Virus record (IMG/VR): IMGVR_UViG_3300031251_000955
Location: 1-37,159 of that record
Source: a virus
Direction: 5' to 3' (one strand)
Length of the DNA: 37,159 nucleotides
Shown: positions 1 through 37,159 of the stretch, one piece after another
Layout: each line of letters starts with the position of its first letter
Numbering within the stretch: position 1 is the first letter of the stretch
Notes under the pieces: model-generated
The model's input: only the letters and a program-made list of their open reading frames with translations
Told to the model about the DNA's origin: nothing
Database searches by the model: none
Position numbers and translations under genes: made by a program

Positions 1-993
1 CTAATTGTCTAATGCCTGTCTAATACTCTGCACCATTGAAGGCCCCTCAGCAACATCAATCTCCCTATCGACTATATAGCTATCAGTCATTCTTTCGTCT
101 GTATGGCCTGCCAGGAGCCTTGGATTATGGCCTTGGCGTTTGGTGTCTGTCAGGCTTTTTCTGCGCAGATCATGGATGTTTGCATTCTCGATCCCCGCAT
201 TTTTACATGCCTTCCTCCATTGTTCAGAAATTCGCAAATATTTAATGGGTTTGCCGCCACGGCCCGTTAGCAAATGAAAGCCGCGCACGGTGGTTTGTAG
301 GCGTTTGGCATTGTCGATCGCTACCTTTAGATCCGGGGTGATGATGACCTTTAACTCTTTACCAGTTTTTTGCTGTTTGAATTGGATATGATCGGCTGAA
401 ATATCCGATAGTTTTATGGCCAGCACATCACCGATCCTTTGGCCGGTTAAGTAGCAAAGATCCATCATTGCCGATACTAGTGGGGTGGCCTCGTGCTTGA
501 TCGCCATGAATTCCTTGTCAGTAATGTATCTATCACGCCTGCCTTCTTTCAGCCTGCCAATGCCCACGCACGGGTTCATTTCAACGATGCCCCATTCCAT
601 GGCGTAGCGAAACACCACTTTTAATATGCTTATGTAACGGTTGGCTGTGCCGGGATTGTTTCTGTAATTGGCTTTGATCGCAGCTATATGTTTTGGTTTA
701 ACCTGGTGTGGCTCGAATTCTGCGAGGATTTCTTTCAACGTTTTAGCGCTGCAGCGGTATTGAACAATAGTGCTTTGGGCAACAGTTGGGGCGTGGTATT
801 CAATAGCCTTGTCGATTAAAGCGGCCATTGCATTTTCGTTTGATTTTGGAGATACCAGGGAAGCATATTTTTGCAGAGCTTCCGTGTAGATGTCCGATAA
901 TCGGGTCCATTTGTTCTTGTGTACGTACCAGTATGCGCCGTTTTTAAAGTACAGCCTTGCTGGTAAATGGCGGTCGCGAGTTTTCTTTCTCAT
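1..993 (-). CDS. int: Tyrosine-recombinase phage integrase
   Basis: This site-specific recombinase integrates and excises the prophage. The 330-residue protein has an N-terminal SAM-like core-binding region (about 55-145) and a C-terminal catalytic domain. The expected residues are visible: Arg186 in TGQRIGD, Lys209 in QQKTGK, His274 and Arg277 in HDLRR, His297 in LAGHTD and the nucleophile Tyr306. The ATG overlaps the upstream DUF4224 gene by four bases (ATGA), indicating translational coupling at the distal end of the leftward operon. The stop codon is at the very first bases of the window. The candidate att core lies inside the last codons, so the four final residues before the stop are probably encoded by host DNA in this lysogen. 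Confidence 0.95.
   Translation of the reverse strand: MRKKTRDRHLPARLYFKNGAYWYVHKNKWTRLSDIYTEALQKYASLVSPKSNENAMAALIDKAIEYHAPTVAQSTIVQYRCSAKTLKEILAEFEPHQVKPKHIAAIKANYRNNPGTANRYISILKVVFRYAMEWGIVEMNPCVGIGRLKEGRRDRYITDKEFMAIKHEATPLVSAMMDLCYLTGQRIGDVLAIKLSDISADHIQFKQQKTGKELKVIITPDLKVAIDNAKRLQTTVRGFHLLTGRGGKPIKYLRISEQWRKACKNAGIENANIHDLRRKSLTDTKRQGHNPRLLAGHTDERMTDSYIVDREIDVAEGPSMVQSIRQALDN
16..28. repeat. Candidate attL core (13-bp direct repeat with 35154-35166)
   Basis: CTGTCTAATACTC occurs here and again immediately after the last phage gene. It sits within the 3' end of the integrase gene. The octamer TGTCTAAT also occurs 11 bp to the left (6-13 and 17-24) and may be part of the integrase-binding core. 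Assignment as attL rests on repeat position and phage gene content; no empty attB site is available for comparison. Confidence 0.7.
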
Positions 994-1193
994 TGATGAG
1001 CGAAGCGTAGGGCGGGTTCGTTTGATACTTTGCCAGAATCACCCATCCTTGCCAATACCACTGAGCGTAATACTTTTGGGTTTCCGTCAGCAGAAACTTC
1101 CAAAGGCCAGTGATTTTGCTGGAGCCATCGCACCTGGTAGGCGGGCTTTTTATAGCCCGTGAGCTCTGCAATTTCTTTATCAGTTAGAAACAT
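990..1193 (-). CDS. DUF4224 family small phage protein next to integrase
   Basis: The 67-residue protein begins MFLTDKEIAELTGYKKP and contains QVRWLQQNHWPLEV and PKVLRSVVLARMG. This is the recognisable pattern of the DUF4224 family, short helix-turn-helix-like proteins found directly upstream of phage integrases. By analogy with excisionase-like neighbours it may help control integration or excision, but no function is established. It overlaps the integrase start by four bases and lies five bases after the preceding gene, so it belongs to the same transcript. The ATG at 1193 gives the family's expected N-terminus. Confidence 0.8.
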   Translation of the reverse strand: MFLTDKEIAELTGYKKPAYQVRWLQQNHWPLEVSADGNPKVLRSVVLARMGDSGKVSNEPALRFAHQ

Positions 1194-1198
1194 TGGGG

Positions 1199-1711
1199 TT
1201 AGCTAGCGCCTGTTAATAAAGGAGTTTTTCTATAACAAGTAATGCCAGCAACCCATTCTTCACTCGAATAATATTCAGTGCATGCGCAGCTGCAGTTCTC
1301 GTGGGATTCATTTTTTTGGCAAAGTTCGCAACACGGTTGGTGTTGTGTAGTTGGTTTCAATAAACCATGACGTTCTGCAATATCCTGCAGGTCGCCGCCA
1401 TCGAAGGATCCACCGGGCCACTCATCCATAAGCTCATTTGCAAATGCACGCAGCTTTTCGATAATGGTGTCTCTATCTGTAATCAGCTTGTGTGATGAAT
1501 TGTTAAATATTTTTTCACATTGAAGATCATTGTTGAGACGGGCGCATTCAATAATTTTATTGACATGCGCCTCTTCCAGCTGCTCGCGGGTGTATTCATC
1601 CAGTGCAATGCACCACTCGTGCAAGTTGCAGTCGTGGCCAACATCTTTCTGGTTATCTTCTATTTCTAGTTCGCATGCATCGCAAGTGGTTTTGTTTGTG
1701 TCATTGCTCAT
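1199..1711 (-). CDS. Hypothetical cysteine-rich protein, probable zinc binder
   Basis: I do not recognise this 170-residue protein. It has Cys pairs near the N-terminus (TCDACELE, then a downstream CxxH-type stretch) and a dense Cys/His cluster near the C-terminus (CCELCQKNESHENCSCAC), suggesting one or two zinc-binding modules. The middle is helical and acidic, with no membrane segment or signal peptide. Its ATG overlaps the end of the ASCH gene by four bases, so it is a genuine operon member. It is most likely a phage accessory or nucleic-acid-binding protein, but this is inference from the cysteine spacing only. Confidence 0.6.
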   Translation of the reverse strand: MSNDTNKTTCDACELEIEDNQKDVGHDCNLHEWCIALDEYTREQLEEAHVNKIIECARLNNDLQCEKIFNNSSHKLITDRDTIIEKLRAFANELMDEWPGGSFDGGDLQDIAERHGLLKPTTQHQPCCELCQKNESHENCSCACTEYYSSEEWVAGITCYRKTPLLTGAS

Positions 1712-2037
1712 AAATATTTAAACTCGATTCGGTTGATTTGTTCCAGCGGATGACAGCGGTAGTGCTTGATCATCATGGCTATAAATAATTCTGGATCCCA
1801 ATCAGGAAAGCCTTCCAAAATACAGTCAGCTTTCGTGATCGCATTCAATGGTTCGCTGCGTGTGCTCACCACTTCAATCGGGCCGCCAATCTTCACCATT
1901 TTTTCACCGGGCTTTAACCCCATGCATTTTTCTACCGGTTGGTAGATGTCTCCTGGCTTTGCATGCCGCCAGCCAAAGCGACGCGTCACCGTTTTAGTTT
2001 TGGCGCGCACCTGATGTGTTGTCATTGCAAAACTCAT
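1708..2037 (-). CDS. ASCH-domain-like phage protein
   Basis: The roughly 109-residue protein starts MSFAMTTHQVRAKTKTVTRR and continues with a GWRHAKPGD-type turn and the segment KIGGPIEVVSTRSEPL. This matches small phage ASCH-like proteins (a beta-barrel, PUA-related RNA-binding fold). I chose the ATG at 2037 over the one at 2046 because it makes the typical four-base ATGA overlap with the stop of the DUF5131 gene. ASCH proteins and Gp37/Gp68-type proteins frequently sit together in phages, suggesting a joint role in nucleic acid or nucleoside chemistry; this pairing is seen here. Substrate unknown. Confidence 0.7.
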   Translation of the reverse strand: MSFAMTTHQVRAKTKTVTRRFGWRHAKPGDIYQPVEKCMGLKPGEKMVKIGGPIEVVSTRSEPLNAITKADCILEGFPDWDPELFIAMMIKHYRCHPLEQINRIEFKYL

Positions 2038-3011
2038 ATTGCGCATCGCGTCATTCTCGGATATTGGTCATGTAATGCGCCATCAAGCAATCGACCGGCT
2101 TTCTTTTTGCCAACACGATCCATCCACAGATCGCCGTCGTAATATCCGGTGCCGTTTGTGCTCTTGTAATCGGCAGTCTCTGGCCATGCTGGCATTTCAC
2201 CCTCAAGCCACTCGCCCCATTGCTTAAACAAAAATGGTACGTCTGCTGACTTGCATTGATCGCGCAGTGATTTTGCCCACGCAGGGTACATCGGCCTTGC
2301 GTCTTTGCCAGACTCACCGCCAACAACAACCCAGTCAAGACCATTGCCATTTTGTACGACGCGCACGCCGTTATGATCTGGCCATTGTTCAAAGTACATT
2401 TCTAAATTAATCGAACCGAGCAGGGGTTCTGCACTTATCCACCGAACTGCTGCTGGCGTTTCAAGCAACAACGGTATGCGCTCGTCAGCTGCTTTTTGAT
2501 CTTCAACACTGACACCGAGCCATACGTTTGAAAGCGGCCACGGTCGGTTGACCACGTAAGTTTGAGCAGTATCTCCATCCTCAACCATGTCTCCTGCGCG
2601 GTCGCCAATGTTCACGCGAGTCCAAGGATTCAACAAATACTGACGCATTCTTTCAGGTCGTTTTGTCAAAATTTGAAACGTGTGACGCTCAGAAAGCGCC
2701 ATCACAGCAAACACCTTGTCGACGTAATCATCCGGCACATTCTCATGGAACAGATCGCTCATGCTGTTCACGAAGATGCGGCGCGGTCGTTGCCAGCGTA
2801 GCGGTTCATCGAGTTTTTCCGGTACCAGTGTGATCTCGCCATTCCACTGACCACCTTTTGCGATCAATCCCTCATAGGGCATTCCTTCACCACTGAAACG
2901 CTTAGCGGTAGTTTCTGCATAGCAATTCCTGCATCCTTCGCTTACGCGTGAGCAGCCGCGGATTGGATTCCATGTAGCATCAGTCCATTCAATTCCAGTT
3001 TTATCAGCCAT
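2034..3011 (-). CDS. Phage Gp37/Gp68 family protein (DUF5131)
   Basis: The protein starts MADKTGIEWTDATWNPIRGC and shows the cysteine motif GCSRVSEGCRNCYAE (C-x5-C-x2-C). Further on are FVNSMSDLFHENVP, QILTKRPERM and the WISAEPLLG and GGESG motifs characteristic of DUF5131. The family has a radical-SAM-like arrangement of cysteines and is proposed to be metal-binding, but its reaction is not established. It is about 325 residues, full length for the family. I chose the start at 3011 rather than the upstream ATG at 3053 because homology begins at MADK; it then overlaps the end of the reverse transcriptase gene by eight bases. It lies directly downstream of the DGR in the same operon. Confidence 0.85.
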   Translation of the reverse strand: MADKTGIEWTDATWNPIRGCSRVSEGCRNCYAETTAKRFSGEGMPYEGLIAKGGQWNGEITLVPEKLDEPLRWQRPRRIFVNSMSDLFHENVPDDYVDKVFAVMALSERHTFQILTKRPERMRQYLLNPWTRVNIGDRAGDMVEDGDTAQTYVVNRPWPLSNVWLGVSVEDQKAADERIPLLLETPAAVRWISAEPLLGSINLEMYFEQWPDHNGVRVVQNGNGLDWVVVGGESGKDARPMYPAWAKSLRDQCKSADVPFLFKQWGEWLEGEMPAWPETADYKSTNGTGYYDGDLWMDRVGKKKAGRLLDGALHDQYPRMTRCAI

Positions 3012-4437
3012 TCTTTTTTCCTCGCTTTCTAAAAGCCTTTGTGTATAACCCATTCACTGCATGGCCGCGTTGCCAGATCGCCTTCACCAATCGTTTGCGA
3101 TCGTTGTAGCTGTGGCTGCTTTGCCTTACCAAACCCAAATAACTATTGGAAGTTTCAAACACCTGGTCCGCATCGATATTCTTGATCCGGATGACGGCTT
3201 GCTTTATCACGCGCCTCCGTGTGGTTCTGCGCCATGGCTTGATCACTTGCCCAACAAAATCAACACCACGATCTACCGGCTGCAGGATGGTTTTGGATGG
3301 GTTGAGTTTGACGTTCAATCGCTCTGGCAAAAACGCATCAATCTGTTCCAGCCAGGTGTTGAGCTGTTGGGGTGATTCATGCAGCAATACAAAGTCATCC
3401 ACGTAGCGAATGTAATGCTTCACGCGCAACTGGTGCTTGATGAATTGATCCAGCTGGTTTAAATAAATATTGGCAAAGAATTGGCTACTGAGATTGCCTA
3501 TTGGCAGGCCGTATTCTGCAGACTGCAGCGCCAGTTGTTTGTGTGGCGGTACCAGTGAAAGCAGTTTGCCGCTGCAGCGTAGCTCATAATTCTGGCGCGG
3601 GTCGTGCAATAGAATTAAATCTGTGAGCTCACGCCACCAAGGCTCGGTTACTTTTTCATGGATGAGTTTCTGCAGGATCGGTTTATCAATGCTGACAAAG
3701 AAGTTTGCCAGATCACATTTTAAATAATGCGCAGGCTTGCTCCAGTTGTGTGTGATGCTGCGAATCTTGCTTTCCAATCGTTGAGCGGCGAACAGTGTGC
3801 CGCGTTCTGGTATGCACGCACAGCTATCGTAAATAAAACTGGCATGGAAGCGTTGTACGATGTGGTTGTAAAGCAGGTGATGCACAATGCGATCACGAAA
3901 ATCTGCAGCCCACACTTCGCGCGGTTTGGGCCGTGTAATCACAAAGCAGATGGATCTGCCCGGCGTGTAAGTGCCGGTATTTAATTCATCGTAGAGTTTC
4001 GCCAGATTGGCTTCGAGGTTGAGCTCAAAGGCAAGGGCGGTGGTGCTGTTGCGTTTTGATTTGCGACAATCAAAATAGGCTTGCACCAGTTGTTCAAATA
4101 AAAAATCAGCATGGCACTTAACAGGTGCATCAAAAAGACAAAGTTGATCTGCGAACGGCACGAGCTCTGTTCGTATTGTCCTTGTGGTCGTTGTTCTGGT
4201 TACCATCTTCAAAGTTCTGGACATACGCGTAATCGGAAGAGTTCTGCGCCTTGTTGTGCTATCGACATCAACAGAGCGAAGGCGAGGCCGATCACTCTGC
4301 AGACTTGGCTCATCCTGAGCTGCTGGCGGTGGCATCGATACAGCAGATGCCAGCGGCACAACCAGATTAAAAAACGCACAGGCATGATAGCCGTAACCGT
4401 CATGCAGCGGGCGCTGCTTTTGCATTTGCTTCTTCAC
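3004..4437 (-). CDS. DGR reverse transcriptase
   Basis: This enzyme copies the template-repeat RNA into adenine-mutagenised cDNA. RT motifs are clear: CDLANFFVSID (catalytic Asp near 242 in this numbering), GLPIGNLSSQFFANIYLNQLD (the DGR version of the QGxxxSP motif) and YVDDFVLL (catalytic Asp pair near 347-348). They are followed by NPSKT and a thumb region. Coordinates give the longest open frame. The first about 92 residues are read through the end of avd and the TR, and are low-complexity and RT-unlike. No methionine codon occurs after the TR, so the true start is either a GTG at 4161 (385 residues, the usual DGR RT size) or an ATG in or before the TR. The stop overlaps the DUF5131 start by eight bases. 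Confidence 0.95.
   Translation of the reverse strand: MKKQMQKQRPLHDGYGYHACAFFNLVVPLASAVSMPPPAAQDEPSLQSDRPRLRSVDVDSTTRRRTLPITRMSRTLKMVTRTTTTRTIRTELVPFADQLCLFDAPVKCHADFLFEQLVQAYFDCRKSKRNSTTALAFELNLEANLAKLYDELNTGTYTPGRSICFVITRPKPREVWAADFRDRIVHHLLYNHIVQRFHASFIYDSCACIPERGTLFAAQRLESKIRSITHNWSKPAHYLKCDLANFFVSIDKPILQKLIHEKVTEPWWRELTDLILLHDPRQNYELRCSGKLLSLVPPHKQLALQSAEYGLPIGNLSSQFFANIYLNQLDQFIKHQLRVKHYIRYVDDFVLLHESPQQLNTWLEQIDAFLPERLNVKLNPSKTILQPVDRGVDFVGQVIKPWRRTTRRRVIKQAVIRIKNIDADQVFETSNSYLGLVRQSSHSYNDRKRLVKAIWQRGHAVNGLYTKAFRKRGKKNG
4147..4248 (-). repeat. DGR template repeat (TR)
   Basis: This 102-bp non-coding template lies between avd and the RT core, the canonical DGR position. Read on the minus strand in the VR frame it encodes a series rich in AAC/AAT codons (QNSSDYAY..., NQNNDHKDNTN). 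AAY codons cannot mutate to stop codons at their adenines. It contains 33 coding-strand adenines, 18 of which differ in at least one VR. The last 23 bp (4147-4169) are identical in all VRs and correspond to the initiation-of-mutagenic-homing (IMH) region. Homology stops exactly after CTGCG on the plus strand (4244-4248) and before position 4147. No GC-rich hairpin follows the TR. Confidence 0.96.
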
Positions 4438-4771
4438 TCTGTTTCTTCCAACCTTGACCTTGTTTACTTACGCTGGTGGTGACTTCAATCGCTGCTGCAT
4501 ACTTCTTTACATCAATCCAGCGCTTATCCTTTGCTACACGGAGTAACACTTCGATTACTTGTATGCGTTCCAGCAACTGTTCAAGATGCGGCACCTTATC
4601 GCGCGCAATGTTGGCTCTCATAATCAGAGTCATCAATTCCGTGCATTCAGTGCGAATCGTTTCACCCACAGTGCGTTTAAAATCACGCGGAAAATTCTGC
4701 GTAACATCAATTGCCATGCCTAATAGATCGTAGGCAGCTTTATAAATAACCAATTCATGGTGGAGTGCCAT
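4400..4771 (-). CDS. avd: DGR accessory variability determinant (Avd, four-helix bundle)
   Basis: The 123-residue basic, all-helical protein starts MALHHELVIYKAAYDLLGM and includes NFPRDFKRTVGETIRTECTE, the pattern of Avd/23S-rRNA-IVP-like four-helix bundle proteins. Avd forms a barrel-shaped pentamer that binds the RT and template RNA and is needed for mutagenic cDNA synthesis. Its position, directly upstream of the TR and RT and downstream of a target gene, is canonical. The C-terminal tail (KKQSEEANAKAAPAA) is probably disordered. The ATG lies 16 bases after the VR1 hairpin and has only a weak ribosome binding site, so expression may depend on coupling or on readthrough from the target gene. 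Confidence 0.92.
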   Translation of the reverse strand: MALHHELVIYKAAYDLLGMAIDVTQNFPRDFKRTVGETIRTECTELMTLIMRANIARDKVPHLEQLLERIQVIEVLLRVAKDKRWIDVKKYAAAIEVTTSVSKQGQGWKKQSEEANAKAAPAA

Positions 4772-4787
4772 GCTGAAAAAACTCGCG

Positions 4788-4804
4788 AGGGCGCTACGCG
4801 CCCT
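4788..4804 (-). other. DNA/RNA hairpin downstream of VR1
   Basis: AGGGCGC-TAC-GCGCCCT is a perfect 7-bp inverted repeat with a 3-base loop, 32 bp beyond the end of VR1 and between the target gene stop and the avd start. Known DGRs need a hairpin or cruciform downstream of the VR for efficient homing. Similar hairpins follow VR2 and VR3 but not the TR. No T-tract follows on the coding strand, so a terminator is unlikely. Confidence 0.85.
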
Positions 4805-4822
4805 GTTTAAATTGTTAAATTA

Positions 4823-5665
4823 CTAAATGACCGATAATCTGCGAACGGCACGAGCTCTGCTCGTATTGACCTTGGGGTCGCCGTACTGGAAACCATCTTC
4901 AAAGAACTGGACATACGCGTAATCGGAAGAGTTCTGCGTGCTTGTCCAATACCAATCGCTTTGCACAAATTGATCCTGGCAATTGACATAGCACATCCGT
5001 GCTTCTTTGCGTGCGGGTAGATACCAGTCTTTATGGCCATCAATTTCCAGTGCAAGAATTTGTTTAGCGAGATCACTTCCATTTTCTGCCATGGCTTTGG
5101 TATTGATCATGCCGTCACCATCGCTGTCGGCATCTTTAATTTTTTTGCCAGCGCATCCCCATTTGACATCCTTGAATGATCCAAGGTCATCGGGTGCAAT
5201 GATCAGGTGATAATCTTTTTCACCGTTGTAGCCGCGCATCAAGCCTGCATAGATGCCGCCTTGTGCTGGCCACATAGTGCCAATGCAGGGTAGGTTTGTT
5301 TTCTGTTGCGCATTGCCAATGTAAAGCATGGCGTTCACCAAACGGCTATCGATGCGTTCATTGCGCTGGTGCAGCATCATGGCAAAGTTCGCCAGATCCA
5401 CGGTGTCGCCTTTGCTGGTGAGTTGTTGTAACAGCAGCTCGTGCAAATGTTCTTTACTGCATTGCTCCATATCATTCCAGCCGGTGCGGCCTTTTACTTC
5501 GCGCGCGAATTTCATTTTTTCACGCATAGCTGCAGCAAAAGTATTCACTGCCTGGTCGTCCGGATGCTTGTTAATTTCCGCCAGCATAATTTCCATAACA
5601 TCATTTGCTGCCATGGATACGCTGGCCTTCCCAATTTTGACTGTGACATCTTTTGCTGCTTTCAT
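4823..5665 (-). CDS. DGR target protein 1 with DUF1566/C-lectin-like C-terminus
   Basis: This is the largest of the three diversified proteins, about 280 residues. The N-terminal 115 residues are helical (MKAAKDVTVKIGKASVSM...). They are followed by a DUF1566/Lcl_C-like domain with GGIYAGLMRG, the acidic DADSDGDGM loop, KDWYLPARKEARM and WYWTSTQNSSD. The C-terminal 34 residues are VR1 and end in RARAVRRLSVI, the conserved DGR target ending. I chose the ATG at 5665 because GGAG precedes it at good spacing; an ATG at 5680 lacks this. There is no signal peptide or membrane segment, so the product is cytosolic or virion-borne. A neighbouring hairpin and avd follow directly. Confidence 0.9.
   Translation of the reverse strand: MKAAKDVTVKIGKASVSMAANDVMEIMLAEINKHPDDQAVNTFAAAMREKMKFAREVKGRTGWNDMEQCSKEHLHELLLQQLTSKGDTVDLANFAMMLHQRNERIDSRLVNAMLYIGNAQQKTNLPCIGTMWPAQGGIYAGLMRGYNGEKDYHLIIAPDDLGSFKDVKWGCAGKKIKDADSDGDGMINTKAMAENGSDLAKQILALEIDGHKDWYLPARKEARMCYVNCQDQFVQSDWYWTSTQNSSDYAYVQFFEDGFQYGDPKVNTSRARAVRRLSVI
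4837..4938 (-). repeat. DGR variable repeat VR1
   Basis: This 102-bp copy of the TR sits at the 3' end of the target 1 gene. It differs from the TR at 10 positions, all TR adenines on the coding strand. AAC codons of the template have become TTC (Phe), TAC (Tyr), GGC (Gly) and others, with the invariant AAG Lys retained. The 23-bp IMH end is unchanged. Confidence 0.96.
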
Positions 5666-5692
5666 GATCGTGATCTCCAAAAAAATCCGAAA

Positions 5693-5708
5693 GGGCGCTG
5701 GTGCGCCC
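5693..5708 (-). other. DNA/RNA hairpin downstream of VR2
   Basis: GGGCGC-TGGT-GCGCCC is a 6-bp inverted repeat with a 4-base loop, 32 bp beyond the end of VR2 and just before the ribosome binding site of target 1. The spacing from the VR matches the VR1 hairpin. It is followed by an A/T-rich stretch and GGAGA, a layout that recurs upstream of the ParB-like gene. Confidence 0.8.
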
Positions 5709-5723
5709 CATCAAATGGTTAAA

Positions 5724-6329
5724 TTACTCAATGACTAATAATCTGCGAACGGCACGAGCTCTGTGCGTATTGCCCTTGTGGGCGAAGCCCTGGGTACCAT
5801 CTGCAAAGTACTGGACATACGCGGAATCGGAAGAGTACTGCGTCGAACTCCAGTACCATGCTGCTTCAAAGGCTTCTGCGCCACCTTCCTTGAATGCTTC
5901 TACTGTTGTTTGTGCGGGGCTTTCTTCTGTGTATGGGTAACCTGCAGGAATACTGCTGGCATTGTCACCATCACGGAAGCTGCAATAGTTTTTATAGGCC
6001 GTTGGTTTGAAATTTCTGTGCGCCATTTCTTGTTCATCACGACTCCATAGATACCAGTCATCCAGATCTGCGATGCGTAGTGCGCGAATTTTTTGCGCAA
6101 GCCCGCTGCCATTGGAGGCCATCGCATCTGTATTTGCCAAGCCATCGTTACAGCTGCTGGCATCAATCTTGTCGCCATAGCCACCATATTCACCTTCAAG
6201 ATCGCCTTCTGCTTTTGGTGAAATGATCGATGCGTATGTATCGTTGCCGATACGGAATAAACTATTGTAGAAACCGCCGCCGAGTGGTGCGCCGATGGCG
6301 GGCAGTTCTGATTTGCGGATTGTGTTCAT
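5724..6329 (-). CDS. DGR target protein 2, DUF1566-like
   Basis: The protein is about 201 residues and starts MNTIRKSELPAIGAPLGGGF. It has a DUF1566-like body: GNDTYASIISP, DDWYLWSRDEQEMA, then an insertion and AWYWSSTQYSSDS. It ends in VR2 (RARAVRRLLVIE). I chose the ATG at 6329 because AGGAGAACACGCC precedes it; the frame is open for 17 more codons upstream but without a good site. An almost identical leader (CCACCACACYAGGAGAACAC) precedes the internal ATG of target 3, showing that the two genes are duplicated cassettes. No signal peptide is visible. It is a paralogue of targets 1 and 3, with the most heavily mutated VR. Confidence 0.9.
   Translation of the reverse strand: MNTIRKSELPAIGAPLGGGFYNSLFRIGNDTYASIISPKAEGDLEGEYGGYGDKIDASSCNDGLANTDAMASNGSGLAQKIRALRIADLDDWYLWSRDEQEMAHRNFKPTAYKNYCSFRDGDNASSIPAGYPYTEESPAQTTVEAFKEGGAEAFEAAWYWSSTQYSSDSAYVQYFADGTQGFAHKGNTHRARAVRRLLVIE
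5741..5842 (-). repeat. DGR variable repeat VR2
   Basis: This 102-bp TR copy sits at the 3' end of the target 2 gene. It has 12 differences from the TR, the most of the three, all at TR adenines of the coding strand. Substitutions include Asn to Tyr, Gly, Phe, His and Thr and Asp to Ala or Gly. The IMH end is identical to the TR. Confidence 0.96.
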
Positions 6330-6384
6330 GGCGTGTTCTCCTAGTGTGGTGGTTAAAAATGGCGGGGCGAACCCCGCCATGTGA

Positions 6385-6738
6385 TTACTGTGCTGGTGAT
6401 GTTGCTGCTGCGCTCGTTGTGTCTGAGCTTTGGGTATCTGCTGAATTTGCAGTTACATCTACTGCGGGAGAAGCTGTAGTTGTATCAGTGCTGGTATCTG
6501 TAACGGCTACAACTGGTTGCGCTACTGCATCGCAATCAATTGCATCAGCGGGTCGCGCATTTACATTCGCAAGTACGCGAACAGCATTAACGGGAAGAAC
6601 CGTTTTTAAGTCGCCTTCGCCAACCTGGACCAAGTCTGTTTTTTCACAATTTAAAAACTGCTCTTCGTCGTTCGTGAACGATTTAATTTCGCCAAAAAGG
6701 CGAGTGTTGTCTCGTGTATCAATTACTAACATTTTCAT
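6385..6738 (-). CDS. Hypothetical protein with Ala/Thr/Ser-rich tail
   Basis: The 117-residue protein has a compact N-terminal half (MKMLVIDTRDNTRLFGEIKS ... LKTVLPVNAVRVLANV) that looks like a small beta-rich domain. The low-complexity tail of Thr, Ser, Asp and Ala (about 72-117) is probably disordered. It lies between the ParB-like gene and target 2 in the same operon. I do not recognise the family. The N-terminal half recalls small anti-restriction or Sm-fold-like phage proteins only loosely. A plausible ribosome binding site (AGGAAAAAT) precedes the ATG at 6738. Confidence 0.55.
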   Translation of the reverse strand: MKMLVIDTRDNTRLFGEIKSFTNDEEQFLNCEKTDLVQVGEGDLKTVLPVNAVRVLANVNARPADAIDCDAVAQPVVAVTDTSTDTTTASPAVDVTANSADTQSSDTTSAAATSPAQ

Positions 6739-6799
6739 GATATTTTTCCTATGTAAAGGTTGATGAATACCGGCGCTACCCGGCGGTTAAGCACTGAAA

Positions 6800-8539
6800 T
6801 TATTTCGACTCAAAGCCTTCCGGAATCCATGTGGGGTTTTTGGTTTTGATCAGTTCTTCCACTTTGGCTACTAACTGCCCTTTGTTGGATTTGCTGACAG
6901 TCATTTTCCAATCGCCTTCTGGGTCGTCATGGAATTTGGCACCAAGCTCTGCCAGTTGGTTTTTATTGAGCCACTTGTAAAAATTTTCAGCGGTTGGGTT
7001 GTAATATTCATTCCACTTGATTTGCATGAGTTTGATGACCGACTCGGTGAGATCGTTATTATGGTCAGGGTCATTGGAGAACAGGGCTACATGCATTAAG
7101 TTGGAAGCGCAGAACGCAAACAGTTGTTGTTTATAGTTGCTGTCCAAGTTGCGGAATTTTTCAAACGCTGCAGCAAGGTCTTCATCTTTCCAGCTCATTT
7201 TTAGGCTATCGTAATGCTCGCAATATTTTTGACCTGCAATTGATTCAGTGGCGGGCAAATCAAGTCCCATGCCGAAACTCATGGTGAGGGTGCTGTCATC
7301 GGCATCACCAAGGATCTGATTGCAAATACTAAAAATAAACAAGTCTCTCGCAAGTTCTGGGTCGTATGCCAGGTGCAATCGCGCAATGGTTTCGCGCGCA
7401 TTTCGCAGATCTGTTTTCAGGCTCTGTGAAAGATCAATACTTTCATCTTCGACTGGTTTGGCTGTTTCGACTTCTTCTGTGTCAGTGTCCGGTTTTTTGG
7501 CAGCGGCCTTTTTAGAGGGTTTATTTAACAGTTTGTTGAGTTCGGCCTTATCTTCCTTTTTCACGAGGCCTTTGGTGATACCCAGTTTTCCGCCGTGATC
7601 AACGAACAGAATGCAGCCAGCCAGTTTCATTTGCGCCGCATTAAATGTTTTATCATCACCATGGCCTTTGCCATCCAGGTGAAAGTGATCATGCTCTAGC
7701 TTGTGATCGCGTTTGATTACTTTATCTGCCCACTTCCAGCCTTCGGCCAGAATCTTTTCTGACTGCTTGCTGAGTTTTTCAATAGCTAGGCGGTTCAGCA
7801 ATTCATCATCAGTGATGTAAAAAACATTATCACCAAATAGATCCTCGGTGCTGGATCCGCCCGCTGCCTGATACGCTTTCAATGTTACAAACTTCACCAA
7901 GTCACTATCATTGGTGATGCGGGATTCTTTCAGGTTGTCGCGTATCTCACCTGGTTCCAGATATTCCACGTCGCCTTTTACTTTTTTCCAAACCGCCATT
8001 TGTTTTTTCTGATCGGGCTGGGTGGTGAATTCCTTCACATGATCCAGATTTATTTTTCCATCCTTGTATGCCTGCAGGATGTCGGGATGCACGGCGGCCA
8101 TGCCAAGGCGTTGTTTAACGTGCTTAACCGTGATGCCATAGCGTGCAGCTACTTCATCCTCGGTGAGTTTTGATTCGTTGATCAATTTTGTAAATGCTTC
8201 AAACTCTTCTGCAGGGTGCATATTGAGCCGCACCGTATTGGCGATATATGAAGTTTCTTCCGCGCTATCGGGTTCAACCACTTTGCAATCAACGGTATTT
8301 GTGGCTTTAAAATGGTTTTCTTTTACCAGTTGTAGCAATGCCTTGCGGCGACGTTCACCATCAACAACCTCATACATCCCTTTTTGTTTTTTAGATGGTT
8401 CGACAAGTAAATTAAGGAGCGTGTCATGCTCGCGAATTGATGCAACCAGCTCTGCATCGGCTTGGGGATTTGATTTTACTTTGCGCACGTTTTTTGGTGA
8501 TGCAATGAGTTTGTTAATTTGTATGGCTTTAATGGTCAT
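6800..8539 (-). CDS. ParB/RepB/Spo0J-type nuclease-domain protein
   Basis: This is a 579-residue protein. The N-terminal ParB domain (about 1-110) has IQINKLIASPKNVRK, the VVDGERRRKAL box (61-65 GERRR) and NTVRLNMHPAEE. It is followed by a KorB-like helix-turn-helix (about 127-147, EVAARYGITVKHVKQRLGMA). A Lys/Glu-rich linker near 345-370 leads into a C-terminal region that I do not recognise. ParB-family proteins bind DNA at specific sites, and the domain can bind CTP. No ParA partner is present, so a partition role is doubtful; phage relatives are more likely DNA-binding regulators or nucleases. The gene sits between two DGR target cassettes, directly after the VR3 hairpin. Confidence 0.85.
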   Translation of the reverse strand: MTIKAIQINKLIASPKNVRKVKSNPQADAELVASIREHDTLLNLLVEPSKKQKGMYEVVDGERRRKALLQLVKENHFKATNTVDCKVVEPDSAEETSYIANTVRLNMHPAEEFEAFTKLINESKLTEDEVAARYGITVKHVKQRLGMAAVHPDILQAYKDGKINLDHVKEFTTQPDQKKQMAVWKKVKGDVEYLEPGEIRDNLKESRITNDSDLVKFVTLKAYQAAGGSSTEDLFGDNVFYITDDELLNRLAIEKLSKQSEKILAEGWKWADKVIKRDHKLEHDHFHLDGKGHGDDKTFNAAQMKLAGCILFVDHGGKLGITKGLVKKEDKAELNKLLNKPSKKAAAKKPDTDTEEVETAKPVEDESIDLSQSLKTDLRNARETIARLHLAYDPELARDLFIFSICNQILGDADDSTLTMSFGMGLDLPATESIAGQKYCEHYDSLKMSWKDEDLAAAFEKFRNLDSNYKQQLFAFCASNLMHVALFSNDPDHNNDLTESVIKLMQIKWNEYYNPTAENFYKWLNKNQLAELGAKFHDDPEGDWKMTVSKSNKGQLVAKVEELIKTKNPTWIPEGFESK

Positions 8540-8562
8540 GGTGCTCTCCTAAAAAAATCTGA

Positions 8563-8582
8563 AAGGGCGCGGGTGCGCCCTT
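8563..8582 (-). other. DNA/RNA hairpin downstream of VR3
   Basis: AAGGGCGC-GGGT-GCGCCCTT is a perfect 8-bp inverted repeat with a 4-base loop, 28 bp beyond the end of VR3 and between the target 3 stop and the ParB-like gene. It is the longest of the three VR-associated hairpins and shares the core GGGCGC/GCGCCC. Confidence 0.85.
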
Positions 8583-8596
8583 AAATTGTTAAATAA

Positions 8597-9208
8597 CTAA
8601 ATGATTGATAATCTGCGAACGGCACGAGCTCTGCTCGTATTGTCCTTGAGGGCGTCGTCCTGGTTACCACCTTCAAAGTTCTGGACATACGCGTAACCGG
8701 AAGAGTTCTGCGTGCGTAACCAGTACCAGCCGTTGTATTCACGTGAGCTTCCGGTGTTTTTAGAATCCAGTGCGGCTTCTGCGCGTGATGGCAATTGCGC
8801 GCCATCACCTAAACTCTCTGCCCATTTCATGGCTTCATTCCATGTGAGAGGTTCATCGTTGGGTGGGGTTGCGTCCAGTGCGATTAGGAAAGCGTCTGGC
8901 TCTCCGTTCTCTCCGCGCGCGATTCCTTTGAATTCGCCGCCGTGCATTTTGGTGCCGATTGCTGCTAGTTCATTAATGTTCATGATGTGTTCTCCTGGTG
9001 TGGTGGTAGGTGATGTAGAAATAAAATGTTTTTTAATTAATTCACAAGCGGTTACGGCAATGCCGTTACCGCGCATGAATGCGGTTATGCGTAGCCACTC
9101 CAGTGCTTCATCTGGTGTGGCTACGCCTTCCTTAATTTTTTTTGCCAGCAATCTTTCGGGGGCGATTGTGTCTGGCAAGCCGTCATAGCTCGCTGCTTCG
9201 GTGTTCAT
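8597..9208 (-). CDS. DGR target protein 3, possibly two cistrons fused in frame
   Basis: The open frame of 203 residues joins a helical N-terminal segment (1-62, MNTEAASYDGLPDTIAPERL...) to a DUF1566-like target. The target begins at an internal ATG (codon 76, position 8983) and ends in VR3 (GWYWLRTQNSSGYAYV ... RARAVRRLSII). The internal ATG is preceded by AGGAGAACACATC, nearly identical to the target 2 leader. Either a 128-residue target is translated separately or a fusion is made, or both. The upstream ATG at 9208 also has a good site (AGGAATTTTTA). The DUF1566 part is shorter than in targets 1 and 2. No signal peptide or membrane segment is present. Confidence 0.88.
   Translation of the reverse strand: MNTEAASYDGLPDTIAPERLLAKKIKEGVATPDEALEWLRITAFMRGNGIAVTACELIKKHFISTSPTTTPGEHIMNINELAAIGTKMHGGEFKGIARGENGEPDAFLIALDATPPNDEPLTWNEAMKWAESLGDGAQLPSRAEAALDSKNTGSSREYNGWYWLRTQNSSGYAYVQNFEGGNQDDALKDNTSRARAVRRLSII
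8611..8712 (-). repeat. DGR variable repeat VR3
   Basis: This 102-bp TR copy at the 3' end of target 3 has only 7 differences from the TR, all at TR adenines of the coding strand. On the coding strand these are mostly A-to-G transitions. It is the VR closest to the template and so either the most recently reset or the least edited copy. Confidence 0.96.
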
Positions 9209-9222
9209 TAAAAATTCCTGTG

Positions 9223-9540
9223 TCAGTGTTGCTGAATTAGTCCTGCGTTCTTTGCGATCTCTCGCACAAATTCCAATCCTTTGCTGGTGACGATGGGCTT
9301 TTTGTAATACTTATCCATGTTGTAGCCCGGTAATTTGTAAAAACTTAATGTGGTAGTGAAGTAACCTTGGTCAATTACAAACTGGGTTGGCTCATTGTTT
9401 TCTTTCAGCACCTTGTGTTCTTTCAGGCAGGCCATTAATTTATTTTTACCAACACCCAACATTTTTGCTGCCGTGCCGATCTCATAGCTGAGTACAACAG
9501 GTGCGCGCGTTCTTTGTTCAGTGCTTACCATTGCCAACAT
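9223..9540 (-). CDS. KilA-C domain antirepressor-like protein
   Basis: The protein is about 105 residues with the phage antirepressor KilA-C pattern. An N-terminal helix-turn-helix-like segment (YEIGTAAKMLGVGKNKLMAC) leads to LKEHKVL, then PTQFVIDQGYFTT and a C-terminal PIVTSKGLEFVREIAKNAG. Such domains antagonise repressors or act as DNA-binding regulators in phage early regions. Here only the KilA-C part is present, with no N-terminal Bro or Ant domain. It lies two genes before the DGR cassettes and could tune the lysogeny decision. Start at the ATG at 9540; a TTG at 9546 is an alternative. Confidence 0.75.
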   Translation of the reverse strand: MLAMVSTEQRTRAPVVLSYEIGTAAKMLGVGKNKLMACLKEHKVLKENNEPTQFVIDQGYFTTTLSFYKLPGYNMDKYYKKPIVTSKGLEFVREIAKNAGLIQQH

Positions 9541-9542
9541 AT

Positions 9543-9776
9543 TCAATGAATCGGATTTGGGTTTAATGTGATGTGTACTCGGCCACTGCTATCCACTTTT
9601 GTGCATGCGCTGAGCGGATGTCCGCTTACACCGGTTGGAATTTTTTGAATAACCCCACCATTGCGCTCGAATGCTTCAACGTCCATCGCGAGGGATTGGC
9701 GCTGCAGATTTTTAATTTGTTGCGTGCTGCGTGATTCGAGTGCCTGGTTGTGTGCTTGCTGATCAAACAAATGCAT
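9543..9776 (-). CDS. Hypothetical small early protein
   Basis: I do not recognise this 77-residue protein (MHLFDQQAHNQALESRSTQQ ... VHITLNPNPIH). I chose the ATG at 9776 because a strong ribosome binding site (GGAGGTGTT) precedes it directly; the open frame upstream overlaps the previous gene. It is Gln/Ser-rich and helical in the first half, without membrane segments. It is an early operon member of unknown role. Confidence 0.55.
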   Translation of the reverse strand: MHLFDQQAHNQALESRSTQQIKNLQRQSLAMDVEAFERNGGVIQKIPTGVSGHPLSACTKVDSSGRVHITLNPNPIH

Positions 9777-9786
9777 AACACCTCCG

Positions 9787-10038
9787 TTATTTCCAGCGGC
9801 GAGAGTCATGTAGCGCCCACGGCCAGAAGATGAGATAAACAAAAAGGTAAAGGGGCAGCACTAGCCAGTAGACGTTGCGCAGGGTGTTGATCCAGGCATT
9901 GAATTTACTGGTGCCATAGGGATCGAGCCGCACGTTGTGCATGCTGGACACTTCACGCCATGCATCACGGATACCCAGTAATAGGCCAACGAGGGCCCAG
10001 CCTTTTAATAAAAAAATGGCAACGGCGATGGCATTCAT
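9787..10038 (-). CDS. Hypothetical small membrane protein
   Basis: The 83-residue protein has two clear hydrophobic segments: residues 3-22 (AIAVAIFLLKGWALVGLLLG) and about 56-75 (YWLVLPLYLFVYLIFWPW). A polar loop lies between them. Its ATG overlaps the stop of the preceding gene by four bases. An inner-membrane location is expected. It could be a superinfection-exclusion or host-takeover factor, but nothing in the sequence identifies a family. Confidence 0.6.
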   Translation of the reverse strand: MNAIAVAIFLLKGWALVGLLLGIRDAWREVSSMHNVRLDPYGTSKFNAWINTLRNVYWLVLPLYLFVYLIFWPWALHDSRRWK

Positions 10039-10229
10039 GCGGCATTACCGCCTGGCCAGTTAGGGTCGTTTGGTTCGAGGGAAATGCTTGAGGGGCGGAT
10101 ATGGGTGGGGCGCTTGTTAAGGCTTTTCTGGCTGAATCGGGCCACGACTACAAGGCCGAATTCCTTGGTCAGTTGAGCCAGGGAATGCCTGTTTTGCATC
10201 AGGGTTGGGTGTGCGTAGATCTTTGCCAT
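10035..10229 (-). CDS. Hypothetical first gene of the leftward operon
   Basis: The 64-residue basic protein (MAKIYAHPTLMQNRHSLAQL ... PNWPGGNAA) belongs to no family I recognise. It is preceded by GGAGG at ideal spacing and lies about 23 bases after the predicted start of the leftward promoter, so it is the first gene of the early operon. It has no membrane segment or visible motif. Confidence 0.55.
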   Translation of the reverse strand: MAKIYAHPTLMQNRHSLAQLTKEFGLVVVARFSQKSLNKRPTHIRPSSISLEPNDPNWPGGNAA

Positions 10230-10258
10230 TTGCCCCTCCAGATAGGTTGGATGGGCTA

Positions 10259-10287
10259 AATATAAGCATACTTATATATTTAGTCAA
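10259..10287 (-). promoter_or_regulatory. Predicted leftward early promoter (pL-like)
   Basis: On the minus strand TTGACT (10287-10282) and TATATT (10264-10259) are separated by exactly 17 bp, a near-consensus sigma-70 promoter. Both elements are overlapped or touched by repressor-type inverted repeats. It would drive all leftward genes from 10229 to the integrase, including the DGR. Confidence 0.75.
10262..10275. promoter_or_regulatory. Operator OL1-like inverted repeat
   Basis: ATAAG-CATA-CTTAT overlaps the -10 element and spacer of the leftward promoter. It shares the ATAAG-N4-CTTAT consensus with the sites between the repressor and cro genes, so the same repressor should bind here. Confidence 0.75.
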
Positions 10288-10300
10288 TAAGAAAACTTAT
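10287..10300. promoter_or_regulatory. Operator OL2-like inverted repeat
   Basis: ATAAG-AAAA-CTTAT abuts the -35 element of the leftward promoter. It lies 25 bp (centre to centre) from the first leftward operator, a spacing that could allow cooperative repressor binding. Confidence 0.75.
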
Positions 10301-10343
10301 ATTTTTGATGAAACTAACATTAAATTCTATATGTTTGTGGGTT

Positions 10344-10865
10344 TTATAGACGGCCTTCTGTGAACGTGGCAGAGGCTGTTGAGTTACTCGGGGTATAGTC
10401 GCACTGGTAAATGATGTTTTTCCATGCTCCGAAGTTACTTTGGGCTTGTGCCTGATCTCCAAAATATGTAATGACTCCACTTGTTCCATTGTCGTTATCT
10501 TTCCAGAGAGCCTTTCTGAAAAAGCTTCGTGAATTAATGTCGTCTGCCCATTTAACTGCATTGGTGGTTGAATGTTCTATTGCTGTTTTACAGCTTTCCA
10601 TGGCGCTGGAATTATTTTCTCTTGCCCAGCAAACAACGTCTTTTTTGCATTGCTCAATGCGCATGGTTTCTTTGATGGCGTCGGCTTTTTGTGAATCAAC
10701 ACTCCATTGGCCAAGCATGCCCGCGAGAATTAGCACAATTGGTGTAGCAATTAGAATATCTTTGCCCCTTAAAGATGGGTATTCACGTCCACACTTTAGG
10801 CATTTTTTCCATTTTTCTTGGCTTGTAAGTAAGTTTCCACACCTAGAACAATTTGATGATGGCAT
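10344..10865 (-). CDS. Zinc-ribbon membrane protein downstream of the repressor
   Basis: The 173-residue protein has an N-terminal zinc ribbon (CSRCGN ... CLKCGRE, two CxxC pairs within the first 26 residues). One membrane helix follows at about 36-53 (ILIATPIVLILAGMLGQW). A roughly 115-residue exported domain contains several cysteines (QCKKDVVCWARE, ESCKTA, IYQCDY) and ends TASATFTEGRL. It starts 11 bases after the repressor stop and reads the same way, so it is probably expressed from the repressor promoter in the lysogen. Its position and topology suggest a lysogenic-conversion or superinfection-exclusion gene. That role is inferred from location; I recognise no named family. Confidence 0.65.
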   Translation of the reverse strand: MPSSNCSRCGNLLTSQEKWKKCLKCGREYPSLRGKDILIATPIVLILAGMLGQWSVDSQKADAIKETMRIEQCKKDVVCWARENNSSAMESCKTAIEHSTTNAVKWADDINSRSFFRKALWKDNDNGTSGVITYFGDQAQAQSNFGAWKNIIYQCDYTPSNSTASATFTEGRL

Positions 10866-10875
10866 TGTTTTCCCT

Positions 10876-11526
10876 TCATTGTTTCAGCGAGTTAGTGATG
10901 AATGCGCAGTGCACAACGCCCTCAATATGCCATTTATTATCAAGCTGCTCAAGTGAATATGAGGGGTGCGGATTTAGAGGTTTCAGATAATGCTGGCCAT
11001 CATCAATGACATATTTCTTACAGGTGGCACGTGAGCCATCCTTCATTCTAGCGATTACGATATCACCAATTTTTGGTGATTGAATCACATCGAATATTAT
11101 CAATGCGCCGTCTGGAATTGACTGTCTATTACCTGGTGAACACATGCTGTCACCTTCCATTTTTACTGCCCGACTTTGGGCGGTAGCGAGGCCTCCGGGG
11201 ATGGTTTCGTATTCCGGCTGGGCATTCCAATCATGTTTTGCGATTTGCTCCCAGCTCAAAACCTGAACCCTTGATGACTGATCGACTGATCGATAATGTG
11301 GCATTGCGTCGCCACTTCGCGATTCTTCCATTTCTCCTTCGCCCGTAGCAAGCCATTCTGCATTCACTTTTAACACTCTTGCCAGCTGTGCGATAAAAGA
11401 TGTTGATGCACTTTTTCCTCCTTCTATCTGGGAATAGGCTGACTGTGTTATTCCAACAGCCTTCGCGACTTCATCTTGGCTAAGCGTGCTCAATTTTCGA
11501 GCTTGTTTTATGCGGTCTTTTAACAT
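10876..11526 (-). CDS. CI/LexA-type phage repressor (HTH + S24 peptidase)
   Basis: This 216-residue protein maintains lysogeny by binding operators. The N-terminal XRE helix-turn-helix (about 14-37, SQDEVAKAVGITQSAYSQIE) is followed by a linker and an S24 peptidase domain. The domain has the nucleophile Ser127 in EGDSM and the general-base lysine in CKKYV (170/171). Family members self-cleave on RecA activation, usually at Ala-Gly; here no Ala-Gly is obvious in the linker (a GGLA stretch at 111-114 is the nearest). The gene diverges from cro across three operators. SD sequence AGGA precedes the ATG at 11526. Confidence 0.92.
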   Translation of the reverse strand: MLKDRIKQARKLSTLSQDEVAKAVGITQSAYSQIEGGKSASTSFIAQLARVLKVNAEWLATGEGEMEESRSGDAMPHYRSVDQSSRVQVLSWEQIAKHDWNAQPEYETIPGGLATAQSRAVKMEGDSMCSPGNRQSIPDGALIIFDVIQSPKIGDIVIARMKDGSRATCKKYVIDDGQHYLKPLNPHPSYSLEQLDNKWHIEGVVHCAFITNSLKQ

Positions 11527-11537
11527 TGCGCCATCCT

Positions 11538-11551
11538 ATAAGTTTTCTTAT
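11538..11551. promoter_or_regulatory. Operator OR3-like inverted repeat
   Basis: ATAAG-TTTT-CTTAT lies just downstream of the predicted repressor promoter and directly before the repressor SD sequence. Binding here would repress repressor synthesis, like lambda OR3. Confidence 0.72.
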
Positions 11552-11552
11552 C

Positions 11553-11581
11553 ACATTAAAAATAAGTATTCTTATTGACAA
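11553..11581 (-). promoter_or_regulatory. Predicted repressor maintenance promoter (pRM-like)
   Basis: On the minus strand TTGTCA (11581-11576) and TAATGT (11558-11553) are separated by 17 bp. This moderate promoter reads into the repressor gene. Its -35 region overlaps the middle operator, as expected if the repressor can activate it. Confidence 0.6.
11562..11575. promoter_or_regulatory. Operator OR2-like inverted repeat
   Basis: ATAAG-TATT-CTTAT (extended by one base pair each side) abuts the -35 element of the rightward promoter and overlaps the upstream part of the repressor promoter. It lies 24 bp from OR3 and 23 bp from OR1, centre to centre. Confidence 0.75.
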
Positions 11582-11603
11582 AATATAAGCAATCTTATAT
11601 TTT
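11575..11603 (+). promoter_or_regulatory. Predicted rightward early promoter (pR-like)
   Basis: TTGACA (11575-11580) is followed by TATATT at 15-bp spacing or TATTTT at 17-bp spacing, within the long palindrome. It reads into the cro-like gene. The exact -10 is uncertain. Confidence 0.65.
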
Positions 11604-11606
11604 GTC
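11577..11606. promoter_or_regulatory. Operator OR1-like 30-bp perfect palindrome
   Basis: A perfect inverted repeat with 13-bp arms around a CAAT centre contains the operator core ATAAG-CAAT-CTTAT at 11585-11598. It covers the spacer and -10 of the rightward promoter. The long symmetry suggests the tightest-binding site or an additional binding protein such as the Cro-like product. Confidence 0.75.
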
Positions 11607-11629
11607 TGTTCAGATAAGGTTTGGTGATC

Positions 11630-11848
11630 ATGAATAAACTCAAAGAATATAGAAAGTTAGCTGGTGTAACTCAACAAAAACTTGCTGATACATGTGGCTG
11701 CAAACAGCCCGCTGTATGGGCGATTGAAGGTGGCTCTATGCCCAATGTTGACCTTGGTAGAAAAATAATCAAGGCGCTTAACTCTACTGGCAAAGTAAAT
11801 GTGACATTGGATGATGTTTTCCCGCCACAAGATCAAGAGGCTGCGTAA
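11630..11848 (+). CDS. Cro-like helix-turn-helix regulator
   Basis: The 72-residue protein (MNKLKEYRKLAGVTQQKLAD) carries an XRE/YdaS-type helix-turn-helix at about 13-33 (TQQKLADTCGCKQPAVWAIE). It is the first rightward gene, opposite the repressor, and small as in the Cro family. It would compete for the same operators and favour lytic growth. I chose the ATG at 11630 with ATAAGGT nine bases upstream; a TTG at 11621 is in frame but unlikely. Confidence 0.85.
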   Translation: MNKLKEYRKLAGVTQQKLADTCGCKQPAVWAIEGGSMPNVDLGRKIIKALNSTGKVNVTLDDVFPPQDQEAA

Positions 11849-11973
11849 CGATGTCTTTAATTTTGGGGAATTCATTTCAGTAGCACCAATAGTTGATTTA
11901 CACATCGTATCGGGTAATCGGCCACCCCGATACGTTAATTATCAAGGCTAACAATACATCGCTAGAGGATTTT

Positions 11974-12465
11974 ATGAGTAACAAACAATTTGGACAGCGC
12001 GATCGTGCAGAAAGATGTTTATTGGATTTGCAAATGGCGTGTTATCACGCCACACATGATTATCCTGGTGGTGCTTCCGCATTGGCAGCAATGCGCGGCA
12101 TGAATCCGCCTGTGCTGCAAAGCAAATTGAATCCCAATATAAAAACGCACCAAATCAATGTGCGGGACCTGCAAACTATTTGTGAGGTAACGCAGGATGA
12201 GCGCATCTTGCAAACCGTATGCAGTTATTACAACGCCGGGTATTTTTTGCTGCCTGATGCACGGGAAATAAATCATGAAACCATTTTGCAACAAAGCGCT
12301 GATTTAACGCGTGAAGTGGGGGATCTCATGCAAGTTGTCTCCCAGTCGGTTACCGATGGAAAAGTAAATCAGGATGAAATAAGTGCTCTCGATAAAAAAC
12401 TGATCGAACTAATTGGCACTGCGAAAGCGTTAATCGAACACGCAAAACTTTCTTGTAATAAATAA
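11974..12465 (+). CDS. Phage regulatory protein, CII/CP76 family
   Basis: The 163-residue protein contains LLDLQMACYHATHDYPGGASALAAM, then NPPVLQSKLNPNIKTHQINVRDLQTI. This is the signature of the phage regulatory CII-like family (Phage_CII, known from P2-like and related phages). These act as early DNA-binding regulators. The C-terminal third is a helical coiled region (DLTREVGDLMQVVSQSV). I chose the ATG at 11974 because AGAGGA lies just upstream; the frame extends upstream without a ribosome binding site. It is the second rightward gene, consistent with a role in the lysis-lysogeny decision. Confidence 0.85.
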   Translation: MSNKQFGQRDRAERCLLDLQMACYHATHDYPGGASALAAMRGMNPPVLQSKLNPNIKTHQINVRDLQTICEVTQDERILQTVCSYYNAGYFLLPDAREINHETILQQSADLTREVGDLMQVVSQSVTDGKVNQDEISALDKKLIELIGTAKALIEHAKLSCNK

Positions 12466-12483
12466 CATCCGGGTATTTTCAGT

Positions 12484-12681
12484 ATGAGTAAATTGATAGC
12501 GCGGCCTGAAACAATTGCAAAGGCCATTAATGTTACCGAGAAAAAAATAGTGCATGGGTATGATCTTGGATTTCGTTATGCAGATACACCTGAGCAGCAA
12601 CAAGCCACAGGAGTATTAAGCCAGATTCACGGTGATGAATTTTCATTACTGGAAAAATTAAAGTCACTGCAGTCGGGTTGA
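12484..12681 (+). CDS. Hypothetical small early protein
   Basis: The 65-residue protein (MSKLIARPETIAKAINVTEK...) is soluble and helical and has no motif I recognise. It lies between the CII-like gene and the replication initiator gene with short gaps, so it is part of the rightward early transcript. The ribosome binding site is weak. Confidence 0.5.
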   Translation: MSKLIARPETIAKAINVTEKKIVHGYDLGFRYADTPEQQQATGVLSQIHGDEFSLLEKLKSLQSG

Positions 12682-12691
12682 AATCTTTCCA

Positions 12692-13540
12692 ATGTCGCAG
12701 CCGAATCGTTGGCAATGGAACGAGCATGAAGATGCGGCTCTGCATGAATTGCAGAACCACCATGCGGCCATTCTGTATTTGCGCGGCTTACGCAAGCATA
12801 TGGATTACGACACAGGATTGGTGGGTGTGCGACGCCGTATTTCGTTGCGCATGTTTGTGGAGCTTTTAGAGGAGCGGCGTGATCCAGGGAGTCCATTGCC
12901 TTGCTATGTGCCATCAATCGCATCTATTCGGTGGTGCCTTGATAGACTTGAAAAAGTTGGGTTGATTCGGCGCATGGAAAAAACACATCGTCTTGCTCCG
13001 ATGGTATTTGAACTGCCATTGGCCACTATCGGAATAATGAATAAACCGCAACAACAAGAGCTACAGCAAATAGCTACAGCAATAGATTTAACAAATAATA
13101 TCGATAAAAACAGTACCGACCAGAATAGCTACAACAAAGAGGTACAACAAGAGCTACATCAAAACCAAAAATATCCAGCATGCCCACATAAAGAATTATT
13201 GGCACTTTGGCGAGAGGCTATGAAGGGTAAAAAGGTGCCTGTGCCAAAAGAAGGATATTGGGAACCCAAGCGCAAGGGTTACCGCGATTTATCTGCCCGC
13301 TGGACAGAAGGTTTCAAGCGCGTGAACAGCGAAACTAAACTGCCGATATACATGGATAAAGAAAGTGGAATTAAGATAGCCACCATGGCAGGTGCATTGA
13401 AGTGGTGGGAAGGATTTTTTAATTACTGTGCAAAATCCACTTTTCTGACAACGGAATGTCGTGCGTTTGATCTCGACTGGGCAGTGAATTACGAAAACTT
13501 TAGAAAAATAATCCAGGGGAATTACATTGACAAGCAATAA
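12692..13540 (+). CDS. Replication initiator-like protein (lambda O-like)
   Basis: This 282-residue protein is probably the phage replication initiator. The N-terminal part (about 1-115) contains a winged-helix-like region (RRRISLRMFVELLEERRDPG ... IRWCLDRLEKVGLIRRME). A Gln/Asn-rich linker (about 118-160) follows, encoded by direct DNA repeats. The C-terminal domain ends DLDWAVNYENFRKIIQGNYI, a pattern seen in phage O/DnaD-type replication proteins. It directly precedes and overlaps the DnaB helicase gene. As in lambda O, the initiator gene contains iterons inside its own coding sequence, so the origin is probably internal. The exact family is not certain. Confidence 0.75.
   Translation: MSQPNRWQWNEHEDAALHELQNHHAAILYLRGLRKHMDYDTGLVGVRRRISLRMFVELLEERRDPGSPLPCYVPSIASIRWCLDRLEKVGLIRRMEKTHRLAPMVFELPLATIGIMNKPQQQELQQIATAIDLTNNIDKNSTDQNSYNKEVQQELHQNQKYPACPHKELLALWREAMKGKKVPVPKEGYWEPKRKGYRDLSARWTEGFKRVNSETKLPIYMDKESGIKIATMAGALKWWEGFFNYCAKSTFLTTECRAFDLDWAVNYENFRKIIQGNYIDKQ
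13059..13162 (+). repeat. Iteron cluster A, putative replication origin inside the initiator gene
   Basis: Five direct repeats with consensus AGCTACAGCAA start at 13059, 13072, 13127, 13140 and 13152. Two lie on the left and three on the right of an A/T-rich 44-bp spacer. Spacing within groups is 12-13 bp. The arrangement resembles lambda ori inside O. A second, non-coding copy of the whole arrangement lies at 15359-15475. Confidence 0.72.
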
Positions 13541-14936
13541 TGAACTGCCGCAAACATTGCGCGGGTTAAAAACCCCGCCACATAGTTTAGAGGCGGAACA
13601 ATCCGTGATTGGTGCGGCCATGCTCGATAACGATTGCATTGCCGATCTAATTGCCGAGGGTTTTTCTGCAGAATATTTTTATCACCCGCAGCATCGCACT
13701 ATCTGGAAAGCGGTTGAAGAGCTGGCTAACAAAGGTTGGGCGTGCGACTTGATAACGCTATCGGAGCGGATGGATGGATCTGAACTGCAAAACGCTGGTG
13801 GGCTGGCTTATCTGGCTGAGATTGCACGTAATACGCCGAGCGTAAGTAATGCCAAAGCCTATGCAAAAATAATTTGTGATCGTCACCGGCAACGTCGCTG
13901 GTTGCTTTGTGCGCAACAAATGTCAACTACTATCTATGATGATTCTATTCGGGATCATCAGGAAAAAATGGAAATCATTGATTCATTGATAACTGCAATG
14001 GTAGAAGCGGAACGAAGTAATACACAATTTGCGCTTAACGACTCATTGAAAATATTGCTGGATGATATTGATTTTAAATATCACAACCCCGGCATTCATG
14101 GGTTATTAACCGGCTTCAAGCATCTGGATCATCGACTGAACGGAATGCAGCCTGGTGATCTGGTCGTTATTGCAGGCAGGCCTGCGATGGGTAAAACCAC
14201 CGTGATGACAAACATTGCTGTCAACATGGCGCGTGCAAAACATGCAGGAATTATTTTTAGCCTTGAAATGCCGCACAAAAAACTTACACAGCGAATGGTT
14301 TCCGGTGCGGGAAAGGTAAAGATTGGCTTGCTACAAAGTGCCAAAGTTCAGGATATGGATGGCCAATGGGACAAGTTGAGTCTGGGTGTGTCGAAGCTGC
14401 GCGATCTTCCGATCGTGTACGACGATCAGGGCGGTCTTTCAGTTCAAGAAATTGCATCACGTACCAAGCGCGAACATCGTCAACGCAAACTCAGTTGGAT
14501 CATGGTTGACCACATTGGTTTGGTGGATAGCCGTCGTCACAAGGATCGCGATGATTTGAATATTGCCGATGTCACGCGCACCTTAAAACGGCTCGCTAAA
14601 GAGCTTGGGATTGTAGTGATTGCATTATCTCAGGTGAATCGAAAATGCGAGGAGCGTAGCAATAAGCGGCCTCGCATGAGTGATTTGTTGGGGAGTTCAG
14701 CAATTGAACAAGACGCCGATGCGGTGCTCATGCTCTATCGCGATAAATACTATGATGAAAATACACAGTATCCAAACCAGTTAGAGATTATTTCTGCCAA
14801 GTTGCGTGACGGCGAGCCTGGTATGGACTTTGTGCATTTCAGCGGTGAATACAATTCGGTTGATGATTGGGCGGAAGGTGCGACACCAGCGCATCGGGGA
14901 TTTTCGGGTAAAAAAGATGATGATGGTTATGAATAG
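13527..14936 (+). CDS. DnaB-type replicative helicase
   Basis: This is a hexameric 5'-3' DNA helicase for phage replication. The 469-residue protein has the DnaB N-terminal domain (about 15-125, HSLEAEQSVIGAAMLDNDCI) and a RecA-like C-terminal domain. Walker A GRPAMGKT is at 217-224 and FSLEMPHKKLTQRM follows. Walker B-like IMVDHIGLV and ALSQVNRKCEERSNKRP come next, then LLGSSAIEQDADAVLMLYRD. All are standard. It starts with TTG at 13527 (SD AGGGGA six bases upstream) and overlaps the initiator gene stop by 14 bases. Having its own helicase means the phage need not hijack the host DnaB. Confidence 0.95.
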   Translation: MTSNNELPQTLRGLKTPPHSLEAEQSVIGAAMLDNDCIADLIAEGFSAEYFYHPQHRTIWKAVEELANKGWACDLITLSERMDGSELQNAGGLAYLAEIARNTPSVSNAKAYAKIICDRHRQRRWLLCAQQMSTTIYDDSIRDHQEKMEIIDSLITAMVEAERSNTQFALNDSLKILLDDIDFKYHNPGIHGLLTGFKHLDHRLNGMQPGDLVVIAGRPAMGKTTVMTNIAVNMARAKHAGIIFSLEMPHKKLTQRMVSGAGKVKIGLLQSAKVQDMDGQWDKLSLGVSKLRDLPIVYDDQGGLSVQEIASRTKREHRQRKLSWIMVDHIGLVDSRRHKDRDDLNIADVTRTLKRLAKELGIVVIALSQVNRKCEERSNKRPRMSDLLGSSAIEQDADAVLMLYRDKYYDENTQYPNQLEIISAKLRDGEPGMDFVHFSGEYNSVDDWAEGATPAHRGFSGKKDDDGYE

Positions 14937-14945
14937 GGGGAAGTT

Positions 14946-15320
14946 ATGAGTGACGTTGCAACAACTGAGCAAAAGATATTGGCATGGGCCGAATGGTCGC
15001 GCAGTAATAATCCGATCAAGGCGCTGGATTATAAATCGCCTTCGCTTGCGCTAATTCGGCAACACATGGGTGGTGGTATACCGCTTCCGTGTATGACGGA
15101 TGATGAAGCGTTGAAAATTGATGCGGCAGTGATGAGATTAAGCATTAAGCAACCGGTTCTTCATCGTGCATTTCTAGCCTATTACTTATACAGAAAATCA
15201 CTGCGCGTGATAGCGAAAGAATTCGGTGATGTGAGTTTCAATTATATGAATGGGCAGATCAAACAAGCTGTGCATTGGATCGATGGCCAATTGGATGGTG
15301 TTGATGTAGATGCCGCGTAA
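14946..15320 (+). CDS. Late-gene antitermination protein, Q type
   Basis: The 124-residue protein has the length and layout of the phage antiterminator Q family: an acidic-basic helical protein with DDEALKIDAAVMRLSIKQPV, FLAYYLYRKSLRVIAKEFG and a C-terminal AVHWIDGQL. Q proteins load on RNA polymerase paused at the late promoter and let it pass the terminator. Consistent with this, a strong promoter and an intrinsic terminator lie just downstream, and the late genes follow. The ribosome binding site GGGGGAAGTT precedes the ATG at 14946. Confidence 0.8.
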   Translation: MSDVATTEQKILAWAEWSRSNNPIKALDYKSPSLALIRQHMGGGIPLPCMTDDEALKIDAAVMRLSIKQPVLHRAFLAYYLYRKSLRVIAKEFGDVSFNYMNGQIKQAVHWIDGQLDGVDVDAA

Positions 15321-15358
15321 CGTGTAAAAAACTGTTGCGGGATTATTCCGTTTTCAGG

Positions 15359-15475
15359 AGCTACAGCAAGAGAACAGCAATAGAGCTACAGCAAAGTAAA
15401 ATAACAAAAAACATCGGTAAAAGTAGTATTTTATTGCATAGCTACAGCACAAGGTACAGCAATGAGCTACAACAT
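15359..15475 (+). repeat. Iteron cluster B, intergenic second copy of the origin-like module
   Basis: Repeats matching AGCTACAGCAA start at 15359, 15384, 15440, 15452 and 15465, with a partial copy at 15371. The distance across the central spacer (second to third full repeat) is 56 bp versus 55 bp in cluster A. A 27-bp spacer segment (15402-15428) matches 13089-13115 at 22 of 27 positions. In the reading register of cluster A this copy has a stop codon. The conservation is therefore of DNA and not protein, pointing to a cis-acting replication or control site. Confidence 0.72.
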
Positions 15476-15560
15476 ACCTCCGAACTATCCGTAAATAATT
15501 ACTTCTACTGCGTAGAAGAGTATGCAACGTTAAACTTCAAAAATAATTATCGTTGACTTG

Positions 15561-15590
15561 TTGACAGTGTGCGCACAGAAGTTATATAAA
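15561..15590 (+). promoter_or_regulatory. Predicted late promoter (pR'-like)
   Basis: TTGACA at 15561-15566 is followed at 16-18 bp by the A/T stretch TATATAAA (15583-15590), a strong sigma-70 promoter. It lies between the Q gene and an intrinsic terminator, as lambda pR' does. The rest of the gap between the Q gene and 15699 holds only iteron cluster B and tR'. Confidence 0.78.
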
Positions 15591-15651
15591 CGTGTCATTG
15601 CTGCGGTTTTGCTGCTCTGGCCAAACCAAACATCCAACAAACATTTCTGAG

Positions 15652-15678
15652 AACCCGTCCATAGCGACGGGTTTTTTT
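15652..15678 (+). terminator. Intrinsic terminator (tR'-like)
   Basis: AACCCGTC-CATAGC-GACGGGTT is a perfect 8-bp stem with a 6-base loop followed by a run of seven T (15672-15678). It stands about 80 bp after the predicted late promoter and before all late genes, so late expression would need antitermination by the Q-like protein. Confidence 0.9.
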
Positions 15679-15698
15679 GTTCTACGTGGAACCATTGC

Positions 15699-15992
15699 AT
15701 GTTGAAAGTTCAATTCGATCCAAAGATAAGTTTGGGAAGCATACTCACAATCATCGGCGGTATTGTGAGCATGATGGTTTTTGTAGCAACACTCACAGAG
15801 AAGTTTGCTGATTACGACAAGCGCATTGAATTGACCAGAGGCCGCGTTGAAGAAGTGAGCAAGGATGTTGCGCATGTGCGTGAGATACAAGACATCAACC
15901 AAAGTAACTTCAATCAGTTTCGTGAACAGTTCACCGGCAACCTGCTTACCATTGATAGCAAGCTGGATCATCTAATTCAACAGCGACGATAG
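15699..15992 (+). CDS. Small membrane-anchored coiled-coil protein
   Basis: The 97-residue protein has one hydrophobic segment at about 12-31 (LGSILTIIGGIVSMMVFVAT) followed by a long charged helical or coiled-coil region (KFADYDKRIELTRGRVEEVS...). It is the first late gene, just before the terminase genes. Similar short proteins are common at this place in lambda-like and P2-like phages; some are spanin- or holin-like, but I cannot assign a function. Confidence 0.6.
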   Translation: MLKVQFDPKISLGSILTIIGGIVSMMVFVATLTEKFADYDKRIELTRGRVEEVSKDVAHVREIQDINQSNFNQFREQFTGNLLTIDSKLDHLIQQRR

Positions 15993-16108
15993 CTATATCT
16001 TTCAACGGGTCCTTCCCAGCACATACGCGGTTACGGCTCAGAGAGTCGCGATTCTTTTCTAGCTGCAATTTTGTATAGGACTTCCTTACTTTTCAATGTG
16101 TTGCTGCT

Positions 16109-16627
16109 ATGGGTCAACGTGTAAATAAAAAAACCTTAGCAAAAATTCTCGACAAATCAGAACGCACGCTAACCGAATGGCAGGCCGCTGGCATGCCGAT
16201 GCTTGTGAACGCGGGACGCGGATCAAGTAATACCTACGACACCGCAGCAGTTATCCAATGGATGCTGGATCGCTCTGCATCCAGCGGCGCAACTGAGAGC
16301 TCGAAAGATCGCCGTGAACGATTGCAAGGCGACTTGATTGAAGCGCAGTTGGCGGAAAAATCGGGCCAGCTGGTGCCAGCCGATGAGATCGTGTTTACGT
16401 GGAATAACATGATTCAGAGCGCACGCAATATTTTGTTATCGATGGCCGACAAACTGAAAGTGGAAATCGACACCAGCTATGCAACCGATGTCGATGTTGA
16501 ATTAATTAATGCACACACCAACGAAGCCCTCAGCAAGCTGGCTGCATACCAGCCAGAACACACTGAGGCGAATGATCATAGCGGCAGCGCAGAAATTCGC
16601 GCCACCATTGAAGATCAGCACGACTGA
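16109..16627 (+). CDS. Terminase small subunit, Nu1-like
   Basis: The 172-residue DNA packaging protein recognises the cos or pac site. The N-terminal winged-helix/excisionase-like domain reads VNKKTLAKILDKSERTLTEW, followed by YDTAAVIQWML. The helical middle (RLQGDLIEAQLAEKSGQLVP) matches the lambda Nu1/DUF1441 type. It overlaps the start of the large subunit gene, as is common. The gap before it (15993-16108) shows no gene; a cos site could lie in or near it but cannot be recognised by eye. Confidence 0.85.
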   Translation: MGQRVNKKTLAKILDKSERTLTEWQAAGMPMLVNAGRGSSNTYDTAAVIQWMLDRSASSGATESSKDRRERLQGDLIEAQLAEKSGQLVPADEIVFTWNNMIQSARNILLSMADKLKVEIDTSYATDVDVELINAHTNEALSKLAAYQPEHTEANDHSGSAEIRATIEDQHD

Positions 16628-18545
16628 GTGGGCAAATCGATTCCGGTATTTGAATTCTAAGTCGTCAGCTAATCCTGGGCGCTATAGCAGCGCCCTGACG
16701 CCTTACATTGCCGGTATTCACGCCGCGCTGGATGATCCGAAAATCTGGAAAGTTGTCGGCATGAAGGCCGCGCAGATTGCGTGGACGGACGGGGTTATCA
16801 ACAATTACATCGGTCGCCGGATCGATATTGATCCGTGCCCGATATTGATGATGTTCCCAAAAGAGGGTGCTGCAAAAGAATACAACACCGAAAAGTTTGA
16901 GCCGATGGTGGAGGTCACGCCGCGTCTGGCAGACAAGGTCGATATCACCAAAAGCCGCAAAGCTGATAACCGGCAATTGTTCAAAAATTTTCCGGGCGGT
17001 TTTCTGAAAATGGTTGGGGCGAATAGCCCCAGCTCGGTGAAATCAACTTCGGCACCGGTAGCAATCGTAGAGGAGCCGGATGATTGCACGCAAAATCTTC
17101 GAGGCCAAGGGGATGCAATCAAGCTCTTTGAAGAGCGTACTAAAACATACGACCCACGCCGTAAAGTAATTTTTGGCGGAACGCCATCGATCAAAGGCAT
17201 ATCGAATATTGAGGATGCCTATAACAATAGTGATCGCCGAAAATTCTGGATACCTTGCCACGACTGTGGGCAAAGTCATGTACTCGATTGGGAGTATGTA
17301 ACCTGGGATGAAGATGAAAGCCAGACACACGAAGTGTATGGAACGGCGTTACCAACAACAGCGAAATATATTTGTCCGCATTGTGGATCGATCTGGAATG
17401 ATCTGCAGAAAAATCGCAACGTCCGCAAAGGCGAATGGCGAGCAGAAAAACCGTGCAATGGTATTGCGGGTTTTTACATCAATGAATTGTACAGCCCGTT
17501 TCACGGATCACGATTCAGCCGTCTTGTTGAGCGTTATCTGGAAGCGTGTCATCACCGCGATCAGGGCGATGAAAGTGAAATAATCGTGTTCGTCAATTCA
17601 TGCCTTGGCAAAGCGTATGAATATGAATCGGATGCGCCGGATCATGATGAGCTCGCTGCTAAAGCGCTTGAGTACGATGAGTTATCAATACCGCAAGGCG
17701 GATTGATACTTACTGCCGGTGTTGACGTTCAGCATGATCGCTTAGCCGTCATCATTCGCGCGTGGGGTCGTGATGAAGAATCCTGGCTGGTGTACTGGGG
17801 TGAGTTGTATGGAAACACCGTTGATAAAAATGATGTTGTCTGGCAAGGGCTCGACAATATTTTATTTCGCGGTTTCAAGCACGCGAGCGGTGCAACACTT
17901 GGGTTGAGCGCCGCGTCAATTGATGCCAGTGATGGCAATACCAATGACGCCGTTTATCACTATGTTCGTACTCGCCAACATCGCGGTGTGATGGCCATCA
18001 AGGGTGCGCCCGATCAGAGTTCTGATCGCGAAATTTATTCAGCACCAAAAGCAAATATTGATAACGACGCCAGAGGCCGAAAGGCGACCAAAGCAGATCG
18101 TTATGGTTTGAAGCCGTACATTATCGGCACACAGAAGGCGAAGGATTTAATTGCAAATCGCATGCGATTGGAGGGACAGGGAGGTGGCCGCATGCATTGG
18201 TATAAGGCCGTATCCGAAAATTATTACGATCAAATTACCAGTGAAGTAAAAGCGCCGAGTCCGCGCAATCCGCGTAAAAAAATGTGGCAGAAAAAATCCG
18301 GTGCTCGAAATGAAGCATGGGATTGTGAAGTGTATGCATTGCATGCAAGCAGGCGTTGCAAGGTGCATCTAATGCAGTCAGTGCATTGGGACAACCTGCA
18401 AAAAAAACTATTGCAATCTGATCTGTTTAGTTCGCCTGCAGAGGCGGTTGCACCAATGCCTGCAGCTGAATCGGCACAGCAAAAGCCGACTGAAAAGCAA
18501 AATCAAATTAAACGAAAACGTAACCGGTTTGCAACATCATGGTAA
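16572..18545 (+). CDS. Terminase large subunit, GpA family
   Basis: The roughly 657-residue packaging ATPase/nuclease belongs to the lambda gpA type. It has the N-terminal ISTTEWANRFRYL segment, the GRY/TPY region, an adenine-binding and Walker-A-like stretch MKAAQIAWTD, and the acidic IVEEPDD box. The zinc-finger-like CHDCGQSH ... CPHCGSIW follows, then a C-terminal nuclease domain with GVDVQHDRLAV and the final WDCEVYALHA. The Walker A deviates from GxxxxGK(T/S), as known in GpA enzymes. I chose the ATG at 16572 (GAGGCG upstream); the open frame extends to 16509. It overlaps TerS by 56 bases. Confidence 0.93.
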   Translation: MIIAAAQKFAPPLKISTTEWANRFRYLNSKSSANPGRYSSALTPYIAGIHAALDDPKIWKVVGMKAAQIAWTDGVINNYIGRRIDIDPCPILMMFPKEGAAKEYNTEKFEPMVEVTPRLADKVDITKSRKADNRQLFKNFPGGFLKMVGANSPSSVKSTSAPVAIVEEPDDCTQNLRGQGDAIKLFEERTKTYDPRRKVIFGGTPSIKGISNIEDAYNNSDRRKFWIPCHDCGQSHVLDWEYVTWDEDESQTHEVYGTALPTTAKYICPHCGSIWNDLQKNRNVRKGEWRAEKPCNGIAGFYINELYSPFHGSRFSRLVERYLEACHHRDQGDESEIIVFVNSCLGKAYEYESDAPDHDELAAKALEYDELSIPQGGLILTAGVDVQHDRLAVIIRAWGRDEESWLVYWGELYGNTVDKNDVVWQGLDNILFRGFKHASGATLGLSAASIDASDGNTNDAVYHYVRTRQHRGVMAIKGAPDQSSDREIYSAPKANIDNDARGRKATKADRYGLKPYIIGTQKAKDLIANRMRLEGQGGGRMHWYKAVSENYYDQITSEVKAPSPRNPRKKMWQKKSGARNEAWDCEVYALHASRRCKVHLMQSVHWDNLQKKLLQSDLFSSPAEAVAPMPAAESAQQKPTEKQNQIKRKRNRFATSW

Positions 18546-19123
18546 AGCTGTCTTCCAAAGCACCAAATAAACTGGCTGTTGGTGGCACTGCGTGTTGGCT
18601 TACATCGTTTCCAGATTATTCAAGTGACGATAGTTGGTCGGTTAAGTGTCGTTTTATTAATGCTACCAACACGTATACGGTAACTGCAGAAAGCAATTGG
18701 ACGGATGACGATGGCCAAACGCATGGCCAAAGCGATTGGTATTTTGCGGTAGATAAAACGCTTAGCGATACATTTGCTGTTGGAATTTACAACACAGTAA
18801 TCATTGCTACTACTGACACGCAACGGATTGTTCTTGCAGAAAGCCAGGTTGAAATAGTGCCGGGCGTGTTTGGCGATGATTCGAGTACGCATGTCGATGC
18901 ACTCAGCCATGCAAGAAAAATGTTGTCTGCAATTGAAGCGGTGCTCGAACGCCGTGCTACAACCGATCAGGAAAGTTACTCAATCAATGGCCGTTCTATC
19001 ACGCGTATTGCAGTGCAGGATTTAATTTTGCTACGCGATAAATATCGCCGTGAAGTGGCGATGCAAGAACGCGTTGCCAAGTTTGGCAATGCAGGCCCCG
19101 GTAAAGTGTTGGTGCGTTTCTAA
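18539..19123 (+). CDS. Head-tail joining-type protein (gpW position), hypothetical
   Basis: The 194-residue protein has a beta-rich N-terminal half (WLTSFPDYSSDDSWSVKCRF...). The C-terminal helical segment (DALSHARKMLSAIEAVLERR ... ILLRDKYRREVAMQERVAKF) resembles the short gpW-type proteins placed between TerL and portal in lambda-like phages. It overlaps TerL by seven bases and its stop overlaps the portal start. It probably contributes to the connector or to head completion, with the role inferred from position and the helical tail. Confidence 0.65.
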   Translation: MVKLSSKAPNKLAVGGTACWLTSFPDYSSDDSWSVKCRFINATNTYTVTAESNWTDDDGQTHGQSDWYFAVDKTLSDTFAVGIYNTVIIATTDTQRIVLAESQVEIVPGVFGDDSSTHVDALSHARKMLSAIEAVLERRATTDQESYSINGRSITRIAVQDLILLRDKYRREVAMQERVAKFGNAGPGKVLVRF

Positions 19124-20658
19124 TGTCAATGTACAAACGCATCCTGGGTAAGATGGGGCTAGTGCCTGCGTCAGATCTGGCCGAAGTAAAAAAACAGGCA
19201 CAGCGAGCTTATGCCGCTGCACAAATTACACGGCTCAATAGCAACTGGAAAACGTATACCCAAACGGCAAATCGCGATATTGCACTCGCGCTGCCAGTGC
19301 TGCGCGCACGCTCACGTGACCTTGCGCAGAATAACGAATACATGCGCAAGTTTGTGATGATGGTGCGCAACAATGTGTCGGGCCCAAACGGCATGAACCT
19401 ATTAGTTCATGCACTGCGCCCTGATGGCACCATTGATAAAAAAGATTCACAACGGCTCGAAAAAGCATTTGCCAAGTGGAGCAAAAAAGGCAACTGCGAT
19501 ATTACCGGTCGTTATTCGCTCCGTGATATTGAACACCTGGCATTGCATGCTATTGCGCGTGATGGTGAAAGCATCATCATCAAACATTATGGGCGCGGCA
19601 TCTTTGGATTCCAGCTACAGATTATTGATGTTGCATTGCTGGATGACCGGCTGAATCGTGATATGCCAAACGGCAATCGCATCCGCATGGGCATAGAGCT
19701 GGATACATCCAATAAACCCGTTGCATATTGGTTTATCCAGACCAACACAACAGACATTTACAGCACCTATGCCATGCCTGCATCGCCACACATGCGTGTG
19801 CCTGCAGAGAATGTATATCACTTGTTTGTGCCGGAAGATGCGGACCAATTGCGTGGCGTGCCCTGGGCGCACGCATCGATGGCCGCATTGAATGATTTAG
19901 GCGGCTACAAGGAAGCTGCAATTATTGCCGCGCGTGTCGGTGCTGCAAAAATGGGCTTCTATACTCCAACGGAAAATAACACCGGAGATCCATTCCCTGG
20001 TGCAAGCAGTGGTGAAACCACGGAGAAGGGAGATTTTATTGATGAAGTTGCTGCCGGTGAATTTGGCATTGTGCCGCAAGGTTACAAACTGGAAAAGTTT
20101 GATCCAACCTATCCGCACGCAACGTTCAGCGATTTTTATAAAACTTGTTTGCGCGGTGTGTCAGTGGGTTTCGGTGTTGCATACCACAGCCTTGCAGGCG
20201 ATCTCGAGAGTGTCAATCTTAGTAGTGCGCGCGTTGGTTTGGTGGAAGAGCGCGATCTGTGGAAGTCGATACAAAACTGGTTTATTGAAGGCTTCAACGA
20301 TCAGTTGTATAGCGATTGGCTAACCCCGGCATTGTTAAGCGGTCAACTCGATCCGCTACCATTTTCCAAACGCGACAAATTTGATGCAGCTATCTGGCAA
20401 GGCCGTCGTTGGCAATGGGTTGATCCGACAAAAGAAGTGGCGGCTGCCAAAGAAGAAATCAATACCGGCCTTTCAACTCGTGCGCAGTACATCCGAAACC
20501 AGGGTTACGACCCGGAAGAAGTGTGGGCAGAGCTGCAAAAAGAAAATGACTTGTTAAAAGACATCCTGCCGCCGGAAACATCAGGCGCTACCCAGGCTGT
20601 TGCAAACAACACCGATGAATCTGGAGGTAAAGGCAATGCCAAAGACCAGCAAGATTGA
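19123..20658 (+). CDS. Portal protein, lambda family
   Basis: The 511-residue protein forms the dodecameric portal through which DNA enters the head. Typical segments are LARSRDLAQNNEYMRKFVMM-like text near 65-85, NVSGPNGMNLLV, LHAIARDGESIIIKHYG, GVPWAHASMAALNDLGGYKE and the C-terminal WLTPAL ... WVDPTKEVAAAKEEINTGLST. These match lambda gpB/P2-like portals of the lambda family. The C-terminal 23 codons overlap the start region of the next gene, indicating coupling. Confidence 0.93.
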   Translation: MSMYKRILGKMGLVPASDLAEVKKQAQRAYAAAQITRLNSNWKTYTQTANRDIALALPVLRARSRDLAQNNEYMRKFVMMVRNNVSGPNGMNLLVHALRPDGTIDKKDSQRLEKAFAKWSKKGNCDITGRYSLRDIEHLALHAIARDGESIIIKHYGRGIFGFQLQIIDVALLDDRLNRDMPNGNRIRMGIELDTSNKPVAYWFIQTNTTDIYSTYAMPASPHMRVPAENVYHLFVPEDADQLRGVPWAHASMAALNDLGGYKEAAIIAARVGAAKMGFYTPTENNTGDPFPGASSGETTEKGDFIDEVAAGEFGIVPQGYKLEKFDPTYPHATFSDFYKTCLRGVSVGFGVAYHSLAGDLESVNLSSARVGLVEERDLWKSIQNWFIEGFNDQLYSDWLTPALLSGQLDPLPFSKRDKFDAAIWQGRRWQWVDPTKEVAAAKEEINTGLSTRAQYIRNQGYDPEEVWAELQKENDLLKDILPPETSGATQAVANNTDESGGKGNAKDQQD

Positions 20659-22588
20659 ACAACTGATAGCAGAAGGCAAGCGACAAGAGCGCAGCTTTCT
20701 TGTCAAGCGCGATGCCATCAATGTTGATGCCCGCACTATCGAGATTGCTTTCAGTTCCGAAACGCCCGTCGAGCAATACTGGGGCACCGAAATTCTTGAT
20801 CACTCACCAAAATCCGTCAGGCTTGGCCGCTTGCAGGATAAAGGCGCGGTGTTGATGGATCACAACCCGACCGACCAGGTAGGTGTTGTGGATTCTGTTT
20901 CATTGGATGCAGACCGCGTCGGTCGTGCAACCGTGCGATTTGGTAAATCCGTACGCGCTAATGAAATATTTCAAGATGTTATCGATGGTATCCGTTCACA
21001 CGTCAGCGTTGGTTATCGCATTTTTGGTTACACGCTTGATAGCCACGAAGACAACAACTCGGATGAGGATACCTATCTCATCACAGATTGGGAGCCGTTT
21101 GAAATCTCATTTGTGAGCGTACCCGCAGATACCGCTGTCGGTGTTGGGCGTGCAGCACCTGCTGTCACACCAGCACCGGTGCAAACATCCATTCCACCCG
21201 TCATCCAATCATCTAATCGATCAGGAGTTACCGTTATGCCAGAACCCGTACAAACAACTGAAGTAGTAGACCAAGCCGCTATTGCACAACGCAGCGTTGC
21301 TGCAGAGCGCATTCGCGCAAATGAAATCCTTGCCATCGGAAATAAAGTTGGCATGGATAAAGAAGCGAACGAGGCCGTTTCAACCGGCACCAGCGTTGAA
21401 GAATTCCGCAAATTGGCTTTTGAACAGCTCGCCAAAAAAAGCGGTGCAGTAGTTCGTGCAGCAGAACCCAAGCCAGGCATTGGCATGTCGCAAAACGAAA
21501 TCAAGCGATTCTCATTCCTGCGCTTGATGAACGCATTGGCCAACCCAAATGATCGTGGTGCACAAAGTGCAGCGGGTTTTGAATTTGAAACCTGTGCCGA
21601 AGCGTACAAACAAAGCGAAGGACGTGATCTCAAGGCGGGTGCCTGCCGCGTGCCGTTTGATGTGCTCTCGCATCGCGATATGGATAATTTCCGCACGATG
21701 CCTAACCTGAACGTGACTACATCTACCAATGGCCCAGAGTTGGTTCCAACCAATTTATTGACAGCCAGCTTTATTGACCTGTTGATCAATCGCATGGTCA
21801 TCATGTCATTGAAACCCACCGTGTTGGATGGCTTGAATGGTAACGTAGCTATCCCGCGTCAAACCGGCGGTGCTGCAAGTTACTGGGTAACAGAAGGCAA
21901 TGCGCCGACTGAAGGTCAACCGACCTTTGATCAAGTATCACTCACGCCGCACACCATTGCTGCATGGGTTGATTACACGCGTCGTTTCTTTTTGCAATCG
22001 TCTTTGTCTGCAGAGCAATTTGCACGCAAAGATTTAGCGCGTTCGCTGGGCCTTGGTCTGGATCTCGCATGCATCAGCGGCTCTGGCAGTTCCGGCCAGC
22101 CGACTGGCATCCTGAACCAATCAGGCATCGGTGCCGTTGTTGGTGGCACTAACGGTGCAGCGCCAACCTGGGCGCATGTGGTTGCGCTGGAAACTGCTAT
22201 CGCCGTTGCCAATGCGGATGTTGGCTCTATGGCATACCTCACCAATCCCAAGGTGCGCGGTAAACTCAAAAACACGCAGATTTTTGCCAGCTCAGCGACA
22301 GGCCCAGTGTGGGATAAAGACGGCACTGTCAACGGTTACAAAGTTGGCGTGACCAACCAGGTATCAAGCACTGGTACGAAAGGCACAGCAAGTGGCGTGT
22401 GTTCAACAATCATGTTCGGCAACTTCGAAGACCTGATTATTGGTATGTGGGGTGGCCTGGATATCATGGTTGATCCTTACTCGCTCAGCACGTCAGGTAG
22501 TGTGCGAATCGTTGCGATGCAGGATGTCGATGTTCAAGTGCGTCATGCCGCATCTTTCGCTGCAATGACGGATGCACTGACAACTTAA
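20636..22588 (+). CDS. Fused prohead protease and HK97-fold major capsid protein
   Basis: The 650-residue polyprotein has an N-terminal HK97-type prohead protease (about 1-165: RSFLVKRDAINVDARTIEIA, His76 in LMDHN, Ser124 in HVSVGY, FVSVPADTAVGVG). A helical scaffold-like segment (about 200-285) follows, then a major capsid domain (about 330-650: VPTNLLTASFIDLL, YWVTEGNAPTEGQPTFDQV, VRIVAMQDVDVQVRHA). Most phages encode protease and capsid separately; here one chain is presumably self-processed. I chose the ATG at 20636 because GGAGG precedes it. Confidence 0.93.
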   Translation: MPKTSKIEQLIAEGKRQERSFLVKRDAINVDARTIEIAFSSETPVEQYWGTEILDHSPKSVRLGRLQDKGAVLMDHNPTDQVGVVDSVSLDADRVGRATVRFGKSVRANEIFQDVIDGIRSHVSVGYRIFGYTLDSHEDNNSDEDTYLITDWEPFEISFVSVPADTAVGVGRAAPAVTPAPVQTSIPPVIQSSNRSGVTVMPEPVQTTEVVDQAAIAQRSVAAERIRANEILAIGNKVGMDKEANEAVSTGTSVEEFRKLAFEQLAKKSGAVVRAAEPKPGIGMSQNEIKRFSFLRLMNALANPNDRGAQSAAGFEFETCAEAYKQSEGRDLKAGACRVPFDVLSHRDMDNFRTMPNLNVTTSTNGPELVPTNLLTASFIDLLINRMVIMSLKPTVLDGLNGNVAIPRQTGGAASYWVTEGNAPTEGQPTFDQVSLTPHTIAAWVDYTRRFFLQSSLSAEQFARKDLARSLGLGLDLACISGSGSSGQPTGILNQSGIGAVVGGTNGAAPTWAHVVALETAIAVANADVGSMAYLTNPKVRGKLKNTQIFASSATGPVWDKDGTVNGYKVGVTNQVSSTGTKGTASGVCSTIMFGNFEDLIIGMWGGLDIMVDPYSLSTSGSVRIVAMQDVDVQVRHAASFAAMTDALTT

Positions 22589-22607
22589 TTTAAGTTGTTC
22601 ATGGGTT

Positions 22608-22648
22608 AGCGCGGTTATCACTTCCCCGAGTGTAGCCGCGCTTTTTTT
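22608..22648 (+). terminator. Intrinsic terminator after the capsid gene
   Basis: AGCGCGG and CCGCGCT form a 7-bp GC-rich stem, extended inside by CACT/AGTG, followed by seven T. It lies in the 87-bp gap after the capsid gene. It could lower expression of tail genes relative to capsid or be bypassed by the Q-modified polymerase. Confidence 0.82.
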
Positions 22649-22675
22649 AATCGCTATTTTATTTGGAGAGCCGAC

Positions 22676-22870
22676 ATGGCCAACAAAGCAATTGTCATCA
22701 AAGAGTCAACGTTTGTGCAGGGTGAGTTGGCGGAAGTCAACGAGCGGCTAGATCTGGAAGAAGGTTTGGCGCGTCGCCTGGTGCTCAGTGGCCGTGCGCG
22801 TTATGTAACGCAAGCGGAAATTGATGCTGCCGTTGCGGCAGCAACCAAGGCGGTAAAGGGAGATAAATAA
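22676..22870 (+). CDS. Hypothetical small head protein, paralogue of the next gene
   Basis: The 64-residue protein (MANKAIVIKESTFVQGELAE) has LDLEEGLARRLVLSGRARYV and an Ala-rich helical tail. It resembles the next protein in layout: a short beta N-terminus, then Asp/Leu-Ala-x-Arg-Leu-Val. Similar small proteins sit between capsid and neck genes in many phages. Function unknown. A strong ribosome binding site (GGAGAG) precedes the ATG. Confidence 0.65.
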   Translation: MANKAIVIKESTFVQGELAEVNERLDLEEGLARRLVLSGRARYVTQAEIDAAVAAATKAVKGDK

Positions 22871-22871
22871 C

Positions 22872-23063
22872 ATGGCAAAAAAAACCGTTGTGTTATTAAA
22901 GGATTTCCCTATTGGAAATTTCCTTGCCAAAACGAATGATCAATATTTGCTGGATGCAGATCTGGCAGATCGTCTGGTTAAGGAATCCGCTGCACGTATT
23001 GCAACGTCGGATGACTTGAAGAAGTTTTCCAAATCAACCTTAGATCCAACACCGACGCATTAA
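22872..23063 (+). CDS. Hypothetical small head protein, paralogue of the preceding gene
   Basis: The 63-residue protein (MAKKTVVLLKDFPIGNFLAK) has LLDADLADRLVKESAARIAT, matching the LARRLVLSGRARYVT core of the previous gene product. It begins one base after the preceding stop, so both are translated together. The pair looks like an ancient tandem duplication. Function unknown. Confidence 0.65.
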   Translation: MAKKTVVLLKDFPIGNFLAKTNDQYLLDADLADRLVKESAARIATSDDLKKFSKSTLDPTPTH

Positions 23064-23077
23064 TCGCCGAGTAATAT

Positions 23078-23422
23078 ATGTTTTGGGATGACGATGTTCC
23101 GCTGTTCTTTGTTGATTTTGGTGAGCCATTTGTTTTCAGCAATCCAGCAGATGTCACCATATCAGTAATAGTGGATATGGCATCCCAACGCGTTACGCTG
23201 GGTAAAGCACAACAATTATTTGCTGATCTTCCTTTGCCTCAAGTGTTGGCGATGGATACAGATATTGCGACGCATCAAATTGTAGAAGGCAGTTACGGTA
23301 CATTACGCGGTAAAGTTTGGCGTGTGTCCAAATTACTGCCTACGGGTGATGGCTTAACAGCTATTGCCTTGGGTGATAAACAGGAAGCGGAAACAACGGG
23401 ACATGAGCGCACCTGGCGTTAA
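23078..23422 (+). CDS. Head-tail attachment protein, FII-like
   Basis: The 114-residue protein (MFWDDDVPLFFVDFGEPFVF) has a beta-barrel-type pattern, ending with a segment VEGSYGTLRGKVWRVSKLLP. This resembles small lambda gpFII-like and other head-tail joining proteins placed between capsid and tail genes. Its end overlaps the next gene by 20 bases. Assignment rests on size, fold-like pattern and position. Confidence 0.65.
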   Translation: MFWDDDVPLFFVDFGEPFVFSNPADVTISVIVDMASQRVTLGKAQQLFADLPLPQVLAMDTDIATHQIVEGSYGTLRGKVWRVSKLLPTGDGLTAIALGDKQEAETTGHERTWR

Positions 23423-24050
23423 TATAGAAATCAATGCCGCCGATGTGGTGCGTGACATAACGCTTGGACTAGATCGAGCGAGTCCAGAAGTTGAAAAAGC
23501 AATTAATCGCGCTGTTGATAAAACCATGAAATGGTTATCTCGGCAGGTGACCAGGGATATTGCTAAAAATACAGGTATTGCGCAAAAAGGATTGAAAACA
23601 AGAATACACAGCCGATTTAACAAGCGTAATCTTTTTGGCTATGTGTGGATTGGCCTTAACCCACTGCCTGCAGAGTTAGCAGGCAAGCCTGTCCAAACAA
23701 ACAAAGGCGTTAATGTAGCGGGAAGATTTTTTGAACACGCTTTTTTTAAGCGTGTGTATGGCACTGAGCCAGCCGTGTATCGCAGAAAATATATTGGCCC
23801 TGGATCTCAAAATAAAAGTGAAGAAGGTCTCTCGGGGCATGGGCGACCCATGCAATGGCACAGTAAGTCCAGCGGCGCTGCATACAGCACCCATTCACCT
23901 TATGGCCGATTTCCATTAGAGCGGATAAAAATTGATATTGCAGAACAAGGCACGATTACTGCGCAGGCGCTACAGCGTGCCGGAACGGAAAGATTTCGCA
24001 CGGTGCTACAGCAAGAACTTAATTACGCAATTAATGTAGAGAAAAAATGA
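23403..24050 (+). CDS. Minor tail protein Z-like (tail completion)
   Basis: The 215-residue basic protein (MSAPGVNIEINAADVVRDIT) has KAINRAVDKTMKWLSRQVTRDIAKNTGIAQKGLK at about 30-65, the hallmark of prophage minor tail protein Z (lambda gpZ-like). The middle contains RRKYIGPGSQ and HGRPMQWHSK. It helps connect the tail to the head. I chose the ATG at 23403; an upstream in-frame start at 23364 would lie deep in the previous gene. Its stop overlaps the next ATG. Confidence 0.78.
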   Translation: MSAPGVNIEINAADVVRDITLGLDRASPEVEKAINRAVDKTMKWLSRQVTRDIAKNTGIAQKGLKTRIHSRFNKRNLFGYVWIGLNPLPAELAGKPVQTNKGVNVAGRFFEHAFFKRVYGTEPAVYRRKYIGPGSQNKSEEGLSGHGRPMQWHSKSSGAAYSTHSPYGRFPLERIKIDIAEQGTITAQALQRAGTERFRTVLQQELNYAINVEKK

Positions 24051-24592
24051 GCGGCAGTATAAGCACATATCTGGATGCTTTAAAAACAAAGCTGACAGAG
24101 GTCTTTGCAGAACGTGTAGATACTATTGATTATTTGTTGGTGGTTGATTCCAATAAAAAATTGGATACCCCTGCAATTTTATTGGAAGTTGAATCAATAG
24201 ATGAGGGTATTGATGCGGGTGACGAAAAGACACCGTTATCACTCAAAGTATCTGCATTTTGTATTCTCAGTAAAGAAACAACACACGATGCGTGTCACGC
24301 AGAAGTAGAGATTATTAATTTTGCTGCAGAAGTAATTGCCACCATACGCAATCAACGCTGGGGTTTGACAGGCATTGGAAAGCCCACCGCGATTACATCA
24401 CAGCCTGCATTATTTAATCCAGGCAAAGAAGGCGATGAGGTGTGGCAAGTAAGCTGGGAACAGTCAATGGATGTGGGTACCAGTATTTGGGCTCCAAGCG
24501 GCACCACACCTTCAACCGTGTTTTTAGGCAGAAGCCCGGATGTTGGCACGGGGCATGAAGATGATTACGAGCAAATTTTTCCACCGCCCTGA
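24047..24592 (+). CDS. Putative tail terminator or completion protein
   Basis: The 181-residue protein (MSGSISTYLDALKTKLTEVF) has an alpha-beta layout with DTPAILLEVESIDEGIDAGD and FCILSKETTHDACHAEVEII followed by AAEVIATIRNQRWGL. This fits phage tail terminator proteins (lambda gpU or Mu gp37-like). It overlaps the previous gene by four bases and directly precedes the baseplate spike gene. Family assignment is tentative. Confidence 0.6.
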   Translation: MSGSISTYLDALKTKLTEVFAERVDTIDYLLVVDSNKKLDTPAILLEVESIDEGIDAGDEKTPLSLKVSAFCILSKETTHDACHAEVEIINFAAEVIATIRNQRWGLTGIGKPTAITSQPALFNPGKEGDEVWQVSWEQSMDVGTSIWAPSGTTPSTVFLGRSPDVGTGHEDDYEQIFPPP

Positions 24593-24594
24593 TT

Positions 24595-25290
24595 ATGGAA
24601 CTTACATTAGAGCACCGCGTTGCCATTTTGGAAAACGCGTTGGCGAATCTTGTCCGCATTGGCAGCATAGCCGAGGTTGATTATTCAGGTGCAGTACCAA
24701 AGGCACGAGTACAAATTGGTATTTTAAAAACCACATGGCTCGCACTTCCGGCTATTCGAGCCGGTGGTGATGTGGCTACCTGGTTACTGGAAGTTGGCGA
24801 GCAAGTGGTTGTACTTGCACCTGGTGGCGATCTGGCGCAAGCCGTGATTAGTCACGCGCTGCATCGCACGGATGCAGCTAGCACAACAACGGATGCCAAT
24901 ATTGCAAAGCTGCGTTTTTCAGATGGCAGCATTGTCGAAATGAATCGCACCTCAGGCATTCTGACACTCGATCCGATTACTAAACTTGTAGTCAATTCGG
25001 ACATGGATCTGAATGGAAATCTTACACATGTAGGAAATGTCTTACAGACTGGCGATAGAACGCAAGTTGGTGATGAAGAGCAAACGGGCAATAGATTGCA
25101 AACAGGTGGCGCTACTGTAATTGGCGTGGCTACCTTTACAGGGAATTTGGATCTCACGGGTGATATTAATCAAACCGGAACGCATACCAGCACTGGCGAT
25201 CAAATTGCCGGTGGCATTAGTTTGTCAGGCCACAAACACCAATACCATCCGGGATCAGGTTCATTGATTGATACCGGTGTTGCGCATTAA
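24595..25290 (+). CDS. Baseplate spike protein V (P2 gpV-like)
   Basis: This 231-residue protein is the membrane-piercing spike of the contractile tail. The N-terminal OB-fold region (IGSIAEVDYSGAVPKARVQI) is followed by the PGGDLAQAVI segment. A repetitive beta-helix (about 140-210, runs of VGNVLQTGDRTQVGDEEQTG type) comes next. The C-terminal tip is SGHKHQYHPGSGSLIDTG, with the HxH iron-binding signature of phage spikes. The order V-W-J-I is as in P2. Confidence 0.9.
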   Translation: MELTLEHRVAILENALANLVRIGSIAEVDYSGAVPKARVQIGILKTTWLALPAIRAGGDVATWLLEVGEQVVVLAPGGDLAQAVISHALHRTDAASTTTDANIAKLRFSDGSIVEMNRTSGILTLDPITKLVVNSDMDLNGNLTHVGNVLQTGDRTQVGDEEQTGNRLQTGGATVIGVATFTGNLDLTGDINQTGTHTSTGDQIAGGISLSGHKHQYHPGSGSLIDTGVAH

Positions 25291-25301
25291 ACAGGTGATA
25301 G

Positions 25302-25640
25302 ATGATTACTGGAATGGATCGTGACACTGGCAAAGCATTGTCGGGTCGTGATCATCTTGAGCAATCGGTAACGGATATTTTAACTACACCGATTGGCACG
25401 CGTGTCATGAATCGTGATTACGGTTCTAACTTGTTTGAACTGGTTGATACACCGGTTAATAAAATTACCATCGTTGATTTTTATGCAGCCACGGTTGGTG
25501 CGTTGTTGCAATGGGAGCCGCGTATTCGGGTAACCAAAGTTGCCTGTATAAGCCCCGTGCCTGGCGTTGTTCAAATCAGCGTCAATGGTGTAGACCAAAT
25601 TAGTGGTGCCGATGTAACGATCGAAGGCATCGAAATTTAA
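25302..25640 (+). CDS. Baseplate wedge protein W (gp25-like)
   Basis: The 112-residue protein (MITGMDRDTGKALSGRDHLE) has the gp25/gpW pattern: QSVTDILTTPIGTRVMNRDY, then GSNLFELVDTP and a WEPRIRV segment. It is the conserved baseplate wedge element of contractile tails, homologous to T4 gp25. It lies between the V and J genes. Confidence 0.9.
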   Translation: MITGMDRDTGKALSGRDHLEQSVTDILTTPIGTRVMNRDYGSNLFELVDTPVNKITIVDFYAATVGALLQWEPRIRVTKVACISPVPGVVQISVNGVDQISGADVTIEGIEI

Positions 25641-25660
25641 ACGTATTTATTGAGCATCGT

Positions 25661-26539
25661 ATGGGCATTGATCTGTCGCGTTTACCAGCTCCACAGTTGG
25701 TAGATGCAAGCACGTTTGAAACAATCCGCGATGAAATGCTGACTGATTTTACTACGCGCATGCTGGTGTTTAATCCAGACTTTGTAGCGCCATTGGTTTC
25801 AGATCCGGCCTATAAAATAATTGAAGATTATGCCTATCGTGAGTTGAACTATCGGCAACGTGTAAATGAAGCCGCGTTGGCAACACTATTAGCCTTTGCG
25901 GTAGACGGTGATCTTGATCAGATTGGTGCTCGCTACAATGTGGCGCGCCTGGTGTTGCAGGTAGCAGATCCCGATGCTATTCCACCGGTGCCTGCTATCT
26001 ATGAGTCGAATCCTGATTATCGAGCACGCATCCAAGGTTCATTCGATGGATTCTCGGTAGCAGGCCCTGAAGGGGCTTATGAATTCTGGGCTCAATCAGC
26101 CGATCCCAATGTAAAGGACGCCAAGGCAGAATCGCCATCACCTTGTGATGTAGTGGTAACTGTTTTGTCGCGCCTTGGCGATGGCACGGCAGATTCAACA
26201 CTGTTGAGTCATGTGACTGCCAAGTTGAGCGCATTCAATATTCGTCCGCTCGGTGATCAGCTCACCGTGCAATCTGCAACGATTGTAACGTATGCCATCG
26301 CCGCTGCACTTGAAATTGATGATGGTCCCGATCCGGCAATAGTGCGTGCAGCTTCTCATGCTGCATTGCAGGCTTATGCAGATGCAAGACATCGTGTTGG
26401 ATTCAAAGTAACAATGGCCGGACTTTATGCAGCGGCAAAAGTAGATGGTGTCATCGATGTAACTTTTTCATCGCCCACGGCCAGCATTGTGCCGTCAGCG
26501 GATGAGGCGGCCTATTGCACCGGTGTCACAGTAACGTAA
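25661..26539 (+). CDS. Baseplate J protein
   Basis: The 292-residue protein has the baseplate_J layout: IDLSRLPAPQLVDASTFETI near the N-terminus, FNPDFVAPLVSDPAYKIIED, YRARIQGSFDGFSVAGPEGA and a C-terminal DADEAAYCTGVTVT-like end. It forms the arm of the baseplate wedge. It begins 20 bases after the W gene. Confidence 0.92.
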   Translation: MGIDLSRLPAPQLVDASTFETIRDEMLTDFTTRMLVFNPDFVAPLVSDPAYKIIEDYAYRELNYRQRVNEAALATLLAFAVDGDLDQIGARYNVARLVLQVADPDAIPPVPAIYESNPDYRARIQGSFDGFSVAGPEGAYEFWAQSADPNVKDAKAESPSPCDVVVTVLSRLGDGTADSTLLSHVTAKLSAFNIRPLGDQLTVQSATIVTYAIAAALEIDDGPDPAIVRAASHAALQAYADARHRVGFKVTMAGLYAAAKVDGVIDVTFSSPTASIVPSADEAAYCTGVTVT

Positions 26540-26545
26540 TTGTTT

Positions 26546-27106
26546 ATGACTGATCAGCAAAGTTTACTGCCTCCCAACGCAACGGATTTTGAACGCGTGT
26601 TGGAAGTGATAGCGGCCAACCGCCTGGCATCTATCAGCACCGCAATACGCACGCTTTGGGACCCGGATAATTGTCCTGAAAGTTTTTTACCGTTTGTTGC
26701 CTGGCAGTTCAAGGTGGATCGCTGGAATCCTGATTGGTCTGTTGCGCTTAAACGATCCGTCATTAAAGCATCGATTCCTGCGCATAAAATTAAAGGCACA
26801 CCGCAAGCAATCATAGATGTCGCAGCGGCGATGGGTGCGGATATTGAGCTTGTGGAATGGTGGCAAGTGGCGGGTACGCCTGGCACCTTTACATTGAATA
26901 TGACTGCGACGGATGCGCATGGTGATCCGATCTCGACAGATTTGCAAAACGACATCATTGATGCCGTCACGGTTGTTAAACGTTTAAGCCAACATTTCAC
27001 ATTGGTGTTGGGTGCCAATGCGGCGGCAATGGAATATTTGAGTCCGTTTGTTGTGGCTGCTGAATTTCAACGCATCGATGTTCAACTCAGCGGTGCGTTA
27101 CCGTAA
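26546..27106 (+). CDS. Tail protein I (P2 gpI-like)
   Basis: The roughly 186-residue protein (MTDQQSLLPPNATDFERVLE) has CPESFLPFVAWQFKVDRWNPDW and KGTPQAIIDVAAAMGADIELVEWW, characteristic of the P2 gpI baseplate family. It connects the wedge to the fibres. It follows J and precedes the fibre gene. I took the ATG at 26546; a TTG at 26540 is less likely. Confidence 0.9.
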   Translation: MTDQQSLLPPNATDFERVLEVIAANRLASISTAIRTLWDPDNCPESFLPFVAWQFKVDRWNPDWSVALKRSVIKASIPAHKIKGTPQAIIDVAAAMGADIELVEWWQVAGTPGTFTLNMTATDAHGDPISTDLQNDIIDAVTVVKRLSQHFTLVLGANAAAMEYLSPFVVAAEFQRIDVQLSGALP

Positions 27107-27125
27107 TCATTAATCTGGAATCATT

Positions 27126-28487
27126 ATGTCAACGATTGTCCTGTATCTCACAGAAGCAGGCCTGGCAGAGCTTGTCCATAACGAAAGCATGTCGCTGGGC
27201 CCTGTACAGCTTACTGCTGTTCACATTGGTTCCGCGCACTGGACTCCCGCACCGGATGGCGATGGTATCGTTGCGGTCACTGCGTTGGTTACTGAAACAA
27301 AAATATTTAGCGCAATCAGCGGCATGGTATTGGATAACAATCGCGTGCATATCACCGTGCGTGATACCAGCACCGATACTTATGGCATTGGTGAAATTGG
27401 AATCTTCACCAGCACCGGTACATTGTTTGCGGTAGGGTCATGGGGTTCTGACATCATCACCAAAGGCGCTGGCATATTGCTGTTGTCTTTTGACTTGGTG
27501 GTGAGTGGTAATGCGTTGACATCATTAACCGTTACCGACCTTGGTTTTTCCAATCCCCAGGCAACAGAAACATTGGCAGGTGTAGCGGAACTTGCAACAC
27601 AAACAGAAACAAATGCCGGTACTGATGACCAGCGTATGGTCACACCTTTAAAATTAAAGGTGTATGTCAATCAATTGCAAGCAACAGAATCGGCGGTGGG
27701 TGTTGCTGAAATTGCAACACAGATAGAAACAAACACCGGTACTGATGATCAACGGATGATCACGCCAAAAAAACTGAAAGCAATTTTACAGATGTTTGTG
27801 CCGACGGGTTTGATACAGGCGTTTGCAACATTGGTTGCACCTGCGGGCTATCTCGTTGCAGACGGTTCGCTGCAAAGTCGTACTACTTACCCAGATTTGC
27901 TTGCTGCGTTAATTAAGAGTACCGATGTCACAATAAATATTTCAAGCCCGTCTGCAGCAGATATTACCTGGAATGCACATCCACTTCAGATTGGCTTCCC
28001 AGTCAAATTTAAAACAACGAGTTCATTGCCAACTGGGTTGCTGCCCAATACTACGTATTACATCGTTTCAAAAACAACAAATACCTTTAAGATTGCATTG
28101 ACGCCTGGTGGAACTCCTATCATTACCAGTGGTTCACAAAGCGGTTTGCATACAGCGATCTCTGCACCATTTGGCGATGGTGATGGATCGACAACCTTTG
28201 GCATACCGGATATGCGTGGCGAATTTGTTCGTGGTTGGGATTTCGGACGTGGTATAGACATCAATCGTATATTTGGATCATTCCAGGCGGCGAGCGCCAT
28301 TAATAATATTCCGCGTGATGCACCCTTGTATGTGGATGTCATCAATCCAGATGGCACTTCCAATGAGGCGCAAATTACCAACTACAGTCAAGATTCCAAT
28401 TACTCTAATGTACATCATTCAACAACGCCGATTGGGCAGTTTGTTCGGCCACGCAACATCGCGCTTTTAGTGTGCATTAAGTATTAA
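27126..28487 (+). CDS. Tail fibre / tail-collar protein (gpH position)
   Basis: This 453-residue protein is the receptor-binding candidate. The N-terminal DUF3751-type attachment domain (MSTIVLYLTEAGLAELVHNE...) is followed by two tail-fibre repeats, TETLAGVAELATQTETNAGT and TESAVGVAEIATQIETNTGT. A collar-type domain has FATLVAPAGYLVADGSLQSR and SAPFGDGDGSTTFGIPDMRG, and the protein ends in FVRPRNIALLVCIKY. No copy of the DGR variable repeat is present, and no fibre chaperone gene follows. Confidence 0.9.
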   Translation: MSTIVLYLTEAGLAELVHNESMSLGPVQLTAVHIGSAHWTPAPDGDGIVAVTALVTETKIFSAISGMVLDNNRVHITVRDTSTDTYGIGEIGIFTSTGTLFAVGSWGSDIITKGAGILLLSFDLVVSGNALTSLTVTDLGFSNPQATETLAGVAELATQTETNAGTDDQRMVTPLKLKVYVNQLQATESAVGVAEIATQIETNTGTDDQRMITPKKLKAILQMFVPTGLIQAFATLVAPAGYLVADGSLQSRTTYPDLLAALIKSTDVTINISSPSAADITWNAHPLQIGFPVKFKTTSSLPTGLLPNTTYYIVSKTTNTFKIALTPGGTPIITSGSQSGLHTAISAPFGDGDGSTTFGIPDMRGEFVRGWDFGRGIDINRIFGSFQAASAINNIPRDAPLYVDVINPDGTSNEAQITNYSQDSNYSNVHHSTTPIGQFVRPRNIALLVCIKY

Positions 28488-28504
28488 TTTCAGATAATCC
28501 CAGC

Positions 28505-28525
28505 CCGCCGAAAGGCGGTTTTTTT
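28505..28525 (+). terminator. Intrinsic terminator after the fibre gene
   Basis: CCGCC-GAAA-GGCGG is a perfect 5-bp stem with a GNRA-type GAAA tetraloop followed by seven T. It separates the baseplate/fibre genes from the sheath genes. Confidence 0.88.
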
Positions 28526-28545
28526 ATTTAATTGAGGAGGCAAAA

Positions 28546-30084
28546 ATGACAACTGATTTTTTACATGGTGTAGAGGTGCTGGATATTGATGTCAGCACGA
28601 ATCCAATTCGTACTGTTCAATCCAGTGTTATCGGGATCGTCGGCACTGCAAACGGAGCGTTAGGAGCTAATCAGGCTCAGTTGATAGTTGGTACCGAAGC
28701 GGACAATACCGGTCTTGTATATACGGCGGTAACAGCGGGTGCACGCTTAAATAATGCCGCGGTTAGATATGCTAATCCCGGCGCTCCAAGTCAATCCCTA
28801 TCATTTTCTATAGAGTCTTCCACGGACATATTGGGTAATGCTGGCCTTACGGTAGTGGTAAATCTTGCAACGGATAGTTCCAGCGTAATTATTTCAACGG
28901 CAGATGATATTAAAACAGCCTGGGCTGCAAACACTGGTTTGTCTGCAGTGATCACCGTTGCCGATCTTGGCACAAGCAATGGAAGTGGTGTCGTTGAACC
29001 AATGAACACAAAATATTTAGCAGGTGGATATGACGAACCATTTCCACTCAATACACCGGTTCTGGTACCAGGTGATCAAAAACTGGCGGCTATGCTCAAA
29101 GGAACGTGGGGGCAATCAGAAGGTAGTTTGCCTGCTGCTTTGAACGGTATCTTTAATCAGATCGGTGCCGTGGTTGTGGTGGTGCGTGTTCACCAAGAAG
29201 ATTCTGATTCAGACACCATTACCAATATTATTGGCGGTGTTGATGGTGATGGAAACTATACCGGTCTACATGCATTGCTTGCATCAGAGTCCACGCTGGA
29301 TGTTGTGCCGCGTATTATTATTGCGCCGGAATGGAGTAAAAATTTAGCGGTTGCCGAAGAAATGATTGTGGTAGCTAATCGGTTGCGTGCGCACTGCATT
29401 GCGGAAGGACCGGATACAACGGATGCCGCTGCAAAATCCTATCGACATAGCTTTGGCTCACGGCGTATGTTTGTAGTTGATCCAGGTGTTACAACATTTG
29501 AAAATGCTGAAAATGTAACGCGCGGAAATTCATCCTATGTTGCTGGCTTGATTGCTCGTATAGACAACGAGAAAGGCTTCTGGAATTCACCATCTAATAA
29601 TGAGATATACGGAATCATCGGTACCACGCGTGCAGTTGATTTTACTTTGGGTGATACGTCTTCTCGTGCCAATCTTCTGAATGCATCCGAAGTTACCACT
29701 ATCATTCGCAAAGATGGTTTCCGTCTATGGGGTAATCGCACTTGTTCAACCGAAATTCGCTATGCATTCCTTTCTGTTAGCCGCACGGCAGACATGATTG
29801 ATGATTCTATTCTGCGTGCTCACATGTGGGCGGTGGATCGCAATATCACAACGCAATATATTGAGTCAGTGGTGGATGGTGTAAATGCATATCTGAACAC
29901 CTTGAAAACATTGGGTGCGATTATCGACGGCAAATGTTGGGCAGATGCTGATCTGAATACGCCAGAAAACATTGCTAATGGCCAAATCTATTTTGACTTT
30001 GATTTTGCACCACCTTATCCGGCAGAGCGTGTTTCATTCCGTCGGCGTATCAATAATTCTTACCTTGAGGAGCTTTTAGCATGA
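28546..30084 (+). CDS. Tail sheath protein FI (P2 gpFI-like)
   Basis: This 512-residue protein is the contractile sheath. Typical elements are MTTDFLHGVEVLDIDVSTNP, TVQSSVIGIVGTA, GTWGQSEGSLPAALNGIFNQ, an RADLLNASEV-like box (SRANLLNASEVTTIIRKDGF), LWGNRTCS and FDFDFAPPYPAERVSFR near the C-terminus. An inserted domain near 60-165 is longer than in P2. A strong GAGGAGG ribosome binding site precedes the ATG. Confidence 0.94.
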   Translation: MTTDFLHGVEVLDIDVSTNPIRTVQSSVIGIVGTANGALGANQAQLIVGTEADNTGLVYTAVTAGARLNNAAVRYANPGAPSQSLSFSIESSTDILGNAGLTVVVNLATDSSSVIISTADDIKTAWAANTGLSAVITVADLGTSNGSGVVEPMNTKYLAGGYDEPFPLNTPVLVPGDQKLAAMLKGTWGQSEGSLPAALNGIFNQIGAVVVVVRVHQEDSDSDTITNIIGGVDGDGNYTGLHALLASESTLDVVPRIIIAPEWSKNLAVAEEMIVVANRLRAHCIAEGPDTTDAAAKSYRHSFGSRRMFVVDPGVTTFENAENVTRGNSSYVAGLIARIDNEKGFWNSPSNNEIYGIIGTTRAVDFTLGDTSSRANLLNASEVTTIIRKDGFRLWGNRTCSTEIRYAFLSVSRTADMIDDSILRAHMWAVDRNITTQYIESVVDGVNAYLNTLKTLGAIIDGKCWADADLNTPENIANGQIYFDFDFAPPYPAERVSFRRRINNSYLEELLA

Positions 30085-30587
30085 TTCCATCAATCCTGAA
30101 AAACATGAATGCGTTTGTGGATGGCCGTGGCTATGCCGGACGCATTGAGTCAACGACGCCGCCTAAACTTACACGAAAGATGGAAGAGTTTCGTGGGGGC
30201 GGTATGGATGCTCCGATTGAGTTAGATATGGGGCATGAAAAACTGGAAACCACGATGAATTTTGCCGAGCATGATCCCGAGCTTTTGAAACTGTGGGGTG
30301 TAACCAATCACAGTGCAGTGGCATTCCAGTTGCGCGGCGCGATGCAGCGCGACAGTGATGGTTCTGTCATTCCGGTGATTGTGGATCTCCGTGGTCGTTT
30401 TCGTGAAATTGATCCAGGCGATTGGAAGCCCGGTGAGAAAGCATCAATGGTTGCGTCTGTTGCTGCCAGTTACTATCGGTTGCGCATGAACAATGACACC
30501 ATTATCGAGATCGATGTGCCGAACATGAAGTGCATTGTCGATGGTGTGGATCTGCTGGCCGCGCAGCGCCAGGCATTGGGCGTTTAA
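30081..30587 (+). CDS. Tail tube protein FII (P2 gpFII-like)
   Basis: The 168-residue protein (MIPSILKNMNAFVDGRGYAG) is the inner tail tube. It has GGGMDAPIELDMGHEKLETT and FREIDPGDWKPGEKASMVAS, typical of the FII family. It overlaps the sheath stop by four bases. Confidence 0.94.
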   Translation: MIPSILKNMNAFVDGRGYAGRIESTTPPKLTRKMEEFRGGGMDAPIELDMGHEKLETTMNFAEHDPELLKLWGVTNHSAVAFQLRGAMQRDSDGSVIPVIVDLRGRFREIDPGDWKPGEKASMVASVAASYYRLRMNNDTIIEIDVPNMKCIVDGVDLLAAQRQALGV

Positions 30588-30597
30588 GGAGTAATCT

Positions 30598-30855
30598 ATG
30601 TCTACTGAAAAAAATGGTCAAACGATTACCCTGGATTATCCAGTCACTATCAACGGGCAGGAAGTTTCTCAGCTATTTTTGCGTCGTGCAAAAGTAGCTG
30701 ATCAACGTGCGATGGCAAAGAATTCTGGCACTGATGCGGATAAGGAAATTGCTATGTTTGCTAATTTGCTAAACATTGCACCGAATGAAGTTGATTTGCT
30801 GGATGTAAAGGATTACCAAAAAATTACAGAGGCCTATCAAGGTTTTTTAAAATAA
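30598..30855 (+). CDS. Tail assembly protein E (P2 gpE-like)
   Basis: The 85-residue protein (MSTEKNGQTITLDYPVTING) has VSQLFLRRAKVADQRAMAK and ends AYQGFLK. It is the short product of the E/E' tail assembly pair, which chaperones the tape measure. Just before the stop lies a T6-A4 slippery run. Confidence 0.88.
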   Translation: MSTEKNGQTITLDYPVTINGQEVSQLFLRRAKVADQRAMAKNSGTDADKEIAMFANLLNIAPNEVDLLDVKDYQKITEAYQGFLK

Positions 30856-30986
30856 GCCGTGACGGAGTGTTACGGCTCTGTGTAGTGCTTGCCAGTTATA
30901 CCGGTTGGTCGCTAAATGAAATTGATGCCATGACGTTAGAAGAACTAACCGAGTGGGTCAAAGTTTGTGAAGCGGCCACCAAATAA
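30598..30986 (+). CDS. E-E' fusion made by programmed -1 frameshift
   Basis: The run TTTTTTAAAA (30843-30852) contains the canonical slippery heptamer T-TTA-AAA (30846-30852), one codon before the gpE stop. Slipping back one base joins gpE to an open frame. It continues KISRDGVLRLCVVLASYTGW and then LNEIDAMTLEELTEWVKVC, ending at the TAA at 30984-30986. This is the E' extension, as in P2, where the same switch makes the E+E' product. E' has no start codon or ribosome binding site of its own. Frameshift efficiency cannot be judged from sequence alone. Confidence 0.85.
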
Positions 30987-31002
30987 TCCTTAAAGGTAAT
31001 CT

Positions 31003-32577
31003 ATGTCTTCTGTTGTTAATGCAGCGGCCACCATTTTTATTGGTGCAAAGCTGGGCAGTGGTTTTGGCTCGGTTTTTAAGTCTGCTGAAAAGTCTGCATT
31101 AAAACTGGGGCAGATTTATCGCGATACCAATAAGCAATTGGCAACGGCCAATAATGTTATTAAGTATGGAAAGCTGTTAAAAGAGTTGCGCGCAAAGCAG
31201 GAAGCAATGGGTGGCTCCAGTAAAAGCCTGGCTGATGGTATTGCTAATGTTGAAAAGCTGTATGCAGCGGCTAAAACATCGGCCAGGGGTTATGGTTTAG
31301 AAGTTGGCAATATTGCTCGTGAGCAAGAGAAGCTGTCACTCAAATCAAAGTTGGCAAAAATGGGTGCAAGTAATGTAGGTGCTGCAGCGCGTATTGTTGG
31401 TGGTGGTGTGGCCGCTGGTACTGCATTATTTATGTCTGCAAAAGATATGTCTGAGCAAACACAGGCATTACAAAATCAGGCGCGGGCTTTAGGCTTCACT
31501 ACGCAGAAGCTGCAAGAGTATCGAGCCATTGCTGGATCTAAAGGTATTCAGGAAGATGCTTTTGGTGATGCGATGATGTCGCAAGCAGAAAAGATTTCTA
31601 AGGCATCGTTGGGTATTGGCGAAGGCGCGCAACGTACCAATAAACTAATACGTGAGCTGGGTCTCGATACGCAGTTCCTGCAGAACCTGTCTCCCGATAA
31701 ACAGTTTAATTTGATTGCTGATGGCCTTAATAAAATCGGCAATCAGAATGACAAAATCCGTATTGCCAATGAATTGTGGGAAGGCAATGGAGAGGCCATG
31801 TTAAATATGGCGGCAATGGGTTCCAAAGGATTGGGTGAAATGGCGAAGCAAGTTGATACTACTGGAAATGTGCTCAATGAAAATGCAAAAAAGAATTTGA
31901 GCATATTCAATACACAATTATTTGAAATGAAGGAAGGCCTCACTGGGATACAGACTCGAATTATTGTTGGAGCGGTACCGGCGTTAATAGGCTTAATGAA
32001 TGTAGTAGGCCCCACAGTAAGCATGATTGGAAAGGGTATTGATGCGATTGGTGGCTTTAACACTATTCTTTCGATAGCTGCAGGAGTTGCGCTGCCTGCT
32101 TTGATTGGTGCTATACCAGCTCTTATCTTAGGTATTCAAACACTTGGTTGGGCCGTTGCTGCAAATCCAATTGGCTTAATGTTCAAAGTATTGGCCGTTG
32201 GGGCTGTTTTACTAATAACGCATTGGGATACAGTAAAAAATTCGGTAGTCGGTGCATTGGATTGGATTGGTAAAAAAGCGATATGGTTGTTTACCCATAC
32301 GCCAATGGGTTATTTGTTTAAGGGAGCGGCATTGCTTGGCCATGCTGCAGCAGATTATATTTCTGGTTCATCATCCGATGCATCATCGGCCATGAAGGTG
32401 CCTATTGCTACTGCAGCGGCTGCTAACGGCGGCGGTGGCGGTACAACAATCGGCAGTATTACGGTTCATGCATCACCTGGCATGGACGAAGAAAAATTAG
32501 CGCACCATGTGGTGAAACAGATCGATGAACGTGATCGACGGGCGGCTGCGAAGCGCCGTGGCGCACACCATGATTAA
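31003..32577 (+). CDS. Tail tape-measure protein (P2 gpT-like)
   Basis: The 524-residue protein (MSSVVNAAATIFIGAKLGSG) has a helical N-terminus, the tape-measure core (SEQTQALQNQARALGFTTQK, EYRAIAGSKGIQEDAFGDAM, NELWEGNGEAMLNMA) and hydrophobic segments at about 320-410. It ends in a charged tail (DERDRRAAAKRRGAHHD). It sets tail length. It is shorter than P2 gpT, predicting a shorter tail. Confidence 0.92.
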   Translation: MSSVVNAAATIFIGAKLGSGFGSVFKSAEKSALKLGQIYRDTNKQLATANNVIKYGKLLKELRAKQEAMGGSSKSLADGIANVEKLYAAAKTSARGYGLEVGNIAREQEKLSLKSKLAKMGASNVGAAARIVGGGVAAGTALFMSAKDMSEQTQALQNQARALGFTTQKLQEYRAIAGSKGIQEDAFGDAMMSQAEKISKASLGIGEGAQRTNKLIRELGLDTQFLQNLSPDKQFNLIADGLNKIGNQNDKIRIANELWEGNGEAMLNMAAMGSKGLGEMAKQVDTTGNVLNENAKKNLSIFNTQLFEMKEGLTGIQTRIIVGAVPALIGLMNVVGPTVSMIGKGIDAIGGFNTILSIAAGVALPALIGAIPALILGIQTLGWAVAANPIGLMFKVLAVGAVLLITHWDTVKNSVVGALDWIGKKAIWLFTHTPMGYLFKGAALLGHAAADYISGSSSDASSAMKVPIATAAAANGGGGGTTIGSITVHASPGMDEEKLAHHVVKQIDERDRRAAAKRRGAHHD

Positions 32578-32588
32578 GGTGTGTATTT

Positions 32589-32990
32589 ATGAGTGATGTA
32601 ATGCTCAGGCTGGGTGAGTTCAAATTCAGCATTAATACAGCAGCCTATCAAACATTAAAACAAACTTGGGATTTTGCCTGGCAAGCACAAGCGCGCATTG
32701 GCACTAATCCCGCTATGCAGTTTGTCGGATTTTCGCGCGCTATTGAAATTGCCGGTGTAATGTACCCCGGTCAATTTGGTAGCAGAAAGCATATCGATTC
32801 AATGATAGCAATGGCGGGCAAAGGCAAACCATTATTCATGATTGGTAGCAGTGGTGTACCGTTGGGGTTCTGGTGTATTACTAAAGTTGAAGCAAATAAT
32901 TCTGTTTTTTTTGCAAACGGCGAACCACGTAAAATCGAATTCAGTTTGAGCTTGCAATACTACGGTGAGAAATATGGCAAGGTATCGTAG
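32589..32990 (+). CDS. Tail protein U (P2 gpU-like)
   Basis: The 133-residue protein (MSDVMLRLGEFKFSINTAAY) has PAMQFVGFSRAIEIAGVMYP and KPLFMIGSSGVPLGFWCITK, then EFSLSLQYYG. It matches P2 gpU, a tail completion protein. The end overlaps the X gene. Confidence 0.92.
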   Translation: MSDVMLRLGEFKFSINTAAYQTLKQTWDFAWQAQARIGTNPAMQFVGFSRAIEIAGVMYPGQFGSRKHIDSMIAMAGKGKPLFMIGSSGVPLGFWCITKVEANNSVFFANGEPRKIEFSLSLQYYGEKYGKVS

Positions 32991-33177
32991 CGTTCAGGGC
33001 GACACTGTTGATCTTATCTGTTGGCGATTTTATAACGATGTAACGATGTCGCAAACGGTATTGCAAGCTAATCAGGGATTGGCCGATCTGGATTTCATTT
33101 TGCCAATAGGTACCGAGATTGAGTTGCCAGAAAAGACTGCAAGCAATATAGCTGAAACAACAAAGCTCTGGGATTAA
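32974..33177 (+). CDS. Tail protein X (P2 gpX-like, LysM-like)
   Basis: The 67-residue protein (MARYRSVQGDTVDLICWRFY) shows the gpX pattern VLQANQGLADLDFILPIGTE-IELP, a LysM-like fold that binds the baseplate hub. I chose the ATG at 32974; it overlaps the U gene by 17 bases. Confidence 0.9.
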   Translation: MARYRSVQGDTVDLICWRFYNDVTMSQTVLQANQGLADLDFILPIGTEIELPEKTASNIAETTKLWD

Positions 33178-33178
33178 C

Positions 33179-34144
33179 ATGCGCCCCATCGTTGTAGTTA
33201 AAGCCGACGAAAAGTTGGTGGATCTATCTGGCACAAAATTAATTTCGCTAGAGATTCAGGACGGTATTGGTGATGATTCCGATACGATGACGCTGAATAT
33301 CACCGATGATGGCTCAATGGAATTGCCGCGTCGTGGTGTTACTCTGCAGGTCTGGATAGGCTATGAAGAATCAAAATTAGTTGATAAGGGAAAGTATACC
33401 GTTGATGAGATTGATTTAGCTGGGCCGCCAAACCAAATGGAGATCCGCGCGCGGGCAACGGACTTCTCGCCAACATCGCCTATCAAGGTGCCTAAACAAC
33501 GATCGTGGCATGACACTACGATTGGCGCGATGGTTTCAACTATCGCAAGTGAAAACAAATTAGTACCTGCTATATCGGCATCCCTGGCATCGGTCCCTGT
33601 TCCGCATCGTGATCAAACGGAAAGTGACATCATGATGTTGGCGGATATTGCATACCAAAATAAAGCGATTTGCAAAACAGCGGGTGGAAAACTAGTTTTT
33701 GTGTCCCAAGGCGAAGCAACCTCTGCCAGTGGTAAATCACTGGGCACAAAAAAAATAACACCATCGATGGTCACTAATTGGCGCGACACGATCACTGATC
33801 GCAGTTCATGCACCGGTGTGCGAACCCACTGGCATGAATTAGAAGCCTCCCAATTACATGATGAGTTAGCGGGAAGTGATTCTGGCCAGGTGTATGACAT
33901 CGTCAGTCCTTATCCAACGCAAGTCGAAGCGATTGCTGCAGGCAAATCAAAATTCGCAGAGCTTCAGCGTGGGACTGCAAAGCTCACTATTAATATGCCG
34001 GGCGATCCTGAGCTCAGCGCAGAAATGGTTCTCGATTTAGCGGGGTTCCGCAAGAGTGTCGATGGGGAATGGGCTATCAGTAACGTTACTCATAACGTCG
34101 CTGCAGGCTATACATGCACTATTAACGGGTTGCCTCCACTATGA
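33179..34144 (+). CDS. Baseplate hub / late control protein D (P2 gpD-like)
   Basis: The 321-residue protein begins MRPIVVVKADEKLVDLSGTK. It has LISLEIQDGIGDDSDTMTLN, PRRGVTLQVWIGYEESKLVD, ATDFSPTSPIKVPKQRSWHD and a C-terminal hub end. These are typical of gpD (phage late control D, T4 gp27-like hub). It starts one base after the X stop and overlaps the endolysin start. Confidence 0.92.
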   Translation: MRPIVVVKADEKLVDLSGTKLISLEIQDGIGDDSDTMTLNITDDGSMELPRRGVTLQVWIGYEESKLVDKGKYTVDEIDLAGPPNQMEIRARATDFSPTSPIKVPKQRSWHDTTIGAMVSTIASENKLVPAISASLASVPVPHRDQTESDIMMLADIAYQNKAICKTAGGKLVFVSQGEATSASGKSLGTKKITPSMVTNWRDTITDRSSCTGVRTHWHELEASQLHDELAGSDSGQVYDIVSPYPTQVEAIAAGKSKFAELQRGTAKLTINMPGDPELSAEMVLDLAGFRKSVDGEWAISNVTHNVAAGYTCTINGLPPL

Positions 34145-34566
34145 TTAATTCCAGAAATATCGACGATCTCCATCCGCGTGTTGCTATATTGTGCCGTGCT
34201 TTTATTCAGGCTTGCGCTGCTGAAAATATCGACGTGATTATTACGAGCACTTATCGGGATCTCGAATCACAATCTGCACTGTATGCCCAGGGGCGAACGA
34301 TGCCGGGCAGCAAAGTCACCAATGCACAAGCGGGTCAATCATTCCATAACTACCGTGTGGCTTTTGATTTTTGCCCGATTGTAAATGGTAAGGCGCAATG
34401 GAATGACGAGCTGTTGTTTTCACATTGCGGTGCCATCGCTGAAAAGATTGGGCTGCAGTGGGCCGGTCGATGGGTGACATTTAAAGAATTGGCACACTGC
34501 CAATTTACGGACGGTTTAACACTGGCTGATTTCCAGTCTGGCAAACATTTAAAAGAGGTGGCGTGA
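34141..34566 (+). CDS. Endolysin, M15-type peptidase
   Basis: The 141-residue protein has a D-Ala-D-Ala carboxypeptidase/L-alanyl-D-glutamate endopeptidase fold (VanY/M15). Visible residues are STYRDLESQSALYAQGR, the SFHNYRVAFDF motif (zinc ligands His69 and Asp76) and LAHCQF (His119). It cleaves the peptide cross-links of peptidoglycan at lysis. It has no signal peptide and relies on the adjacent holin. It overlaps the hub gene by four bases. Confidence 0.88.
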   Translation: MINSRNIDDLHPRVAILCRAFIQACAAENIDVIITSTYRDLESQSALYAQGRTMPGSKVTNAQAGQSFHNYRVAFDFCPIVNGKAQWNDELLFSHCGAIAEKIGLQWAGRWVTFKELAHCQFTDGLTLADFQSGKHLKEVA

Positions 34567-34567
34567 T

Positions 34568-35149
34568 ATGGCATACAAATACAAAGATGCATTATTGAAA
34601 GTGGGTGGTGCGATCCTGAATGATGTTGTGCCAGGTGCTGGTATCCTGATCGATGCGGTCAATTCCTTTTTGCCGGATGATAAAAAATTACCGTCCGCTG
34701 CTACCGGCACCCAGGCGTACAACGCTATCCAGACTTTGCCGCCCGATCAGCAAGCGCAGCTGTTTGAAAAAGAGATCGATGGCGATATTGCAGAAAGCGG
34801 TGATTGGGCAACCATTGCCAAGGCGCATGCTGAAAGTGATGCCGCTGGCAATTCCACCCGACCATTCATTGCATTGCTAATGGCGTGGTTTTATGTGTTG
34901 GCAGCATCACCATTATTGGCCGCTGTTACATATGCAATCTTCAACAATAATAGTGCGTTGATGTCCACGGTGGGCAACGCATGGCCTCTGGTACTAGCGA
35001 TCCTGGGCACGCCAATCCTTTTGTTGCGTGCGTATTTTGGCTATCGTACTGATGAAAAAAAAGCGCGCTACGCGGCCTCCGTGGGGCAGGAGTCAGCGCC
35101 TTCATCGATTGCTGGTGTGATTGCAAGTTTGGTCAAGAAACAAAGCTAG
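34568..35149 (+). CDS. Holin, 3TM-type holin family
   Basis: The 193-residue protein has a helical cytosolic N-terminus (KVGGAILNDVVPGAGILIDA). Strong membrane helices lie at about 99-125 (PFIALLMAWFYVLAASPLLA) and 137-157 (NAWPLVLAILGTPILLLRAY). Basic FGYRTDEKKAR follows. This matches the 3TM-type phage holin family next to M15 endolysins. It starts two bases after the endolysin gene and is the last phage gene before the att repeat. No separate spanin pair is evident. Confidence 0.85.
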   Translation: MAYKYKDALLKVGGAILNDVVPGAGILIDAVNSFLPDDKKLPSAATGTQAYNAIQTLPPDQQAQLFEKEIDGDIAESGDWATIAKAHAESDAAGNSTRPFIALLMAWFYVLAASPLLAAVTYAIFNNNSALMSTVGNAWPLVLAILGTPILLLRAYFGYRTDEKKARYAASVGQESAPSSIAGVIASLVKKQS

Positions 35150-35153
35150 ATTG

Positions 35154-35166
35154 CTGTCTAATACTC
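35154..35166. repeat. Candidate attR core (13-bp repeat)
   Basis: CTGTCTAATACTC repeats the sequence at 16-28 in the same orientation. It lies five bases after the holin stop; phage genes end here and host DNA begins. In the excised circle this copy would follow the integrase reading frame. The remaining bases up to 35233 hold only the short upstream region of the sulfatase gene, with nothing I recognise. Confidence 0.7.
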
Positions 35167-35233
35167 GACCAAACAATCTATAATTACCGACGTTTTTTGA
35201 TTGTTTTTAGCGGCTTCTTATTAGACACTTTTT

Positions 35234-37159
35234 ATGCAAAAGATAACAAAATCAATAAGATGCCGTATTTTTCCCGTCTTCTATCTTCTTTTATATGTTT
35301 CGTCTGCCTGGCTGCTTGCCATCAATGCACAGGCGTCCGGCGCCACACATGCCACGCCGGGATTGCTCCTGCAATCTTCCAGCACAGATTCCATTCATGG
35401 AGCTAATATTCTGTTACTGGTAGCAGATGATTTTGGTTACAACGACAGCGCTATCTATCAGGATGTCTATCATCAAGCTCCGGTAACAACGATGCCCGCA
35501 CTGGAATCCCTGGCCAAACAAGGTATGCGATTCACGCGGTTTTATACCGAGAGCACTTGTTCGGCGAGTCGAGCGGCCTTACTCACAGGGCAATATTCGG
35601 CAAGAAATGGATTTATGCCCATAGCACGCGGACTGTCACCGGATCTCATCACATTACCGGAATATCTTCAGTCCAAAGGATATGCCACGCATCTGGTGGG
35701 TAAATGGCACGCCGGTGAAATAAATCAACAAGCGCTTCCCCAACATCAGGGTTTTGATACGGCCTTTGGATTTCTAAGCCAGTGGTTTTTGAAGGGGCCA
35801 GATAAAGCGGGCAAACCGGAATTAAAATCTCCCACTTATAATAATCCCTGGCTGATGGATGTTAATAAAACGCAGCAGACTTCAAAACAATATCAGGGGC
35901 ATCTGGAAGATATTCTTACACAGCGTACGATTGCACTTATCCAGGATGCGAAAAAAAATAAACAACCCTGGTTTATTGACCACGCATTTTTAGCGCCGCA
36001 TACACCGCTGGAACCGGCCGAGCGTTTTGCATCGCGTTTTGAAAATACACCCGAAGGAAAATACAAAGCGTTGTTGGCGCAAATGGATGACAACTTGCTG
36101 CAAATACTTTCGGCATTAAAAGCAACAGGGCAATGGGACAATACCATCATTATTTTTTTAAGCGACAACGGCTCTACGGACAAACACGCCAACAGTAACG
36201 CACCTTTTAGTGGTGCAAAAACAGAATACGAAGAGGGCGGTATTCGCACGCCATTAATTATTAAATGGCAAAAAAGTAATCAGTTACAAGCAACGCGAAC
36301 GGATGTGGTATCTATTATGGATATTTATCCGTCACTGGTATCAGCGCTGGACGGTCAATCAGCTGATTTGAAAAACCTGGATGGAATTGCAAGTTTAATT
36401 CCCGATAATCCACAACTGCGCACTACGCCATTATATTTTTTAAGTTACGGGAGCTTGAGTGTGTTGAGTGGGGATGGCCATGATCGTTTATTGCGCGAAT
36501 GGAATGCAGGGCATTTCACTCATACAGAGCTGTTCAGATACGATGAAAATAATTTACCTGTTACAGAATCAGGTGGATTGCTGGACAAATTATTGGGTCG
36601 GGAAACAAAAACCGGTAATGAATTATTTGACAGTTTTATGCAATGGCGAAATAAATGGCGAGTTGTTCCCTTGCATTTTAATGATTCAGAAATAACCGGC
36701 AGTGATTTTTTGCGCACGCCGATCAACCCCTCCTGGGCCATGGCTTTCTCTTTTGTTGCAAGGGATGAAAATAAAAAACAAACACTGGTGCATCAACAAG
36801 GCAGTATTGAAGTGACTTTAGAAAAAGGAAACCTGTCGGCCAATATCAACGGGCTGGTGGTGCAGGAAAAAAATATTCAGTCAGGCCAATGTTATTCCGT
36901 CGTATTGTCCGGGGAGTTTTATGATCGCTTTTCAAATGTGCAGGGCGGGATTCATCAATCGCATTTGCATTTGATAGTGAATGGAAAAGAGGTGGATACC
37001 GTGAGTGGTCAAATCAGTAGCCTTGAGTCTATTGATATTACCGAGCCAACTCACATTGGAAATATTAAAAATCCAAAAATATATTCAACTCAATTGCTGC
37101 CAAACGACGAGCCCATTCCATCCGATGTTGATGAGGCGATTAAAGGAATGTGTCCTTGA
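35234..37159 (+). CDS. Secreted S1-type sulfatase (host gene)
   Basis: This 641-residue enzyme hydrolyses sulfate esters. It has an N-terminal signal peptide (about 1-34, hydrophobic IFPVFYLLLYVSSAWLL). The sulfatase domain has metal-binding Asp65 and Asp66 in VADDFG. The formylglycine site is CSASRAALLTG (Cys109 in C-x-A-x-R). GKWHAG, APHTPLEP and LSDNGSTD are also present. A C-terminal region of about 200 residues is lectin/LamG-like (QGSIEVTLEKGNLSANI). It acts in the periplasm or outside the cell, probably on sulfated polysaccharides. It lies outside the att repeat, so it is host DNA and complete, with the stop at the window end. Confidence 0.93.
   Translation: MQKITKSIRCRIFPVFYLLLYVSSAWLLAINAQASGATHATPGLLLQSSSTDSIHGANILLLVADDFGYNDSAIYQDVYHQAPVTTMPALESLAKQGMRFTRFYTESTCSASRAALLTGQYSARNGFMPIARGLSPDLITLPEYLQSKGYATHLVGKWHAGEINQQALPQHQGFDTAFGFLSQWFLKGPDKAGKPELKSPTYNNPWLMDVNKTQQTSKQYQGHLEDILTQRTIALIQDAKKNKQPWFIDHAFLAPHTPLEPAERFASRFENTPEGKYKALLAQMDDNLLQILSALKATGQWDNTIIIFLSDNGSTDKHANSNAPFSGAKTEYEEGGIRTPLIIKWQKSNQLQATRTDVVSIMDIYPSLVSALDGQSADLKNLDGIASLIPDNPQLRTTPLYFLSYGSLSVLSGDGHDRLLREWNAGHFTHTELFRYDENNLPVTESGGLLDKLLGRETKTGNELFDSFMQWRNKWRVVPLHFNDSEITGSDFLRTPINPSWAMAFSFVARDENKKQTLVHQQGSIEVTLEKGNLSANINGLVVQEKNIQSGQCYSVVLSGEFYDRFSNVQGGIHQSHLHLIVNGKEVDTVSGQISSLESIDITEPTHIGNIKNPKIYSTQLLPNDEPIPSDVDEAIKGMCP

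Follow-up and report, generated by a model that had tools for sequence, protein, structure and literature searches.

The sequence studied was the 37-kb virus record IMGVR_UViG_3300031251_000955 (positions 1-37,159), referred to below as the window. Its immunity region contains divergent cI and cro genes with three operators between them, and a CII-like gene is located after cro. From the leftward promoter pL to the left end, every gene lies on the minus strand, in the order small genes, SutA RNA-polymerase-binding-domain gene, KilAC antirepressor, three variable proteins, ParB-like protein, Avd, reverse transcriptase (RT), others, and integrase. These genes are nearly contiguous, with gaps mostly below 65 bp, and the diversity-generating retroelement (DGR) is located ~6 kb from pL. 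The genes and elements were assigned as follows.

11959..12465, plus strand: CII-like activator (phrog_101, 8e-25)
11630..11848, plus strand: Cro-like HTH protein (Pfam HTH_3, PHROGs)
10876..11526, minus strand: CI repressor, HTH_3 and Peptidase_S24 (Pfam, PHROG phrog_4, 434 and lambda repressor structures)
10344..10865, minus strand: zinc-ribbon protein (weak Pfam zinc-ribbon matches; position downstream of cI)
10035..10229, minus strand: 64-aa product of the first pL-operon gene, no family match
9543-9842, minus strand: small early pL-operon protein, SutA RNA-polymerase-binding domain (Pfam 4.8e-9)
9223..9546, minus strand: KilAC-domain antirepressor-like protein (Pfam ANT 1.6e-11, PHROGs Ant), in the pL operon
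8597..9208, minus strand: DGR target protein 1, with variable region VR1 at 8611-8712 (102 nt against TR, 7 mismatches)
6800-8539, minus strand: ParB-like protein, 579 aa, distantly related to proteins in cyanophage and gut phage records
5724..6380, minus strand: DGR target protein 3, Lcl_C (Pfam), with VR3 at 5741-5842 (12 mismatches to TR)
4823..5680, minus strand: DGR target protein 2, Lcl_C (Pfam), with VR2 at 4837-4938 (10 mismatches to TR)
4400..4771, minus strand: Avd-like protein, 45-56% to Avd of other DGR phages
4247..4416, minus strand: RT-15 RNA (Rfam RF03018, E 1.3e-26), directly before TR
4147-4248: template repeat TR, 102-nt alignment to the three VRs
3004..4236, minus strand: DGR reverse transcriptase (coordinates of the query stretch), RVT_1, 62-66% identity to RTs of other DGR phages
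1..993, minus strand: integrase, last in the leftward run, matching integrases of other DGR phages

The closest named-phage relative of the window CI is 434 CI, with 35% identity. Single-sequence searches of viral and genome contigs returned no close relative of this repressor, and 8-residue patterns proved too strict. The protein keeps GDSM with the catalytic Ser, plus the catalytic Lys, and it carries VDQSSRVQVLSWEQIAKH where 434 has YPLISMVRAGSWCEACEP. An Ala-Gly or similar cleavage site is typical of lambdoid immunity CI, though not required, and the Ala-Gly site is present in 36 of the 40 distinct CI compared. SOS-triggered switch-on of the window prophage thus appears doubtful, because the Ala-Gly self-cleavage site is missing from its CI. 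The CI of contig L162, which lies beside ATAAG-N4-CTTAT operators, also has no Ala-Gly site.

The zinc-ribbon gene, between cI and pL, corresponds in position to rexAB of lambda and hex of 434. The first pL genes gave no PHROG match, and no N antiterminator was recognised among them. The SutA-domain protein (9543-9842) is located near where lambda has N, and it is possibly a phage transcription factor. The KilAC antirepressor, though itself behind pL, is a candidate inducer of the prophage, and the integrase may have its own promoter. At the other end of the window, a sulfatase-like long frame (35234-37159) follows the endolysin region and reaches the right end, and could represent either a passenger gene or flanking host DNA.

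The TR aligns with VR1, VR2, and VR3 over 102 nt ungapped, and all of the 7, 10, and 12 mismatches fall at TR adenines, with none elsewhere. By its RT, Avd, TR, and adenine-specific VR differences, the element is a DGR. Avd is also annotated in the phages Magia and phPA-G. The three targets (4823-9208) are all small Lcl_C/lectin-like proteins in the early operon, and none lies in the tail region. The ParB-like gene has a counterpart at the matching place in record L007. A GC-rich stem-loop (GGGCGC...GCGCCC) follows each VR (8563-8582, 4788-4804, and behind VR3), resembling the hairpin of other DGRs. We considered the one at 8582-8563 as an operon-internal terminator and dropped the idea; it is more likely a DGR hairpin, since a similar stem stands behind every VR.

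Operators and promoters

A model's sequence-only reading had claimed five ATAAG-N4-CTTAT sites, two over the leftward promoter (10262-10300) and three between repressor and cro (11538-11598), and had named a scan with this consensus as a check. Scanning the whole 37-kb window returned precisely these five exact sites and no sixth, compared with 0.05 expected from base composition, and the exact positions confirmed the layout. Half-sites with any other spacer of 0-14 nt gave no match in the window. One single-mismatch site, at 35255, lies within a coding frame and was taken as chance. Two-mismatch sites occurred at chance level, indicating that the operator signal resides in the exact sites. 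The sites and the promoter elements associated with them are listed below.

10262..10275, no strand: OL1 operator ATAAGCATACTTAT, exact site, overlaps the pL -10
10287..10300, no strand: OL2 operator ATAAGAAAACTTAT, exact site, fused at its end with the pL -35
11538..11551, no strand: OR3-like operator ATAAGTTTTCTTAT, exact site, adjoins cI
11562..11575, no strand: OR2-like operator ATAAGTATTCTTAT, exact site
11585..11598, no strand: OR1-like operator ATAAGCAATCTTAT, exact site within the inverted repeat 11577-11606
10259..10287, minus strand: pL promoter TTGACT-17-TATATT, sigma-70-like match, 10/12
11575..11603, plus strand: pR promoter TTGACA-17-TATTTT, sigma-70-like match, 10/12
11533..11538, minus strand: leaderless pRM -10 TAGGAT, 6 nt upstream of the cI ATG (11526)

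The inverted repeat at 11577-11606 had been described as a perfect 30-bp palindrome. Its two 13-bp arms are indeed perfect, and they flank a CAAT centre that is not palindromic (13+4+13). The OL and OR clusters are 1.24 kb apart.

Relatives of the system were sought in viral contigs by two tandem ATAAG-N4-CTTAT sites, which yielded at least 119 stretches. Operator presence in these contigs is by construction, since the tandem sites were the selection criterion; CI adjacency, a second operator cluster, and promoter fusion were not part of the selection. Among the matches listed, 61 of the 73 contigs with a CI homolog have a triple of OR sites where cI starts and, continuing in the same direction past cI, a pair of OL sites; these 61 relatives represent 53 distinct CI N-termini. 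Their geometry is nearly uniform among the matches listed: the OR spacing is 23/24 in 59 of the 61 and the OL spacing 25 or 26 in 60, with 25 bp, the OL1-OL2 distance of the window, being the commonest. The fusion at the pL -35 (TGAC joined to CTTAT) recurs in 60 of the 61 and that at the pL -10 (CTTATATT) in 58, while the OL-OR distance ranges from 0.8 to 6.1 kb, again among the matches listed. A search with a long exact OR pattern gave no match, and MR13, retrieved as a CI relative, has no ATAAG-N4-CTTAT sites.

The window has the operator set of phage phi297, namely ATAAG-N4-CTTAT with an OR spacing of 23/24 and an OL spacing of 25-26. The suggestion that its operator sequence is a different one is correct with respect to lambda; judged by sequence and spacing, the window operator is an existing, widespread immunity type found in phi297 and the 61 contigs (among the matches listed), not one peculiar to this phage. 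The recognition helix G-x-x-Q-x-x-x-S-Q is common to the window CI (GITQSAYSQIE) and the CI of this group (GVEQPVISQLE or close forms), at an overall identity of 28-49%. Reading helix against half-site in the light of 434 structures, the Q might contact the first A, and S-Q versus A-K might go with G versus C at half-site position 5.

The operator region is AT-rich, and inverted repeats could arise there by chance and have no regulatory role. This explanation is extremely improbable, as five sites stand against 0.05 expected, all lie at two promoters, and the five-site layout is repeated in phi297 and the 61 contigs (among the matches listed). Sites for a host regulator were also considered as the identity of the five operators and rejected.

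Two of the three best sigma-70-like promoter matches in positions 1-12700 sit on the operator clusters. OL2 is fused to the pL -35, and OL1 to the pL -10. In the window and lambda alike, the ends of OR2 and OR1 overlap the pR -35 and -10, respectively. The overlap at both promoters fits CI repression of each. An alternative pR -10, TATATT, is available at a 15-bp spacer, and TATTTT in the 17-bp reading is the weaker hexamer. Promoters with 17-bp spacing had been proposed at the pL, pR, and pRM positions; pL and pR were recovered in this form, whereas the better match for pRM is the leaderless TAGGAT. The pRM proposed earlier had not been spelled out, and the sole 17-bp candidate found by reading the sequence is TTGTCA-17-TAATGT.

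The lambda cI transcript is leaderless. A TAnnnT hexamer precedes the cI ATG by exactly 6 nt in lambda (TAGATT), the window (TAGGAT), and the relatives L059 (TAAAAT), L078 (TACCAT), and L081 (TATCAT). In the 61 relatives (among the matches listed), the cI ATG follows OR3 by 12-13 nt, with TAAATT or TAGATT directly after OR3 in most. Because the -10 position recurs in this way, the window pRM is probably leaderless. This assignment places the operators at the lambda OR3/OR2/OR1 distances, with centres 18.5/42.5/65.5 bp from the cI ATG compared with 19/42/66 bp in lambda. An SD-like AGGA 7 nt before the window cI ATG keeps a leadered pRM possible. In that case, TTGTCA-17-TAATGT would be the true cI promoter, giving a 20-nt leader that contains the AGGA, comparable to the 18-nt cI leader of 434. 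We regard this as unlikely: TAATGT matches a -10 at 3/6 positions only, the resulting operator distances match neither lambda nor 434, the first site falls on the start point, no site lies near -65, and the -10 position kept elsewhere is the leaderless one.

Transcription of the leftward operon

The resemblance to lambda OL/OR noted in the sequence-only reading extends to a CI with HTH and S24 domains, Cro, a CII-like gene, three OR and two pL sites, and the lambda geometry. The two OL sites, compared with three in lambda and 434, count against a lambda-type reading. The link that the sequence-only reading drew between immunity and the DGR operon likewise held, in that the DGR, antirepressor, and integrase form one same-strand run after pL, an arrangement recurrent in the DGR lineage. 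The region is very likely a lambda-type OL/OR immunity system in which the DGR would belong to a CI-repressed delayed-early set, because the gene run from the putatively CI-repressed pL includes it. The sites, geometry, promoters, gene order, and recurrence were observed; from them we infer CI and Cro binding, looping, transcription, and the timing of the DGR.

CI dimers are predicted to bind the three cI-cro sites and the two pL sites. Bound at OR1/OR2 and OL1/OL2, CI would mask both hexamers (-10 and -35) of pR and of pL and shut the two promoters. CI at OR2 would abut the weak -35 of the leaderless pRM and could stimulate cI, and OR3 covers pRM, which might serve negative control or the action of Cro. 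Transcription from pL would run via the small genes, the KilAC antirepressor, the three variable proteins, Avd, the TR RNA, and RT to the integrase. The DGR would then be expressed mainly after infection or upon CI failure, and the retroelement is probably held down during prophage dormancy. Its silence in the lysogen is something we only infer from the sequence.

The minus strand from cI to pL yielded no intrinsic terminator; the gap folds without a GC-rich hairpin, and the zinc-ribbon stop is just 44 bp away from OL2. cI transcripts may therefore enter the leftward operon. A lesser but appreciable possibility is that the switch is real and the DGR is not silent: a cI-zinc-ribbon transcript would read through the CI-bound OL and supply a low, constant level of DGR RNA, CI control adding only a large burst to this. 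Lambda and nine of the relatives checked have a strong terminator between cI and OL, just ahead of OL, whereas none was detected in 434, Magia, L055, or L059. Rho termination or a CI roadblock would escape detection by sequence here. The hankyphage study (PMC12135933) records DGR activity in uninduced cultures, though virions also arise spontaneously there.

DGR loci behind other immunity regions

RTs 62-66% identical to the window RT occur in Pseudomonas, Burkholderia, and Shewanella phages, and annotated DGR phage records present CI, then same-strand genes including the DGR, then the integrase. We assembled 63 non-redundant DGR loci of the window RT lineage and sought CI in them by similarity to ten repressors, so that a missing CI means little. 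CI lies upstream of the DGR on the same strand in all 37 loci where it was found. An integrase was found in 35 loci and, in 33 of them, lies downstream and on the same strand.

Operator recurrence was examined by picking palindromic motifs from the cI-cro gap alone and seeking them within 3 kb after cI. Such motifs recurred in 26 of 34 loci (45 hits, 1.32 per locus), compared with 35 of 122 (40 hits, 0.33 per locus) for motifs from random stretches. A first enrichment figure, 46 versus 5.5 expected, was overstated because the choice of motifs favours those rare elsewhere; the random-stretch control is the fair one. Magia and Cruim01 have clear 3 + 2 operator sets. For phPA-G, Haboob, and LPPA56, one method gave weak de novo operators or none and another gave suggestive ones; these are not firm. 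The operator sequence of the window itself stands ahead of the DGR operon in three DGR phages, with five exact sites in L232, three exact and two with one mismatch in L233, and four exact in L234.

Recurrence with differing operators suggests that selection has favoured this wiring, or at the least this location. Alternatively, a promoter of its own might drive the DGR, whose place after pL would then carry no regulatory meaning, the pL-int block of lambdoid phages merely tolerating cargo. Accessory genes are common in that block. We consider this quite unlikely, given that no minus-strand sigma-70-like match of at least 9/12 occurs from pL to position 153, the genes nearly abut, and DGR position and strand are kept in 37/37 loci, whereas the BPP-1 DGR sits by tail genes.

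Returning to selection for the wiring, it is quite possible, and we propose it tentatively, that the RT-15-type phage DGR lineage, whose targets are small, lectin-like, and not tail proteins, forms a dedicated delayed-early module repressed by CI, in which operators are swapped between phages and the DGR stays after pL. Hypermutation would then be confined to infection and prophage exit, and would be off in the lysogen. A literature search found no paper in which the CI operators of lambdoid phages are linked to a DGR. Taken alone, the switch is ordinary and its operator type common; the interest lies in the recurrent, putative connection between this DGR lineage and the immunity repressor. 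Operators that place the DGR under the immunity repressor allow a direct test, in which DGR transcripts and VR mutation are compared with and without CI.

Comparison with named systems

Pseudomonas phage phi297 (NC_016762) resembles the window in its five exact ATAAG-N4-CTTAT sites, three between cI and cro spaced 23 and 24 and two at pL spaced 25, as well as in its CII-like gene and an identical -35/-10 fusion at pL. TAGATT stands directly behind its OR3. Unlike in the window, ParA-like and opposite-strand genes lie between cI and pL, the OL-OR distance is 2.8 kb compared with 1.24 kb, and the CI is only distantly related overall. No DGR was recognised in the part of the phi297 genome examined. 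The annotated start of phi297 CI (L224 4078-4950) lies inside OR, and the conserved start MSALKDRIKLARK is found downstream, directly after OR3; the start is therefore probably misannotated. A phi297 vir mutant fails to grow on a phi297 lysogen, from which its authors infer a still functional operator (PMC3564109). As a cultured phage with five matching sites, phi297 makes the operators testable in the laboratory.

Lambda shares the three OR sites and their distances from a leaderless cI. It differs in operator sequence and length and in having three OL sites instead of two. A terminator before OL and Ala-Gly in CI are present in lambda, and neither was found in the window. Phage 434 has 14-bp operators and a hex-like gene position as in the window, and differs in its ACAA-N6-TTGT operators, leadered cI, and three OL sites.

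The Bordetella phage BPP-1 resembles the window in TR, VR, Avd, and RT. Its DGR cassette lies by tail/lysis genes, not after cI, and its target is the tail protein Mtd. The BPP-1 gene bbp36 (L104 32776-33705) contains an annotated second variable region, VR2; this gene belongs to the cI-to-integrase block of BPP-1 and lies apart from the main DGR. In the Bacteroides hankyphage, silencing of the CI-like repressor RepC_HP raised phage gene expression and DGR activity (PMC12135933). Unlike the window, hankyphage is a Mu-like transposable phage, and its DGR diversifies a tail fibre.

Burkholderia phage Magia shares both the switch and the retroelement. It has 3 + 2 operators (ATAAC-N4-GTTAT, spacing 23/24 and 24) and a DGR of the same lineage (RT 62%) after pL with short lectin-fold targets (PMC7883833). 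It differs from the window in a half-site ending in C, the recognition helix SQPAIAKVE, and a short CI annotated without an S24 domain.

Follow-up and report, generated by a model that had tools for sequence, protein, structure and literature searches.

A probable complete replication origin outside the initiator gene, and a homologous in-gene iteron array without its right arm, in an IMG/VR provirus

In phage lambda, iterons and adjacent AT-rich DNA lie in the linker-coding part of gene O (PMC3349717). The IMG/VR provirus record of 37,159 bp which was analysed here over its whole length (the window) has an initiator gene of lambda-O-like position and layout and carries two iteron modules, one inside this gene (module A) and one about 2.3 kb away, in the gap that separates a Q-like gene from the probable late promoter (module B). 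The locus raises the question of which module is the replication origin and what the other one does. The earlier note, which drew attention to the two clusters, implied that A was the in-gene origin and B its second copy.

The replication region has the order CI (minus strand), Cro-like, CII (CP76), a small ORF, the initiator gene (12692..13540, plus strand), a gene for a DnaB-type replicative helicase (13527..14936, plus strand; PF03796, 1.7e-75) and the gene for a Q-like antiterminator (14946..15320, plus strand; PF06530, 2e-7; phrog_79). The initiator was assigned to phrog_13103 and phrog_5810 (replication initiation protein) and is composed of an N-terminal winged-helix DNA-binding domain, an iteron-encoded linker and a C-terminal domain. 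The winged helix of the N-domain was predicted with high confidence (AF2 pLDDT >90 over about residues 11-112), and its structure matches were generic, with Z <8. The profile search against solved structures and Foldseek gave only weak winged-helix-like matches for the initiator, none of them initiator-specific. The Q-like gene is followed by a 378-bp gap which contains module B, the probable late promoter pR′ (15561..15590, plus strand; TTGACA at 15561-15566, 18 bp, TATAAA at 15585-15590) and a tR′-like intrinsic terminator (15649..15676, plus strand). A spanin-like gene and then the terminase genes lie beyond the gap. The putative pR′ was assigned from its sequence and its location between Q and the terminator, and an automatic promoter scan of the window did not list it. 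A short palindrome immediately after its −35 element (GTGCGCAC, 15570-15577) is a possible Q-binding element; a counterpart (CTGCATGCAG) follows TTGACA downstream of the Q-like gene in Marinobacter phage AS1 (L044). On the minus strand, the window also harbours a diversity-generating retroelement (3004-9208) with a reverse transcriptase (3004-4437), an Avd-like protein (4400-4771) and an RT-15 RNA match (Rfam RF03018) at 4247-4416. The ends of its three target genes, near 4823, 5724 and 8597, match the template repeat at 4150-4248, and all 29 differences between target and template repeat fall at template adenines.

Module A (13047-13162, plus strand) lies within the phrog_13103-type initiator gene. 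Its left iterons (13047..13082) comprise a degenerate copy, CGCAACAACAA at 13046/13047, and full copies at 13059-13069 and 13072-13082; the spacer (13083..13126) is 73% AT, and the right iterons (13127..13162) start at 13127, 13140 and 13152. The iterons and spacer of module B (15359-15475, plus strand) are arranged likewise: the left iterons (15359..15394) start at 15359, 15370 (degenerate, GAGAACAGCAA) and 15384, in relative-like steps of 11 and 14 bp, the spacer (15395..15439) is 78% AT, and the right iterons (15440..15475) start at 15440, 15452 and 15465. In both modules, a spacer of 44-45 bp separates two groups of three iterons. Each had been described previously as two repeats, 55-56 bp between repeat starts and then three repeats at 12-13 bp intervals; these spacings hold, but the left group has to be extended by the third, degenerate copy.

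With two or fewer mismatches allowed, the window contains 27 copies of the AGCTACAGCAA iteron, whereas 9.8 are expected (maximum 18 in 100 shuffles), and ten of the 27 are the clustered ones, all on the plus strand. A PWM made from the iterons of A only assigns B a cluster score of 65.7, whereas the best of 400 cross-control scans, in which the PWM of one phage was applied to the locus of another, reached 27.7. The local alignment of A with B scored 56, compared with maxima of 33 for 500 Markov shuffles and 23 for 300 other stretches of the window. Shuffles, PWM and alignment controls therefore all placed the two clusters far above chance, at the positions where they had been reported. The paralogy of the modules extends to single positions: AGG is found in the middle right iteron of both, and each right group measures 25 bp. 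The 27-bp spacer segment reported as common to them was found again, with 22 of 27 positions identical, and the iterons are better conserved (50/55) than the spacer (28/46; p = 6e-4). The iterons of A fall in three reading frames and are thus conserved as DNA, not as peptide. This is in agreement with the earlier suggestion of conservation at the DNA level, as is the lack of homology to the C-terminal domain after B.

When IMG/VR and GTDB genomes were searched directly with the initiator, Q, DnaB and the flanking sulfatase, no close relative was found, so that B is known from a single sequence; the exact last iteron together with the border that follows it, sought in IMG/VR, had no match either. 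An IMG/VR scan for paired AGCTACARCAA gave 38 stretches, mostly repetitive coding DNA and none recognisably related. Relatives were reached by tblastn, which led to Marinobacter phage AS1 and the Pseudomonas phages BR153a, D14P and AUS531phi; the alignment of these four yielded 80 IMG/VR loci, to which L140 and L141 were added later. After subsampling of near-identical Pseudomonas prophages, 50 loci were analysed. In nearly all of the 50, de novo repeat detection located iterons within the initiator gene that exceeded codon-shuffled controls; the exceptions, L122, L128, L129 and L136, were partial or weak. The iteron sequence varies widely (AGGAACCACAC, GGAACAACACA, AAGTGGGCA, AGCTACAACCA and others), and about 50 relatives share a common plan: iterons at 11-14 bp steps, a spacer of 34-70 bp, more iterons and a right arm. 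Modules A and B both have iterons at 11-14 bp steps flanking a spacer of this length. Two further repeat arrays were also seen, an enlarged in-gene array with 11 copies of GAGGTGGGGCC-like repeats (L112:5845-6114) and ten head-to-tail 10-bp units of AGCTACAGCA which are unrelated to origin modules (L014:2066-2166).

A natural swap between BR153a and AUS531phi (L051, L054) ties the iteron to the N-terminal domain of the initiator: the C-terminal parts are 96.6% identical, the N-domains only 41%, and the iterons differ. Since both A and B carry the particular iteron of this phage, its initiator very likely binds both, as judged from the shared sequence.

In the relatives the module is single and lies inside the initiator gene. 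Scanning the loci with their own iteron PWMs, most of them with about 6 kb of downstream sequence (less in some) that should usually span the Q/late-promoter region but is short of the whole genome, revealed no convincing second module in about 50 relatives. Outside the initiator gene the window scored 65.7 and the next locus, L068, 30.7. The L068 cluster (8857-8970, minus strand) has module-like spacing but is barely above the cross-control maximum, runs antisense through coding sequence without a border motif, and was therefore not counted. The absence of both clusters from relatives that keep the initiator had been proposed as grounds for rejecting the modules; in fact the module is kept in about 50 initiator-bearing relatives, at the position of A only, and in none at the position of B.

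The two modules differ in what follows the last iteron. In nearly all relatives ACCTCCG, or a sequence close to it, comes next, often with TATCCG(G) behind it. In each of 24 dereplicated relatives, the 35 bp of the right arm exceed the gene in AT content (p = 1e-7). At B, the border (15476..15491, plus strand) consists of ACCTCCG (15476-15482) and TATCCG (15486-15491). When a 12-nt border PWM was trained with the window excluded, CATACCTCCGAA at 15473, at the end of the last iteron of B, ranked first among 74,296 window positions, and nothing comparable was found after A. The right flank of B gave a summed alignment score to 25 relatives of 287 against 181 +- 13 for shuffles (z = 8.3, reached by 0 of 300 shuffles), whereas that of A gave 176.5 against 178 (z = -0.1). 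The arms of L065 and L140 both had their best place in the window at the B flank. At B the homology contains gaps and covers only about 50 bp; a profile HMM of the arm missed it, and only the anchored PWM and the pairwise tests detected B. The homology continues to about 15525, so that the module does not end at 15475, as had been assumed.

Beyond the border of B lies an AT-rich stretch with a hairpin (15492..15518, plus strand), a candidate unwinding and helicase-loading segment. The hairpin has a 7-bp stem (CTTCTAC-TGC-GTAGAAG, 15502-15518). The L060 group and L140, the most closely related full-length loci in which the DnaB gene is next to the initiator gene, have hairpins at the matching place of the arm (ACTCTCC-TAAA-GGAGAGT and ACTCTAC-TAAA-GTAGAGT, respectively). 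There is none at A, and many relatives also lack it. The window initiator gene is about 25-45 codons shorter at the arm site than its closest relatives, and only about 5 residues separate its last iteron from the conserved CPH motif, compared with roughly 30-50 in L060 and L140. This short distance indicates that the right arm is missing from the window initiator gene. The border and the AT-enriched arm of the family are thus present at B and absent at A, and the complete in-gene origin typical of the relatives is not found here, since A has no arm and B is outside the gene.

The right arm makes B a complete origin by anatomy, and we conclude that module B with its arm (about 15359-15525) probably represents the complete origin, to which the initiator of the phage itself would bind, while A is an auxiliary, regulatory or decaying iteron array; to this joint reading we assign a probability of roughly 0.7. 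The initiator would occupy both iteron triplets beside the AT-rich spacer, and the right arm, AT-rich and with a hairpin, would open and receive the phage DnaB helicase, so that replication would fire from B. Module A would be a paralogous array which apparently can still bind the initiator but has lost its right arm, and it may serve as an auxiliary or regulatory site or represent a former in-gene origin in decay. Because the in-gene position is general among relatives, the simplest history would be a duplication of the origin into the gap between Q and the late promoter, followed by loss of the in-gene arm. The earlier view of an origin-like module present twice, with a second origin as one option, is supported by these data, while its implied ranking of A over B is reversed. 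The locus resembles lambda in having iterons with adjacent AT-rich DNA and an initiator gene beside helicase functions. The single lambda origin, however, is built of four 18-bp iterons with AT-rich DNA to one side of them, whereas 11-bp iterons form two triplets here and the anatomically complete copy is outside the gene. The phrog_13103-type in-gene origins (AS1, BR153a, AUS531phi and IMG/VR L060-L141) are built like B, with iteron groups, spacer, border (ACCTCCG or a variant) and AT-enriched arm, but always as one module inside the initiator gene.

It is unlikely, though conceivable, that A and B are both active origins or cooperate by initiator-mediated looping over the 2.3 kb, since A is without the arm. 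Good iterons are retained at both, the AT-rich spacers are equally long and duplex stability is low; no difference in stability in favour of B was found, and the spacer of A melts as easily, so that A could still work as an origin. The closest described arrangement is that of phage SPP1, whose gp38 binds oriL within gene 38 and the non-coding oriR in the late region, and a fork stalled at initiator-bound oriR has been proposed to switch replication to concatemers (PMC6316719). The two systems share two homologous modules of direct repeats, one in the initiator gene and one in non-coding DNA beside late transcription signals, a DnaB-type phage helicase and, here predicted from the common iteron, one initiator for both sites. 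In contrast to SPP1, the modules are 2.3 kb and not about 13 kb apart, no separate helicase-loader gene lies between initiator and helicase, and the in-gene copy is without the right arm that relatives retain. The AT-rich DUE of SPP1 may have counterparts in the AT-rich spacers of both modules, but the family arm is at B alone.

Extra iteron arrays limit the replication of iteron plasmids, and in the incC/incA arrangement of P1 a second array, incA, which consists of iterons only, lies across the replication genes. Module B has a similar location on the other side of the replication genes and might by analogy be a mere control site for titration or handcuffing, with A as the origin. Lambda iterons without the AT-rich part can indeed belong to an inhibitory element (PMC3349717). 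Pure titration, however, needs iterons only, whereas B has the spacer segment, border, AT-rich arm and hairpin, and the module without an arm is A, which makes this assignment of roles very unlikely.

Even less credit can be given to B as a functionless leftover of an older or foreign initiator gene after recombination. B is homologous to DNA that is intragenic elsewhere, and a 73-codon frame starting with TTG (15335-15556) is open across it; the stop codon previously said to prevent B from encoding the same peptide does so only in the frame of the left iterons (TAA, 15397-15399). However, no coding homology flanks B: the FxLPLA motif is absent before it and the C-terminal domain after it, and its iterons, which match array A of the same phage, are better conserved than the spacer. 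A regulatory role of B at the late promoter, for example as a Q or initiator site timing late transcription, is hardly credible. Although the arm of B ends about 45 bp ahead of the probable −35, the same plan occurs in about 50 relatives in initiator genes far from late promoters, and relatives with Q, AS1 and L140 among them, carry no iterons ahead of their late promoter.

If B with its arm is the complete origin, its location allows a wider, doubtful proposal: having separated the origin from the initiator gene, the phage may have placed the arm immediately upstream of the late promoter, so that Q-dependent late transcription, by supercoiling the arm, and replication would regulate one another, with A retained as an initiator-binding governor. 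Transcription started at the late promoter would leave negative supercoils in the arm of B.

In lambda-like phages, the in-gene origin forms part of the coding sequence, which locks it to the initiator. In this phage, a complete origin appears to have moved out of the gene, with the old site partly preserved, and the split arrangement allows the contribution of each half of such an origin to be tested. From the grammar of iteron triplets, spacer, triplets, ACCTCCG and AT-rich arm, origins are predicted in about 50 phages that infect Pseudomonas, Marinobacter or uncultured hosts.
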